Source of the DNA: Clostridiaceae bacterium
GTDB taxonomy: Bacteria; Bacillota; Clostridia; DSM-8532
NCBI GenBank assembly: GCA_012516065.1
Contig: JAAYXD010000258.1
Span: 1-55,102 of the forward strand
Direction of reading: 5' to 3'
DNA: 55,102 bases
The translations under genes and the position numbers were made by a program. Below, piece after piece: positions 1 through 55,102 of the stretch. The stretch's first letter is position 1. Every line of letters starts with the position of its first letter. A model generated the notes under the pieces. The model was not told where the DNA came from. It worked only from the letters and a program-made list of their open reading frames with translations, and made no database searches.

Positions 1-1475
1 AAGTGGTCAGTTTTATGATTGACGACCACATCGAATGGTATCACGCCGTTCTCGATGGCTGTCTCCACTATGCTGTAGATAGTCGCACTGGCCTGTGCTC
101 CACGAGGAGTGTTGCTGAACAGCCAGTTCTTCCGTCCAATAACAAACGGCTTGATTGACCGCTCGCTTCGGTTGTTGTCCAGCTCCAGTCGTCCATCCAG
201 CAGGAATGCCGTGAGCTTGCTCCACTGGGTATGACAGTATGCGATCGCCTGCCCAAGAGCACTCTTGGGTAGCGTCTTGAGCGACTGCTCATCGAGCCAT
301 GCAAGGAACTCGTCCAGCACTGGCTTGCTGCGCTCGAGTCTGGCTCTGTGTCGCTCCTCAACGCTGACGTCCTTCAGGTCGCGCTCGATCGCAAAGAGCC
401 GATTGCAGAACTCGAGCCCTTTCTGGACAGCCGCCGGTTCTCCCGAGCTGGAAGGAGGCAACGCCTTAAGCGCCTCGTCGAACTTGCGACGTGCGTGAGC
501 CCAGCAGCCTACGAGCGTGACTTTGGGTAGTCCGTCATAGCCTGAATAGCCATCCACATGCAGGTATCCCTTGAATCCTTCAAGGAACCTGCGCGGGTGC
601 TTCGCAGATCGAGTCGTCTGGTAATCGAAGAGGATGATAGGAGGACCATCTCGTCCAGACCGGTACAGCCACAGGTAGGAGTGCGTCGATGCTTTCCGGC
701 CTTCTTCTCGCAGCACCTGCAGTGTCGTCTCATCTGCATGCAGCACTTCTTGCTGCAGCAGGTGATCACGCATCCGATCGTATATGGGAGTGAGCCATCT
801 GTCCGAAGCAGCAAGTATCCAGTTGGCCAGGGTCTGGCGAGATAGCTCCACTCCTAACTGACGGAATTGCTGCTCTTGTCTGTAGAGTGGTATGCCCATC
901 ACATACTTCTGAGTCATGACGTGTGCTATGGCTGATGGAGACGCCAGACTTCCTGGAATGACACTGGCAGGCATTTCTGCAGTCACGATCGGAGTAGTAG
1001 TCTCAGTGTGCTCGCAGGTGCGGCAGGAGTAGACGAAGTATACATCCTCCCTGACCTTCACCTGAGCTGGGATGATTTCAAGCACCCTCTTGACCTGTTT
1101 GCTCATCTCGTGCTTGACACTACCGCAGCGCTCGCAGATACGCTCCTCTTCAGATAGGCGATGCTCAACGACCTCAATAGGGAGATCATTGAGCATGTCC
1201 TGCCGATGACCGACCTTCTTCTTGCGGCGGTAGGTGATCGTCTCGACCGTTGGTTCAGGCAGAGTAGGTTTCGTCTCTGCCTCAGCTTCATTGAAGAGCT
1301 GTCTCTGCTCTGGAGGCGTTCGTTCGCTGGAGGCTCCATACCGCTGCTGCATAGCCAGCCGGTATTGCCGCTCATACCAGTCTAGCTTGGCAGTGAGTTC
1401 AGCGACCTTATGCTCCAGGATAGCAATCTGTCTCTTGAGATCATCATTGGTGAGGTCTGCAACTGCGTTGTCCAT
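1..1475 (-). CDS. tnpC: IS66 transposase TnpC, 3' end cut by the window edge
   Basis: Reading the - strand from the ATG at 1473-1475 gives an open frame to the left edge, about 491 codons. It begins MDNAVADLTNDDLKRQ with a coiled-coil-like N-terminus, followed by a QQRYGASSERT segment. A zinc-finger-like stretch follows (ERICERCGSVKHEM, then SCRTCEHTETTTPI), and then the catalytic DDE region with HADETTLQVL and VGCWAHARRKFDEAL. The C-terminal part has LELDNNRSERSIKPFVIGRKNWLFS cut at the family-typical place. All of this is characteristic of IS66 TnpC. A stop lies just upstream of the chosen ATG in the same frame. The adjacent +1 frame upstream also looks coding-like, so the true N-terminus could be slightly longer after a frameshift. 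Confidence 0.85.
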   Translation of the reverse strand, partial: MDNAVADLTNDDLKRQIAILEHKVAELTAKLDWYERQYRLAMQQRYGASSERTPPEQRQLFNEAEAETKPTLPEPTVETITYRRKKKVGHRQDMLNDLPIEVVEHRLSEEERICERCGSVKHEMSKQVKRVLEIIPAQVKVREDVYFVYSCRTCEHTETTTPIVTAEMPASVIPGSLASPSAIAHVMTQKYVMGIPLYRQEQQFRQLGVELSRQTLANWILAASDRWLTPIYDRMRDHLLQQEVLHADETTLQVLREEGRKASTHSYLWLYRSGRDGPPIILFDYQTTRSAKHPRRFLEGFKGYLHVDGYSGYDGLPKVTLVGCWAHARRKFDEALKALPPSSSGEPAAVQKGLEFCNRLFAIERDLKDVSVEERHRARLERSKPVLDEFLAWLDEQSLKTLPKSALGQAIAYCHTQWSKLTAFLLDGRLELDNNRSERSIKPFVIGRKNWLFSNTPRGAQASATIYSIVETAIENGVIPFDVVVNHKTDH

Positions 1476-1547
1476 ACCAGACCTATTCGCGGACGATCTG
1501 CAATCTCCTGCAGCGAATCAACCTTCTTCTCGGCAAAGTCCTCACTG

Positions 1548-1904
1548 CTAGATGACTGTTCTAGCGATCACCTCTGGGTGAGCTTGCCGTTGCCTTAGAG
1601 AGAGTCCATCCAAGAGCCACCGTAGCTCACGACCGCTGATCTTGGCGGGCGTAGGGGTGGTGGCATCTGGCCACTGGAACCGCCCACGTTCGAGGCGGCG
1701 GTAGTATAGCCAAAACCCGTTATGCTCCCAGTGGAGGATCTTCAGCTTGTCTCGCCTCCGATTGCAGAAGACAAACAAGCATGGAGAGAAGGGATCTAGC
1801 CCAAAGCTGTGGCTCACTATGGCGGCTAGCCCATCAATCGATTTGCGCAGGTCCGTGCTTCCACAGGCCAGGTAGACTCGCTCCGCACCCACATCGGTCA
1901 GCAT
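1548..1904 (-). CDS. tnpB: IS66 accessory protein TnpB (IS66 Orf2)
   Basis: This 118-residue protein matches the IS66 Orf2 family in length and motifs: VYLACGSTDLRKSIDGLAAIV near the N-terminus, then LFVFCNRRRDKLKILHWE and GFWLYYRRLERGRF. TnpB is required for IS66 transposition, although its biochemical role is unclear. It overlaps the end of tnpA by 7 bp, consistent with translational coupling, and lies just upstream of tnpC. No internal stop or frameshift is visible. Confidence 0.93.
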   Translation of the reverse strand: MLTDVGAERVYLACGSTDLRKSIDGLAAIVSHSFGLDPFSPCLFVFCNRRRDKLKILHWEHNGFWLYYRRLERGRFQWPDATTPTPAKISGRELRWLLDGLSLRQRQAHPEVIARTVI

Positions 1905-2221
1905 AGAGATGACAGTGCCCTTACCACGTCCAGTAATAATGTCGGGTCAAAGCTTCGCGATACGCTGATAGTGGCTTGGCCTACCCGTACAGACAGACCG
2001 CCCTCCGAGGTCGAGTGGTCTGCCACTTGGATCGGATGCCATTTCGGGCACTCCTGAGTAGAGGCCTCCTTTGCCTCAAACTCCCGTATCCAGTGCCAAA
2101 GCCGGTGGGGTTTCTGGTCATTGGCTTTGCACCATTCAACTGCACTCAGGCCACTAGCTCTGTAGTCAGCCACGCGAGCTTTCCACTGTTCACGAACCGC
2201 AGCTCTCTCAGCTCTCGTCAC
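1898..2221 (-). CDS. tnpA: IS66 accessory protein TnpA (helix-turn-helix)
   Basis: The 107-residue protein begins MTRAERAAVREQWKARV and continues YRASGLSAVEWCKAND, the pattern of the short IS66 TnpA family with a helix-turn-helix that presumably binds the element ends. It is the first gene of the IS66 operon, about 90 bp inside the terminal repeat at 2310, and overlaps tnpB by 7 bp. It appears intact. Confidence 0.88.
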   Translation of the reverse strand: MTRAERAAVREQWKARVADYRASGLSAVEWCKANDQKPHRLWHWIREFEAKEASTQECPKWHPIQVADHSTSEGGLSVRVGQATISVSRSFDPTLLLDVVRALSSLC

Positions 2222-2311
2222 GGTGATCGTCCTCCTGTATGCTAGTATCTTGAGGACGATTATCCCACAACCCGAACGGCCCGGCTAGGTGGGTACAGTT
2301 TGACGCTTACG

Positions 2312-3838
2312 TGTAGACGACCTGGATCGCTCGAGAGTCGACGACATAGTCTCTGCTCTCCAGGGCTACACTGACAAAATCGATGTCCTCTTCGCAGTCG
2401 ATGATTGTCATCATGTTTGGTCCAAGGAATACGGTAGTGTCTATGTGATGGAAAGACTCTGGCATGAGCTGAGGATGGACGACATCATTTCCGAGCTCCT
2501 TGGTGATCGCCAGTTTGAGTTTGATGTCCATGGTGCGGTCAAGGGCATGGTCATCAACCGAGCCATCAATGCCAGGAGCAAGCTGTCAACCTTTGAGTGG
2601 ATGGACAGAGATATGTACTACCCTGAGAGAGAGGAGCTTGAGCTGCACCATCTCTATAGAGCACTCGGCTTCCTGATCTCTCACAAGAACACTATCGAGG
2701 GCCGCATCCTCAGTAATCTGACGGACTTGTTTTCCATGGACGTCAGCGTGGTGTTCTATGACTGCAGCCTTGTTGACATGCATAGCGAGAGCTCGCAACT
2801 GGTCGAATACTTCCGGAAGGGGCGGACGCAGTCCCTGGTATCGTTGGTGATGAGCAGGGATAGACTGCCCATAGCACACGAGGTTCTCCCTGGCAATACC
2901 CGGACATCAAGACAGTGATCGATGCCATGGAGAAGCTCAAGGACAGGTATGCGGTTGGACGCTGCATCTTCGTTGGCAATCGCGGAATGGTAAGCCAGGA
3001 GAAGCTAGACCAGCTTAGAGCGTTGGGCTATGGTTATGTGGTAGGTGTCAGGCTCAATCAGTGGAAGGAAGTCAAGGAACAGGTGCTGACTACCGCTGGC
3101 CGTTTCTCGCAGATGAAGGAGAACCTGTATGTGAAGGAGACGGAGGTCAACGGCAAGCGCTATCTGATCTGCTACAATCCTGATCATGCGAAGAAGGATC
3201 GGTTGACTAGGGAGGTCGTGGTCAAGGAGCTAGAAGAAGAGATCAAGAGCCTTAGCCCGTCCAGCAAGAAGGCTGCTGAACTCTACTGTCATGAGTACAA
3301 GGGTCGATTTTTGAGGCGGCTCAAGGACGGCAGCCTCCGCATCAACAGAGCGAAGGCGCAGGAAGACGAGAAGTATGACGGCAAGTATGTGCTCCTGACA
3401 AGCGAGAAGGCACTCCCCAAGGAAGAGATCGCCCTGACCTACAAACAGCTGGCCAGGATCGAGCGGTCGTTCAGATCACTGAAGAGCCTGCATGATCTTG
3501 AGCTCGTGTTCCACTACAGGGATGATCGGATCATGGCGCATACGTTCGTGTGGGTCTGTGTTTGATACTCTAGAAATACAGAGTTTGATCATTAAGAAAT
3601 GCAGAGTCCGATAAGCAAGAGGACCGCCCGCCATGCCCTCGAGACCCTTGGCGCGATGAAGCTGACGAAGACGAGGCTGAAGGATCGAGAGTACCTAATT
3701 CGAACTGACTCAACGCCTGAGATCACTCAGATTCTTGAGGCGCTACACTACCAGATGCCGCCTAGGAGACTGCTCCAAAACGGCCTGAGAACGGCCATGT
3801 TGTTCCTTGACAACCGAATTCCCAGGGTAAATATGTAA
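2312..3838 (+). pseudogene. IS1634-family (IS4-like) transposase, 5'-truncated and frameshifted
   Basis: The frame is open from 2312, immediately after the IS66 tip, and reads V-D-D-L-D-R-S through the start at 2445. The segment to 2918 contains VVFYDCSLVDMHSES, matching the DDE core of IS1634-type transposases. A one-base loss near 2900 (a C missing in the ACC-CCG run) shifts the frame; it resumes at 2915. The second part ends with IERSFRSLKSLHDLELVFHY, the conserved YREK-like region, then DDRIMAHTF before a further frame break near 3560. A third piece, 3599-3838, supplies the C-terminal tail ending in LFLDNRIPRVNM. The gene is therefore dead: truncated by IS66 and broken at least twice. Confidence 0.85.
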
Positions 3839-3899
3839 TGGGGTAGGCTTACACCACGGATTCGGAGAGCGGATTGCGCTAGAAGTGGGCCTTGATTGC

Positions 3900-3932
3900 C
3901 TGTCCAGAGGCATTTTTTAGGCTTCTGGACAG
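3900..3932. terminator. Hairpin downstream of the IS1182 transposase
   Basis: CTGTCCAGA at 3900-3908 and TCTGGACAG at 3924-3932 form a 9-bp perfect stem around a T-rich loop. It lies just past the 3' end of the - strand transposase. It could be a bidirectional terminator or part of the element terminus; no T-run follows on the - strand side. Confidence 0.5.
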
Positions 3933-3942
3933 ACTCCTCCCC

Positions 3943-5523
3943 TTAAGTGCCGGCTAGGAGTCTCTCAGGAGTCACGAGCGAAACCCGCACCTTCATGATC
4001 TCCTGGATGTTCCTGTTGACGGCTACCAACAGCTCCTGAAACTCCGTCTTGGCTCTGCCAACGAATCGTGATACTCGGCCTCCGTGTCTGGTGCAGTGCG
4101 CTATCCGCTGCTCGGTCAGAGCTCTCCTGGAGTACTTCTCCCGAAACTCCGCCGTCTTCTGGTGTCTCCTCTTGGCCCTGCGCTTGGCTTCATGAGGGCG
4201 TACCCGTATCGTCCTACCCTTGCTGCTCTCAGTGCATCTGGACTCCAGTTCGCAGTTGTTGCAGACATCCGGCCTGAAATCGGCTCTGACCACCTTGTGC
4301 TCGTTCAGCAGTCGGTTGATGTCGAAGTACGCGTACTGCTTTGCGGGACACATCACGAAGCCCCTGCTTTCCTCAATCTCGAAGTCGTCTTTTGTGAACA
4401 GGCCCTTCTTGTTCACCGGCGCTGGTATCTTGGCGACCAGCTCGACCTGCTTCTCGGCAAGCTTCTCCTCGAGCTCCTCTCCTGAGTACGCGGAATCTCC
4501 CATGATCTCCTCTGGCTTGCTTCCTGTTGCCTCTTCGATCCTATCGACCATCTCAGGAACCGGCTCGGAGTCTGCTGCGTTCGCCGGAGTCACTACCACA
4601 TCTGCGATGATCTGAGCATTGTCACCCACTGTGGCTATGTATGCCTTGTAACCATCACTCTTGAGCGAGGAGGTCTTCCGGCCATGCCTCATCTCCGGAT
4701 CTGCCACGGAGATCACCCGGTCCCTGGACACTCCTTGTCTTAGCTCGACTCTACCGGTCTCCTTGCAGATCTCCACATCCTGTGTCGAGATCCTTTCGAG
4801 AAGCTCGCCGGCACTCCTGATGTCATCAGGCATGCCTTCACTCTGGGCGAACTTCGCCAGGCGAACACCATCGTCAACGAGGGACTGAAGAAGCAAGCGT
4901 TTCTGCTCAGCATCCTCCCAGTCGATCTCCGGCTTGCCATCGATGTCGTAGTCTGACCGATCCAGCAGTAGCCTCATTCGCTGCTCGAGCTCGCACAAGC
5001 TGCCAAGCTTGAGAACCATGCGAATGGCCTTTCTGATGAGGGTGTATGTATCAGTGGCTGCTCTGGCACCCCATACCATGAAGGAGTCTACCACTGCCCG
5101 GCTACCGGGACTGAAGATCCCTAGCTCTATCGCCTGTGATACTGTCCGAACCAGCAGCTTCCTGCCGTAGTCGTTGGCGAAGAGCAGACTTCTGTGCCTA
5201 CACAGAGTAACTGCGTCTATCCCGGCGAGGTCCCTCTTCACAAGCAGAGCGTACTTGACCCGCTCGTCACATTCGCTGGCTTCCTCCATCTCTCGGTCAG
5301 AGTAGCCTTTCTCGAGCTGTATGAGAGTGGCAAGAAAGGTGTGGACCGGACAGACAGAAGGGCGTCCGATATTAGAGTATAGCGGTTCAAAGTCCTCTAT
5401 CCTGAGGTTCTCCTGAGCCCAGTCGTGGAGGTTACGCCAGTACGGCTTTTTCCTCCTCCGCTCACGCCAGGTGACCTCATCGAAGGCAGCGGAATCGTCG
5501 AGTTGTCCCAGCACTGAAACCAC
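3943..5523 (-). CDS. IS1182-family transposase, apparently intact
   Basis: This 526-residue DDE transposase has the IS1182 layout. An N-terminal DUF772-type domain has EPLYSNIGRPSVCPVHTFLA and GYSDREMEEASECDERVKYAL. The catalytic region includes SRAVVDSFMVWGA, then SVADPEMRHGRKTSSLKSDG, ADVVVTPANAADSEPVPEM and IMGDSAYSGEELEE. A Cys-containing C-terminal block follows (CPAKQYAYFD, then DVCNNCELESRC) with a basic RVRPHEAKRRAKRRHQ stretch. There is no internal stop or frameshift and the length is normal, so this is the only transposase in the window that looks functional. The start ATG at 5521-5523 opens directly on the DUF772 region. Terminal inverted repeats were not identified by eye. Confidence 0.92.
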   Translation of the reverse strand: MVSVLGQLDDSAAFDEVTWRERRRKKPYWRNLHDWAQENLRIEDFEPLYSNIGRPSVCPVHTFLATLIQLEKGYSDREMEEASECDERVKYALLVKRDLAGIDAVTLCRHRSLLFANDYGRKLLVRTVSQAIELGIFSPGSRAVVDSFMVWGARAATDTYTLIRKAIRMVLKLGSLCELEQRMRLLLDRSDYDIDGKPEIDWEDAEQKRLLLQSLVDDGVRLAKFAQSEGMPDDIRSAGELLERISTQDVEICKETGRVELRQGVSRDRVISVADPEMRHGRKTSSLKSDGYKAYIATVGDNAQIIADVVVTPANAADSEPVPEMVDRIEEATGSKPEEIMGDSAYSGEELEEKLAEKQVELVAKIPAPVNKKGLFTKDDFEIEESRGFVMCPAKQYAYFDINRLLNEHKVVRADFRPDVCNNCELESRCTESSKGRTIRVRPHEAKRRAKRRHQKTAEFREKYSRRALTEQRIAHCTRHGGRVSRFVGRAKTEFQELLVAVNRNIQEIMKVRVSLVTPERLLAGT

Positions 5524-5643
5524 ACCTTACCTGATGTAATAGATCAATTTCACTATGTCAGGAGCAGAAGACAAACGCGAGACATATATTACCAGCTATC
5601 GACAGAACACTCACCTGGAAATCCGGTTGTCAAGGAACGATAG

Positions 5644-6001
5644 TCACATCGCAAACGGCCTTTTGGAGCAGGTTCCTAGAGTCGAGTGGCGTCGGCGGCG
5701 ATTGTAGAATGCCTCGACGTAGTCGAAGATCGCTGACATCAGTTCTTGACGGGTCGACCAGGTATGTCGATTCAGAAGTTCGGTTTTCAGTGTAGCAAAG
5801 AAGCTCTCAGCCACAGCATTGTCCAGTGCATCTCCTACTGTTCCCATAGACCCTAGAATGCCTGCTTCGCGTAGAGTTCGGCCCATGACAAGTGATGTAT
5901 ATGGACCATCCAACCACCCTTCTTGGGAATATGTCGATCACTGCAGCTAGATAGACCTTTCCCTCAGCTGTTGGGTGTTCGGTGTGATCAATGCGAAGCA
6001 C
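5644..6001 (-). pseudogene. IS3-family orfB (integrase-core transposase) relic
   Basis: Two overlapping frames make up one decayed gene. The upstream piece (6001 to about 5910) reads DHTEHPTAEGKVYLAAVIDIF followed by RRVVGWSI, the second catalytic-Asp region of IS3 OrfB. The downstream piece (5913-5644) reads GDALDNAVAESFFATLKTELL and a FYNRRRRHSTLG ending, the region with the catalytic Glu. A frameshift near 5900 separates them, and the N-terminal half is missing. Part of this relic (5968-6093) is related to 7961-8080. Confidence 0.8.
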
Positions 6002-6092
6002 GAGTGACTACTCATGATTCCGCCATCGCACTCTGCAAGCCACATAAGCACTTCCTGTGGTAAGCGGTGAGTTCAAGATCGCTATGGCGATT

Positions 6093-6547
6093 TATAACGG
6101 ACCCGGTTGTTAAGGCACGATTCTTGGAGTCTAAGCAATTGTGAATATATGGTTATTGCTTGGCCGACAATACGCTATGCACAGAGCATTTCGGCTGATC
6201 CGTAGAAGACCTCTGCCGGCGTCCGATTGCCTAGTGACTGGCGCGGCCTGACGCTGTTGTAGACCTTGATGTACCTCGCTATGGCCTCTCTGGCCTCTTG
6301 TGGAGTAGCGTATTCGTTCAGGTACACCTCGTCCCGTTTGAGTGTTCGCCAGAAGCGCTCGATCACGACGTTGTCCAGAGCTCGACCAGCAGCTCCAGCA
6401 CGAGCTTGCTCCTGAACTCCGCTGAGTACTGCCTACGCTTGGACATTTCATGGATCTCCGTTCCTCCGGGGTACCCGGGCCTAAGCTTCTTTCGCCATCT
6501 CCATTGCTTAGAGCCTCCAAGACCCTGTCAGGTTCTCGGGTCCATCA
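6093..6547 (-). mobile_element. Internally deleted IS3-family copy A (about 455 bp)
   Basis: The left end TATAACGGACCCGGTTGT (6093-6110) and the right end GTTCTCGGGTCCATCA (6532-6547) are shared with copy B at 8239-8954; flanks diverge outside these points. Inside, the - strand starts with an orfA beginning (MSKRRQYSAEFRSKLVLELL) that jumps directly into the orfB C-terminus (IERFWRTLKRDEVYLNEYAT to SAEMLCA). About two thirds of a normal IS3 element is missing, so it could move only with a transposase supplied in trans. Confidence 0.8.
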
Positions 6548-6636
6548 TAGAATGCCTCAACTGGCGCGTCAACGCATCCACGATGTGGTAACATGGTGAT
6601 AGGTTATGTCGTAACGGCGAGGAGGTTGTACCGGCA

Positions 6637-6969
6637 ATGGCGGTAACCGAAGCACTGATTCGCGACATCGCGCAGGTTGCAGTATCCGAGTGCCTCCCTG
6701 AAGCCATCATCCTTTTTGGATCCCACGCTACCGGCACCGCTGGTAAGGACTCCGACGTAGACCTTCTGATCATCAAAGCGGAGCCCTTCAGCAGTGGAGA
6801 CGATCGCCGTAGGGAGATGGTTCGGCTTTGGCGAGCTCTGTCGCGATTTCCTGTGGCGAAGGACATCCTTGTGTATAGCCGCGATGAAGTCGAACGGTGG
6901 CGCAACTCGCAAAACCACGTCATCTCGAGAGCGCTGAGAGAAGGGAGGGCTCTGTATGGGAGTATCTGA
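6637..6969 (+). CDS. MNT-type nucleotidyltransferase (antitoxin of a MNT/HEPN pair)
   Basis: This 110-residue protein has the minimal nucleotidyltransferase fold: an ILFGSHATGTAGKDSDVDLL core with Gly28-Ser29 and the metal-binding Asp40 and Asp42. Such MNT proteins partner with HEPN RNases; in characterised pairs the MNT protein neutralises the HEPN toxin by adding AMP to it. The start ATG follows GAGGAGG at 6619-6625. The stop overlaps the HEPN gene by 14 bp, the usual coupled arrangement. The pair lies between two internally deleted IS3 copies. Confidence 0.9.
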   Translation: MAVTEALIRDIAQVAVSECLPEAIILFGSHATGTAGKDSDVDLLIIKAEPFSSGDDRRREMVRLWRALSRFPVAKDILVYSRDEVERWRNSQNHVISRALREGRALYGSI

Positions 6970-7345
6970 AGAGGTACGCCATCTGTTGGCGGCAGCCCAT
7001 AAGGACCTCCGGGCTCGTCAGGGCATGTCAGACTCGAGCATCTTCGCCGACGAGATTTTCGGATTCCATGCACAGCAGGCCGCTGAAAAAGCTCTCAAGG
7101 CTTGGTTGGCCGCATTCGGTGTTGAGTACCCTAGGACGCATGATTTGTCCCTAATGCTGACCCTTCTTGACGCACAGGGTCAGGATGTCACCCCGTACCT
7201 GGGGTTGATAGAGCTTAACCCCTATGCTGTTCAGTACCGCTATGAAGCGTTTGAGGATCTGGGTAGTCCGATTGATCGAAGTGCAGTGCAGAGGGAGGTT
7301 CATGCACTCATATCAGCTGTAAGCGATCTGGCCAAACTGCGGTGA
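6956..7345 (+). CDS. HEPN-domain protein (toxin partner)
   Basis: This 129-residue protein fits the HEPN (PF05168) family. An early helix reads LLAAAHKDLRARQGMSD, then FHAQQAAEKALKAWLAAFGVE and PRTHDLSLML, the standard QAAEKALKA...H-D-L signature. HEPN proteins of this pair type are RNases restrained by the MNT partner. The canonical R-x(4-6)-H catalytic motif is not obvious, so this may be the HEPN subtype whose activity is less clear. It overlaps the upstream MNT gene by 14 bp. Confidence 0.88.
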   Translation: MGVSEEVRHLLAAAHKDLRARQGMSDSSIFADEIFGFHAQQAAEKALKAWLAAFGVEYPRTHDLSLMLTLLDAQGQDVTPYLGLIELNPYAVQYRYEAFEDLGSPIDRSAVQREVHALISAVSDLAKLR

Positions 7346-7599
7346 TATGCTGGCGTCTGTGGTTCTAGACCACGTTGGCCTGCCCGATACGGTATAGACA
7401 GCGTAGAGGAAGACCTCTTTCTACAAGGCAGCTCTGGGCCAAGGATATCTCTTGGAGTGGACAGAGCCAATGGCAAGCGACACAGAAATGGATTGATTTC
7501 GAGACATAGCCAACCATAGTCGAAGACGCTCCGACTACTTCAGTCTCTGTCTTGCCTCACTTGACCTCACACGGTTAGAGGCTGGACACCTGCGGCGGG

Positions 7600-7765
7600 G
7601 ACTGGATGCACTATGTATTATACAGTACAGACTGGGTCGGCTTCTGGCGTGATTCCGCGGGAACACTGTTCCAAAGCCTAGAAGGATAAGCTTTCCTGCT
7701 GCATTGCACCTTCTGACGCCTACCCGTGATTCGCATATCTCAAACCGAATAGGGCACCGGAACAG
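7600..7765 (+). pseudogene. Most decayed of three tyrosine-recombinase relics
   Basis: Base by base this stretch resembles 19670-19850 and 35260-35410, sharing the landmarks ACTGTTC, CTAGAAG, AAGCTTTCCTGC and CACCTTC in the same order. The better-preserved copies translate on the + strand to the recombinase box with HTFR and YDIGTV. Here the frame is completely lost. The surrounding 7346-7833 contains no gene that I can support. Confidence 0.45.
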
Positions 7766-7833
7766 CAAAGCAGATTCCTCAGTGAAGTCATCGCATTGCT
7801 GATAGCACCTCAAGCGCTCAACAGCCTCAGTCG

Positions 7834-8085
7834 ATGGACAGGATGAGGTTACGCCGTTTGCGTGGACACCGTGGATCAGAGGTTCAGAGAGACGAGAGCC
7901 AAGAACCCTCGCCGGACCTTATGAACCGTGAGTTCACGTCTGAAGTTCCCAACCAGCTGTGGGTGTTCGGTGTGATCAGTGCGGAGTACGAGTGGCTGCT
8001 CATGGTCTCACCGTGCCATTCCGCGAGTAACCTGATCACCTCTGCGGTGAGCGGTGAGTTAAACATCGCCATGACGATCGCTGGG
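7834..8085. pseudogene. Rearranged IS3 orfB relic with an internal inversion point
   Basis: On the + strand 7900-7970 reads PDLMNREFTSEVPNQLW, the segment that precedes the first catalytic Asp in IS3 OrfB. From about 7961 the sequence instead matches the - strand relic at 5968-6093, where the other strand reads DHTEHP. The two halves of one transposase are therefore joined head to head. No functional product is expected. Confidence 0.55.
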
Positions 8086-8238
8086 TGCCTGTACCTCACG
8101 ATTCTGTCCGCAGCGCTTTCCAAATTCGCAGTGTATCCGAGGTTCAAGGACAACGCAGCAAGGGAGTGATCCGGTGTGAGCAAATACTTGTCACTGTTGA
8201 AATACGAGGCAAGAACCGTCATTGGAGAGCCGGCAAAC

Positions 8239-8954
8239 TATAACGGACCCGGTTGTCAAGACACGGATTTTGGAGTCTAAACAATTGTGAATATATGGTT
8301 ATTGCTTGGCCGACAATACGCTATGCACAGAGCATTTCGGCTGATCCGTAGAAGACCTCTGCCGGCGTCCGATTGCCTAGTGACTGGTGCGGCCCGACGC
8401 TGTTGTAGACCTTGATGTACCCCGCTATGGCCTCTCTGGCCTCTCGTGGAGTAGCGTATTCGTTTAGGTACACCTCGTCCCGTTTGAGTGTTCGCCAGAA
8501 GCGCTCGATCACGACGTTGTCCAGAGCTCGACCTCTTCCGTCCATGCTGATCCTGACTCCACGGTCCTTCAGCATGTCGATATAGGACTGACAGGTATAC
8601 TGGCATCCTTGGTCACTGTTCATGATCTCCGGCATCCTCACAGCAAATGCCCTGTTTGCAGCCTGTATGATGAAGCCTGTATGCAGTGAGTCTGAGAGCT
8701 CCCACGATACGATGTATCGGGAATACCAGTCTATCACTGCCGTGAGATACATCCATCCGCGCTTGAGCGGGATGTAGGTAATGTCTGTGGCATACACCTG
8801 GCCAACATGGTCGATGCTCAGATCCCTGAGCAGATATGGGTACACGTGATGATGCTGGTTTCTCTTGCTCAGATTCGGGCCTGGGTACACCACTGTGATC
8901 GCCATCTCCATTGCTTAGAGCCTCCAAGACCCTGTCAGGTTCTCGGGTCCATCA
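8239..8954 (-). mobile_element. Internally deleted IS3-family copy B with partial orfB
   Basis: It shares both termini with copy A (6093-6547) but carries a different deletion. The leader next to the right end jumps straight into the middle of orfB. The frame 8911-8321 (196 residues) keeps YPGPNLSKRN, the ATDITYIPLKRGWMYLTAVID block with the first catalytic Asp, MNSDQGCQYTCQSY with the second, and GRALDNVVIERFWRTLKRDE with the Glu. OrfA and the OrfB N-terminal HTH region are absent. It forms the 5' border of the truncated gene that follows. Confidence 0.82.
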
Positions 8955-9781
8955 CAAACCTCTACATGTGTTTGTTCCCGATCATTCACCAGCGCTGGCG
9001 ACGGATTCGACTCCAATGGCACGCTAACCATCTCCGGCGGTACGGTGGAAGTCTGGTCAGCCTCCACAGCAGATAACCAGCCACTGGACGCGGACGGCAC
9101 CATATCTATCACAGGTGGTACCGTTCTGGCCGCAGGGGGCAGCTCAGGCATGTGCATGAGACTCAGCGCCTCTCAGCCCTATGTTACCTTTGGCTCTGGC
9201 GGATCGATGTTTGGCGGACAGGGGTTCGGCAGACCATGGGGAACACCTCCTGCGATGCCGTTCGGAGGCCAGCCCGACTGGCAGCAGTTCACACCTCCGA
9301 CTGGTGCGCCCGGCTGGCAGCAGTTTACACCTCCGACCGGCATGCCCGAAGGACAGCAGTCCATGCCGCCTTCCGGTGAGCTACCGTGCGGAGAGCAGCT
9401 CACTCCTCCATTCGCTGAGGTGTCCGCTGGGGAGCAACCCACATTGCCCTTCAGCGGACTGCCCGGCGGACAGCAACCGACGCCGCCCTTTGGTGAGCCT
9501 GGCGGGCAGCAGTTCACGCCTCCTACAGGAAGGCCCGGTGGATGGCAGGGCGTGCAGCCTCCCGGTGATCAAGGCGGACAGCCTGCAGATGGTCCGATGG
9601 GTGGTCAGATGGGTGGATGGGGCAGCTGGCAGAGCGCGATCCTTTCCGAGGGCAGCGTTGTCACTGTGCAGGACTCCTCGGGCAACATCCTCTATAGTGG
9701 GACTGCCCTGTGCAATGCCGGCTACGTTGTCTTCTCTTCGCCCTCTCTGATCAGCGGGAGCAGCTACTGTCCTATGATATG
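8955..9781 (+). pseudogene. C-terminal part of a carbohydrate-binding beta-helix surface protein with a Pro/Gly/Gln-rich insert
   Basis: Open frame translation gives GDGFDSNGTLTISGGTVEVW, then LDADGTISITGGTVLAAGGSSGM, the repeated asparagine/glycine ladder of Cthe_2159-like carbohydrate-binding domain proteins. The C-terminus VVTVQDSSGNILYSGTAL and VVFSSPSLISGSSY is also family-typical. Between them lies about 130 residues of imperfect repeats of the type GGQQFTPPTG, unusual for the family and resembling a cell-wall or linker segment. The signal peptide and N-terminal domain were removed by IS3 copy B, which ends exactly at 8954. No start codon with a convincing ribosome binding site remains. 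Confidence 0.75.
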
Positions 9782-9991
9782 AGATGGTGAAAAACCTCAA
9801 AAGACCGATAATGGATCTAAATAACATGGTTTGGGGGATGTTGTTAGGGTGTTATCAACTCTTGGGTGCTTCTCTCGGCCAACAGGCAGATTGACACTAG
9901 ACGTCACGGATCGATAGCATTCAAATGGGGCGAACTGATACTCAATCACGCTTTAGGGTTGCCTCTGAGAACGAGGAGCAGAGGGTACGCG

Positions 9992-10666
9992 ATGATTAGT
10001 CTGAGCGACGTCTCAAAAACCTACCGAGGAAAAGGCGTGCCTTTTACAGCGCTCAAAGGCATCAACTTGACCGTCGAAAAGGGCGAGTTTCTGACCATCA
10101 TTGGGCCTTCTGGTGCCGGCAAGTCAACCCTTCTGAACGTCATCGGGTTGCTTGACAGCTTCGATGAAGGAAGCTACACGCTCGACGGCAGGGAAATCGC
10201 TCGCTTAAGAAACAAGGAACTGGCCCAGATCAGGCTGACTCGGTTCGGGTTCGTGTTCCAGTCCTTCTACCTCATCAACCACCTATCTGCAATCGAGAAC
10301 GTAGAGGTGCCACTCGGGTACAGCGGCGTGCCAGCAGCCGAACGCAGACGGCGGAGCGCGGAAGCCCTTGAGCGGGTGGGGTTGGGAGACAAACTGCACA
10401 ACCTCCCTTCTGAGCTGTCTGGCGGTGAACAGCAGAGAGTGGCTATTGCCAGGGCTCTCGTGAACTCCCCAGACGTCATCTTTGCAGATGAGCCCACTGG
10501 AAACCTTGACTCAGAGAACTCAGAGAAGATCATCGAACTGCTCTCCCGGCTAAACAACGATGGCATCACAGTGCTCATGGTAACCCACTCTCCCACCCTG
10601 ATACAGCGCGCGACTAGGATCGTGAAGATCAGGGACGGGAAGATAGAGGGCGACATAGACACCTAA
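9992..10666 (+). CDS. ABC transporter ATP-binding protein, MacB/LolD type
   Basis: This 224-residue ATPase begins MISLSDVSKTYRGKG. Its Walker A is GPSGAGKST, Q-loop FVFQSFYLINHLSAIENVEVP, signature LSGGEQQRVAIARAL, Walker B VIFADEPTGNLDS and H-loop VLMVTHSP. These are hallmarks of the MacB/LolD/FtsE class that pairs with FtsX-type permeases. Two such permeases lie at 12960-15380, with two other genes between. An in-frame extension to 9866 exists but lacks family similarity, so the ATG at 9992 is preferred. It likely energises a lipoprotein or peptide handling complex in the cytoplasmic membrane. Confidence 0.93.
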   Translation: MISLSDVSKTYRGKGVPFTALKGINLTVEKGEFLTIIGPSGAGKSTLLNVIGLLDSFDEGSYTLDGREIARLRNKELAQIRLTRFGFVFQSFYLINHLSAIENVEVPLGYSGVPAAERRRRSAEALERVGLGDKLHNLPSELSGGEQQRVAIARALVNSPDVIFADEPTGNLDSENSEKIIELLSRLNNDGITVLMVTHSPTLIQRATRIVKIRDGKIEGDIDT

Positions 10667-10702
10667 TGAACGCGCACCTGACACGCCCATTGAGGTGATC
10701 GG

Positions 10703-11865
10703 ATGCGACTCGCAGTGATCATAGGTTGTCTAGCACTAGTAATGGTGTCCTGGATGACTCTACTGGACGAGGCCTGCTTTGCTGCTCGTTCTCTCGTGTA
10801 TTTCAGCAGTCCGTCCTGCAGCGACTGCCTCAGAGTACGCGATCTTCTGCGCGATGTCGAGTCACGATATCCCGACATCACCGTCATGGAGATCAGTATC
10901 GCTAATGAAAATGGGCAGATGCTGCTTGAGGAGTATTGCCGCTACTGTGAGGTTAATGAAGATGAGTACGGCCTTGTTCCCACCGTGATTGTGGGCAACA
11001 AGGCACTTGTAGGTTTCAGAACCGTATCGACGTTCATCGAGCAAGCGATCGAGGAGGTCCAAGCCGATACCCCACTGCCGGAGAGTTTCACCGGCATCGC
11101 CGGAGCTGGAGCTATTGACGAGCGGTTTGCCTCCTTCAGCGCTGGGGCTTTACTAGCCGCAGGTTGCGTGGATGGGATCAATCCTTGCGCCATTTCAACA
11201 CTTCTGTTCTTCGTCTCGTACATGGCGTCAACTGGGCAGAGGGGTCGAATGATTCTTGGTGTTGGAGCGCGCTTCACGCTGGGAGTGTTTATCAGCTATA
11301 CGATGATGGGATGGGGCTTGTTCCGACTCTTGGCAGTGGTAGAAGCACTGACAACCGCTGCTCGCTTTCTCTACCCTGCAATGGCTGTGTTGGTTACCGG
11401 ACTTGCGTTCGTTAGTGTCTTTGACTACCGGCGAGTCCGGGGAGCAGGAACTAGTCGGCCTCTCCTGGCACTGCCGATCGGCCTGGTCAGATTAATACGC
11501 CCTACGATAAGGCGGCTCACCAGCTATCGGCTACTGCTGCCCATGTCCTTCGCTGTTGGCTTTGCAGTGTCCCTTATGGAGTTCCTGTGCACCGGGCAGG
11601 TGTACTTCCCACTCTCGTGTTCATCTCTGGGATCAGCGCAATGCGATCAAGAGCCTTGGCGTATTTACTCCTCTACAACGTCGGCTTCATTGCTCCCATG
11701 GTGCTCGTGTTTGTCTGTGCGTGCAAAGCGAGCAGCTCGAAGTTGGTGGAACGCTACTTCACTGCAAAGCGCCGAGGCGTTCAACTCGTGAGGACTGGGC
11801 TGCTTGGGCTCCTGTCCGTCTGTATGTGGGTTCTTAGTGTTAGGCTAGGGCTTTCGGATGGATAG
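10703..11865 (+). pseudogene. Thioredoxin-domain/DsbD (CcdA)-like membrane protein, single-base frameshift
   Basis: An N-terminal membrane anchor or signal (MRLAVIIGCLALVMVSWM) is followed by a thioredoxin-like domain with VYFSSPSCSDCLRVRDLL (CxxC). A CcdA/DsbD-type membrane domain begins GCVDGINPCAISTLLFFVSYM and continues through several hydrophobic helices. Near 11613 one base is missing: the first frame runs out of family character at QVYF, while the next frame carries PTLVFISGISAMRSRALAYL and the last two helices to 11865. Repairing one C restores one continuous protein. This may be a true null allele or a sequence error. The protein would move reducing power across the membrane. Confidence 0.8.
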
Positions 11866-11967
11866 CATGGCTCTAGCCGAGATCTGCCCATTGGATCGGG
11901 GCCGCGTACGCGCTGTAACATCGGCATTTAGCTTTTTCAAAGGTTCGGAGCTAGGAGTGAGCTTGGA

Positions 11968-12960
11968 ATGTGCGCCACTCTCAAGTGGAAGGTCATAGCG
12001 GTGATACTCTTGGTGCTCGGCATTGCCGCGTGTATTGTTCGCTGGACTATGTCGTATAGGATCACCTCCAACCTAGAGAGAGAAGTCGGTTTCCCGCACA
12101 TCTTTTTGACTGATCGTTATACGTCGGAGGAGTTCGTCTCTGAACAGCTTAAGAAGCCGAGAGGTATAGCTGTTGATCAGGATGGACTCGTGTACGTCAG
12201 TGACGAAGAGTTATGTGCCGTTCTCGTGTTCAGTCCCCAAGGAGATCTCGTGCGCAAGATCGGAGGCATAGGCAGTAGGCCGGGTGAGTTTCTCTCTCCC
12301 AAAGGAATAACCATCAACGACAACAGACTGTACCTCGCCGACTACGGCAATCAGCGAATCGTGGTGCTCACCACTGCGGGCGACTTAGTACAAGAGATCA
12401 GCCTTTCGGAACGACAGCTCAATCCACTTGACCTTGCAGTCGTAGAGGACGGCATTTACTTCACTGTCTGGGCTACCAGCGAGGATGTGCACAGGATCTA
12501 CCATGTATCGAATGATGGCCGGATACCGTCCTACGGTAAGCGGCTCCGAGGATATCTCGCAGAGATCGATTCCACCAAGGCCGCCTTCGCAAACGAGCTC
12601 GTCTTTCCTACGGGATCGAGCATGTGGATCAATGGAATGAAAACCAAAGTATGGGCAGAAGCAGGCGAGAACGAGGTATCCCTAGTAGACGGCAAACTGA
12701 CACGTGCGTTTGAGCTGCCGTACAAGTACCAACCGCGGGATTTCGTCTACTCTCCTACTTCTCAGACATACTACTTCATCTCAGGCGCTTATAATGACAT
12801 CGATTGCTTTTCCAAAGACGGAGAGTACCTAGGTACGGTTCTCGACGGTAGCCTTGGGTCCGAAAATAAGCTGGAGTACATTGCCCTAGCTCGGGACGGA
12901 ACGCTGTACTGCACAGCGCCGAATCGTGGAAGCGTGTACAGAGTGAGGCCAGTTCAGTAA
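11968..12960 (+). CDS. Membrane-anchored six-bladed beta-propeller (NHL-like) protein
   Basis: The 330-residue protein has one N-terminal membrane helix (VIAVILLVLGIAACIV) and an extracytoplasmic NHL-type propeller. The blades read LKKPRGIAVDQDGLVYVSD, then GEFLSPKGITINDNRLYLAD with DYGNQRIVVL. Later blades are more diverged, for example YIALARDGTLYCTAPNRG. Its stop overlaps the next gene start (TAATG at 12958-12962), tying it to the FtsX permeases. A ligand-sensing or scaffold role next to the transporter is plausible; no catalytic motif is evident. An AGGAG lies about 11 bp before the start. Confidence 0.85.
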   Translation: MCATLKWKVIAVILLVLGIAACIVRWTMSYRITSNLEREVGFPHIFLTDRYTSEEFVSEQLKKPRGIAVDQDGLVYVSDEELCAVLVFSPQGDLVRKIGGIGSRPGEFLSPKGITINDNRLYLADYGNQRIVVLTTAGDLVQEISLSERQLNPLDLAVVEDGIYFTVWATSEDVHRIYHVSNDGRIPSYGKRLRGYLAEIDSTKAAFANELVFPTGSSMWINGMKTKVWAEAGENEVSLVDGKLTRAFELPYKYQPRDFVYSPTSQTYYFISGAYNDIDCFSKDGEYLGTVLDGSLGSENKLEYIALARDGTLYCTAPNRGSVYRVRPVQ

Positions 12961-14114
12961 TGAGAATTGACCGATTTCGCTATCTCATCAGAAACAGCCT
13001 GAGGTCTATAGGCGGCAATAGGAGTGCCTACGCGACCCTATACGTCGCCAACATCTTAGGCTTGCTCCTCCCATTGTTAGTCTTCGGTTTCTCTGCGTAT
13101 GCATACAGGGACATCACAGACAAGCACCCTATTGATATTGAACGGGTAGCAGTGGTCGGGTTACCGTGGCTGAGACTGGGAGAGGATCTGAAAAGCTCTA
13201 TTCTTAAGGCTATACCTGCTATTGAGGAGTGCTGCGACCAGTTCTCATTCCGGGAACATGCGTTCAGCGAACATGGAAACAAGTATTGCTCAATCACGTT
13301 CGCCGATGCCGATTTCGGTCTCTTCCACAGACTAGACCTAGTCAAAGGATCGCTGATCACTGAAGCTCAGTACAAGAATAGAGACAGAGTCTGCTTGATA
13401 GGTCCAGACTCAGCTGAATCTCTCTTCCCTGACATCGACCCGATCGGGCAACAGATTGCGATACACCACATGAAGTATACAGTCGTTGGAGTGCTAAGGA
13501 GTAGTCTGGGAGATAGTTGCCGCATTATCGTACCCATCACAAGCGCCCAAGCTGCCGAGTTGCGAACTCCTGACACCGTTAGTACCTTTACCCTCCTCAG
13601 GCTCAAAGCCGCCGCAGATAAGGATCAGACCAAGGCTGAGGTGGAACGCTTCTTCGAGACGAATGGGCTTGGAATCAAGCTGCATTGGGCTGCTGATGTT
13701 TTTAAGAAAGATCTGCAAGAAACAGGCGTATTCGTGGCACTCATGACTGCGGTCAGCGTACTCCTAACCGCTCTGGTGGTCGTCAATCTAGGCAGTATAG
13801 TCTACGTGCTAAGCGATGTCGTCAAGAGAGCCATTGCCATCAAGTATGCGATAGGAGCTCCTAGGTCAGCCCTCTTCATGGAACTAGTGATCTCCTTTGT
13901 CGCAGTTGGCCTCGCATCTCTGGTGACCGTCCTAGTTGTCGCGATTCCGATAGCCCTGTTTACTCCGTTTGGAGCTGACCTGCTCGCTGACGGGTGGTTC
14001 CTTCTCGCCTTTCCATCGCTGTTCGTAACCATAGCGTTGTCGGTAGCTGAGGCAGTCGTGCTGACAAGAGGTGCGTTTGGCCGGAGCATTGTTGGTCTGC
14101 TGCGAGGTGAATAG
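12960..14114 (+). CDS. FtsX/MacB-type ABC transporter permease 1
   Basis: This 384-residue permease has an N-terminal helix (residues about 25-45, LYVANILGLLLPLLVFGFSAYAY), a large MacB-PCD-like periplasmic or extracellular domain, and three C-terminal helices. The FtsX core is visible in LSDVVKRAIAIKYAIGAPRS, the characteristic EI(G/A)...R.ALGA-like segment, and SVAEAVVLTRGA. It is translationally coupled to the upstream propeller gene and followed 3 bp later by a second FtsX permease, so the two probably form a heterodimer driven by the ATPase at 9992. Confidence 0.9.
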   Translation: MRIDRFRYLIRNSLRSIGGNRSAYATLYVANILGLLLPLLVFGFSAYAYRDITDKHPIDIERVAVVGLPWLRLGEDLKSSILKAIPAIEECCDQFSFREHAFSEHGNKYCSITFADADFGLFHRLDLVKGSLITEAQYKNRDRVCLIGPDSAESLFPDIDPIGQQIAIHHMKYTVVGVLRSSLGDSCRIIVPITSAQAAELRTPDTVSTFTLLRLKAAADKDQTKAEVERFFETNGLGIKLHWAADVFKKDLQETGVFVALMTAVSVLLTALVVVNLGSIVYVLSDVVKRAIAIKYAIGAPRSALFMELVISFVAVGLASLVTVLVVAIPIALFTPFGADLLADGWFLLAFPSLFVTIALSVAEAVVLTRGAFGRSIVGLLRGE

Positions 14115-14117
14115 GCT

Positions 14118-15380
14118 GTGATGAAGGGGCTCTCATACTCGATATGGCAGGGGTGGCGCGTGTTTTGGAAGGAGCGCAGGAAGTTCTACTTCGTGGCGCT
14201 GGAAGTGACGCTGGCCGTTGCTCTCCTTAGCGTACTACTCACCACGCTGTATTCGATACAGCAGCAAAAGAGCTTGCTGCTGTCATCATCTGAGGAAATG
14301 AACTTCAGGATGAGACTTTCGGTGACTGCTCCGGGACATAGCGGGCCGCCCCTTTCACAGACTGACGTCGCATCCATACAGGATATCTTCGGCGACAAAG
14401 CTGACGTGTGCTTGATCTGCAGCAGGTCATCAGACTGGGCACCGATAAGCTCTGTGTCCAGGCTCATTACGGGTAAGGTGTTCATCCCAGCAGGGGTAGC
14501 AGAGCGAATCCACCTGATATACTCTACAGCGATACCTGAGGGCAAGTACTACGCTTCGGGAAAAGGTGAAAAGCCTCTGCTGTCTGAGGAGTACGTCTGC
14601 GATCTGGAACCAGAGGCTGTTGCGCTGCGGAGCGGAGTCAATAGCGGCCGTCTCAGCAAGCTGGACTGGTCGCCACATGAGTTGTCCACGCTTCTGGCCA
14701 GACACTTGGGGCCGCTTGAGATCATGTACTTAGGCTACCAGGTACTTGGCATCGAGATGCCCACCGAGGAGGATATAATACTGCTTCCGCTGTCCGAATA
14801 TGGAGCCGAGGCCCGGAGCGACGACTTCATGCTAGCAGTGTTCCTCACGAAACAGGACTTCTGCGACAAAGAGATAATGGAGACGGTTCAGTTTGTCGAT
14901 AGCCTGCTCACGAGTCGACACGGAGACCAATTCTCCTATGAATGCTACTCAGGCGTAGAACGGGTGCGTACTCGGATAGAGAACTTGACCATGATAGCGA
15001 CCGCCATGGTGATCGTGACAGTCACCGTCCTGATCATCATCATTCTTGGCCTGGGAGGCATCATGGCCTCGATCGTCAAAAAGATGATGAAGGAGATCGG
15101 CATTCGGCTTTGTCTCGGTGTGGATAGAGAACTCGTTCGGCTCGAGACCCTCCTAGCGACATGCATACCGGCAGTAGTGGGCGGTCTCATCGGTGCTATC
15201 GTGGCGAGATATGCCATGGCCTTTGTGAGCGAAGACATGCTCTTCGTGACGAGTGTGCCGCTCTGGGCTTCCGCTGGTGCCGTCGGTTTTGCCGTACTGG
15301 CCGGAGTACTGGCAGCGCAGATTCCACTACGTCAGCTGGGCAATCTCCATCCCTTGGAGGTGCTGAGAGAGGTGAACTGA
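14118..15380 (+). CDS. FtsX/MacB-type ABC transporter permease 2
   Basis: This 420-residue protein has the same topology: one N-terminal helix (residues about 23-45), a long soluble domain, then three C-terminal helices beginning TMIATAMVIVTVTVLIII. The FtsX signature is ASIVKKMMKEIGIRLCLGVD, and the end is LRQLGNLHPLEVLREVN, the very typical NPxEALRxE-like tail. The start may be the GTG at 14118 or ATG at 14121, behind GAGGTGA. It closes the ABC operon; the next 70 bp lack a gene. Confidence 0.9.
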   Translation: MMKGLSYSIWQGWRVFWKERRKFYFVALEVTLAVALLSVLLTTLYSIQQQKSLLLSSSEEMNFRMRLSVTAPGHSGPPLSQTDVASIQDIFGDKADVCLICSRSSDWAPISSVSRLITGKVFIPAGVAERIHLIYSTAIPEGKYYASGKGEKPLLSEEYVCDLEPEAVALRSGVNSGRLSKLDWSPHELSTLLARHLGPLEIMYLGYQVLGIEMPTEEDIILLPLSEYGAEARSDDFMLAVFLTKQDFCDKEIMETVQFVDSLLTSRHGDQFSYECYSGVERVRTRIENLTMIATAMVIVTVTVLIIIILGLGGIMASIVKKMMKEIGIRLCLGVDRELVRLETLLATCIPAVVGGLIGAIVARYAMAFVSEDMLFVTSVPLWASAGAVGFAVLAGVLAAQIPLRQLGNLHPLEVLREVN

Positions 15381-15450
15381 GCCAACATTAGATAAACGGC
15401 ACCATCCGTGCGACTCCGCTAGGAAACGCAGGTCAATCGCCCATCAGTAG

Positions 15451-15620
15451 TTGGCAGAGATAAGCATGGGCAAGACGGTCATACTCTCAACGCACATCGT
15501 ATCGGACATAGAGGACAGTTGCTACAGGCTGAGTGTCCTTGACCATGGAACGATCCTGTACTCCGGAGGACTGCAAGGTCTGATAGACGTCTCAGCCGGC
15601 AAGGTATGGGAGAAGACTCT
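15451..15620 (+). pseudogene. C-terminal fragment of an ABC-2 type ATPase
   Basis: About 55 residues survive: EISMGKTVILSTHIVSDIED includes the H-switch (STHIVSDIE), and DHGTILYSGGLQGLIDVSAGKVWE is the usual continuation in BcrA/NatA-like ATPases. The Walker motifs are gone and the frame leaves family character after KVWE. It is probably a relic of a second transporter of the same locus. The next 290 bp show nothing recognisable. Confidence 0.7.
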
Positions 15621-15904
15621 GCCACAAGCCTGCTGTTTCTATGTAGCTCCTCGCAGCCCTCCAAGGCGAAGAGTCGCAGTGTGGACCTGGTCACAAGGTA
15701 TCGCCTGCGTTCCAACGAGTCAAGGCGCGACTCCAATGCGTCAATGCGTCCGTGTCCAGCTATAGGCGCGATGGCACAGTCTTCAGGAGGCGCTATGGTG
15801 TCATGCCGAACGTCCCGGCCAAGTGCCAACACACGATCGTCTCCATCCGCTGCGCAGGACTACACCTAGCGGCTATCGAGTAGGTAGTCCGCACAGACAG
15901 AAGG

Positions 15905-16056
15905 TCATGCAGCACCCTTACAAGCGTGTCACGGACCTGTCTGACCTAGATCGGCTGCTCGCGTTGTCGAGCGACTTGCCAGCGTCCGTCAGAATGCAGC
16001 GCTGAGCAAATCATAGCCCTCACCACACCACGGAGTACGGGCCGTTTGACGCCTGC
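15905..16056 (+). pseudogene. IS66 tnpC 3' relic plus degenerate terminal repeat
   Basis: The + strand reads YKRVTDLSDLDRLLALSSDLPASVRMQR before the stop at 16005, almost the same as the - strand relic at 18634-18710 (RVTDLADLDRLLAWSSDLPAF). Downstream, 16041-16056 on the - strand reads GCAGGCGTCAAACGGC, a mutated form of the IS66 tip GTAAGCGTCAAAC. This is the right end of an IS66 copy whose tnpC ran on the + strand. Confidence 0.7.
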
Positions 16057-16460
16057 ACCGGTTTCGGGTCCAGTCTCAGTTCTACCATGTACCTCGCCAT
16101 AGTGTTCGATGTGGTAAAATGGAAGAAACCGAAAGAGAGGGCAGGATCACGGACGGCATCGATGTCGAGGAAGGGCTTGTACAATAGGCTGTTCAACCTT
16201 CAGGCTCAGTGGTATGTGGCGTGAAGTCCACCATCCGAGCGCTCCGCGGGTTGTACACTATCTCACTAGCTAGCGGGAGATCCTGTGGCAGTTTCAATGT
16301 CTAGAGCTATACGTGGATAGCATCTTCGCACTTCGCTCTGCGCTTGACAGACACCGCAGGACTCTCACTTCATCTGGTCTCCGGGGACTGATGAGTCTTC
16401 TGGACCAGAATGTCGAATCCGGTGGACTTAGTGGGATGAAAGCCGAACTGGATCAGGTTT

Positions 16461-16465
16461 GGAGG
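16461..16465 (+). promoter_or_regulatory. Strong Shine-Dalgarno for the Cys-rich peptide
   Basis: TTTGGAGGT places GGAGG 8 bases before the ATG at 16474. This decides the start, because an alternative ATG at 16469 is in another frame and only 3 bases from the motif. Confidence 0.7.
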
Positions 16466-16473
16466 TATATGCA

Positions 16474-16602
16474 ATGCAGGAAGTGCGAGCGGGTCTCCGT
16501 ATCGATGATGGGTTCACCATCGCCGGAGTCGGATTGGGATGCAACTGCGGGTGCCGTAGACCAGGCCTGGGCCTTGGCTGCAATTGCCTATGTGGCTCGT
16601 AG
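16474..16602 (+). CDS. 42-residue Cys-rich peptide, candidate RiPP precursor or metal-binding peptide
   Basis: The gene is shorter than usual annotation limits. The product starts MQEVRAGLRIDDGFTIAGV, continues GLGCNCGC-RRP, then GLGLGCNCLC-GS and stop. Six Cys fall in two near-identical GLGCNCxC blocks. The two blocks use different synonymous codons (TTG-GGA-TGC-AAC-TGC against CTT-GGC-TGC-AAT-TGC), so they were kept at the protein level. The acidic front half and Cys/Gly-rich tail look like leader plus core. A broken peptide-type ABC exporter begins 122 bp downstream, and a thioredoxin/DsbD-like gene lies 4.6 kb upstream. No maturation enzyme is recognisable nearby. A small metallothionein-like peptide is the main alternative. 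Confidence 0.6.
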   Translation: MQEVRAGLRIDDGFTIAGVGLGCNCGCRRPGLGLGCNCLCGS

Positions 16603-16724
16603 ACGGTTGATGCCTTAACCTGAGGTAGAATAACCACTCAGACCGTGCCCACTATTCATCTCAACGATTGAAGGACGATTGGCTTCGGAGTTGTTTTCGG
16701 CCGTCTTGGAGGTGACGGTTGTCC

Positions 16725-18012
16725 ATGAACAAGATCATGAACCAACTGCGCGGCATAAGGTACATATTTGGCATAGTGTGGAAATACGATAAGCTGTATG
16801 TCCCAATGCTGATGCTCGAGACTCTTGTGCGGGGATTTGCACCTTTGGTAAACGTAATAATGCCGAAGTACATCATTGATGAGTTGCTGGGGCAAAAGCA
16901 GGTCAACTTGATATTCACCTATATCGCACTTATGATCCTGCTAAACCTGGCTACCCAGATGACTATGGAGTTCATTAACACTGTCTTCATGAATGTGCAC
17001 ACTGATCGCCTTCAAAACAGGTTCGCGTTTCTTATGGGTGAAAAGATCATGGAGATGGACTACGGGCTGCTGGAGACTCCAAAGACCCATGACATGCGCA
17101 GCAGAGCTGACAGAGTGCACAATGGAAGCGTGAAGTCCGTATTAGGTGCGATTTCCACCATACTTTCGAGCTGCGTTACTGTCACCTCAATCATCTTCAT
17201 TATCGGAACGCTCAGTGTGGCCGTAGTCCTCCTCGTAATGTGCGTGGTCTGCATCACTGCGGTTGCCGAGATGAAGACCAGACGCAAGTACTACGATATG
17301 CATGTCCAACTGGTGCCTACTAACAGAAGACTATCATACCTGATGAGACTCATAAACGATTTCGCCAACGGAAAAGAGATTCGCCTTTTCGGTTTGTCGT
17401 CGTGGCTGCGGAAGAAGAACGAGGACTACTATTGACATATCTCAGAACTGTCTGTACATTGCAGATTTTAGAGATTTCATGAACATCCCAAACGTTGTCG
17501 CCGTTAAGAGGAAGGACGGACGCTCTCCACGTGAGCTACAGGAGCCCTACTATATAGAGTTTGAGAACGTATCGTTCAAATATCCGGGGAGCGATACGTA
17601 CGCGTTGAGGAACATCACTGTGCAGATTGAAAATGGTCAGAAGGTATCAGTGGTCGGGCAGAATGGAGCTGGAAAGACTACGCTCGTGAAGTTGCTGACT
17701 AGGTTATACGATCCGAGCGAGGGGCGTATCTTACTCAATGGAGTAGATATTCGGGAGTTCGATTACGCTGAATACCTGGCGCTTTTCTCTGTCGTTTTTC
17801 AGGATTACAAGATATTTGCATTCAGTTTAAGGGAGAACATCACTCTAGCTGACAGCGACAATTCAGATGAGGAGCTACTTACCGATTCTATCAACAAGAG
17901 CGGGCTGCTCGAGACAATCAACCGACTACCAAAGGGAATGGACACCTCCATATTTAAGATTTTCGACGACAAAGGCACCGAGCTGTCAGGCTTGCGAGCC
18001 ACCTCCAACTAG
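16725..18012 (+). pseudogene. ABC exporter (fused permease-ATPase), internally deleted and 3'-truncated
   Basis: The start ATG follows GGAGGTGA with 9-bp spacing. The first 236 residues hold four or so membrane helices of a peptide/lantibiotic-type exporter (IFGIVWKYDKLYVPMLMLETL, then MPKYIIDELLG). The frame stops at 17435 after KKNEDYY. Family character resumes with NCLYIADFRDFMNIPNVV from about 17440, so roughly 100 residues of the last helices were deleted. The ATPase has YIEFENVSFKYPGS, Walker A GQNGAGKTTL and Q-loop VVFQDYKIFAFSLRENI. It ends at KGTELSG, in the middle of the LSGGQ signature, so Walker B and the H-loop are lost. It cannot function as written. Confidence 0.85.
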
Positions 18013-18582
18013 TCGAGACAAGCGGCATACATGCGGCTATTACGAGGCACAACACGCGTGGGCATAGCAAACAATCTCTCGATAGCGCAACTCTACTGCC
18101 GGAAGATGTCATGAAACCATAGAAATGGCTCGGGAAAAGGGTCGCCAGGTCTAAGGACAGCGCCTTGCTCTCTGAGCTCCACGAGCCTGCCAACAGACTC
18201 CCAGTTGAAGTGTGTTTGGCTCTTTCGGGCTGCGAGGCCCCAACTGCAGCAGCCCGCCCGTTCTTTCGATAGATCGGCAGGCTAGACTGAAGCGTGGTTC
18301 CGAGCTCTCAAGCCATGTATTCAGTACAGATGATCGATCTTCCATCGTGCTCGCTCCTACGCCTCAATATGACCTGCTCGAGCTTGTCTCCGTCGTAGCA
18401 GTGGAAGGTAATAACGCGTTGATCGAAATGCACTCTGCGCTTCTGCTGCCTTAGAGGCAGCCTGTCGAAGGCTGTGAGAGTCTAGCCTCCTGTGCCCATT
18501 GCCATGTCGCTCTATGTCGGCATCAGACACTGTCCCGCATCTGTGATCCTGAATCCGCTGTCCCAAAGCGGCGCGTTCATGA
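18013..18582. other. Decayed stretch without a supportable gene
   Basis: Several short open frames occur on both strands, but none shows a domain, a convincing ribosome binding site or similarity to its neighbours. It lies between the truncated exporter and the IS66 left end at 18583 and is best read as decayed DNA. Confidence 0.5.
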
Positions 18583-18846
18583 GTAAGCGTCAAATAGCCC
18601 CCACCTTGTAGCCTGGTGAGCGCCGTGGTATGCTCATCTCTGCATTTTGAGGAACGCTGGCAGGTCGCTGGACCACGCGAGCAGTCGGTCTAGATCAGCC
18701 AGGTCGGTGACACGCATGTTCGGGAGCACCTCGAAGATGTGTTTGAGGTAGTCAAATGGTATTACACCATTCTCAATAGCTGACTCTATCATGCTGTAGA
18801 TAGTGGCGCTGTAAGCGTCAAACTGGGTGATTGACCCAGATGACAT
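18583..18846 (-). pseudogene. IS66 left end with tnpC C-terminal relic and a second tandem IS66 tip
   Basis: The + strand at 18583 reads GTAAGCGTCAAATAGCC, an IS66 terminal repeat. The - strand from about 18810 to 18634 then encodes ATIYSMIESAIENGVIPFDY and ADLDRLLAWSSDLPAFLKMQR, the C-terminus of TnpC. At 18811 a second tip, GTAAGCGTCAAACTGGGT, begins in the same orientation and interrupts the gene. The rest of that second element is missing. CTGGGT-gattg-ACCCAG just inside it forms a small hairpin. Confidence 0.75.
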
Positions 18847-19206
18847 GTGGGCCTACTGTCCAACACATAGTCAAGCGCGGCACATGGTTGTTCCGTGTGT
18901 GAGTTATTGGCTATGCTGATGGAGACTCCTTGTTGGATTATGGCATTGACCAGCCAAGGCTCCTAGAGGAGCACAGGGATGGGACGGACAGGTCAGTAGG
19001 TGAGACCTATGACAAGGGTATGCGGTTGCTTGACGAGTAACGGCAAGTAGATCGCCAGAAGGCGCGGTACGGGGACAGACACGTGAGCTTCGGATCTGTG
19101 AATGGGCAGAGGTTTCAGGGTGATATGTGGAGAATTACCAATCATTGAATGAGCATTCGCGTGTCGGTTCGATACCGGCGGGCTCACTAACGCGACGGAG
19201 GCTGCA
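18847..19206. other. Stretch without a supportable gene; contains a tRNA T-arm-like sequence
   Basis: No gene is recognisable. At 19158-19183 GTCGG-TTCGATA-CCGGC would fold as a tRNA T-arm and is followed by GGGCTCA, like an acceptor strand. No matching 5' acceptor or anticodon arm is seen upstream, so this is at most a tRNA 3' fragment of the kind left by an integrating element. Confidence 0.35.
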
Positions 19207-19404
19207 ATGTACATGCCGCTTTTCCGCCGTTCTGATGATCGTGCAACGCTGGTGCGCCATGGTGCGTTTCAGTCCGAACGAGAGCTTCAGAGGTTCGTTG
19301 AGAATAACCTCGATGTCATGTTCAACTGTAGGTTTGTCGCTGCCGAGTCTAGCACAGGGGCGCTCCATTCCGGACATAGGCGGGTAAGAGTGGCATCTTG
19401 TTAG
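19207..19404 (+). pseudogene. N-terminal relic of a DUF91/NucS-like nuclease protein
   Basis: MPLFRRSDDRATLVRHGAF, then SERELQRFVENNLDVMFNCRF and VAAESSTGALHSG, match the start of the family that joins a DUF91-type nuclease to DUF5655 (ELQ-x-xVENNLE-x-xFG-x-RFVASE-x-STG). The frame leaves the family after HSG, exactly before the first catalytic residues, and stops at 19404. Only the N-terminal 55 residues remain. It is the stump of an earlier defence-type gene. Confidence 0.7.
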
Positions 19405-19458
19405 TGCTCACATTCGGTTCACAGAGACCTATCTGGTGGACTGGAGGGATCATGTGTG

Positions 19459-19581
19459 GTTGGTGAGTCCGGGCGCGTAGACCGAAAACTCACCCTAGAC
19501 CTCGACGACCCAAAGGCACGACTCGATCTGGTGAAGGATCTGGTGGCATTGGCCAGCATCGACGGTGGAGAGGTATTGTAG
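19459..19581 (+). pseudogene. AlbA_2 (Schlafen-type DNA-binding) domain relic
   Basis: The frame reads VGESGRVDRKLTLDLDD, then PKARLDLVKDLVALASIDGGEVL before a stop. This matches the AlbA_2 opening pattern of an E-x-x-x-x-E/R-K element, followed by LVKDIVAMANTDGGxI. There is no start codon, and the rest of the protein is gone. Together with the preceding DUF91 stump it shows older defence-associated genes lost at this spot. Confidence 0.55.
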
Positions 19582-19584
19582 AGA

Positions 19585-20320
19585 AGTGCTGAGATGAGCT
19601 GCGACCCTGCGTCTGTGGGCTGCTCTGATCCGGAGCAGGTCGCGGTGCGCTTGGGTGGAGGAGTCTGACATTTTATGTGGAATAGTATGGTATAGGCGCA
19701 GTACTGGACTGGTTCTGTGGGAATGCTGTTCTGAAGTCTAGAAGAGACAAGCTCTCCTACGACAACACACCTTCCGACGCTTCTTCGTCATACACATTCT
19801 CTAGGGCGGCTATGACATCGGAACAGTGCAACAGATGCTTGGGCGTGCAAACCGTAGCACTGCTATGTTTTTCGTGTATGTGCCCGACGAGCGCTTCAGA
19901 TTCATTATGAGCTTATTGGGCGGCTCTAGGGCCGCTATGATGATGCGTGATAGTAGATCGCGTGAAACACCGATCACGGGGACAGTTGGGACAAGTTGTA
20001 GTCGTGGAATCGACGTGAGATTTGCGAATTGGACTAGGCTTCGGCTATCGAAATTGCTCAGGTGCGCTGGCGCGACGTCCGCGCCATACGTGACCTCATC
20101 GACATCGACGTGGATTCGTGCACCTCAGTGTCGGTCATGGCGCCGACAGGGGTGGTCATGGCGCCGACAGGGGTGGTCAGAAAGCGTTCTTAGCAGCGAA
20201 AATGCTTGGTAGCCTTTGCCACGTGGTGTTGACATGCGGACACGTATTGGGCACAACGGCAGTATGCGGACCGTGATAAGTCATGAGTAACGTCGGTGTG
20301 CGGGTATGTGGAGTCGGTAG
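19585..20320 (+). pseudogene. Tyrosine recombinase/integrase relic, repeat copy 1
   Basis: The + strand near 19760 reads HTFRRFFVIHIL, a stop, then GYDIGTVQQMLGRANRSTAMFFVYV. This is the C-terminal [27 protein letters not shown] box of integron/phage-type integrases cut short here, with STAMFFVYV matching the segment that carries the catalytic Tyr. Stops and substitutions make it non-functional. The stretches 19585-19852 and 20208-20320 recur at 35160-35530 in the same orientation; copy 2 lacks the middle about 360 bp. ATGCTTGG occurs at both borders of that middle part (19835-19842 and 20202-20209). Confidence 0.65.
20132..20179 (+). repeat. 21-bp tandem repeat, two full units plus a partial
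   Basis: The unit GGTCATGGCGCCGACAGGGGT is present twice in perfect tandem and begins a third time (GGTCA). It lies in the relic region just before the TIGR02391-type gene and has no evident function. Confidence 0.75.
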
Positions 20321-20379
20321 CTAGACCAGTCTTCGCCCGATGTGCAGGTACGTAACGAAAGGAATCGCGGTGGTAGTTC

Positions 20380-21201
20380 ATGCCGAAGAAGCGGAGTGTT
20401 CGTCGAGTAACCGCACCGGTACGAAAACAACTTGATCAGCTAGCTGACATCCTTTACGGGTTCTTGCCGCTCAGCTCGCCATCAAAGAGTACAACTACCT
20501 TCACTACCATTTTTGCAGAGAGTCACGTTGAAGACTATCTTAGTGGACCCTCAAACAAGAGGCAGGCCTTGCAGCAAGGTTTGGCTGAAGTTTACAGGCG
20601 TCATGAACGGCTGCCGTGGACCATTATCCGGAAAGTCGTTCCAGCTGCGGCTAACTATCGACGGCATCAAAGACGCCCGTTGAAGCGCACCGAGTTGGCA
20701 GCTCTTGTCGAGTGCCTAGACAATCTCGGATTTGATATGACCAAAGAGATTGAATCCATAGAGCTGGACGAGAACCTACCAAGAATAACTGTTCCGCCAG
20801 ATGAACTAAAGCAACGGTTGCGTGGACATGATCTTGAGTCATTCCTAGCAGGGAAACCACTTGATCTTTTCGAGACTGGCCACTTTAATGAGTCCGTTCG
20901 GAAAGCGGCCGAGATATATGAAGACCGAGTGCAGGAGTTGTGTGGCCGTTCAGGTTATGGACGAGATCTCATGGCCAGGGCGTTTGCAGACGGCAAGTTG
21001 CTAGATCTTGAGGCCTATGAGCCGGAGAACCGTGATGGTTTTGCTGACGGCTACAAGCTTCTCGCGATGGGAGCGATGACTGCGATCCGTAATGTGTTTA
21101 GCCACGGCGATGAGGAGCGCCGTTCACCAGAACAGTGCTTTGAAATGCTGCTGTTCCTCAACTGGCTTTTCCGAGGCTTGAGATTGAAGGAGATGGTCTA
21201 G
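20380..21201 (+). CDS. TIGR02391 (Ymh) family protein with a shared N-terminal defence domain
   Basis: This 273-residue protein has two parts. Residues about 12-125 carry a helical domain (QLADILYGFLP, then TTTFTTIFAES, RTELAALVECLDNLGFDM). It aligns with residues 10-115 of the nuclease at 29258 (VRELATVLYDFLP, HITFKIIAD, PEELDKINGLILEIGFKF). The C-terminus, about 165-273, is the TIGR02391 domain: GHFNESVRKAAEIYEDRVQEL, then DGYKLLAMGAMTAIRNVFSHGDEE, with the R-N-x(4)-H pattern expected of HEPN-like RNases. TIGR02391 proteins are common in defence islands, but their function is largely undefined. It is the first gene after the recombinase relic and is followed by the PIN gene cassette. Confidence 0.82.
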   Translation: MPKKRSVRRVTAPVRKQLDQLADILYGFLPLSSPSKSTTTFTTIFAESHVEDYLSGPSNKRQALQQGLAEVYRRHERLPWTIIRKVVPAAANYRRHQRRPLKRTELAALVECLDNLGFDMTKEIESIELDENLPRITVPPDELKQRLRGHDLESFLAGKPLDLFETGHFNESVRKAAEIYEDRVQELCGRSGYGRDLMARAFADGKLLDLEAYEPENRDGFADGYKLLAMGAMTAIRNVFSHGDEERRSPEQCFEMLLFLNWLFRGLRLKEMV

Positions 21202-21206
21202 GTACA

Positions 21207-21400
21207 ATGATTGAGGCCGGCCCCTATTTGCGGTTTCGTGGGTTATAATGGAAGCAGTGTTACTACCCATCACAGGACCACAAGCGAAAGGAGCCGGTAC
21301 CATGAATCCTACCACGAGGCTCGTAGGTTTTGAGGTCTCGAAGGCGAGCACTGCAGTCGCCACCGCAGACACTGCCCAGACCTGGCTCTGGGGGTCACAT
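21207..21400 (+). pseudogene. IS110-type transposase leader and N-terminus, copy 1
   Basis: MNPTTRLVGFEVSKASTAVA starts at 21301 behind AAAGGAG. It matches the N-terminal V-G-L-D-V-S-K-x-x-I-A-V-A strand of IS110 DEDD transposases; the first catalytic Asp is Glu here. A TATAAT sits at 21243. The frame loses family character after about 40 codons. The 5' region and N-terminus are repeated, at roughly three-quarters identity by eye, at 22003-22140. Confidence 0.6.
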
Positions 21401-21542
21401 GCCAAGGGAGAAGGCTTGCCGGCCTCAATCATAACAACAAGCGCATGGAGCGGACGCATGGTCGGCCGGGTGGTGCGCCGCTTATACGCAAAGACGTTAG
21501 GGCGACAACGGCTCGGGCGTCTCCGGAGGGATGAGAGTCGCG

Positions 21543-21995
21543 ATGATTACGTACATGTTCGATACGAATGCTTTCAACGATATCCTCGACGGCAAGATCG
21601 ACCTAGCCTCGCTTCCTACTGATGCCCGCTACGTCGTTACTCATGTGCAGCTGGATGAACTCAACGCCACCAAGGACGAACGCCGCAAGGAATTGCTCCT
21701 CAACGTGTTCGAGCTAGTTGGCGCCGATAGTCTGCCTACAGAGTCCATGGTCTGGGGTGTCTCCAGATGGGGGCTGTCGAAGTGGTCGTCTGACGATGGC
21801 GTGTTTGAGATGATCCGTGGCTACCTGGATTCGCGTAACAAGGGCAAAGCAAACAATCTGCAGGATGCTCTCATCGGTGAGACGGCTTACAAGAACGGCT
21901 TTGTTTTTGTGACTCGCGATAACGACCTGTACCAGGTTCTCCACGAATTGGGTGCCGCGGTAGTTGGGCTTGTTGACATCATCCGTGCGACCTAG
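21543..21995 (+). CDS. PIN-domain protein
   Basis: The protein of about 150 residues begins MITYMFDTNAFNDILDGKID with the first PIN acidic residue in FDTNAF. The later acidic residues are in HVQLDELNATKDERR and in NNLQDALIGETAYKNGFVFVTRDNDLY, the classic D-A-x-I...VTxD-x-D/L PIN ending. PIN domains are metal-dependent RNases, usually toxins with a separate antitoxin, but no antitoxin gene is seen beside it. An in-frame ATG at 21531 is only one base from the GGAGG at 21525-21529, so 21543 is preferred. It lies between two copies of an IS110-derived leader. Confidence 0.85.
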   Translation: MITYMFDTNAFNDILDGKIDLASLPTDARYVVTHVQLDELNATKDERRKELLLNVFELVGADSLPTESMVWGVSRWGLSKWSSDDGVFEMIRGYLDSRNKGKANNLQDALIGETAYKNGFVFVTRDNDLYQVLHELGAAVVGLVDIIRAT

Positions 21996-22002
21996 ATACA
22001 CT

Positions 22003-22349
22003 GATGAGGCCAATCCTTGTTCGCGGCTTCGTGAGTAATGATGGAGGTAGTCCGCCTACCCATCACAGAGCCGTAAGCGAAATGAGCAGGTACCATGAAC
22101 CCCACCATAAAGCTCGATGGTCTGGACGTCTCGGCGGCGAGCATTGCAGTTGCTGTCACTGATTCTGGACAAGCACGACCGCGTTATCAAGGAGCGATCT
22201 CGAACCCGCCAGAAGCCGTTACCCAGCCCGAAGCCCTATCTCTGAGCCTCGACTCCGATCACAGATCAAAGCCTCAACCACATCCTACCGAGGAATTAGC
22301 AGGTTCTCTGTCGAATCCTACCACTACTGCAACCTGGGGGTCTGGAACC
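22003..22349 (+). pseudogene. IS110-type leader and N-terminus, copy 2, fused in frame to the DUF6361 gene
   Basis: MNPTIKLDGLDVSAASIAVAV at 22095 is another IS110 N-terminus, here with the first DEDD Asp (GLDVS) kept but Lys replaced. The frame stays open for 85 codons through a low-complexity stretch into the DUF6361 coding region. The GGAG seen before copy 1 is degraded here (ATGAGCAGG), so translation probably does not begin at this ATG. Both copies end near CTGGGGGTC just before the downstream gene. Confidence 0.6.
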
Positions 22350-23591
22350 GTGCCTTCTCACTTCGCCTGGATAGACTTCTCTGATACCGAGCGTCAGCGA
22401 ATGATTGATGTGATACGCCTCTTTCGTCAACAGGACACGCGTGACGAACTCGGAATCGGCTCTATCCGCGACGGCTTTGCCAACCACTTCTTCCCAGGGA
22501 CAAGCACCATCCAAACTCGAGCTAAGTATATGCTCTTCGTTCCGTGGATCTATCAGGCCCTGGAGAAGAGAAGAGTCCCATCTCACAGGATCCAGGCAGT
22601 GGCCAGGCGCGCTGAGCTGAGACTCATAGATGCTCTGCGCAAAGCTGATGACACCACCGGAGTAATCGGAATTGAGGCCGGTGATCGGTTACAGCGGCTA
22701 CCGAGTGCGATTTACTGGGCAGGTCTAGGCATCTGGGGGATCAGACTCTTCCCTGGTTCTCAGGATCAGTATCATAGATCTTTGGATGGTTGGTATGCTC
22801 GTAGGCGGAATCGGGCTCGCGACGACGATGGCCAACCGATCGGCCCTGAGATGGGAGAGAATTGGCATCCGGGCTTGCCCGATACACCCGAGGGCTGGCC
22901 TGAGGAAGTTGACCTTAGGTTGACTCCAGATGAAGCCGGCTATCTTCATGAACGCGTAGTGGGCCTGCATCGTGACAGTCTCCTCGGCTTCTTGGTGGAT
23001 GCAGACGAGTATGTTTACGCAGACTGCCTTTGGAGTCACCCCATTGCCGGGTCACTGCCGGAACGCTTGCGCGAGGAGATCATCCAAGCCCGTAGCTTTG
23101 CTGAGACTATCCATGGTGCGGCCTTGCTCTACAACCTCATGCTGTCTGAGGCATGTGCTGACGAGGAATTGATCGATCACTACCGAAGCGCATTGGCCGA
23201 CTGGTCACACAGAATGCGTAGCCTATGGAACGAGCTCATTCAGTGGTACGCTGATCTCGCCTCGTTCTGGGCCTCTTTGCCTCTGCGAGTCGCCCGAATA
23301 CCCCGTTCAACTGAGGTTTTTGTCAGTGAGTGGTGTCGCAGAGTCTTCACTGGTCCCAGTCCAGATGCAGTGGTGGAGAACAGCGTCGCCCGGGAGATGA
23401 TTAGGCAACGCGAGCTTAGGCTCAAGCGCACCCGGGCCCGTCTGGTGAATCCGAGTGCTCTCAAGGCTTGGGGCGGCGCTTCGGGATCTGCCAGACTGGA
23501 CTACCGATGGTATAACGCTAGCACCCTCATTGAGGACATCCTCGACGGTCTGCACGGTTCGCCGCATAGTCCGCAGTCAGAGGTGCAGTAG
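22350..23591 (+). CDS. DUF6361 family protein, first gene of a DUF6361/PLD/helicase operon
   Basis: This protein of about 413 residues begins VPSHFAWIDFSDTERQRMID, then RDELGIGSIRDGFANHFFPG and TIQTRAKYMLFVPWIYQALE, the conserved opening of DUF6361. The GTG at 22350 is chosen because family members start at this point and GGGGGT lies about 9 bp upstream. The longer frame from 22095 starts with IS110-derived sequence. No catalytic motif is evident; the protein is rich in helices and Trp. The stop is separated by 1 bp from the PLD gene. From memory, this gene order resembles the anti-phage system named Azaca (ZacABC), which should be checked. Confidence 0.85.
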   Translation: MPSHFAWIDFSDTERQRMIDVIRLFRQQDTRDELGIGSIRDGFANHFFPGTSTIQTRAKYMLFVPWIYQALEKRRVPSHRIQAVARRAELRLIDALRKADDTTGVIGIEAGDRLQRLPSAIYWAGLGIWGIRLFPGSQDQYHRSLDGWYARRRNRARDDDGQPIGPEMGENWHPGLPDTPEGWPEEVDLRLTPDEAGYLHERVVGLHRDSLLGFLVDADEYVYADCLWSHPIAGSLPERLREEIIQARSFAETIHGAALLYNLMLSEACADEELIDHYRSALADWSHRMRSLWNELIQWYADLASFWASLPLRVARIPRSTEVFVSEWCRRVFTGPSPDAVVENSVAREMIRQRELRLKRTRARLVNPSALKAWGGASGSARLDYRWYNASTLIEDILDGLHGSPHSPQSEVQ

Positions 23592-23592
23592 C

Positions 23593-25455
23593 GTGCTTGA
23601 TCCCAATGACCGGAGACTCTACCTGGATGAACTGAGACCGCCCGTCGGTTACACGTTTGACCGGGCTGTGTGTACGACCTACTCTTTAGATTTGTTGTCG
23701 CTGCTGACGGTCCCGCTCTCGTTAGCGTTCAGCGAGACTAGTGGCAGAGAAGAGGTGTTTCGTGATCCGATCATCGTCCTCGAGGCACTGCAGAGAACTG
23801 TGGAGCGTATCGCTATCTTTTGTCAGCAGGGACGCATTGTGGTGCCTCAATCTGATTCACTGCTATACAGCTACCTCGAGAAGTCAGTGGTCGAGGTCAG
23901 GCCGCCGAGTCGACACGGCGTGTTCCATCCGAAGGTCTGGCTGCTTAGGTTCACGTCAGACGACGAACCTCCGCTGTTTAGGTTCGTGTGTTTATCCCGC
24001 AACCTAACCTCAGACCAGTCGTGGGATACCGCACTGACCCTGGAAGGGCATTTGGACCAGTCGAGGAAGAATGCCTTCTCGCGCAACCGGCCTCTGTCTG
24101 ACTTCATTGCAGCCCTTCTGTCACTGGCCGTGCGCCAAGTGAACCCGAACGTTCAGGAGCACGTGTCTGCTCTTGCAGACGAGGTTCTGCGGGTTAGGTT
24201 TGAGGTGCCTGACGGCTTCGATGGCGAAGACTGGAGTTTCATGCCTATGGGTTTTGAAAGGCATAGCCGAACACCAACGCTAGATGGCTACTCCAGGCTG
24301 ATGATCATTTCACCGTTTCTATCTGGTGAGCCGGTGAGTCTGCTGGCCAGGACTGGCAATAACAACGTTCTGATTTCGAGGAGCGAGAGTCTGGATGCCT
24401 TGCCACCAGATCTCCTGGCCGATATACGGAGCCACACCCAGGTCTATACGGTTGACGACGCTGCTGAACGCCCAGAGACGGAGGACGAGCAGTTGAGCCA
24501 CGGCAAGGACCTCTCTGGTTTGCATGCCAAGCTGTTTGTGGCTGAGCGCGGATGGAACGCGCGCCTGTTCACGGGTTCGGCAAATGCGACGGACGCTGCT
24601 TTCCACAATAATGTGGAGTTCCTAGTGGAACTGAGTGGCAGAAAGAGCCGGATCGGTATCAACAAGATCCTCCAGAAGGAAGGCGAGAGGGGCGCCCTTC
24701 TAGATATGCTTGTGCCCTACCACCCGAGTTCGACTGTCGAGAGCACGCAACAGGAGAAGCTGGAAAGCCTTCTAGAGCAGGGACGAGCTGCAGTTGCTGA
24801 AGCAGGCCTCGCGTTGCGGGTCGTACCTGAATCGGGCGGAACGTTTGTCCTTCGCCTTAACACACACTCGCCACTGGTCCTAGAGCCGGAGCTGGTCGAC
24901 ACTCGGTGTCACCCCATCACCATCAATGTGAGCCAGTCCCAGAGTCTATCGCCGCTTGCGAACGGAGACGAGGTTGACTTCTGCGGTCTTCCTCTCAGAT
25001 CGGTCACCGGCTTTCTGGCGTTTCGGTTCACTGCCGAGGTTCAAGAGGTCAGGCAAGATTTGTCCTTCGTGATGAATCTGCCGGTAACGGGCATGCCCGA
25101 GGAGCGCGACCGCGAGATCCTGCGGGCTATCGTAGCCGACAGAGGTCAGTTCCTGCGCTATCTACGTCTTCTGTTGAGCGACGATCCGGATGCCTACATC
25201 TTGTCAAGCTTACGCACCAGAGCCGTCGCCAGCGATGGAGGCGGAACGGAGCCCGAGTCATCAAGGGTGCCCGATCTCCCGCTCTTCGAAGACCTGGTCA
25301 AGACACTCAGCCGCAGCCCGGAGAAGCTAGCGCGCATCTCAAGGCTGATCGAAGAGTTGCGTGACACAGAGGGAGGCATCAGTGTGCTTCCAGAAGGTTT
25401 CAGTGAGCTGTGGTCAGTGATCCGGGTGGCCTGTACAAAGGAGGACGATCTGTGA
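23593..25455 (+). CDS. Phospholipase D-like nuclease with two HxK motifs
   Basis: This protein of about 620 residues has two PLD half-sites: GVFHPKVWLLRF (His112, Lys114) followed by CLSRNLTSD, and SGLHAKLFVAER (His311, Lys313) followed by FTGSANATDAAF. This is the H-x-K...(G)S-x-N arrangement of PLD-family nucleases acting on nucleic acids. The GTG at 23593, 1 bp after the DUF6361 stop, is chosen; an open frame extends upstream to 23455 but only inside the neighbouring gene. The C-terminal third is specific to this subfamily. The stop overlaps the helicase start as GTGA (25452-25455). Confidence 0.9.
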   Translation: MLDPNDRRLYLDELRPPVGYTFDRAVCTTYSLDLLSLLTVPLSLAFSETSGREEVFRDPIIVLEALQRTVERIAIFCQQGRIVVPQSDSLLYSYLEKSVVEVRPPSRHGVFHPKVWLLRFTSDDEPPLFRFVCLSRNLTSDQSWDTALTLEGHLDQSRKNAFSRNRPLSDFIAALLSLAVRQVNPNVQEHVSALADEVLRVRFEVPDGFDGEDWSFMPMGFERHSRTPTLDGYSRLMIISPFLSGEPVSLLARTGNNNVLISRSESLDALPPDLLADIRSHTQVYTVDDAAERPETEDEQLSHGKDLSGLHAKLFVAERGWNARLFTGSANATDAAFHNNVEFLVELSGRKSRIGINKILQKEGERGALLDMLVPYHPSSTVESTQQEKLESLLEQGRAAVAEAGLALRVVPESGGTFVLRLNTHSPLVLEPELVDTRCHPITINVSQSQSLSPLANGDEVDFCGLPLRSVTGFLAFRFTAEVQEVRQDLSFVMNLPVTGMPEERDREILRAIVADRGQFLRYLRLLLSDDPDAYILSSLRTRAVASDGGGTEPESSRVPDLPLFEDLVKTLSRSPEKLARISRLIEELRDTEGGISVLPEGFSELWSVIRVACTKEDDL

Positions 25456-28400
25456 ACGTAGCACAGAAACCCGATGTAAAACAGATCCTCAGTCGGCTCA
25501 AAGATTTCCAGAGGCGAACAGTAGACTATGTCATTAGGAGGCTCTATCACGATCCGGATAGAGTCAACCGCTTCCTGGTTGCAGATGAGGTCGGCCTTGG
25601 CAAGATAATGGTAGCACGTGGGGTAATCGCCCGTGCCATTGAGGAGCTATGGGACAAGGTAGATCGAATCGACATTGTCTACATCTGTGCCAACGCCGAG
25701 ATCGCCCGCCAGAACCTGAACCGCCTTGACATCGACAGCGACAGGACGATCGCCTTCTCAACGCGCCTAACCCTTCTGCCTATGCAGATACACGACCTTC
25801 GAGGCAACAAGTTGAACTTCGTGTCATTCACGCCTGGAACGTCCTTCGACCTGCGTTCCCGCGAAGGCATGGCTGAGGAGCGAGCCTTGATCTACCATAT
25901 GCTGCGCATGGGATGGCAGTTTGGCGATCGTGCCGGGCCGAAGAACCTTATGCAGTGCCATGTTCAGCGCAGTGATTCCTGGAGAGAGCGCCTTGATAGG
26001 TTCCCGTCTGGTAGGATCGACAGGGGATTACAGGACGCCCTTATGGAGGAGTTGACGAAGAGGCCGGAGATACGCAAGCGATTTGATCACCTGGCAGATA
26101 GGTTTGGCTATTCTCGCAAACACGTGCCTTACCGGGACCGCAGAGAGCAACTTGAGTTGGTGGGTGACCTCAGGCGAGCGCTTGCCGAGGCCTGTGTCAA
26201 CGAGCTGGAACCTGATCTCGTCATCATGGACGAGTTTCAACGCTTCACGGATCTTCTGTATGGCAATGACGAGGTGGCGAGCCTGGCCGAGACGCTCTAT
26301 AGCTATCCCGGCGCCAAGGTCCTGCTGCTCTCAGCGACGCCGTACAAGATGTATACGATCTATCACGAGACCGAGGACAGCGACCACTACGAGGACTTCG
26401 TGAGCGCAGTCCGCTTCCTTCAGGACTCGCCCGAAGTTACCCGTGCGTTTGAGGGGAAGCTGGCAAGGTACCGACGAGAGCTCCTCTCCTTTGAACCCGA
26501 GCACGCCGATGGCCTGGACGAGGCCAAACACGACGTAGAACAGGAGCTACGACAGGTTATGTGCCGCACCGAGAGATTAGCGGTTACAGAAGACCGAGAC
26601 GGCATGGTTTCCGAGTCGCCTGGCGACTTAAGCATGCCGACTGCGCAAGAGCTTCGCTCCTATGCGGCTCTCGACGCGGTTGCTCGGGCGCTGGATGTCA
26701 CAGAACCAATCGAGTACTGGAAGTCCGCCCCCTATGTACTGAGTATCATGGATAGACAGGGGTACAAGCTCAAGGAGAGGTTCGTGAAGGCTCTGGCGGA
26801 GCTGGAGGCTGCAGGCGCTGGCCGTAGTTCGACTGCGGGAAGAAGCACCGATGCGGATTCTGAAGTGGATGCAGGGGTCGATGTTGGAGCAGGTGCTCAG
26901 GTCGATGCGAGGGCTACGGCGGAGTTTGCAGCCGTCTTGGGTAAGTGTCGCAATAGCATGTTGTCCTGGAAAACCGTGAAGCGCTTCGATCGAGTCGATC
27001 CCGGCAATGCTAGGCTACGTACGCTCATGAGCCAGAAGATTGATCCAGGAGCTTGGCAGCTGTTGTGGTTACCTCCGTCACTGCCTTACTACGAGGTACC
27101 TAGTGGTCCGTATTCTGATCCGACACTGCAAGGGTTTACCAAGGGATTGGTCTTCTCTTCTTGGAAGGTCGTTCCCAAGGCCATCGCTATTCTCTGCAGC
27201 TATGAGGCAGAGAGGCTGATGATCGCTTCTGCGGGCCAGCAGGCCGACTACCAGGAGATCAGCCGACTCCGCACGCTGCCACTACGATTCCCGATCGTAG
27301 GAGGGAAGCCGGGTGGGATGTCTACCTTTACGCTGTTGTACCCGTGCCTTACGCTGGCCGAGGCTGTTGACCCTCTCATGATCGGGCTTGAGTTGGTCGG
27401 CACGGAGTTTCCGGGCCTGAAGGAGATACAGGGCATCGTTGCCCAGAAGCTGGAAGGGCTCTTGGCACCAATCATTGCCCAACATGCCAGGAATACTAGC
27501 CGGAGTGGACTTCCCGATCCTAGCTGGTACTGGGCCGCCTTGCCTCTACTCGATAAGAAGTACCACCCTAGAGAGGTAGGCAATTGGCTAAGGCACCAGT
27601 CTGACGATCTGGCCTGGGGAGAGATGGCCAGGGATTTCCGCGATCCCGAAACACATACTGGCTTCGCAGGGCATGTGGACGCGTTTAGCAGGCTTATTAA
27701 GGAACCTTCGTCTTTGGGACGGCCGCCCGACGACCTCGTCACTGTCGTGACCAAGATCGCTCTGGGCTCACCGGCCGTAACAGCGCTCCGTGCTCTTCGG
27801 CGGAGCTGTAGGACGGAGGCAGAGGCTGGGCATGCAGAAGGGGCCGGGCATGTGGAAAGGGCTGCGCATGTGGAATCAACCCGTCCCATGCAGACCGATC
27901 ATTTGTTGGCGGCATCCGCTCGGGTCGCCCTGGGCTTTCGTTCTTTGTTCAACCTGCACGATTCCGTCGCCTTGCTCCGCAGCATGGGTAGAGCGCATGG
28001 GAGCGGCCCGAATGGGGACAGCGACGTAGAGCGGTACTGGGAGGTAGTCCTCGACTATTGTCTGAGCGGCAACCTGCAAGCACTCCTAGACGAGTATGTC
28101 CACATACTCCGAGACTCGCTCGGAGTCACAGACAAGTCGCATGGAGTAGCTCTTCGAGAACTGGCGGACGAGATGGAGGCTACTGTCTCCATCAGAGCCG
28201 TCAACCTGGACTTCGACGATCTGGAACCCGGCCAGCCGTACTTCGTGAAGTCACACAGCCTTCGCTGTCGGTACGCTCTCCGTTACGGAGACTACCGAAG
28301 TAGCGAAGATGAGTCCGCTACCCGTGCGGACCAGGTGCGTAGGGCGTTTAACTCCCCCTTTAAACCCTTCATTCTCGCCTCTACATCAATCGGTCAGGAG

Positions 28401-28877
28401 GGCCTGGATTTCCATCAGTACTGCCATGACATATATCACTGGAACCTCCCCTCGAACCCAGTCGATCTAGAGCAACGCGAAGGGCGAGTCCACCGGTACA
28501 AGGGCCATGCCATCCGCAAGAACGTGGCTGGCATCTTCGGTCTACGTTCACTGCTCGGCCGGGTGAGCGATGGCGAGGACCCGTGGCTTGCTCTCTTCGA
28601 GCTTGCTGCGTCGACGCGAGGGCCCGGATGCTGCGAGCTGGTGCCATACTGGGTCTACGAGTTCGAAGGAGGCCACAAGGTCGTGCGGCATATACCTGCC
28701 TTGCCTCTGAGCAGAGAGCTAGCCCAGATCGATGGTCTGAGACGCACACTTGCTGTCTACAGAATGGTGCTCGGGCAACCCAGACAGGAAGATCTAGTAG
28801 GATATCTATCGCAAAGGGCAGAGGGCGGTTTGAGCACAGACGAGCTGCTGAGGTTTAGGGTGGATCTGGCGCCGTAA
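25452..28877 (+). CDS. Large SNF2-like SF2 helicase with an altered Walker A
   Basis: This protein of about 1141 residues starts at a GTG behind AAAGGAGG and overlaps the PLD stop. Motif I reads VADEVGLGKIMVARGVIA: residue 52 is Ile where GKT is expected, a change reachable by one C-to-T step (ATA for ACA). Motif II is LVIMDEFQRF, motif III LLLSATPYKMYT. Near the C-terminus come STSIGQEGLDFHQYC and EQREGRVHRYKGHAIRKN, the motif V and VI block typical of defence helicases paired with PLD nucleases. Two low-complexity inserts (near residues 455-490 and 790-820, the latter with AGHAEGAGHVERAAHVES) separate the lobes. It probably drives DNA translocation for the PLD nuclease, unless Ile52 disables it. 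Confidence 0.9.
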   Translation: MNVAQKPDVKQILSRLKDFQRRTVDYVIRRLYHDPDRVNRFLVADEVGLGKIMVARGVIARAIEELWDKVDRIDIVYICANAEIARQNLNRLDIDSDRTIAFSTRLTLLPMQIHDLRGNKLNFVSFTPGTSFDLRSREGMAEERALIYHMLRMGWQFGDRAGPKNLMQCHVQRSDSWRERLDRFPSGRIDRGLQDALMEELTKRPEIRKRFDHLADRFGYSRKHVPYRDRREQLELVGDLRRALAEACVNELEPDLVIMDEFQRFTDLLYGNDEVASLAETLYSYPGAKVLLLSATPYKMYTIYHETEDSDHYEDFVSAVRFLQDSPEVTRAFEGKLARYRRELLSFEPEHADGLDEAKHDVEQELRQVMCRTERLAVTEDRDGMVSESPGDLSMPTAQELRSYAALDAVARALDVTEPIEYWKSAPYVLSIMDRQGYKLKERFVKALAELEAAGAGRSSTAGRSTDADSEVDAGVDVGAGAQVDARATAEFAAVLGKCRNSMLSWKTVKRFDRVDPGNARLRTLMSQKIDPGAWQLLWLPPSLPYYEVPSGPYSDPTLQGFTKGLVFSSWKVVPKAIAILCSYEAERLMIASAGQQADYQEISRLRTLPLRFPIVGGKPGGMSTFTLLYPCLTLAEAVDPLMIGLELVGTEFPGLKEIQGIVAQKLEGLLAPIIAQHARNTSRSGLPDPSWYWAALPLLDKKYHPREVGNWLRHQSDDLAWGEMARDFRDPETHTGFAGHVDAFSRLIKEPSSLGRPPDDLVTVVTKIALGSPAVTALRALRRSCRTEAEAGHAEGAGHVERAAHVESTRPMQTDHLLAASARVALGFRSLFNLHDSVALLRSMGRAHGSGPNGDSDVERYWEVVLDYCLSGNLQALLDEYVHILRDSLGVTDKSHGVALRELADEMEATVSIRAVNLDFDDLEPGQPYFVKSHSLRCRYALRYGDYRSSEDESATRADQVRRAFNSPFKPFILASTSIGQEGLDFHQYCHDIYHWNLPSNPVDLEQREGRVHRYKGHAIRKNVAGIFGLRSLLGRVSDGEDPWLALFELAASTRGPGCCELVPYWVYEFEGGHKVVRHIPALPLSRELAQIDGLRRTLAVYRMVLGQPRQEDLVGYLSQRAEGGLSTDELLRFRVDLAP

Positions 28878-29257
28878 TATGGGCCTCCAATGACAGCCCG
28901 TCCAGTTGTGTCTACGGCCGGGTGGTCTACTGACACATGCAGGAATCGCAGAATCTGGCTCGAAACAACCCACATAATGGCAAGCTAGACGGTCTCACGA
29001 TCAATGCAATAGCCGCTGGATTTCAGACAAGCGGTGGATGTGGTTCGAGAACGAGTTGAGCGATTTGAGTCAGAGTCCCCGATTGCTGTCCGGACTGGAT
29101 CGAGAGAGAAGCGTAGTATCCGGGAGGTGCCTCGCCGTACGCTCAATGTGGTGGGATCAGCTCGCTGTGAGTCTAGTGTTAGCCCGGAAGCTTTACACAG
29201 CTAACGAAGCAATCTGCTCCTCCTGCAGAGAGCTCTAGAGGAGGTGTAAGTGAACGA
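28878..29257. other. Intergenic stretch without a supportable gene
   Basis: Open frames of 66-72 residues occur on both strands but show no domain. An AGGAGG at 29230-29235 lies 22 bp before the next ATG, too far to be its ideal ribosome binding site. Confidence 0.5.
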
Positions 29258-30220
29258 ATGAGCCTGCCATTGAAGCAGTCACGGGCAGTGCGTGAGCTCG
29301 CGACAGTGCTGTATGATTTTCTGCCTTGGTCGGGAAGCTCTGCGTGGAAGGGGCACATTACGTTTAAGATCATCGCCGATGGAGTGGGGGTGGGTGATTA
29401 CTGGCAGCGTGGCAGCAAGCTGCCGGGGCTGGTCACTCTTCTCGAAAGAACACTAGAGTCAAGGCGGGATCGCTTTGAGTATCTCGTAGTTGAGATTGTT
29501 CGCAACGGCCTGACTTACCGCGAGAAACAGGGTCGTCCCATTACGCCCGAGGAGCTCGACAAGATCAACGGACTCATCCTTGAGATCGGCTTTAAGTTCC
29601 CAGATCTCTGGGACCCTGACCTCCGTACGTCCCTCTCGGCGAATGGTGCAACGCGAGCAAAGAGTCACCTCGAACAGGCACTACATCGGCAGCACCTTGT
29701 GGTGACAGAGAGGACACAGCGACGTCAGGAGCTTGAGATATTGAGACAGGAGTTCATTGATCTTCACGAGTCCTCGGATAGGCAGAAGGCAGGCTATCAA
29801 CTCGAGAAGATGCTCAATCGGCTGTTCGCTCTGCATGGACTAGATCCGCGACAGCCGTTTCGGTCGGTAGGTGAGCAGATCGACGGATCGTTCGAACTAG
29901 ACCATGAGATCTACCTTGTTGAAGTCAAATGGCAGCAGAGTCCATGTTCGGCTGGAGATCTCTATGCTTTTCGAGAGAAGATATTAGGTAAGTCGCAGTT
30001 CACCCGAGGCGTATTCGTGTCTATCTACGGTATAAGCCTGGAGGCTCAGGAATCGATCACGAAAGGCAAACAGCCGACGTTCTTCATTGTTGACGGCCAT
30101 GACCTCATGGTGTTACTGGGAGGAGACATAGACTTAACGACATTCCTTCGTCGTCGTCAGCGTCTGTTGGCCGAAGAGGGACGGGTATTGGTCCCGACTA
30201 GTGAAGCCTTTGCTCAATGA
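29258..30220 (+). CDS. Mrr-like PD-(D/E)XK nuclease with the shared N-terminal domain
   Basis: This 320-residue protein has an N-terminal helical domain (about 10-120; AVRELATVLYDFLPW, PEELDKINGLILEIGFKFPDLWDP) homologous to the start of the TIGR02391 protein at 20380. A coiled linker follows, then a restriction-endonuclease fold from about residue 178: GYQLEKMLNRLF (Glu183), EQIDGSFEL (Asp209) and YLVEVKWQQ (Glu222, Lys224). GDLYAFREKILGKSQFTRGVFVSIYGI then matches the Mrr/NERD-like core. The catalytic set E-D-ExK is complete, so it should cut DNA. It is probably guided or activated through the N-terminal domain. The group II intron begins 21 bp after its stop. Confidence 0.85.
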   Translation: MSLPLKQSRAVRELATVLYDFLPWSGSSAWKGHITFKIIADGVGVGDYWQRGSKLPGLVTLLERTLESRRDRFEYLVVEIVRNGLTYREKQGRPITPEELDKINGLILEIGFKFPDLWDPDLRTSLSANGATRAKSHLEQALHRQHLVVTERTQRRQELEILRQEFIDLHESSDRQKAGYQLEKMLNRLFALHGLDPRQPFRSVGEQIDGSFELDHEIYLVEVKWQQSPCSAGDLYAFREKILGKSQFTRGVFVSIYGISLEAQESITKGKQPTFFIVDGHDLMVLLGGDIDLTTFLRRRQRLLAEEGRVLVPTSEAFAQ

Positions 30221-30241
30221 GGCGTGTACACTGGAGAAGAA

Positions 30242-30890
30242 GTGTGTCCAGCGGTGCGCCAAGCGAAGCCTGGCGGTTCTGATAGAGTGAAGGCCCCTAT
30301 ACGGTAAGGAGGTAACGCTCCACCGGTAGTAGGCCTTGCGTGTCAGCAGGTGACTGCTGAGACGAGGCGTAGGCCGCGTACCCAATAGGCCGTAGGGGTG
30401 ACCGCATACCCTGAGACGATACAGCCCCGTCAAAGCTATGGAAGTGGATTGCGACAGTGTCGCTGGTCTGGAAGCCGACATGAAACGAACGTTATTGCGA
30501 GTCCGCGTGGATTCCGCCGGGGTCCGAGAGTGTGGCATGTTGGGAGAGAACCGTCAGGAACTTGGGAGGTCCCATATCTCTCCTGCTCATAGGCAGGTAG
30601 GTGTAGCCGAACGCAAGACAGGTGCACCGAAGGAGTGTGGGAAGTCCTATCGGCCAGTAGTACTCCGAGACTGGAAGAGCCAGTTACATGGGGAAGGGGC
30701 CGACAGCAAGTCGAAACCCACACAGGAAACACGCGTCGCACTTGCGGCGGAAGAACACGTGCCACCCTCACTGAGGGTAACAGCGAACGAGGTAACACTC
30801 GGAGCGGAAGCGAGACTTGTTGAAGAACCCGGCGCGGGAAAACCGCACGCCGGGGGCTGTGAGGGGAAGCGAAGTAATCCGCCCTCCTAC
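30242..30890 (+). ncRNA. ORF-less group II intron RNA
   Basis: The segment starts GTGTGTCCAGC, a typical bacterial group II 5' end (GUGYG). It continues with stem-rich, AAGCGAAGCC/GGCGGTT-type domain I sequence and has no reverse-transcriptase frame. Near the 3' end, 30833-30856 folds as a domain V hairpin: CCCGGCG-CGG, a GAAAA loop, CCG-CA-CGCCGGG with the two-base bulge. A domain VI-like stem (GAGGGG...CCGCCCTC) and a 3' end in TAC follow. At 649 bp it lacks the usual 1.2-1.5 kb maturase insert, so any splicing or mobility would need a protein in trans. It sits between two defence genes. Exact ends are estimates. Confidence 0.7.
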
Positions 30891-30989
30891 CTCGAGGACG
30901 AATAAGGTCCGATAGCTCTCGCAGGTTGCTGAGTGCTGTCGCTGGCACCCCTGTCCGTTGGGTATAAAGAGGTCAGGTAGTGACTGCGT

Positions 30990-33900
30990 ATGGCAAGACG
31001 GAAGAGCGTAAGTAATCCCTTCTCCACTGGAGGCGGCGGCGCTCACTTTGAGGCTTACGTGCAGGCCTTGTTTGTCACATTGATGCTCACTGGTGGGCAT
31101 GCCCCTTGTCTCCCTTGTTGGCCGATCGTGGAGATAAGACTCCAGGGCAAGATCGACGGCTTCGATATAGACGATCTGATAGTCGTCGTCAAAGACCCAC
31201 ACACCAAAGAACGGCGAAAGCTGCTCGGTCAGGTGAAGCACTCCATTCGTGTCACTCCAAGGAGTCGGTTGTTTGGTGAGGTTATGCAGGCCGCGTGGAA
31301 TGACTTCAACAACCCAAGGGTCTTTTCAAGAGGCAAAGATGTCATCGCCCTGATTACCGGCCCGCTGAGCGAGACTGATGAACATAATGTGCAGTGGCTG
31401 CTGAACCAGGCCAGGCGCGCAGATGACGTTGATACGTTCTTCCGGAATGTAGATCAGGCGAGATTCAGCCCACCCAAGAGCTGTAAGAAACTCGGGGCCA
31501 TTCAAGACCACCTGAAGATAGCTAATGGCGGCAATGAGGTTCCAAGAGAGGAGCTTTACAGCTTTTTGAGACACCTCTATTTGCTCGATTATGATCTGGG
31601 CGATGAGTTCGGTGTCGTTTTGTCACTGCTGCACTCCCATATTTCCCAATTCCAGCGCCGGAATCCGGAGTGGGTGTGGTCGAGGATAGTGGACATGGTG
31701 CAGATTTGGAATAAGGACGCCGGAACAATCACTCGTGATAGCCTGCCCCAAGACCTTTTGGAAGTCTTTAGGCCCAAGATCGTGACGGAGATGCCAGAAG
31801 CTCTCAAGACGCCTCAAGAGAGGCCCAAGGCAAATTGGATGCAACATCCTGACGCAAACTACTTGGCATTGGCGACCCTCATAGGTGCGTGGAATGAAAA
31901 GAGCAAATGCGACATCGACGCGGTTACTCAGCTGCTCAGAATGGACTATGACACTTGGCTAGAGAAGGCGCGAGAGATATTACATTACCCCAAGAGTCCG
32001 TTGTCACTTAAGAATGGCATCTGGAGAGTCTCGAATCGGGCTGAGCTTTGGGCTCTTCTTGGACAGCGTATTTTGGATCAGGACCTTGACATCTTTGGAT
32101 CTCTGGCCGTTACCTTGCTGAAAGAGCGTGACCCCGCCTTTGAATTGCCTGCTGAGGAGCGATATGCGGCCAGCGCGTATGGGAAAGACTTGAGTCATTC
32201 GCGCGTGTTGCGGGAAGGGATCGCTGAAGGTCTCGCTATTCTGGGGAATCGACCCGATGTATGTTGCAGTTGTTCCATGATCAAGGCAGAAACAACCGCC
32301 GTTTTGGCCATACGCGAAATCCTGGGCAAGGCCGACTGGGTCATCTGGGGAAGTCTGGACCATTTATTGCCTCTTCTGGCTGAAGCTGCTTCGGGTGAAT
32401 TCCTTGATGCAGTCGAAGACGCGCTGCAGATGATTCCCTGTCCATTTGATCGGCTACTCGAGCAGGAAGGTAAGGGTATCTTTAGTAGGAACTACTTAAC
32501 AGGTTTGCTGTGGGCTCTAGAAGGTTTGGCATGGGATGAGCAGTACCTAGTTCGCGTCTGTAATGTACTCGGCGAGCTCGGCAGCCGTGATCCCGGTGGT
32601 CAGTGGGCCAACCGACCCTCTGAATCGCTGGCGACCATCCTGCTCCCATGGCTACCCCAGACTCTGGCATCTGTTGAGAAGCGCAAGGTGGCAGTTCAGA
32701 CGCTCCTTAGAGAGTGTCCGGACGCCGCCTGGAATCTGATCCTTCAGCTTCTTCCTGGCCAGCACCAGACCTCTTCTGGATCGTACAAACCAAAGTGGCG
32801 AAGAACTGTCCCCGATGACTGGAAGGAGGGCGTAACACATCAGGAATACTGGCAACAAGTGTCCCTCTATTCGGAGCTGGCAGTCGATGCCGCAGGCCAT
32901 GATATCGACCGGCTCTCAGGACTCATTGACCATCTTGATAGCCTGCCAAGGCCAGTTTTTGACAAGCTCATTGAAGCTCTCACCTCGCAGCCCATTTCCG
33001 AATTGCCTGAAGATCAACGACTCTCGCTATGGACTCATCTAGCGAAGTTCGCTAGAAGGCACCGACGGTTTTCGGATGCAGAATGGGTATTGCCTGATGA
33101 GCTGATTACCCGAATTGAAGATGCAGCTGAAAAGCTCGCCCCGACCAATCCACTTAACCTGTATCAACACCTCTTCACTGATCGTGACTTTGATCTCTAC
33201 GAAGAAAACGGCAATTGGAAGGAACAGCGAAAGAGACTTGATGAGCGGCGAGACGCGGCGATTGGGGAGATCTTTCGGCAGAATGGTACCGACGGTGTAG
33301 TTCGATTTGCCGAGTCCGTGGTCTCACCAGATCAAGTGGGATACGCCCTTGGCGCTGTTTTGGACGATGCGATTGAACGGGATCTCTTGCCTCACTTTTT
33401 GGATAGAACAGATAACAAACATAGGGCCTTAGTGGGCGGACTCATCTGGAGGCGATTCCACACTAGCGGCTGGAGCTGGTGTGACAGCATCGAGAAATCA
33501 GGTTGGAGTCCAGGGCAAGTTGGTCACTTTCTGGCTTGCTTGCCGTTCACCAAGGGAACGTGGGATCGTGCTTCTGAATGGCTCAAGGAGAATCAAGTGG
33601 AATACTGGTCACGTGCTAGTGCCAATGCTTATCAGGCCGATGGTGACCTTTCCACTGCTATCGATAAGCTCATCGAGCATGGCAGGCCATGGTCAGCGAT
33701 CAACTGCTTGGGCATTATGCATCTCACAGAACAGCCGATCAGTGCCAAGCAATGTGTCCGGGCTCTACTCGCTGCGGGTTCTTCCAATGAGTCTGCTAAC
33801 TCCATGGACCTGTACAATGTTGCTGAACTAATCCGGCTTCTTCAGTCGGAGGCTTCGGTTGCGCAAGAAGACCTCTTTGCAGTTGAATGGGCATATCTCC

Positions 33901-34532
33901 CTCTGTTGGACCGTCGTAGTGGAGTCGCCCCCAAACTCCTTGAAAGCAGGTTAGCTAGTGATCCCAAGTTCTTCTCCCAGGTGGTCCAACTAGTCTATCG
34001 ATCGAAAAGAAAGGACCAATCATCCGGGGAGTCGACGGAGAGGTTAAGGGTGATAGCGAGAAATGCCTGGCGGTTGCTGCATGGGTGGAGAACACCACCG
34101 GGACTGCACGAAGATGGTGGGTTCGATGCGAAGTATTTCCTAGAGTGGCTTCAGCAAGTGAAGAATCTCTGCATGGAATCAGGACATCTGGAAGTAGCGC
34201 TGGGCAAGATCGGTGAAGTCTTGATCTACGCTCCATCTGATCCGGATGGGCTGTGGATACATAAGGCTGTTGCGGCAGCCCTAAATGCCCGTGATGCTGA
34301 AGATATGCGCTCCGGATTCCGACGGGGAGCAGTCAATTCTCGTGGTGCTTATTGGGAGGACCCCTCGGGCAGATCCGAGAAAGCACTGGCTGAGCAGTTC
34401 CGTCGTAAGGCTGAGGATGTGGAGAATGCTGGCTTTCATCGATTTGCTGTTACATTGAGAGATCTAGCAGAGAGGTACGAACGCGAGGCTAAACGTGTAG
34501 TTGACGAGTACGAAGACCGTGATGACGAATAG
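30990..34532 (+). CDS. Cap4/DUF4297-like nuclease fused to a giant helical scaffold
   Basis: This 1180-residue protein opens with a nuclease-like domain: STGGGGAHFEAYVQALFVTL (Glu21), then GKIDGFDIDDLIVVVKD (Asp61/62) and KLLGQVKHSI (Gln81, Lys83). This D...(E/Q)xK pattern resembles the dsDNA nuclease domain of Cap4/DUF4297 effectors. The remaining roughly 950 residues are regular alpha-helical repeats without a Walker A or B motif, ending in a charged tail (YEREAKRVVDEYEDRDDE). Avs-type proteins use a similar nuclease but include a STAND NTPase; none is visible here. The likely role is a large single-gene sensor-nuclease. The start follows AGAGGTCAGG, after a TATAAA at 30963. Confidence 0.8.
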   Translation: MARRKSVSNPFSTGGGGAHFEAYVQALFVTLMLTGGHAPCLPCWPIVEIRLQGKIDGFDIDDLIVVVKDPHTKERRKLLGQVKHSIRVTPRSRLFGEVMQAAWNDFNNPRVFSRGKDVIALITGPLSETDEHNVQWLLNQARRADDVDTFFRNVDQARFSPPKSCKKLGAIQDHLKIANGGNEVPREELYSFLRHLYLLDYDLGDEFGVVLSLLHSHISQFQRRNPEWVWSRIVDMVQIWNKDAGTITRDSLPQDLLEVFRPKIVTEMPEALKTPQERPKANWMQHPDANYLALATLIGAWNEKSKCDIDAVTQLLRMDYDTWLEKAREILHYPKSPLSLKNGIWRVSNRAELWALLGQRILDQDLDIFGSLAVTLLKERDPAFELPAEERYAASAYGKDLSHSRVLREGIAEGLAILGNRPDVCCSCSMIKAETTAVLAIREILGKADWVIWGSLDHLLPLLAEAASGEFLDAVEDALQMIPCPFDRLLEQEGKGIFSRNYLTGLLWALEGLAWDEQYLVRVCNVLGELGSRDPGGQWANRPSESLATILLPWLPQTLASVEKRKVAVQTLLRECPDAAWNLILQLLPGQHQTSSGSYKPKWRRTVPDDWKEGVTHQEYWQQVSLYSELAVDAAGHDIDRLSGLIDHLDSLPRPVFDKLIEALTSQPISELPEDQRLSLWTHLAKFARRHRRFSDAEWVLPDELITRIEDAAEKLAPTNPLNLYQHLFTDRDFDLYEENGNWKEQRKRLDERRDAAIGEIFRQNGTDGVVRFAESVVSPDQVGYALGAVLDDAIERDLLPHFLDRTDNKHRALVGGLIWRRFHTSGWSWCDSIEKSGWSPGQVGHFLACLPFTKGTWDRASEWLKENQVEYWSRASANAYQADGDLSTAIDKLIEHGRPWSAINCLGIMHLTEQPISAKQCVRALLAAGSSNESANSMDLYNVAELIRLLQSEASVAQEDLFAVEWAYLPLLDRRSGVAPKLLESRLASDPKFFSQVVQLVYRSKRKDQSSGESTERLRVIARNAWRLLHGWRTPPGLHEDGGFDAKYFLEWLQQVKNLCMESGHLEVALGKIGEVLIYAPSDPDGLWIHKAVAAALNARDAEDMRSGFRRGAVNSRGAYWEDPSGRSEKALAEQFRRKAEDVENAGFHRFAVTLRDLAERYEREAKRVVDEYEDRDDE

Positions 34533-35159
34533 ACGAGTGTCTAGCGACTGCAAAGACGCAGATTTGAGGTTGTCCCGGTTTCGTGGACAAGTTATCGCTA
34601 GGCAACGGATTGCACACCCGTCTGCTGCGAAGCCTGCCATCGCTTCTTGGGTCCCATTGGGTTGCAGTAGTCCAGGGTCGAGTGACGGCAGGAACCGATG
34701 TGGAATGTTGACGTAGTCGATGATGGCCGACGTCAGGCCTCGACAGATCGACCAGGTATATCGACCCTGAAGATCGGTTTATTGGACCGCAGTGCTTGTA
34801 TAGCGGTATCGGAGCTGTTAAGCACATGGCGGTTCTTGGTTTTCTATGGGCTCTACTCCCCATGAGTCGGTCCGTCGTCTGCCGCATCCTCGCTGTCGTG
34901 GCGTCTGCTGCAGCAATGGATGTCGCCTTTGAAGTGTTTGGCACCCTTCTCGATCCTCCGCCCATGCAGACGATTCCGGCATCGTGGCGTTATACCGGAG
35001 CACAGGACGGCGAAGGTGAGATCATCATCGCAGGTGGAGACCAACCCTTTGAGCGCGAGTCATACTACGGTACCTAATACGCGACCAACCAACTGACAGA
35101 GGTGGAGCCGTTCTCATAGGGATACTATAGGCTCACATCCGATGATAAGGTTCTATCGC
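34533..35159. pseudogene. IS3-family relic and unassigned sequence
   Basis: At 34575-34595 lies an IS3-type tip (GTCCCGGTTTCGTGGAC) also found near 54940. On the - strand 34640-34790 is related to the IS3 orfB C-terminus at 5650-5800 (the HSTLG / FYNRR region), but stops break it. The open frame 34796-35077 has no domain that I recognise and is not supported as a gene. Confidence 0.55.
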
Positions 35160-35530
35160 AAGTGTTGAGATGAGCTGCGACCCTGCGTTCGTGAGTTGCT
35201 CCGATCCCGAGTGGGCAACGGTGCGCCTGGGTGGAGGAGTTTGGGATTTCCTATGGAATACTACGGCATAGGTGCATCGTTGGACTGATGCTGTCGAGAT
35301 ACTGTTCTGAAGTCTAGAAGAGACAAGCTTTCCTGCGACACCACACCTTCCGACACTTCTTCGTCATCCATATTCTTGAGATCGGCTATGACATCGGAAC
35401 AGTGAGACAGATGTTTGGTAGCCATTGCCGCCTGGTGTCGCTATGAGGACACGCATTAGGTGCGACGGCACTATGAGGACCATGAGAGGCCACGAATAAC
35501 GCCCATATATGGATACGTGGGATCAATGTT
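35160..35530 (+). pseudogene. Tyrosine recombinase/integrase relic, repeat copy 2
   Basis: The + strand at 35341-35425 reads [12 protein letters not shown] then [16 protein letters not shown], the His-x-x-Arg and LxxG-H box of tyrosine recombinases. It has no upstream frame and no catalytic Tyr. It matches copy 1 (19585-19852 plus 20208-20320) in the same orientation but lacks the central 360 bp. The surrounding sequence, beginning with GAGATGAGCTGCGACCCTGCG, is also shared. With copy 1 it brackets the first defence block. Confidence 0.65.
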
Positions 35531-35601
35531 GTGCGCACACTTGAACTGGATCATATGATAGGTCATCCGATAGGAATCTTGTCATTATCAACTCAAGATG
35601 C

Positions 35602-35895
35602 GTGAGAAGACAACACCGACCCAGTGCGCTCTTGCGCGAAATGCACTTGACATGGAGGTTGGGAATAATGGCAAGATGCAGGAGAACAATTGGATTGGAG
35701 GTCCACCATAGGCGCAGGGATGGCGGTAATGACATTGGGAATGCCGAGGTGCTATGCGACCGTTGTCATGCAGCTACAGGAACCTACGGTACCCCTGGCA
35801 AGACACCACCGCCGTTTTCTGATGATACCAGGAAAGCTGCACTTAAGAGAGCTGGATATCGATGTGAGTGCACAAGAACTGGTGATTGTCACTAA
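35602..35895 (+). pseudogene. HNH endonuclease-like fragment
   Basis: The frame reads TIGLEVHHRRRDGGNDIGNAEV then LCDRCHAATGTYG, an H-H...N...H HNH core with one CxxC-type knuckle kept (C-D-R-C-H), and continues PPPFSDDTRKAALKRAGYRCEC. The N-terminal half of the zinc knuckle is missing and the upstream part of the gene appears in another frame (TPTQCALARNALDMEVGNNGK). It is therefore a frameshifted or degraded HNH protein. The overlapping frame 35690-36112 is not recognisable. Confidence 0.55.
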
Positions 35896-36409
35896 TCGGG
35901 ATGATGAACCACTTAGTCCATATCTGTCAGAGGTAAGCAGCTATTGGTTCAATCGTTATCGTGATGATGGGATCAGCCATCTGCAGGTATGTGAGGGCGA
36001 GCAACAAGTGATTCAGTTGTCAACATTGTGGTACCGGCGCGGAACGCTTCATCTGGCCTCCGGCGAAGTGCCCCTCTTTAGTGAGTCACAGCATGGCAGG
36101 TTTCTGCCGTAACGAGGCCTATGAGCGGTGATCCTACTGCCTCCAGGCACTGGTCCTGAGTATGATCCACTAGCGAGGCTTGTAGGCCGTAAGGCTCAGC
36201 TCCACGTCCCATGCGCTAGAAGCAGCGTCACACAGAGCAAAGGCCGCGACTCGACCAGCGGTTTTTTCGGTGACTACAGGTGCGGTTGAGCTGAAATCGG
36301 ATATCAGGCTTCTGGTTCTGTCTGTCTCAAGAGACAGCTTCGAAGGTATGGCGAGTCCAGGTGGTAGCGCTTCGGACACTGGTGAGGGTGCAAGCGGGAG
36401 AGGAGAGTC

Positions 36410-37195
36410 ATGGGGCACGAACGAGTGTCATCCCTTCCACAGAAAAGCCAGAAATGGGTCGACCTTGTTGATAGCATCGGAGTGATGCATTCTGTAGGCA
36501 TTCCTATCGGCGTAATCGCGGCCCAGACACTTAGGAATGTCCAACGCAGATACGAGAGACTGTCCCGAGACGCGGCGGTCAAGTCGGCGTTTGCTTTCCT
36601 GGTGGCGTTCTCCCGAGAGTCTGGACTTGGGGAGAGAGCGCTCGGTAGCGAAACTAGCATTTCCTTGCCGCATGGACCTACACCACTCGCAGTTGTCAAG
36701 GAGCTGAGGCGGTTCGCTCCAGCAGAAACGTGGGCTTCAGAATATGGGCAGATAGCGTTTGCTGCGGCAGCAGACGCACTAGGTCAGTGGTACAGAGACC
36801 ATGCTACAGGACAGATGTCGCTGTTTAGGCCCACACATGATCCCAGCGAGTGCTGGTCTGGCCTTGCGACTGGGTCTGGGTTCTGTGAACTCAGTCGGCT
36901 GTTCTTTGCCCGACTCACAGAACGCTATCTGAACTACTTCTTGGACCGGATCGCATCAGCCGTGGCTCCGTCCATTCAGATGCGAGATCAGTTACACACC
37001 GCCATGACACAGCACATCGACGGCGTGTCGAAGCACGCCTTTGAGACAGCTAAGATCACGCAATCCTTCGCTGCTGGATGGTACAGCTCTCGCGCTCGCG
37101 AGAGAAACCCTGATGAATCGGATATTGAGCGATTTCTCTCCGTCGCATTTGGCAAGCTCCGCGAGGAGCTTCGGCTAGAGGAGGAGAGGATATGA
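36410..37195 (+). CDS. Met-Gly-starting partner of a QueC-like enzyme (QatB-like role proposed)
   Basis: This 261-residue protein, beginning MGHERVSSLPQKSQKWVDLV, has no domain that I can name. It is mostly helical, with FFARLTERYLNYFLDRIASA near the C-terminal third and a Glu/Arg-rich end. The start is well supported: GGAGAGGAGAG ends 4 bp before the ATG. Residue 2 is Gly. Its stop overlaps the QueC-like gene by 4 bp (ATGA), so the two are coupled. In Qat systems a small partner of this kind (QatB) accompanies QueC-like QatC, and QueC-like defence enzymes are reported to attach a deazaguanine to a partner N-terminus. By analogy this is the likely substrate; that is inference. Confidence 0.75.
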   Translation: MGHERVSSLPQKSQKWVDLVDSIGVMHSVGIPIGVIAAQTLRNVQRRYERLSRDAAVKSAFAFLVAFSRESGLGERALGSETSISLPHGPTPLAVVKELRRFAPAETWASEYGQIAFAAAADALGQWYRDHATGQMSLFRPTHDPSECWSGLATGSGFCELSRLFFARLTERYLNYFLDRIASAVAPSIQMRDQLHTAMTQHIDGVSKHAFETAKITQSFAAGWYSSRARERNPDESDIERFLSVAFGKLREELRLEEERI

Positions 37196-39054
37196 CTGCC
37201 CTCACTCCTCATGTGTTTCTGTGCAACGGTGCCTTGGAGCCACGCGGTCTTGCTTCCAACGCTAAGGTGGTTCCCCTGAGCTACACGAACCATACGTACG
37301 GACGTAATGTCTGCCTGCAGTTGCCTCGGTTCGTGAGTCAGGTCTTTCATCTTCCACCGAGGGTTTTGGACCTGCTGGAGATTGGTGCATACGTCTTCGC
37401 TGCCGACCGGATAGCTAGCCGAGGATCAAACGACGCAGTCGAATTGCACGCCTGGCACCGCAGAATGCGGTTTGCAGTTCAAGTACGGGATATTGATTTC
37501 TGGCAGCAAGCATCCGTGAAAGACAAGCTGACCGCAGCTCTTCTTTTCATGACTGGTGATAGCGAGTATGTTTTTGATTTCGAAGCAGGGCATGCGACCC
37601 CGCCTACATCGCTGTTCGACCACGAGGAGTTCTTGGTCACTTCTGGCCGACCGTCGTCGGTTGTTCTGTTCTCGGGTGGGTTGGATTCGTTAGCCGGCGC
37701 GCTGTGTCGGTTGAAATCGACTAGCGAGGATGTGTACTTGGTTAGCCACCGGTCAGGGCAGCCGAGCACTGCTCGGACTCAGCAGGTTCTGGTTCGGGCG
37801 TTAGAATCCCAGTATCCGGGTAGGGTCCACCACTACTCATTCCGCTGTGGACTCTCCCGCCTTCGGGCGTCGGAAGAGAGCCAGCGAACTCGTGCCTTTC
37901 TATTCTTCTCAATCGCGTTTGCATTGGCTAGCAGGTTGGCTCTCGATTTCGCCTATGCGTACGAGAACGGAATAACGTCACTGAATCTATTGCGTCGGCA
38001 GGATCTAGTCGGAGCGAGGGCAAGTCGCACCACTCATCCGAAGACTCTCCACTTGATGTCCAGCTTTCTGTCTAAGCTATACGGTTCGGAGTTCAGAGTA
38101 CTCAATCCCTTCTGGAACAGAACTAAGTCAGACGTAATGACCTTGCTTGACGATGTCGGAGGGCGAAATCTGATTAGCAGTGCTGTTTCGTGTAGCAAGA
38201 CGTTCAGGCGTTCTCAGATGGCGACTCATTGCGGAGGATGCTTCCAGTGCGTTGATCGACGGCTTGCGGCGTATTCGGCGGGGCTTCAAGATGTTGATGG
38301 CGCTGGCATCTACTCAACAGATGTGTTTACCGACCCGATTGATTCACCTGAAACGCGAACCACTGCACTGGACTACCTTCGTCAGGCCCTCTTGTTCGCC
38401 AGTCAGACAGACGATGAGTTTTACGTTGATAGGCTCTCTGAGCTCGTGGATATCACTGACTATGTATGTAGCTCTGAGGAGGAATCGGTTGAGGCAGTCT
38501 TTGAGCTTTGTCAAAGACACGGGAACCAGGTGATTAAGGCACTCAAAGAGACGCGGTACCACCTTGATGACCCTAGAACGAAGATGAAGGAAGGATGTCT
38601 GTTGAGGCTAGTGGCTGACCGGGAGTACTTCCTTGGTGAGACACAGAGAATGGCGAGAAGCGTGGCTTCGATGCTAGAGAGCGCCTTGCCGTTGGCATTC
38701 CAAACGAGGAGGCCAGCTAGAGAGATCGAGCTAAACGATCAGATCCAGGCTCTGCTGAGAGCAAATGGCGGTGAGTTCGAGAGGGAGTTTTCTTCGGTGC
38801 GCTTCTGCCTGGGCAACGCGGTGCCCGACCACACGTGTGTGGATGCAGACTTACTCGTGGAGGCCAAGTTCGTCAGGAAGGGAACTCCTCCCAGTAAGGT
38901 GTCAGAGGGGATCGCCGCTGACATCACCAAGTACCCCAAAGACGCCTTTGTTTTATTCGTTGTGTATGACCCAGATCGGGCCGTCGTGGACGATGGCAGG
39001 TTCAGGGCAGACATTCTCAGCAAGCGAGACTGTGAAGTCGCCATAATTCGCTAG
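37192..39054 (+). CDS. QueC-like PP-loop enzyme fused to a DpnII/MboI-type nuclease
   Basis: This 620-residue protein has three parts. Residues 1-150 resemble the N-terminal domain of defence QueC proteins (RVLDLLEIGAYVFAADRIASRG). Next is a PP-loop ATPase with SGGLDS at 161-166 and a QueC-type zinc site, Cys334, Cys347, Cys350 and Cys353 (HCGGCFQCVDRR). QueC turns carboxy-deazaguanine into cyano-deazaguanine. The C-terminus (about 510-620) is a PD-(D/E)XK nuclease with VDADLLVEAKFVRKG (Asp551/553, Glu557, Lys559) and DITKYPKDAFVLFVVYDP. Ancillary queuosine genes are absent, so a tRNA role is unlikely. It forms a two-gene operon with the Met-Gly protein. Confidence 0.9.
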   Translation: MTALTPHVFLCNGALEPRGLASNAKVVPLSYTNHTYGRNVCLQLPRFVSQVFHLPPRVLDLLEIGAYVFAADRIASRGSNDAVELHAWHRRMRFAVQVRDIDFWQQASVKDKLTAALLFMTGDSEYVFDFEAGHATPPTSLFDHEEFLVTSGRPSSVVLFSGGLDSLAGALCRLKSTSEDVYLVSHRSGQPSTARTQQVLVRALESQYPGRVHHYSFRCGLSRLRASEESQRTRAFLFFSIAFALASRLALDFAYAYENGITSLNLLRRQDLVGARASRTTHPKTLHLMSSFLSKLYGSEFRVLNPFWNRTKSDVMTLLDDVGGRNLISSAVSCSKTFRRSQMATHCGGCFQCVDRRLAAYSAGLQDVDGAGIYSTDVFTDPIDSPETRTTALDYLRQALLFASQTDDEFYVDRLSELVDITDYVCSSEEESVEAVFELCQRHGNQVIKALKETRYHLDDPRTKMKEGCLLRLVADREYFLGETQRMARSVASMLESALPLAFQTRRPAREIELNDQIQALLRANGGEFEREFSSVRFCLGNAVPDHTCVDADLLVEAKFVRKGTPPSKVSEGIAADITKYPKDAFVLFVVYDPDRAVVDDGRFRADILSKRDCEVAIIR

Positions 39055-39456
39055 CGACGGCACTGGTGCAATGCTGCATTGGTGTGGTGCTGTGGATCAC
39101 TTCGCCAAGATCTTGGCCTCTGCATGCCGATTCCCCGCGTACCATCGTCTGCTTCGCCATCTGCAGTGGACAGCCTCGCGTGCACGAGTGGTTACTCCGC
39201 TCGGCGCTGCCGCATCAATAGTGTACCGGTGACATCTCCATGCCAGAGAGGGATATCAGCGATTTCGCGCTGGTCAGGCACCAGCGCAGATCGGAGTCCT
39301 GGTCTGCGACACCTCTTTTCGTGGCCAGCTCTGCGTAGGGCTGCTGCTAATTGTTGGAGGAATCCTGCAGCCAGGGACGAATAACGGTAGCATCTGGACA
39401 AGTCATCCAGATGTGGTGGTTTGAGAGGACCGAATCCCGAGGAGTGATTCTCCCAA
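39055..39456. other. Intergenic stretch with a perfect hairpin
   Basis: No gene is supported. CATCTGGA at 39391-39398 and TCCAGATG at 39406-39413 form an 8-bp perfect inverted repeat 43 bp upstream of the next start codon. It may be an operator or a weak terminator; no T-run follows. Confidence 0.5.
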
Positions 39457-40572
39457 ATGTCAGACATCTCGCACTGTATAGAGGGCCTTCGCGCTCAGAT
39501 AGAGCGTCACAAACGTAAGGGGCTGAAGGAGTACCCTACACGCACAATTCTGATTGACCCCCTGTTGCAGGCTCTGGGCTGGGACGTCAGAGATCCCGAC
39601 ATCGTGGAGTTGGAGTATCCAACTATTGATGGCAAATCAGTGGACTATGCTCTGAAGATTAACCGTAAGCCTGTTCTTTTGGTCGAAGCGAAACAGCTGA
39701 CCGATCACCTTGACGACATCAAGGCAGTCACCCAAGTGGTGGGGTATGCAGCGAACGATGGAGTAAAGTGGTGTGTCTTGACAAACGGTGCACGGTACAA
39801 GGTCTACAGCACCTCGGAGCAGGCAGCTGCTCCTGAAAAACTTCTGTTCGAGGTCTCGATTGAGTCGAGGGACAGCCAGGGCCTGACAGTTCGACAGATT
39901 GCTGATCAGCTCTCGAGGCTTTCGCGCGAGTCGTTAGCACGAGGTGTGTTGGATGAGCTTGGCGAAGAGATCTTCACAACGGCTAAGGTACGCAAGGCTC
40001 TAGGGAAGCTGTTCAGCGATCCTCCCAACTCGTTGATCAAGGCAATTCGTCGCGCCATTGGCGATGATTCGGTCAGGCCAACGCAGATCAAGAGGGCGTT
40101 GGCGAGAGTTATGGGAGTAGGCCGCTTGGAGTCCCGCCCGAGTGCAGTGCGCGACCAGCAGGTGCCGACTACAGACTATGCATCTCGCCCAGGGAAGCGT
40201 CGCACCTATGATGAGGTCCATCATACTGTCGGTAGGCCTCAGGAGGTCGTCGAGCTGTACCGGGCGCTTGATCGGATGTGTCAGGACATGGCTCCTGGGG
40301 AAGTCACTCGGAGGTATCTTGCGAAGTATGTAGCTTGGTCAGTCAAGAAGTCCACTTTCTGCAGCGCTCATCTCCAGCAGGGCGGCATGAGGGTGTGGCT
40401 AAAGCTCTCACCACAGGACGTCCCGGAGTCTGCTACCTTTGCCCGGGACGTGTCGAACGTGGGTCATTGGGGAGTTGGCGATGTCCAGCTGGCAGTTGGC
40501 GACTTGTCGACATTACGCGATGCAGAGCAGTTGATCCGTACCTCATTTGAGAAGAACACCCGGCGTTCGTGA
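39457..40572 (+). CDS. HSDR_N nuclease-like domain plus DUF5655 protein
   Basis: This 371-residue protein begins with a type I restriction R-subunit N-terminal fold: YPTRTILIDPLLQALGWDVR, IDGKSVDYALKI (Asp63), PVLLVEAKQLTDHL (Glu77, Lys79), then VVGYAANDGVKWCVLTNGARYKVY, a complete PD-ExK pattern. The C-terminus from about residue 255 is DUF5655: VVELYRALDRMC, RRYLAKYVAWSVKKSTFCSA, and a VWLKLSPQDVP...GHWGVGDVQL segment. There is no helicase part, so it is a stand-alone nuclease of a type frequent in defence islands. It lies about 150 bp upstream of the giant SF1 helicase gene and may act with it. Confidence 0.88.
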   Translation: MSDISHCIEGLRAQIERHKRKGLKEYPTRTILIDPLLQALGWDVRDPDIVELEYPTIDGKSVDYALKINRKPVLLVEAKQLTDHLDDIKAVTQVVGYAANDGVKWCVLTNGARYKVYSTSEQAAAPEKLLFEVSIESRDSQGLTVRQIADQLSRLSRESLARGVLDELGEEIFTTAKVRKALGKLFSDPPNSLIKAIRRAIGDDSVRPTQIKRALARVMGVGRLESRPSAVRDQQVPTTDYASRPGKRRTYDEVHHTVGRPQEVVELYRALDRMCQDMAPGEVTRRYLAKYVAWSVKKSTFCSAHLQQGGMRVWLKLSPQDVPESATFARDVSNVGHWGVGDVQLAVGDLSTLRDAEQLIRTSFEKNTRRS

Positions 40573-40723
40573 AGAGGCCTTTGCAGTTGGATGTCTGATG
40601 AGTGGTCACGATTTGACATCGCAAGCCTTCTGGTCGGGGTTGACGTAATGGTCAGAGCTCGCACTCTGTTCCTACAATTTGGACCGTCTATGTTGTCCTA
40701 CTATTGGTGGTGAAATCATCTAC

Positions 40724-43700
40724 ATGTCCGCTGGCATCGAGACGACCTTGGATACTCAAAGGAGTCGACTTCTGCAGCTTATCGACTACTGCCGTAAGAC
40801 GACGACGCTTCGAAGCAGGCCGGTTGCACGTGTCGAGGACCACCGTTCCTTTTCCCTGTATGAACACGAGATCCAAGGCCTACCCGGTATCAAGATCAGC
40901 ATCATGAGTGATGACGACGAGGTTTGGTTGGTCGTTGATCGGCTCCACGAGACCAGGCCACCTGATATCACTAGCGCGTTGCTAGCCCCTTGGGTGAACA
41001 CATCCAATGATCCTTCGTCTGAGCCGACCTTGCGAGAGCATATCGACGGTGAGAGTCTCATCCTCGCAGGAACACATCGCCGATCCTCTGATGAATCGCA
41101 GGTGGACAAGCCGGCCGTAGATCCCTTTGAGCGTATCAGCCTCGATGATTATGATAGAGAGAGCGAGGTAAGGGCTCAGTTCGCAACATACTTGGATGCG
41201 AGGTGGCGCCCATGGGCTCAGACTGAGAAGCCGCGTCGAGCTACCATCCGGGTATATTCCAGGCTTTTTACCCTTGAGCAGCAGCTAGAGGGCAGTATAG
41301 TCGAATCCCAGCTTGAGGTTGTGTGGGGAGTCGGGATTGGAGTATGGAATGTCGGTGGCACTGGAGTGCGATATCCCATTGTTGGGCGGCTAGTTGAGGT
41401 GAAGCTGAACCGTGATACAGCCCAGATCGAGGTCCGACCACGAGACGTCGAGCAACAGCTTGAACTCGGCTGGTACTCCGCCGCAGGCAATCTAGGAGTG
41501 GCCAGTGTAGAGGAGAGAGCCAAGGCTCTCTATTCTGAAGCGACTATGACATTTTCACCTTTTGACCACGGGACATTCGAGGCGGTTCTTCGCGCGGCGG
41601 CATCAAGCCTCGATGGCGATGGAGTGTACTGGCCAGATCTGGAGCCTGAGGACGACCGACGAGTGCCGCAGTCCGGGCCCAATCTGAAAGTGACTGATAC
41701 CTGGGTGCTATTTGCACGGCCCCGTACGAACAACCTGTTTCTCCAGGACCTCGGAAAATTGAGAGCGGAGGTTGAGCAGGCTGAGGGTAGATTTCCACTG
41801 GCCGTGTCTAGCATAGTCACTGAGCCGGATACGGAGAATCAGGAAACAGTGCTTCCTCGCTATCGGGGAGTGTCAGTCTCATACCATGACAGACACAGTT
41901 CCGCATCCGAGCGCGAGCGGGAGTTGTACTTCCCCAAGCCGTTCAATGATGAACAGGTTAGGATCGTTCAGCTACTGGACACCTGTAGTGGCGTTGTAGT
42001 CCAGGGACCTCCTGGCACCGGGAAGACCCATACTATCGCGAATGTCATCTGCCACTACCTTGCTCAGGGTAAGCGGGTACTGGTTACATCCATGAAGGAC
42101 CCAGCTTTGGCAGTGCTGCAGGAACAGCTTCCAGAAGATATCCGGCCACTGGCGATCTCGCTGTTGACCAGTGAATCGGAGGGAATGAAGCAATTTGAGC
42201 ACGCCATCAGCAGGATCGCAGCCGAGGTGCAGAGCCTTGACCGGGCTGGTACCGAGCGAGAGATCAAGCGTTTGGAGGAGTCTATTGATAGTCTTCACGC
42301 GCGGTTGGCGGCAATCGACTATGAGATAGGCGAGTGGGCAGAAAGGAATTTCCGTGCAATTGAGCTGGATGGGGAGAGCATCGACGCGCTCAAGGCGGCC
42401 TATGAAGTGGTCGAAGGTGGGGACCTAGCCAGGTTGGTGCCAGATGAGCTTGGCATAGGGCCGGAATTTCGGCCTCAGTTCACGGATGCAGACGTGGCGG
42501 CTTTGCGAAAGGCAAGGTGCTCACTCGGGAAAGACATCGACTATCTCGATTCGTCGGTACCTCAGCCCAGCGAATTCTCCGATTCCGATCTCATCTCCGA
42601 GGTTCACCAGGATCTGTCGCAGCTTGAAAGATTGAGGCAAGCAATCCAGAACGGTGAGGTCCCCGACCTCGCTGATTCTGGAACAGAGACGCTCCAGCTT
42701 GCACGTGAACTGCTCTCGCGTGTTCAGTCCGTCAGGAACCTGCGAACGGAGATCCAGCGTGCTGACAAGAACTGGACCACATCTGTGTATCGCCGATTGA
42801 GTGACGGGGGGAACCGAGATATTCTGCAGCTATTGGAGACTCTGGGGCAGGAGATCGAGCAGGCAGTAGAGCGGCATACGACATTTCTAGTTCGGCCGAT
42901 AGCCGTGCCGAACGGGATTGAGCTCGACTCGGAACTCGTCGAGGCAATAGACAACCTGGCAAGGGGTAGTAGTGCCTTTGGGATCAGAGGTCTCTTGGGT
43001 AAGCGGGACCAGCAAAGAAAACTGGCCAGCATCTCAATACTAGGGAGCTTGCCGGTGGGTGCTGTTGACTGGGAGTACGTCAGCGAATACGTTGCTCTCC
43101 TGAAGGACTGTCGTCAACTCGTGCTGCGCTGGAACGCGATAGCCAACAGCCTCAGGCTACCGATCATGGAGGAGCAGCCAGAGAGCATCTTGGCAGTGGC
43201 AGAAGAACATGCTCTCTATGAGAAAATCAGAGGCCTGGTCGATGCAGAGGTCGCCATTTCGAATGGCGCTCCAAGGGTATTCCCAAACTGGGCTGATGCT
43301 CGTGGGGAGGTGCGCGATGAAGAGGACCTTTCCGAGCTTGAGTCAGCTCTCCGCCATCACATCACCCAGAGTCAACTCGCGAATGCGTGGGCCAAGCGGG
43401 AGCGTTGTGAGACTGTGCTAGCCGGTAGATCCGGGCGCATTGTTGATCGCATCCGCCATTTCCTCCGACATACGTTAGGGAACTCTGAAGTCGATAACGC
43501 CACAATGCGGAGCGAATGGTTTTCAGTCATGGCTGAACTCAGGCGGGTCCATACGCTTAGTGGTGACCTTGATACGGTTCGTGTAGTGTGCAGGAAGGTA
43601 GCGGCGTCCGGGGCTCCTGAGTACGCTGCATTACTTCGTCAAGCTGTAGATTCGGTGGTAGACCATCTCTTACCGGACAACTGGCGACAGGTGTGGCGCC

Positions 43701-46081
43701 TGAGACGTCTCGATACCCATCTAGAATCGATCGATGCTCAAGAGCAATTGCGACAGCTGGCCTCAAAGCGCTCTGACCTGCAAGACGACCTTGCGCGGGC
43801 CTATCGTCACGTTGTGGGAAAGCGTACGTGGCTGAAGTTGGCTCAGAACGCATCCCCCGGTATCCGGTCGGCCCTTCAGGCGTACCTGAATGCAATTCGT
43901 AAGATCGGCAAGGGCACAGGTAAGCGAGCAGCACGGTTCAGACAGGACGCACGTAAGGCCGCGGCAGAGGCAAACCCGGCCGTGCCGTGCTGGATAATGG
44001 CTCACTATCGGGTCTCCGAATCACTTCCATCGGAACTTGGCTGCTTTGACCTCGTGGTCATTGATGAGGCATCGCAATCCGACCTCACGGCCTTGCCAGC
44101 CATTCTGCGAGCTCAGAAGGTTCTGATAGTGGGCGACGACAGGCAGGTTTCGCCGGAAGGTGTGGGGCAAGACGAAGAGAAGATCCGTACTCTTATGGCC
44201 CGCTTTCTTCGCGACCAGGTAGATATTTACCGCGCACAAATGTCCCCTGACCGCTCTATCTATGACCTATTCAAGGTCGTCTTTGCGAATAGCTCCGTGA
44301 TGCTCAGAGAGCATTTCCGTTGTGTGGCTCCGATAATCGAGTACTCGAAGCGCGAGTTCTATAACCACGAGTTGCAGCCGCTTCGAGTTCCTAGACTATC
44401 AGAGCGCCTCGATCCGCCGCTGATCGACGTAACGGTGACGGATGGGTACCGTGAGGGAGATGTGAACTGGCCTGAGGCCGAGTTCATTGTAGACGAGATC
44501 ACTCGCATAGTTGGTGACCCACAAATGACGACTCGGTCGATCGGAGTCGTGTCACTTATTGGTCATGACCAAGCCAGGCTAATATGGGAAAGATTGGCTG
44601 AATCGCTTGGTCCGGAGGTAATACAGCGGCACCGGATCACGTGCGGAGACGCGCGGACGTTCCAGGGCAAGGAACGCGACATTATGTTTCTCTCCATGGT
44701 CTCAGCCCCGAATTATGTGGGGATTCCCCTCACGCGAGACACCTTTGCTCAGCGCTTCAACGTTGCAGCCTCTCGCGCCAGAGATAGGATGTACCTGGTC
44801 CGCTCTGTCAAGCTGGAGCACTTGAGTCCTAGGGATACACTGCGGCGGAGCATTATCGATCACTTCAAGACCCCGTGTGCGCAGGACGAGGTTCGAGTTG
44901 AGAATCTTCGAGAGCGCTGCGAGTCTGATTTCGAGCGGGAGATGTATGACGAGCTAGTCCAGCGTGGTTACCGAGTGACTCCTCAGGTGCAGGCTGGCCG
45001 CTATCGCATTGACTTCGTTGTCGAGGGGCATGGCGATGCCAGACTCGCCATCGAGTGTGATGGTGATAGGTACCACGGCCCAGAGCAATGGGCAGATGAC
45101 ATGAGGCGCCAGGCAGTACTGGAGCGGGTTGGGTGGAAATTCTGGCGTTGCTTCGCCTCGGCGTTCGTCCGCAGACGGAGGGAAGTGATGGACGAGCTAG
45201 TGTCGATACTGTCGGAACGCGGGATCGAGCCAGTAGGATTTGAGGAGCTACCAAGGAGTCTGCACACTGAACACCGTGTGGTAACAGCAGTCAGAGACGG
45301 GCGAGTCTCTGACTGGGAGCCAGAAGTGCTATCTGAACAGATTGCGGTTACGGACGAAACGGTCCAGCGACCGAGTGCCGGATTCCCAATGCTGCCTGAC
45401 GAGTCTTCCGTACGGGTTGTTGCACTAGCAGATGGTCTTAGCGATAGGGACCATCATCTGTCTGGCCCTGATGGCGCTGTTGTCTTGAGCGATGAGTCAG
45501 TAGCAAGTGTTTCCCTGACTGGGATACAGGTTGGACTGCCGATGACTGACTATATCGAGTACTCGGACCCTCCCTGCGTTGACCCACGCACTGCAGGCCA
45601 GCACCAGGTGATGGAGGGGATTACTCGGATCATCAAGATTGAAGGCCCGATGGTGGCGAAACGAGCCTATGATACGTACCTGAGGAGCTGTGGGATCAAG
45701 CGGATGGGCGGTGAGCTTAGGAAGGTGATGAACAGAGCTCTAGATCAAGCAATCCGCCGGAAATGGGTAGTGAGTGAGGATGAGATGGGAACTGGTGACC
45801 TTCTGTATTCTGTAGTCAGAGTTGTCGACGCCCCGGCTGTCAGGCTAAGGAGCAGAGGACCACGAACCCTCGAGGAGATACCTCCCAGCGAAGTACAGCT
45901 CGTGGCCAGGTGTCTGGCTAGACAGCATGGCTTTTCACCGGGCAGTGATGAACATCTGCACGCCATCTTGGAGTGCTTCGACCTGGTACGTCTGACTACG
46001 CAGGCTGGTGCGAGGTTGCTCGAGATCCTTGACAAAGAGTTTCCGTATGTGGATGAGTTCCTGCGAGGCATGGGTGAGTAG
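40724..46081 (+). CDS. Giant SF1 (Upf1-like) helicase with Vsr/MTES_1575 nuclease and DUF3320-like tail
   Basis: This protein has 1785 residues from the ATG at 40724; an in-frame TTG at 40679 is less likely. Residues 428-435 are Walker A GPPGTGKT. Motif II is VVIDEASQSD (Asp1114), followed by VGDDRQVSP, FRCVAPIIEYSKREF, DARTFQGKERDIMFLSMV and FNVAASRARDRMYLV. A long coiled region separates motif I from II. A Vsr-like endonuclease follows: FEREMYDELVQRGY, YRIDFVVEGHGDARLAIECDGD (Asp1430, Glu1444, Asp1446). The tail resembles DUF3320 (QVMEGITRIIKIEGPMVAKR). The helicase/Vsr/DUF3320 arrangement recalls the single-gene Hhe system, here without a recognised DUF4011. Confidence 0.88.
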   Translation: MSAGIETTLDTQRSRLLQLIDYCRKTTTLRSRPVARVEDHRSFSLYEHEIQGLPGIKISIMSDDDEVWLVVDRLHETRPPDITSALLAPWVNTSNDPSSEPTLREHIDGESLILAGTHRRSSDESQVDKPAVDPFERISLDDYDRESEVRAQFATYLDARWRPWAQTEKPRRATIRVYSRLFTLEQQLEGSIVESQLEVVWGVGIGVWNVGGTGVRYPIVGRLVEVKLNRDTAQIEVRPRDVEQQLELGWYSAAGNLGVASVEERAKALYSEATMTFSPFDHGTFEAVLRAAASSLDGDGVYWPDLEPEDDRRVPQSGPNLKVTDTWVLFARPRTNNLFLQDLGKLRAEVEQAEGRFPLAVSSIVTEPDTENQETVLPRYRGVSVSYHDRHSSASERERELYFPKPFNDEQVRIVQLLDTCSGVVVQGPPGTGKTHTIANVICHYLAQGKRVLVTSMKDPALAVLQEQLPEDIRPLAISLLTSESEGMKQFEHAISRIAAEVQSLDRAGTEREIKRLEESIDSLHARLAAIDYEIGEWAERNFRAIELDGESIDALKAAYEVVEGGDLARLVPDELGIGPEFRPQFTDADVAALRKARCSLGKDIDYLDSSVPQPSEFSDSDLISEVHQDLSQLERLRQAIQNGEVPDLADSGTETLQLARELLSRVQSVRNLRTEIQRADKNWTTSVYRRLSDGGNRDILQLLETLGQEIEQAVERHTTFLVRPIAVPNGIELDSELVEAIDNLARGSSAFGIRGLLGKRDQQRKLASISILGSLPVGAVDWEYVSEYVALLKDCRQLVLRWNAIANSLRLPIMEEQPESILAVAEEHALYEKIRGLVDAEVAISNGAPRVFPNWADARGEVRDEEDLSELESALRHHITQSQLANAWAKRERCETVLAGRSGRIVDRIRHFLRHTLGNSEVDNATMRSEWFSVMAELRRVHTLSGDLDTVRVVCRKVAASGAPEYAALLRQAVDSVVDHLLPDNWRQVWRLRRLDTHLESIDAQEQLRQLASKRSDLQDDLARAYRHVVGKRTWLKLAQNASPGIRSALQAYLNAIRKIGKGTGKRAARFRQDARKAAAEANPAVPCWIMAHYRVSESLPSELGCFDLVVIDEASQSDLTALPAILRAQKVLIVGDDRQVSPEGVGQDEEKIRTLMARFLRDQVDIYRAQMSPDRSIYDLFKVVFANSSVMLREHFRCVAPIIEYSKREFYNHELQPLRVPRLSERLDPPLIDVTVTDGYREGDVNWPEAEFIVDEITRIVGDPQMTTRSIGVVSLIGHDQARLIWERLAESLGPEVIQRHRITCGDARTFQGKERDIMFLSMVSAPNYVGIPLTRDTFAQRFNVAASRARDRMYLVRSVKLEHLSPRDTLRRSIIDHFKTPCAQDEVRVENLRERCESDFEREMYDELVQRGYRVTPQVQAGRYRIDFVVEGHGDARLAIECDGDRYHGPEQWADDMRRQAVLERVGWKFWRCFASAFVRRRREVMDELVSILSERGIEPVGFEELPRSLHTEHRVVTAVRDGRVSDWEPEVLSEQIAVTDETVQRPSAGFPMLPDESSVRVVALADGLSDRDHHLSGPDGAVVLSDESVASVSLTGIQVGLPMTDYIEYSDPPCVDPRTAGQHQVMEGITRIIKIEGPMVAKRAYDTYLRSCGIKRMGGELRKVMNRALDQAIRRKWVVSEDEMGTGDLLYSVVRVVDAPAVRLRSRGPRTLEEIPPSEVQLVARCLARQHGFSPGSDEHLHAILECFDLVRLTTQAGARLLEILDKEFPYVDEFLRGMGE

Positions 46082-46702
46082 AAGGTGTTGCACGTGCTCT
46101 GAACCGACAGCCAAGCTCCTGCCGGCAGTGTGAAGATCCCGTGAGTGGTATTCGACAGCGATGATACCTGTTCCATGTGTCGACCGGCGTAGCATCACCG
46201 TAGCAGTGGCGGTGCCAAGGCAACTCTGCCCGACACTGTGTATAGCTGTCTCACTTCCCCGTCCTCCAACGTTTTGAAGACCCCCTCGTGTCGCTGATGG
46301 GATTAACGATCAGTGCCTTCTACGGGTGCGAATCATTTCGTTCGGTGAAGATACGGTTAGTTCGTCACAGGCGATGACAAGGCTGGCCGCCCGAACCCGC
46401 TCCCCCCGGGCCGCTTGTAGCGGAGATAGCCCTTATGGAGCTGCTAGTCGGCGCAACGCTATGCTCTCTCTGTCAGGGCTAGGTCAGATGGCATCGGTTG
46501 GCTTTTCAAGTAGCAGAAGTCCCCTGTAAGAAGGTCCCACTGCTCCCATGTCGAAATCCAAGGATGAGTCGCATAGGTCACAACGTCCCAAACGCCAAGA
46601 GGTGGTGCCGACACCAATCGTCTTGGAGAGGATCTCGGACGAGGGGTATACGTCACTCTTGGTCTTGTGGCTGGCGGCAACTAGATCACGAGGGGTCGGA
46701 GC
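46082..46702. other. Intergenic stretch without a supportable gene
   Basis: Open frames of 67-91 residues occur in several frames. The best candidate, 46548-46823, begins MSKSKDESHRSQRP but overlaps the restriction gene by 120 bp and shows no domain. No inverted repeat, tRNA or IS end was recognised. It probably carries the promoter of the restriction operon. Confidence 0.45.
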
Positions 46703-49700
46703 ATGGACAATCAGTTCTTCGATAGGCCGATTCTCAACTCACCTTACGAGTATCCAGCTAGACATTGGGAACTCGACAAGCAAGGGCAGCCGACCGGACG
46801 AGTTGTCGAGCGGCGCCGAATAGCGGAGTTCATAACGCCTATCCCTAAGCCAAGGAAACGCAGAGGACAAGCAGTCGAGCAGCAGATGATCTTCGATGAG
46901 GGCAAGGGCTTGTCAACCGAGGAACAGCAATACGATCCAACTCCAGTGATCAATGCTCTGCGCCAAGAAGTGGATCAGTGGCGCATGCGTCCCGAATCCA
47001 GTTGGCGGGTCACTGCTGAGACCGCTCGTTTGCTGAAACACTGGCGTCATCACAAGTTTGCTGGTATTCGGCCATTTTTCTGTCAGATTGAGGCGGCCGA
47101 AACCGTGATCTGGCTGACTGAGGTCGCCCCTAGGGAGGGAGAACGGGGAAGAGTCTTTCTTGACCATCTCGTCGACGCCAATGCTGAAGCGAATCCTGAG
47201 CTGGCGCGTCTAGCCCTGAAACTCGCAACCGGCGCCGGCAAGACCACTGTGATGGCTATGCTCATCGCCTGGCAGACGATAAACGCTGTTCGTCACCCTA
47301 CTAGTCCTCGGTTCACCAGAGGATTTCTGGTCGTGACGCCGGGACTCACCATCCGGGACAGGCTCAGGGTATTGCTGCCCAATGATCCAGACAGCTACTA
47401 CCGAAGCCGCGAACTCGTACCTCATGACATGGTGGCGGATCTGGACCGTGCGAAGATCGTGATCACCAACTTCCACGCGTTCAAGCTCAGAGAGCGAATG
47501 GAGATATCAAGGGTTGGACGTGCTCTTCTCCAAGGGAGAGGGAAAGAACCTGCCACACTCGAAACCGAGGGACAGATGCTTCAGCGCGTAATGCCCGAAC
47601 TCATGGGCCTAAAGCGGGTGATGGTGTTCAACGACGAGGCACATCACTGCTATCGTGAGAAACCTGACAGTCCTGTTGACTCAGGTCTGAAGGGCGACGA
47701 CCGTAAGGAAGCAGAGAAGAACAACGAGGCTGCTCGGCTGTGGATAAGTGGTCTAGAGATCGTGGGACGCAAGTTGGGGATCACTCGAGTGATTGATCTG
47801 TCGGCTACCCCGTTTTTTCTCCGCGGGTCTGGATACGCAGAAGGTACACTGTTCCCTTGGACTATGAGTGACTTCTCACTCATGGATGCTATCGAGTGCG
47901 GGATCGTCAAGCTCCCCCGAGTCCCAATCGCTGATAACATACCTGGCGAGGACATGCCTAAGTTCCGTAATCTCTGGGAGCACATCCGTACGCGTATGCC
48001 TAAGAAGGGGCGAGGCAAGGCGAAGACCCTTGATCCTCTCAGTCTGCCTGCGGAGCTCCTTACGGCTCTGGATGCCCTATATGGTCATTATGCCAAGACC
48101 TTCGACCTGTGGAATGCTGCAGGAGTAAAGACCCCTCCATGCTTCATAATCGTGTGCAACAACACGTCAACATCGAAGCTGTTGTATGACTATGTGTCGG
48201 GCTTCTACCGCGAATCAGGTGATGACCCTCCCATTCTGGTGAATGGACGCCTGCCCCTCTTTCGCAACTTCGACGAGCACGGACAGCCACTTGCGCGGCC
48301 TAACACACTGTTGATCGATAGTGAGCAGCTCGAATCTGGCGATGCTCTCGACGAGGGGTTTCGGAAGATGGCAGCCGATGAGATCGATCGGTTTCGACGA
48401 GAGATTATTGAGCGCACAGGCGACAAGAGACAGGCAGAGAATCTGACAGACCAGGATTTGCTCAGAGAGGTCATGAACACCGTAGGCAAGCCGGGTCATC
48501 TCGGAGAGTCGATTCGCTGCGTTGTGTCTGTGTCCATGCTCACCGAGGGTTGGGATGCCAATACTGTGACCCACGTGTTAGGGGTTAGGGCGTTCGGTAC
48601 GCAGCTCTTGTGCGAACAGGTCATTGGAAGAGCGCTTCGACGTCAGTCCTATGACCTGAATGAGGAAAGCCTGTTCAATGTCGAGTACGCCGATGTGCTG
48701 GGGATTCCGTTTGACTTCACTGCCAAGCCAGTAGTGGCTCCGCCCCAGCCCCCGAGAGAGACGATTCAGGTGAAGGCCATCCGGCCCGAGCGTGACCATT
48801 TGGAGATACGATTTCCTCGCGTTGAAGGGTACCGAGTTGAGTTGCCGACGGAACGCCTCACCGCCGAATTCAGCGAAGACTCCAAGTTGACGCTCACTCC
48901 TGATCTCGTAGGACCATCCATAACCAGGAACGCGGGTATCATTGGCGAAGATGTGGACCTCAGTCTTGAACACCTGGACGATATGCGCCGGTCCTCAGTG
49001 CTGTTCCATCTCACGAGTCGGCTGCTATATACGAAATGGCGTGACCCAGGCCAGGATCCTAAGCTGCATCTATTTGGTCAACTCAAGCGAATCACCAGGG
49101 AGTGGCTTGATACGTGTCTGGAGTGTAAAGGAGGAACATACCCTGCTCAGTTGATGTATCAGGAACTAGCAGACATGGCATGCGAGCGCATAACCCAGGC
49201 GATCACGAGGTCAATGGTCGGAGGGCGCTCGATCTTAGCAGTCCTGGACCCGTACAACCCCACTGGGTCGACGAAGTACGTTAACTTCCGTACTTCGAAG
49301 AGGACCCGATGGGAGACTGACCCGCGTCGCTGCCACATCAACTGGGCGATCCTTGACAGCGATTGGGAGGCTGAGTTCTGTCGAGTCGCTGAGGGGCATC
49401 CGAGAGTCAGAGCCTATGTCAGGAGCTACGGCCTAGGCTTTGAGGTTCCCTACCTTCACGGGTCGGAAGTCAGGAGATACATCCCCGACTTCATAGTTGT
49501 GCTCGACGATGGCCGGGAGGACCCGTTGCACCTAGTAGTGGAAATCAAGGGATACAGGGGCGAGGACGCCAAGGAGAAGAAGAGCACCATGGAGACTCGT
49601 TGGGTTCCGGGAGTCAACAATCTACATGACCACGGTAGGTGGGCGTTCGCTGAGTTCACTGAGGTCTTCGCGATGGAGTCCGATTTCGCAGCGAGGGTTG

Positions 49701-49756
49701 AGGCCGAGTTTGCCAGGATGGTCGATTCGGTGATAGTAGCACCGGCAGGGAGATGA
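46703..49756 (+). CDS. Type III-like restriction enzyme subunit (BPTD_3080 family)
   Basis: This 1017-residue SF2 helicase-nuclease has Walker A LATGAGKTTVMAMLIAWQ (Lys180), motif II VMVFNDEAHHCY (Asp311) and motif III VIDLSATPFFLRGSGY. Motif V is VSVSMLTEGWDANTVTHVLG, and motif VI GTQLLCEQVIGRALRRQSY. The C-terminal nuclease has YIPDFIVVLDDGREDP and LVVEIKGYRGED (Asp929, Glu947, Lys949). This is the Res-like layout in which the helicase is activated at unmodified sites and the PD-ExK domain cuts. The start follows GAGGGG with suitable spacing. The methyltransferase gene begins 8 bp after the stop. Confidence 0.92.
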   Translation: MDNQFFDRPILNSPYEYPARHWELDKQGQPTGRVVERRRIAEFITPIPKPRKRRGQAVEQQMIFDEGKGLSTEEQQYDPTPVINALRQEVDQWRMRPESSWRVTAETARLLKHWRHHKFAGIRPFFCQIEAAETVIWLTEVAPREGERGRVFLDHLVDANAEANPELARLALKLATGAGKTTVMAMLIAWQTINAVRHPTSPRFTRGFLVVTPGLTIRDRLRVLLPNDPDSYYRSRELVPHDMVADLDRAKIVITNFHAFKLRERMEISRVGRALLQGRGKEPATLETEGQMLQRVMPELMGLKRVMVFNDEAHHCYREKPDSPVDSGLKGDDRKEAEKNNEAARLWISGLEIVGRKLGITRVIDLSATPFFLRGSGYAEGTLFPWTMSDFSLMDAIECGIVKLPRVPIADNIPGEDMPKFRNLWEHIRTRMPKKGRGKAKTLDPLSLPAELLTALDALYGHYAKTFDLWNAAGVKTPPCFIIVCNNTSTSKLLYDYVSGFYRESGDDPPILVNGRLPLFRNFDEHGQPLARPNTLLIDSEQLESGDALDEGFRKMAADEIDRFRREIIERTGDKRQAENLTDQDLLREVMNTVGKPGHLGESIRCVVSVSMLTEGWDANTVTHVLGVRAFGTQLLCEQVIGRALRRQSYDLNEESLFNVEYADVLGIPFDFTAKPVVAPPQPPRETIQVKAIRPERDHLEIRFPRVEGYRVELPTERLTAEFSEDSKLTLTPDLVGPSITRNAGIIGEDVDLSLEHLDDMRRSSVLFHLTSRLLYTKWRDPGQDPKLHLFGQLKRITREWLDTCLECKGGTYPAQLMYQELADMACERITQAITRSMVGGRSILAVLDPYNPTGSTKYVNFRTSKRTRWETDPRRCHINWAILDSDWEAEFCRVAEGHPRVRAYVRSYGLGFEVPYLHGSEVRRYIPDFIVVLDDGREDPLHLVVEIKGYRGEDAKEKKSTMETRWVPGVNNLHDHGRWAFAEFTEVFAMESDFAARVEAEFARMVDSVIVAPAGR

Positions 49757-49763
49757 TGCTGAT

Positions 49764-52550
49764 ATGGCAAGGAAGAAAAAGAGGGAGAAGACCATTGAGA
49801 CGCTAATGCACGATGGAGCAACTCGGAAATACATCCCTACTGCCGAGTACCAGTCGATCATGAACAAGAACGACCAGACTCCGATTCGCATCGCCTATGA
49901 GCGTCGCAACCGGGACCTAGATCCTCAGCTGGTATGGCGAGGCAAAGATGAGCAGGATTGGTCCGACCTGGTCGTTCATGCCGCGCCTCTATACATACAG
50001 GAAAAGGTCCATCCCAAAGTGCTGATCGACGACTTGATGCGGCGCACGAGGTTTCAGAATGCCGCCGAACAGCCTGAGCTTGACCTATTTGCGGACTTCA
50101 ACGGTCTGCCGAACGAAAATGCTAAGACGGAGTTCTACCAACACGATGCTAACTGGTCGAACAGAATGATCCTCGGCGATAGTCTGCAGGTCATGGCGTC
50201 TTTGGCTGAGCGCGAAGGGCTGCGAGGGAAGGTACAGTGCATATACATTGATCCTCCATACGGGATTAAGTTCAACTCGAATTGGCAGTGGTCCACCACC
50301 AGCCGAGACGTCAAGGACGGGAGCGTGGATCACATCACTCGTGAGCCAGAGCAGGTCAAAGCCTACCGGGACACGTGGAGAGATGGAATCCATTCGTACT
50401 TAACCTATCTGAGAGATCGGCTGATTGTGGCGAGGGAGCTGCTGCATGAGAGTGGGTCAGTTTTCGTGCAGATTGGTAGCGAAAACGTACACCGAGTTCG
50501 CCTGCTACTAGATGAGGTGTTCGGAGATGACAATTTTATCAGTCTCATTTCGTTTGTGAAGACTGGCGGGCTAGTTCAGGACTTTATCATGAACAAGTGC
50601 GATTACATCATCTGGTACGCCAGGAATAAGTCTATTGCCAAGTCTAGAGGAGTGTACACAGAGAAGCTCGTCGGAGGGGAAGGAGGCTCGAAGTACACAG
50701 GCGTGGAATTGGCTGATGGTGTTCGGATTACGGCTCGCAAAGCTGAGCAGCTTTGCGGGACTGCTGTCCCCGATGGAGCTCGTAGCTTTCGCCTGGATAA
50801 GGCGACTTCGGAAGCCAATCCAGTCGTCGAAGTGTTACTTCAAATGGGGTTCTTCCGAGGGCGCTGGAAGACGACGACCGAAGGGATGCAAAGACTCGAG
50901 AAGGCCGGACGTCTATCGCCTAGCACGAACATACTGAACTACGTACGGTATCTGGAAGACTTCCCAGTCCAGGCCGTCTCAAATGTTTGGGATGACATCG
51001 GAGGCATCCAGAGCCGCCTTGATACCAAAATCTACGTCGTCCAGACAGCTACCGAAGCAGTGAAACGCTGTCTGCTCATGACCACCGACCCCGGCGACCT
51101 CGTCCTCGATCCCACTTGCGGCTCGGGAACCACTGCATACGTTGCAGAGCAATGGGGACGGCGATGGATTACGATTGACACTTCCAGAGTCGCACTCGCC
51201 CTAGCTCGCGCCCGTATCATGGGTGCGCGATACCCGTACTACCTGCTTGCTGATAGCAGAGATGGCCAGCTAAAAGGAGCCGAGGTAACACGCACCGCCC
51301 CTTCTGAGGCGCCGACCTATGGCGACATCCGTCAGGGGTTTGTGTACCAGAGGGTACCGCACATCACCCTCAAGTCGATAGCCAACAACGCCGAAATCGA
51401 TGTCATCTGGGAGCAGTATCAGAAGGTGCTCGAACCACTGCGCCAGAGGCTCAACAAGCTGCTCGGCCAGGCATGGGAGGAATGGGAGATTCCTCGAGAT
51501 GTCGATGAGACCTGGTCACAGGAAGCCAAGGACGTTCACTCTGAGTGGTGGGAGCAGCGCATCGCGAGACAGAGGGAGATCGATGCTTCGATAGCCTCCA
51601 AAGCAGACTATGAGTACCTCTACGACAAGCCATACGAGGACAACAGCAAGGTACGAGTTGCCGGGCCATTCACTGTTGAGAGCCTGTCTCCTCACCGGGT
51701 TCTTGCTGTCGATGAGAACGACGAATTGGTCGCAAATGCCGCCGGATCAGGGACCTATGCAGGCAATGGGCATGATTTTGTGAAGATGGTCCTCGAAAAC
51801 CTCAAGATAGCTGGTGTGCAGCAGGCTCGTAAGCAAGACAGGATCAGCTTCACTTCGATTATGCCTTGGCCCGGTCACATGATCTGTGCAGAGGGACGAT
51901 ACGTCGAGGGTGACGAGGAGTCATCCTTAGAGAAACGTGCCGCGATCTTCGTTGGTCCTGAGTTCGGTACGGTGTCTCGCCCTGACCTCGTATCGGCCGC
52001 ACGCGAGGCAGGCGACGCCGACTTCGATGTCCTCATTACCTGCGCCTTCAACTACGATGCTCATTCATCAGACTTTGACCGGCTTGGCCGGGTACCCGTA
52101 CTGAAGGCGAGGATGAACGCAGACTTGCACATGGCGGATGATCTCAAGAATACCGGCAAGGGAAATCTCTTCGTAGTATTCGGTGAGCCCGATATCGACA
52201 TCATCGAAGCCGATGAGGGCAAGATCCGCGTCCGGGTGAATGGCGTTGACGTCTTTCACCCACAAACGGGCGAGATCCGCAGCGATGGCCCTGAAGGCAT
52301 AGCGTGCTGGTTCGTTGATACTGACTACAACGAGGAGAGTTTCTTCGTCCGACACGCCTACTTCCTAGGCGCAAACGATCCGTACAAGGCACTTAAGACA
52401 ACCCTGAGAGCTGAGATCAACGCCGAGGCTTGGGACACACTGCACAGCAATGTGTCCAGGCTCTTCGATAAGCCCAAGAGCGGCCGCATCGCTGTTAAGG
52501 TCATTAACCATCTAGGTGACGAGGTTATGAAAGTGTACAGGGTCGGGTGA
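49764..52550 (+). CDS. Type III-like DNA adenine/cytosine-N4 methyltransferase (Mod-like)
   Basis: This 928-residue site-specific methyltransferase has the beta order. The catalytic IYIDPPYGIKFNSNWQ (DPPY 163-166) comes first, and the AdoMet-binding LVLDPTCGSGTTAYVAEQWG (Asp449, CGSG) comes later, followed by ALARARIMGARYPYYLLAD. The intervening region includes RDRLIVARELLHESGSVFVQIGSEN, family-typical. The C-terminal 350 residues are long, as in Mod proteins paired with BPTD_3080-type Res, and presumably hold target recognition. It protects host DNA from the nuclease encoded just upstream. Its stop lies 8 bp before the preferred start of the RelE-UvrD gene. Confidence 0.92.
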   Translation: MARKKKREKTIETLMHDGATRKYIPTAEYQSIMNKNDQTPIRIAYERRNRDLDPQLVWRGKDEQDWSDLVVHAAPLYIQEKVHPKVLIDDLMRRTRFQNAAEQPELDLFADFNGLPNENAKTEFYQHDANWSNRMILGDSLQVMASLAEREGLRGKVQCIYIDPPYGIKFNSNWQWSTTSRDVKDGSVDHITREPEQVKAYRDTWRDGIHSYLTYLRDRLIVARELLHESGSVFVQIGSENVHRVRLLLDEVFGDDNFISLISFVKTGGLVQDFIMNKCDYIIWYARNKSIAKSRGVYTEKLVGGEGGSKYTGVELADGVRITARKAEQLCGTAVPDGARSFRLDKATSEANPVVEVLLQMGFFRGRWKTTTEGMQRLEKAGRLSPSTNILNYVRYLEDFPVQAVSNVWDDIGGIQSRLDTKIYVVQTATEAVKRCLLMTTDPGDLVLDPTCGSGTTAYVAEQWGRRWITIDTSRVALALARARIMGARYPYYLLADSRDGQLKGAEVTRTAPSEAPTYGDIRQGFVYQRVPHITLKSIANNAEIDVIWEQYQKVLEPLRQRLNKLLGQAWEEWEIPRDVDETWSQEAKDVHSEWWEQRIARQREIDASIASKADYEYLYDKPYEDNSKVRVAGPFTVESLSPHRVLAVDENDELVANAAGSGTYAGNGHDFVKMVLENLKIAGVQQARKQDRISFTSIMPWPGHMICAEGRYVEGDEESSLEKRAAIFVGPEFGTVSRPDLVSAAREAGDADFDVLITCAFNYDAHSSDFDRLGRVPVLKARMNADLHMADDLKNTGKGNLFVVFGEPDIDIIEADEGKIRVRVNGVDVFHPQTGEIRSDGPEGIACWFVDTDYNEESFFVRHAYFLGANDPYKALKTTLRAEINAEAWDTLHSNVSRLFDKPKSGRIAVKVINHLGDEVMKVYRVG

Positions 52551-52558
52551 CGGTAGGT

Positions 52559-54634
52559 ATGGAGTTTCGGATCTCTGACACGTTCATAGACAGCCTGGCC
52601 AAGCTGACTGGTGGGGAGCAGAAGGCGGTCAAGACAACAGCTTTTGACCTTCAGCTGAACCCTTCCTCGAATTCAGGGATGCAGATGCATCGAATTGAGA
52701 GAGCCAAGGACAGAGGTTTCTGGTCAGTGAGGGTCAATGACGACATTCGGCTGATTGTGCACAAGACAGACGAGTGTCTACTGCTGTGCTACGTCGATCA
52801 CCACGATCCGGCCTATCGGTGCGCGGAGCAACGCAAATTGGAGGTGCACCCGTCTACCGGTGCCGCTCAGTTGGTGGAGTTGCGAACGACAGTCCGAGAG
52901 ATCTCCATACCGCGACTCGTTGTTGAAAAGCCAGAGCAACCATCGAAACGACCTCCTCTCAGTGATTTGTCGGACGATCAGCTGCTGAGCTATGGTGTTC
53001 CGGAAGAGTGGCTCGACTTGGTACGAGAAGCAGACGAGGACGCTCTTCTTGAGCTTGTCGAGCATCTGCCCGGCGAGGCTGCAGAGGCAGTCCTCGATCT
53101 GGCGACAGGTGGAGTTCCGTCGGCAGCGCCAGCGGTGGCAGCTGGGATCAGCAGTTACGAGCACCCTGATGCTCAACGTCGGTTTAGGGCGATGGCAGAT
53201 ACTGCTGAGCTTGAGCGAGCTCTCGAGTGTCCATGGGAGAAGTGGATTGTATTCCTCCATCCGACGCAGCGCCAGTTGGTTGAGATGGACTACAGTGGCC
53301 CGGCCCGCGTCTCCGGATCGGCTGGAACCGGAAAAACAGTTGTAGCTCTGCATCGCGCTGTCTTTCTTGCCCGCAGCCGTCCTGATGCGAGAGTCTTGCT
53401 CACCACGTTCTCGGATGCTCTGGCTAATGCCCTGCAAGCAAAGGTGGCACGCTTGATCAGCAATGAACCACGAGTGCGAGAGCGTCTCGAAGTGCATTCT
53501 GTAGACGCGATCGGCTATAGGTTATACGAAGCGCACTTCGGCAGACCCAATCTGGCCTCTCCCCAGGTGATTGAGAGATATGTGGCGGAAGCGGCCCAAG
53601 GAGTGAGAGACTCCAGGTTCAGTCAGCGGTTCGTATTGACTGAATGGCGCGACGTCATTGATGCATGGCAGCTGGAAACCTGGGAGGACTACAAGGATGT
53701 AGTGAGACTTGGGCGTAGAACGAGATTGTCCGAGAATCAGAGAGCACTCCTTTGGTCGGTTTTTGAGACTGTGAAGTCGCGTCTACGAGCTGATAACCTG
53801 GTCACGCACTCCGAGATCTTCGCACGGCTCGCGAGGCACTTCGAGGAAAACCAGCGGTCGCCTCTTGACTACATTGTAGTCGATGAAGCCCAGGACGTTA
53901 GTGTAGCACAGCTGCGCTTCCTGGCCGCGCTTGGAGCAGGACGGCGCAACGGTCTCTTCTTTGCTGGCGATCTGGGCCAGCGGATCTTTCAGCAACCATT
54001 CTCTTGGAAGGCGCTAGGTGTAGACATCCGAGGACGATCCAAGACGCTTCGGGTCAACTACCGAACGTCTCATCAGATCAGAAGGCAGGCTGATCGTCTA
54101 CTGGCGCCTCAGTTGTCCGATGTAGATGGGAACGTCGAAGACAGGAGACGTACTGTATCTGTCTTCAACGGACCAGAGCCAGTTACCAAAGTCTTTGAGA
54201 CTGCCAAAGCCGAAAGCGCTGCCGTCGCCCGATGGTTGACTGAAAGGGTCTCTGATGGTGTGTCTGCCGGCGAACTGGCTGTTTTCGTTCGTTCCTCCGC
54301 TGAAGTCGATAGAGCCTGCGCAGCTGCGATGGAAGCTGGCATTCACTACAAGGTACTCGATGAGAGCCTAGCCATTTCATCCGATTGCCTATCCATCGGT
54401 ACGATGCATTTGGCCAAGGGCCTTGAGTTCCGTGCAGTTGCTGTTGCAGCATGTGATGATGAGATCGTTCCCCTCCAGGAGCGAATCGAGAGTGCGGGAG
54501 ACGAGTCTGATCTGGAGGAGGTATACTCCACGGAGCGACATCTTCTCTATGTCGCATGCACTCGTGCCCGAGACCATCTGCTTGTGACGGGGGTCTACCC
54601 AGCGTCAGAGTTCTTGGACGATCTCGAGGTTTAG
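52559..54634 (+). CDS. RelE-like domain fused to a UvrD/Rep-type helicase
   Basis: This protein of about 691 residues has an N-terminal RelE-fold domain (residues 1-95). It reads MEFRISDTFIDSLAKLTGGE, then WSVRVNDDIRLIVHKTDECLLLCYVDHHDPAY, the usual RelE strand pattern. After a Pro-rich linker comes a SF1A helicase. Walker A is GSAGTGKTVV (253-260), motif II YIVVDEAQDVS (Asp442), then LFFAGDLGQRIFQ, RVNYRTSHQIRR, GTMHLAKGLEFRAVAV and LYVACTRARDHLLV. ATG at 52559 is chosen behind GGTGA; a GTG at 52547 that overlaps the Mod stop is the alternative. RelE proteins usually cut mRNA on ribosomes, but here the fold may instead bind nucleic acid. Confidence 0.9.
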   Translation: MEFRISDTFIDSLAKLTGGEQKAVKTTAFDLQLNPSSNSGMQMHRIERAKDRGFWSVRVNDDIRLIVHKTDECLLLCYVDHHDPAYRCAEQRKLEVHPSTGAAQLVELRTTVREISIPRLVVEKPEQPSKRPPLSDLSDDQLLSYGVPEEWLDLVREADEDALLELVEHLPGEAAEAVLDLATGGVPSAAPAVAAGISSYEHPDAQRRFRAMADTAELERALECPWEKWIVFLHPTQRQLVEMDYSGPARVSGSAGTGKTVVALHRAVFLARSRPDARVLLTTFSDALANALQAKVARLISNEPRVRERLEVHSVDAIGYRLYEAHFGRPNLASPQVIERYVAEAAQGVRDSRFSQRFVLTEWRDVIDAWQLETWEDYKDVVRLGRRTRLSENQRALLWSVFETVKSRLRADNLVTHSEIFARLARHFEENQRSPLDYIVVDEAQDVSVAQLRFLAALGAGRRNGLFFAGDLGQRIFQQPFSWKALGVDIRGRSKTLRVNYRTSHQIRRQADRLLAPQLSDVDGNVEDRRRTVSVFNGPEPVTKVFETAKAESAAVARWLTERVSDGVSAGELAVFVRSSAEVDRACAAAMEAGIHYKVLDESLAISSDCLSIGTMHLAKGLEFRAVAVAACDDEIVPLQERIESAGDESDLEEVYSTERHLLYVACTRARDHLLVTGVYPASEFLDDLEV

Positions 54635-54671
54635 GTGCCCAGAATGTTCTGGATATGCCAACTCCATGACC

Positions 54672-54871
54672 TCGCCTGAGCATGCCACCAGCCTTCTGGC
54701 TTCATATGGTATCAGCAGCAGTTGGAGAGGGAGGAGAACTCGGTAGCGGATCCGCGATCGATTCAGGCGGAGTTCGCTCAGTACGATGAACTTGTGGCAG
54801 ACTTGCGCGCTGTCGACGAGCGCCTAATGCGGTACGGACAGAAGCTATACCAGTTGCTTGTTGGGCAATAG
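54672..54871 (+). other. Start-less 3' coding-like stub
   Basis: After a stop the frame reads YQQQLEREENSVADPRSIQ, then DELVADLRAVDERLMRYGQK and LYQLLVGQ before a stop at 54871. It is amphipathic and coiled-coil-like, but has no start codon or ribosome binding site. It may be the C-terminal remnant of a lost gene downstream of the RelE-UvrD gene. Confidence 0.35.
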
Positions 54872-54879
54872 AGAAAGCG

Positions 54880-54908
54880 CGACAACTAGTCCATCAGTTG
54901 TCGTTTCC
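54880..54908 (+). terminator. Terminator-like hairpin at the end of the restriction operon
   Basis: CGACAACT at 54880-54887 and AGTTGTCG at 54896-54903 form a perfect 8-bp stem with an 8-base loop, followed by TTTCC. The T-run is short, so termination strength is uncertain. Confidence 0.5.
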
Positions 54909-54933
54909 GTAGTATAAACTGGAGTTGCCCCGT

Positions 54934-55102
54934 TTTCGTGGACAGGTCTCCGCTATGCGACGGATCTCTCGCTCTTCTAGCAGGATTCGATTCTCTCTAC
55001 GAAGACGCCTGAGTTCCTCTTTTTCCTCGGTAGTCAAGCCGGGCCGTTCGCCTTGGTCGATCTGACTCTGCTTGACCCAGCTACGGAGAGACTCAACCGA
55101 TA
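54934..55102 (-). pseudogene. IS3-family end and orfA piece at the right edge
   Basis: The tip (GCCCCGTTTTCGTGGACAGG) resembles that at 34575. Immediately inside, the - strand from the window edge reads SVESLRSWVKQSQIDQGERP then TTEEKEELRRLRRENRILLEE, the OrfA helix-turn-helix and leucine-zipper part of IS51/IS407-type IS3 elements. The frame joins the terminal repeat right after ILLEERE, so OrfB and the OrfA end are deleted. The rest lies outside the window. Confidence 0.72.

Follow-up and report, generated by a model that had tools for sequence, protein, structure and literature searches.

The closest described systems are qatABCD and type IV CBASS. In qatABCD, QatB and QatC suffice for protection against some phages, and the defence is abolished by QatB G2D and by active-site mutations of QatC (PMC13279940). 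QatB starts with MGTS and has a conserved Pro16 and Trp18 (PMC13279940). Attempts to reconstitute the activity of QatC did not succeed, and its reaction and substrate were left open (PMC13279940). In type IV CBASS, Cap9 attaches 7-amido-7-deazaguanine to an N-terminal glycine (PMC11996544). In cluster 2 of the QueC family as defined by Libby et al., only about a third of the members neighbour qatA or qatD (PMC13329287). For the question of how QatC acts on QatB, and how the phage is stopped, the clade described here offers a natural simplification.

The gene pair studied here resembles qatABCD in that its QatC-type enzyme is extended at both termini and has the SGGxDS and (T/S)RTTHP motifs and a Cys4 zinc site, and in that an overlapping gene immediately upstream encodes a small helical partner, which begins with Met-Gly and has a conserved Pro and Trp in its tail. 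It differs from qatABCD in the absence of qatA and qatD, in the fusion of the enzyme to a nuclease, in forming a separate clade (SH-aLRT 97) and in scoring under the NCBI QatC cut-off. The partner tails also differ, being MGH(ER)..LP..W and about 15 residues long here, whereas QatB has MGTS and a tail of 30–90 residues. The pairing of a QueC-fold enzyme with a Met-Gly protein is shared with Cap9 and the CD-NTase of type IV CBASS, but the CD-NTase, Cap10, the effector and the Tyr/Asp pocket of Cap9 are missing and the fold of the partner is unrelated. Like DpnII/MboI-type PD-(D/E)XK restriction nucleases (PF18742), the enzyme has a C-terminal PD...ExK; unlike them, it has no methylase or restriction partner, and the nuclease is the tail of a PP-loop enzyme. 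The defining motifs of QueC-family cluster 2 are shared as well, whereas the paper on that cluster makes no mention of tails of the nuclease or winged-helix type (PMC13329287). Neither a QatC-nuclease fusion nor MGH-type partners were found described in the open literature searched, within which the pair counts as a hitherto undescribed form of Qat.

The gene pair and its genomic setting

The window, i.e. the whole stretch of 55,102 nucleotides analysed (contig JAAYXD010000258.1), had been described in a first-pass annotation as carrying a two-gene cassette at 36410–39054, with a Met-Gly partner behind a strong ribosome binding site and a QueC-like enzyme (intact SGGLDS, four-Cys zinc site) fused to a PD-(D/E)XK nuclease. 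All these features were recovered. The coordinates are exact, the two frames overlap by four bases (ATGA), and the fused nuclease is recognised by Pfam above the cut-off, although through the C-terminal half of the family model only. The features are as follows.

36389..36409, + strand: ribosome-binding region of the partner gene, AGGAG-type, GGGAGAGGAGAGTC before the ATG (from sequence)
36410..37195, + strand: partner gene, probably QatB-like, 261 amino acids, start codon ATG, N-terminus MGHERVSSLPQKSQKW / MGHERVSSLP (open reading frame, conservation, fold, similarity to QatB)
36410..36415, + strand: Met-Gly start, with Gly2 as the putative modified residue after Met removal (Gly2 invariant in 56/56; by analogy with QatB/CdnD, PMC13279940)
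37192..39054, + strand: QatC-nuclease fusion gene, 620 amino acids, overlapping the partner gene by ATGA (open reading frame, family matches)
37354..38340, + strand: QatC-type region, residues ~55–383, with SGGLDS 161–166, R232/R234, ENG 258–260, SRTTHP 278–283, TK 311–312 and Cys 334/347/350/353 (family and structure matches, conservation)
38347..38700, + strand: helical C-terminal extension and linker, residues ~386–503, up to the module boundary (AlphaFold2 model; boundary placed at residue 505 by comparing the enzyme with its nearest relative, L014)
38704..39051, + strand: DpnII/MboI-like PD-(D/E)XK nuclease module, residues 505–620, with PDH 545–547 and VEAK 556–559 (Pfam PF18742; motif kept in nuclease-type relatives)

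The pair, with its QatC-type core, zinc site and nuclease tail, is real and not a chance pair of open reading frames, because the two genes are found together again in many distant genomes, where the catalytic residues and the Met-Gly start are kept.

The window is a defence island, which also encodes ZacA, an Mrr-type protein, a PDC-S37/ProA-like helicase-nuclease, a type III methylase and a UvrD/GajB-like helicase. Genes for QatA (KAP ATPase) and QatD (TatD) were absent both upstream and downstream of the pair, and neither a CD-NTase nor Cap10 (TGT-like) was found among the neighbours in the window. A Zac-like operon (22095–28877) consists of ZacA (22095–23591; 7.6e-135), a 666-aa protein without Pfam match and a helicase. 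A 1180-aa protein within the island (30990–34532) had no match in Pfam, PADLOC or NCBIfam. The gene immediately downstream of the cassette (39457–40572) combines an HSDR_N nuclease-like domain with DUF5655 (PDC-S18-like) and is possibly a separate candidate defence gene. It is followed at 40679–46081 by an 1800-aa SF1 helicase with an MTES_1575 nuclease (PDC-S37/ProA-like).

The QatC-type core and its pocket

The enzyme matched QatC of PADLOC (6.6e-48) and of NCBIfam (5.7e-54; 183.5 bits, under the equivalog cut-off of 280), and Pfam QueC at 1.8e-7. It failed the canonical QueC equivalog (TIGR00364, 20.9 bits against a cut-off of 150.3). QatC chains were the sole solved relatives in a sequence search, and the AlphaFold2 model of the enzyme matched QatC 9y01 (E = 6.5e-19, 483 columns, TM-score 0.74 of target), with plain QueC far behind. 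In an alignment of 51 fusions, SGGxDS, the RxR (R232/R234), ENG 258–260, R279/T280/H282/P283, TK 311–312 and the four Cys were invariant or nearly so, and all known functional positions of QatC were retained in the clade. A tree of the cores placed the window among the systems with MGHER partners (support 99). The enzyme is QatC-type. A canonical QueC was considered and rejected on motifs and on the TIGR00364 score. Although the Pfam domain bears the name QueC, a degenerate or metabolic QueC paralogue lying beside an unrelated gene is extremely improbable: canonical QueC motifs are missing and QatC motifs present, the partner gene constantly overlaps and co-evolves with that of the enzyme (see below), and queuosine genes were not found nearby. 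The first-pass annotation had also considered that queuosine or dpd genes might account for the QueC domain; the window contains none, and 39 virus records with relatives were likewise without QueD.

The substrate pocket was compared with those of described enzymes. Cap9 and QueC have a Tyr and an Asp in this pocket and QatC two Thr (PMC13279940, PMC13329287). In the present clade, position 278 holds Thr or Ser and position 280 an invariant Thr in 51/51 members (Ser278 and Thr280 in the window); the Cap9-type Tyr/Asp deazaguanine pocket is absent from all of them, with Ser/Thr-x-Thr instead. The pocket of the clade is thus QatC-like, and while a deazaguanine tag is possible, the pocket gives it no support. 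The deazaguanine conjugation proposed at first pass goes too far in the face of these residues.

Precursor supply also bears on whether the added group might be 7-amido-7-deazaguanine made from CDG, as in type IV CBASS, a reading that we regard as doubtful. Apart from the precedent of Cap9, it draws on the presence of a QueD homologue in 6/6 assessed metagenome-assembled hosts of close relatives (L014–L019), and on the sole assessed, not mis-binned host without a QueD homologue (genome G380), in which the cassette is broken (L007). However, the deazaguanine-recognising residues are replaced as in QatC, and mutation of the QatC Thr residues to Tyr/Asp kills defence (PMC13279940). Intact canonical qatBC is also encoded in two genomes that lack a QueD homologue and keep TGT, namely L011 in G139 (98% complete) and L009 in G216 (99%). 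Finally, 39 virus records carrying relatives contained no QueD, though these records may be fragments. The canonical qatBC of G139 and G216 bears, moreover, on whether QatC really uses CDG.

No QueD was found on the contig of the window. This contig (1–55102) looks mis-binned in its assembly (G000), with a GC content of 0.548 against 0.35–0.46 in the other contigs, and tetranucleotide correlations of 0.01–0.07 to these contigs against 0.71–0.90 among them. The absence of QueD from the assembly is therefore uninformative, the contig being foreign to that genome by composition, and an argument that the host lacks QueD and QueC and so makes no deazaguanine was withdrawn.

The Met-Gly partner and its co-inheritance with the enzyme

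The same pair was found on a plasmid of Leptospira noguchii (L003; 43% and 40% identity), with the partner start MGHERLGILP. A GTDB scan gave six further copies in metagenome-assembled genomes (L014–L019), from Verrucomicrobiota (two), Fimbriimonadaceae, Chitinophagales, Latescibacterota and Rhodothermia. Virus contigs were scanned as well, and yielded 69 loci with a broader alignment and no matches with a two-sequence alignment. About 57 of these loci (L021–L077) encode a QatC-like protein, usually of 600–700 residues where complete, and an overlapping partner of ~260 residues upstream; the rest include canonical QatC with MGTS partners (L078, L080–L084). Among bacterial copies, the enzyme of L007 (584–2457 in G380) is interrupted by stops or a frame break, and both genes of L019 (5122–7945, Verrucomicrobia MAG FR_27), partner as well as enzyme, contain frame breaks.

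Wherever an enzyme locus extended far enough upstream, the partner was present. A search in the opposite sense, with the partner profile against 289 genomes of the phylum of L014, revealed four more partners (Verrucomicrobiota genomes). Behind each lies a QatC-like frame that contains SGGxDS as well as RTTHP, and MGH was found at 3/3 complete starts. Partner and enzyme distances were strongly correlated (Mantel r = 0.885; best of 2,000 permutations, 0.217). Judged by these sequence comparisons, the two genes are inherited together and evolve in concert, and the joint inheritance that the first-pass reading implied is borne out in both search directions.

Partners were collected with a profile deprived of its N-terminal 22 columns, so that Met-Gly was not presupposed. 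Gly follows the start codon directly, at the expected place, in 56/56 distinct loci with a complete 5′ end, behind ATG, GTG and TTG alike, as the proposed role of this residue would lead one to expect; in rows without a Met-Gly start, the end of a contig or a frame break truncates the gene, and these rows lie outside the 56. In an alignment of 50 partners with identities down to about 20%, the sole invariant positions were Met1, Gly2 and Lys249, next to Trp16 (49/50), His3 (48/50) and Pro10 (46/50). The start was MGH in 48/50; the MGTS motif was not found in partners of this clade and is confined to canonical QatB.

The partner of the window had no family match in Pfam, PADLOC or NCBIfam, and none of the 50 partners matched QatB of PADLOC or NCBIfam. 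Its AlphaFold2 model is all-helical (pLDDT 88), with low confidence for the first ~10–15 residues. In a Foldseek search against the PDB, QatB 9y02_A was, among the matches listed, far the highest in probability and TM-score (probability 0.75, TM-score 0.37/0.43), while being a weak match by E-value (0.64), as none of them was significant by this measure. Profile comparison by hhalign with 12 QatB sequences gave E = 3.4e-5 and a score of 41.0 over 116 columns. Pairwise E-values being uncalibrated, significance was gauged by column shuffles and reversal; 150 column shuffles reached 19.6 at most, and the score was 41.9 with both tails removed. The partner is probably a remote QatB. The kinship with Qat suggested at first pass is supported for the enzyme (PADLOC, NCBIfam, 9y01) and is probable for the partner.

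The enzyme probably modifies Gly2 of the partner, given the precedent of QatB/CdnD (PMC13279940) and the invariance of this residue. Alternatively, Gly2 might stay unmodified, with the tail plugging the PP-loop site so as to inhibit or activate it, and with an enzyme that does no more than bind or hydrolyse ATP as a switch of the nuclease. The failure to reconstitute QatC activity would leave room for such a switch, and the concurrently published structures of E. coli QatBC, as reported in PMC13279940, place the tail in the site. We nonetheless find it unlikely, as complete conservation extends over the PP-loop, the zinc site and a Gly2 compatible with a free amine, in keeping with a ligation reaction, for which Cap9 sets a direct precedent.

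C-terminal modules and the proposed role of the pair

The DpnII-MboI family (PF18742) matched the last ~75 residues of the enzyme at 3.9e-7, over the cut-off, through model positions 67–145 of 150. The nuclease part of the fold model has low confidence. PDH...ExK is present in every member with a nuclease-type tail, i.e. the window, L003, L007 (G380), L015, L016 and L017. Other relatives end differently. The nearest relative of the window enzyme (L014) is 59% identical to residue 505 and has an unrelated tail beyond, and the match with L018 stops at residue 447. A winged-helix-type tail was found in 27/51 fusions, recognised as Trans_reg_C by Pfam in six and by blastp clustering with a sequence pattern in the others. 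Twelve phage-borne QatC fusions have a C-terminal module of ~225 residues that ends in Y-x-P...W and has no Pfam match, and the remaining tails are singletons. Because the tails differ among relatives while the core is kept, the fused nuclease is one among several interchangeable modules and does not simply stand in for QatA and QatD. The earlier view that the ATPase and the TatD nuclease were replaced by a fused nuclease fits the window, but most relatives hold a winged-helix or other domain in this place.

The distribution of tails makes a defence role less than certain for the whole family, since most relatives have winged-helix or other tails and many lie in phage replication modules. A phage-regulatory role is conceivable for the winged-helix branch, because several virus-borne relatives adjoin Sak4, SSB, primase and terminase genes. 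It would be a further step to regard the whole family as primarily a phage or prophage regulatory device with a winged-helix DNA-binding output, of which the nuclease version of the window is derived. Even with such tails in about half of the fusions, this seems quite unlikely to us, as the cassette of the window sits in a defence island and QatBC itself is defensive. Prophages often carry defence systems.

We consider it fairly probable that the pair is a two-gene QatBC-type anti-phage defence system with an on-board nuclease. By analogy with QatBC and Cap9, the partner and the QatC-like enzyme would form a complex, the initiator Met would be removed, and the unstructured tail of the partner (Gly-His-Glu-Arg...) would enter the PP-loop active site, where an ATP-activated carboxylate substrate would be joined to the amine of Gly2. 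On sensing of infection, the complex might unleash the enzyme-fused nuclease, which, to judge from its domain, may cut phage DNA or all DNA.

The constancy of Met-Gly together with the swapped tails points to a protein-tagging machinery with interchangeable output modules. As a tentative proposal, these systems may form a widespread, unnamed clade of bacteria and phages, in which a QatC-type ligase puts a non-deazaguanine group on the invariant N-terminal Gly(-His) of a QatB-like partner, while the output module fused to the ligase is exchangeable (nuclease, winged-helix DNA-binding domain or others). If so, this would be a plug-in architecture for protein-tag signalling. The clade offers two genes, a minimal tail of ~15 residues and an enzyme to which the output domain is physically attached, and the exchangeable tail would mark the output port of QatC. 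The many copies in phage genomes would widen the known reach of QueC-derived protein tagging. Carriers of the ~225-residue module include L024 (3435–5459), L028, L033, L036, L040 and L045.
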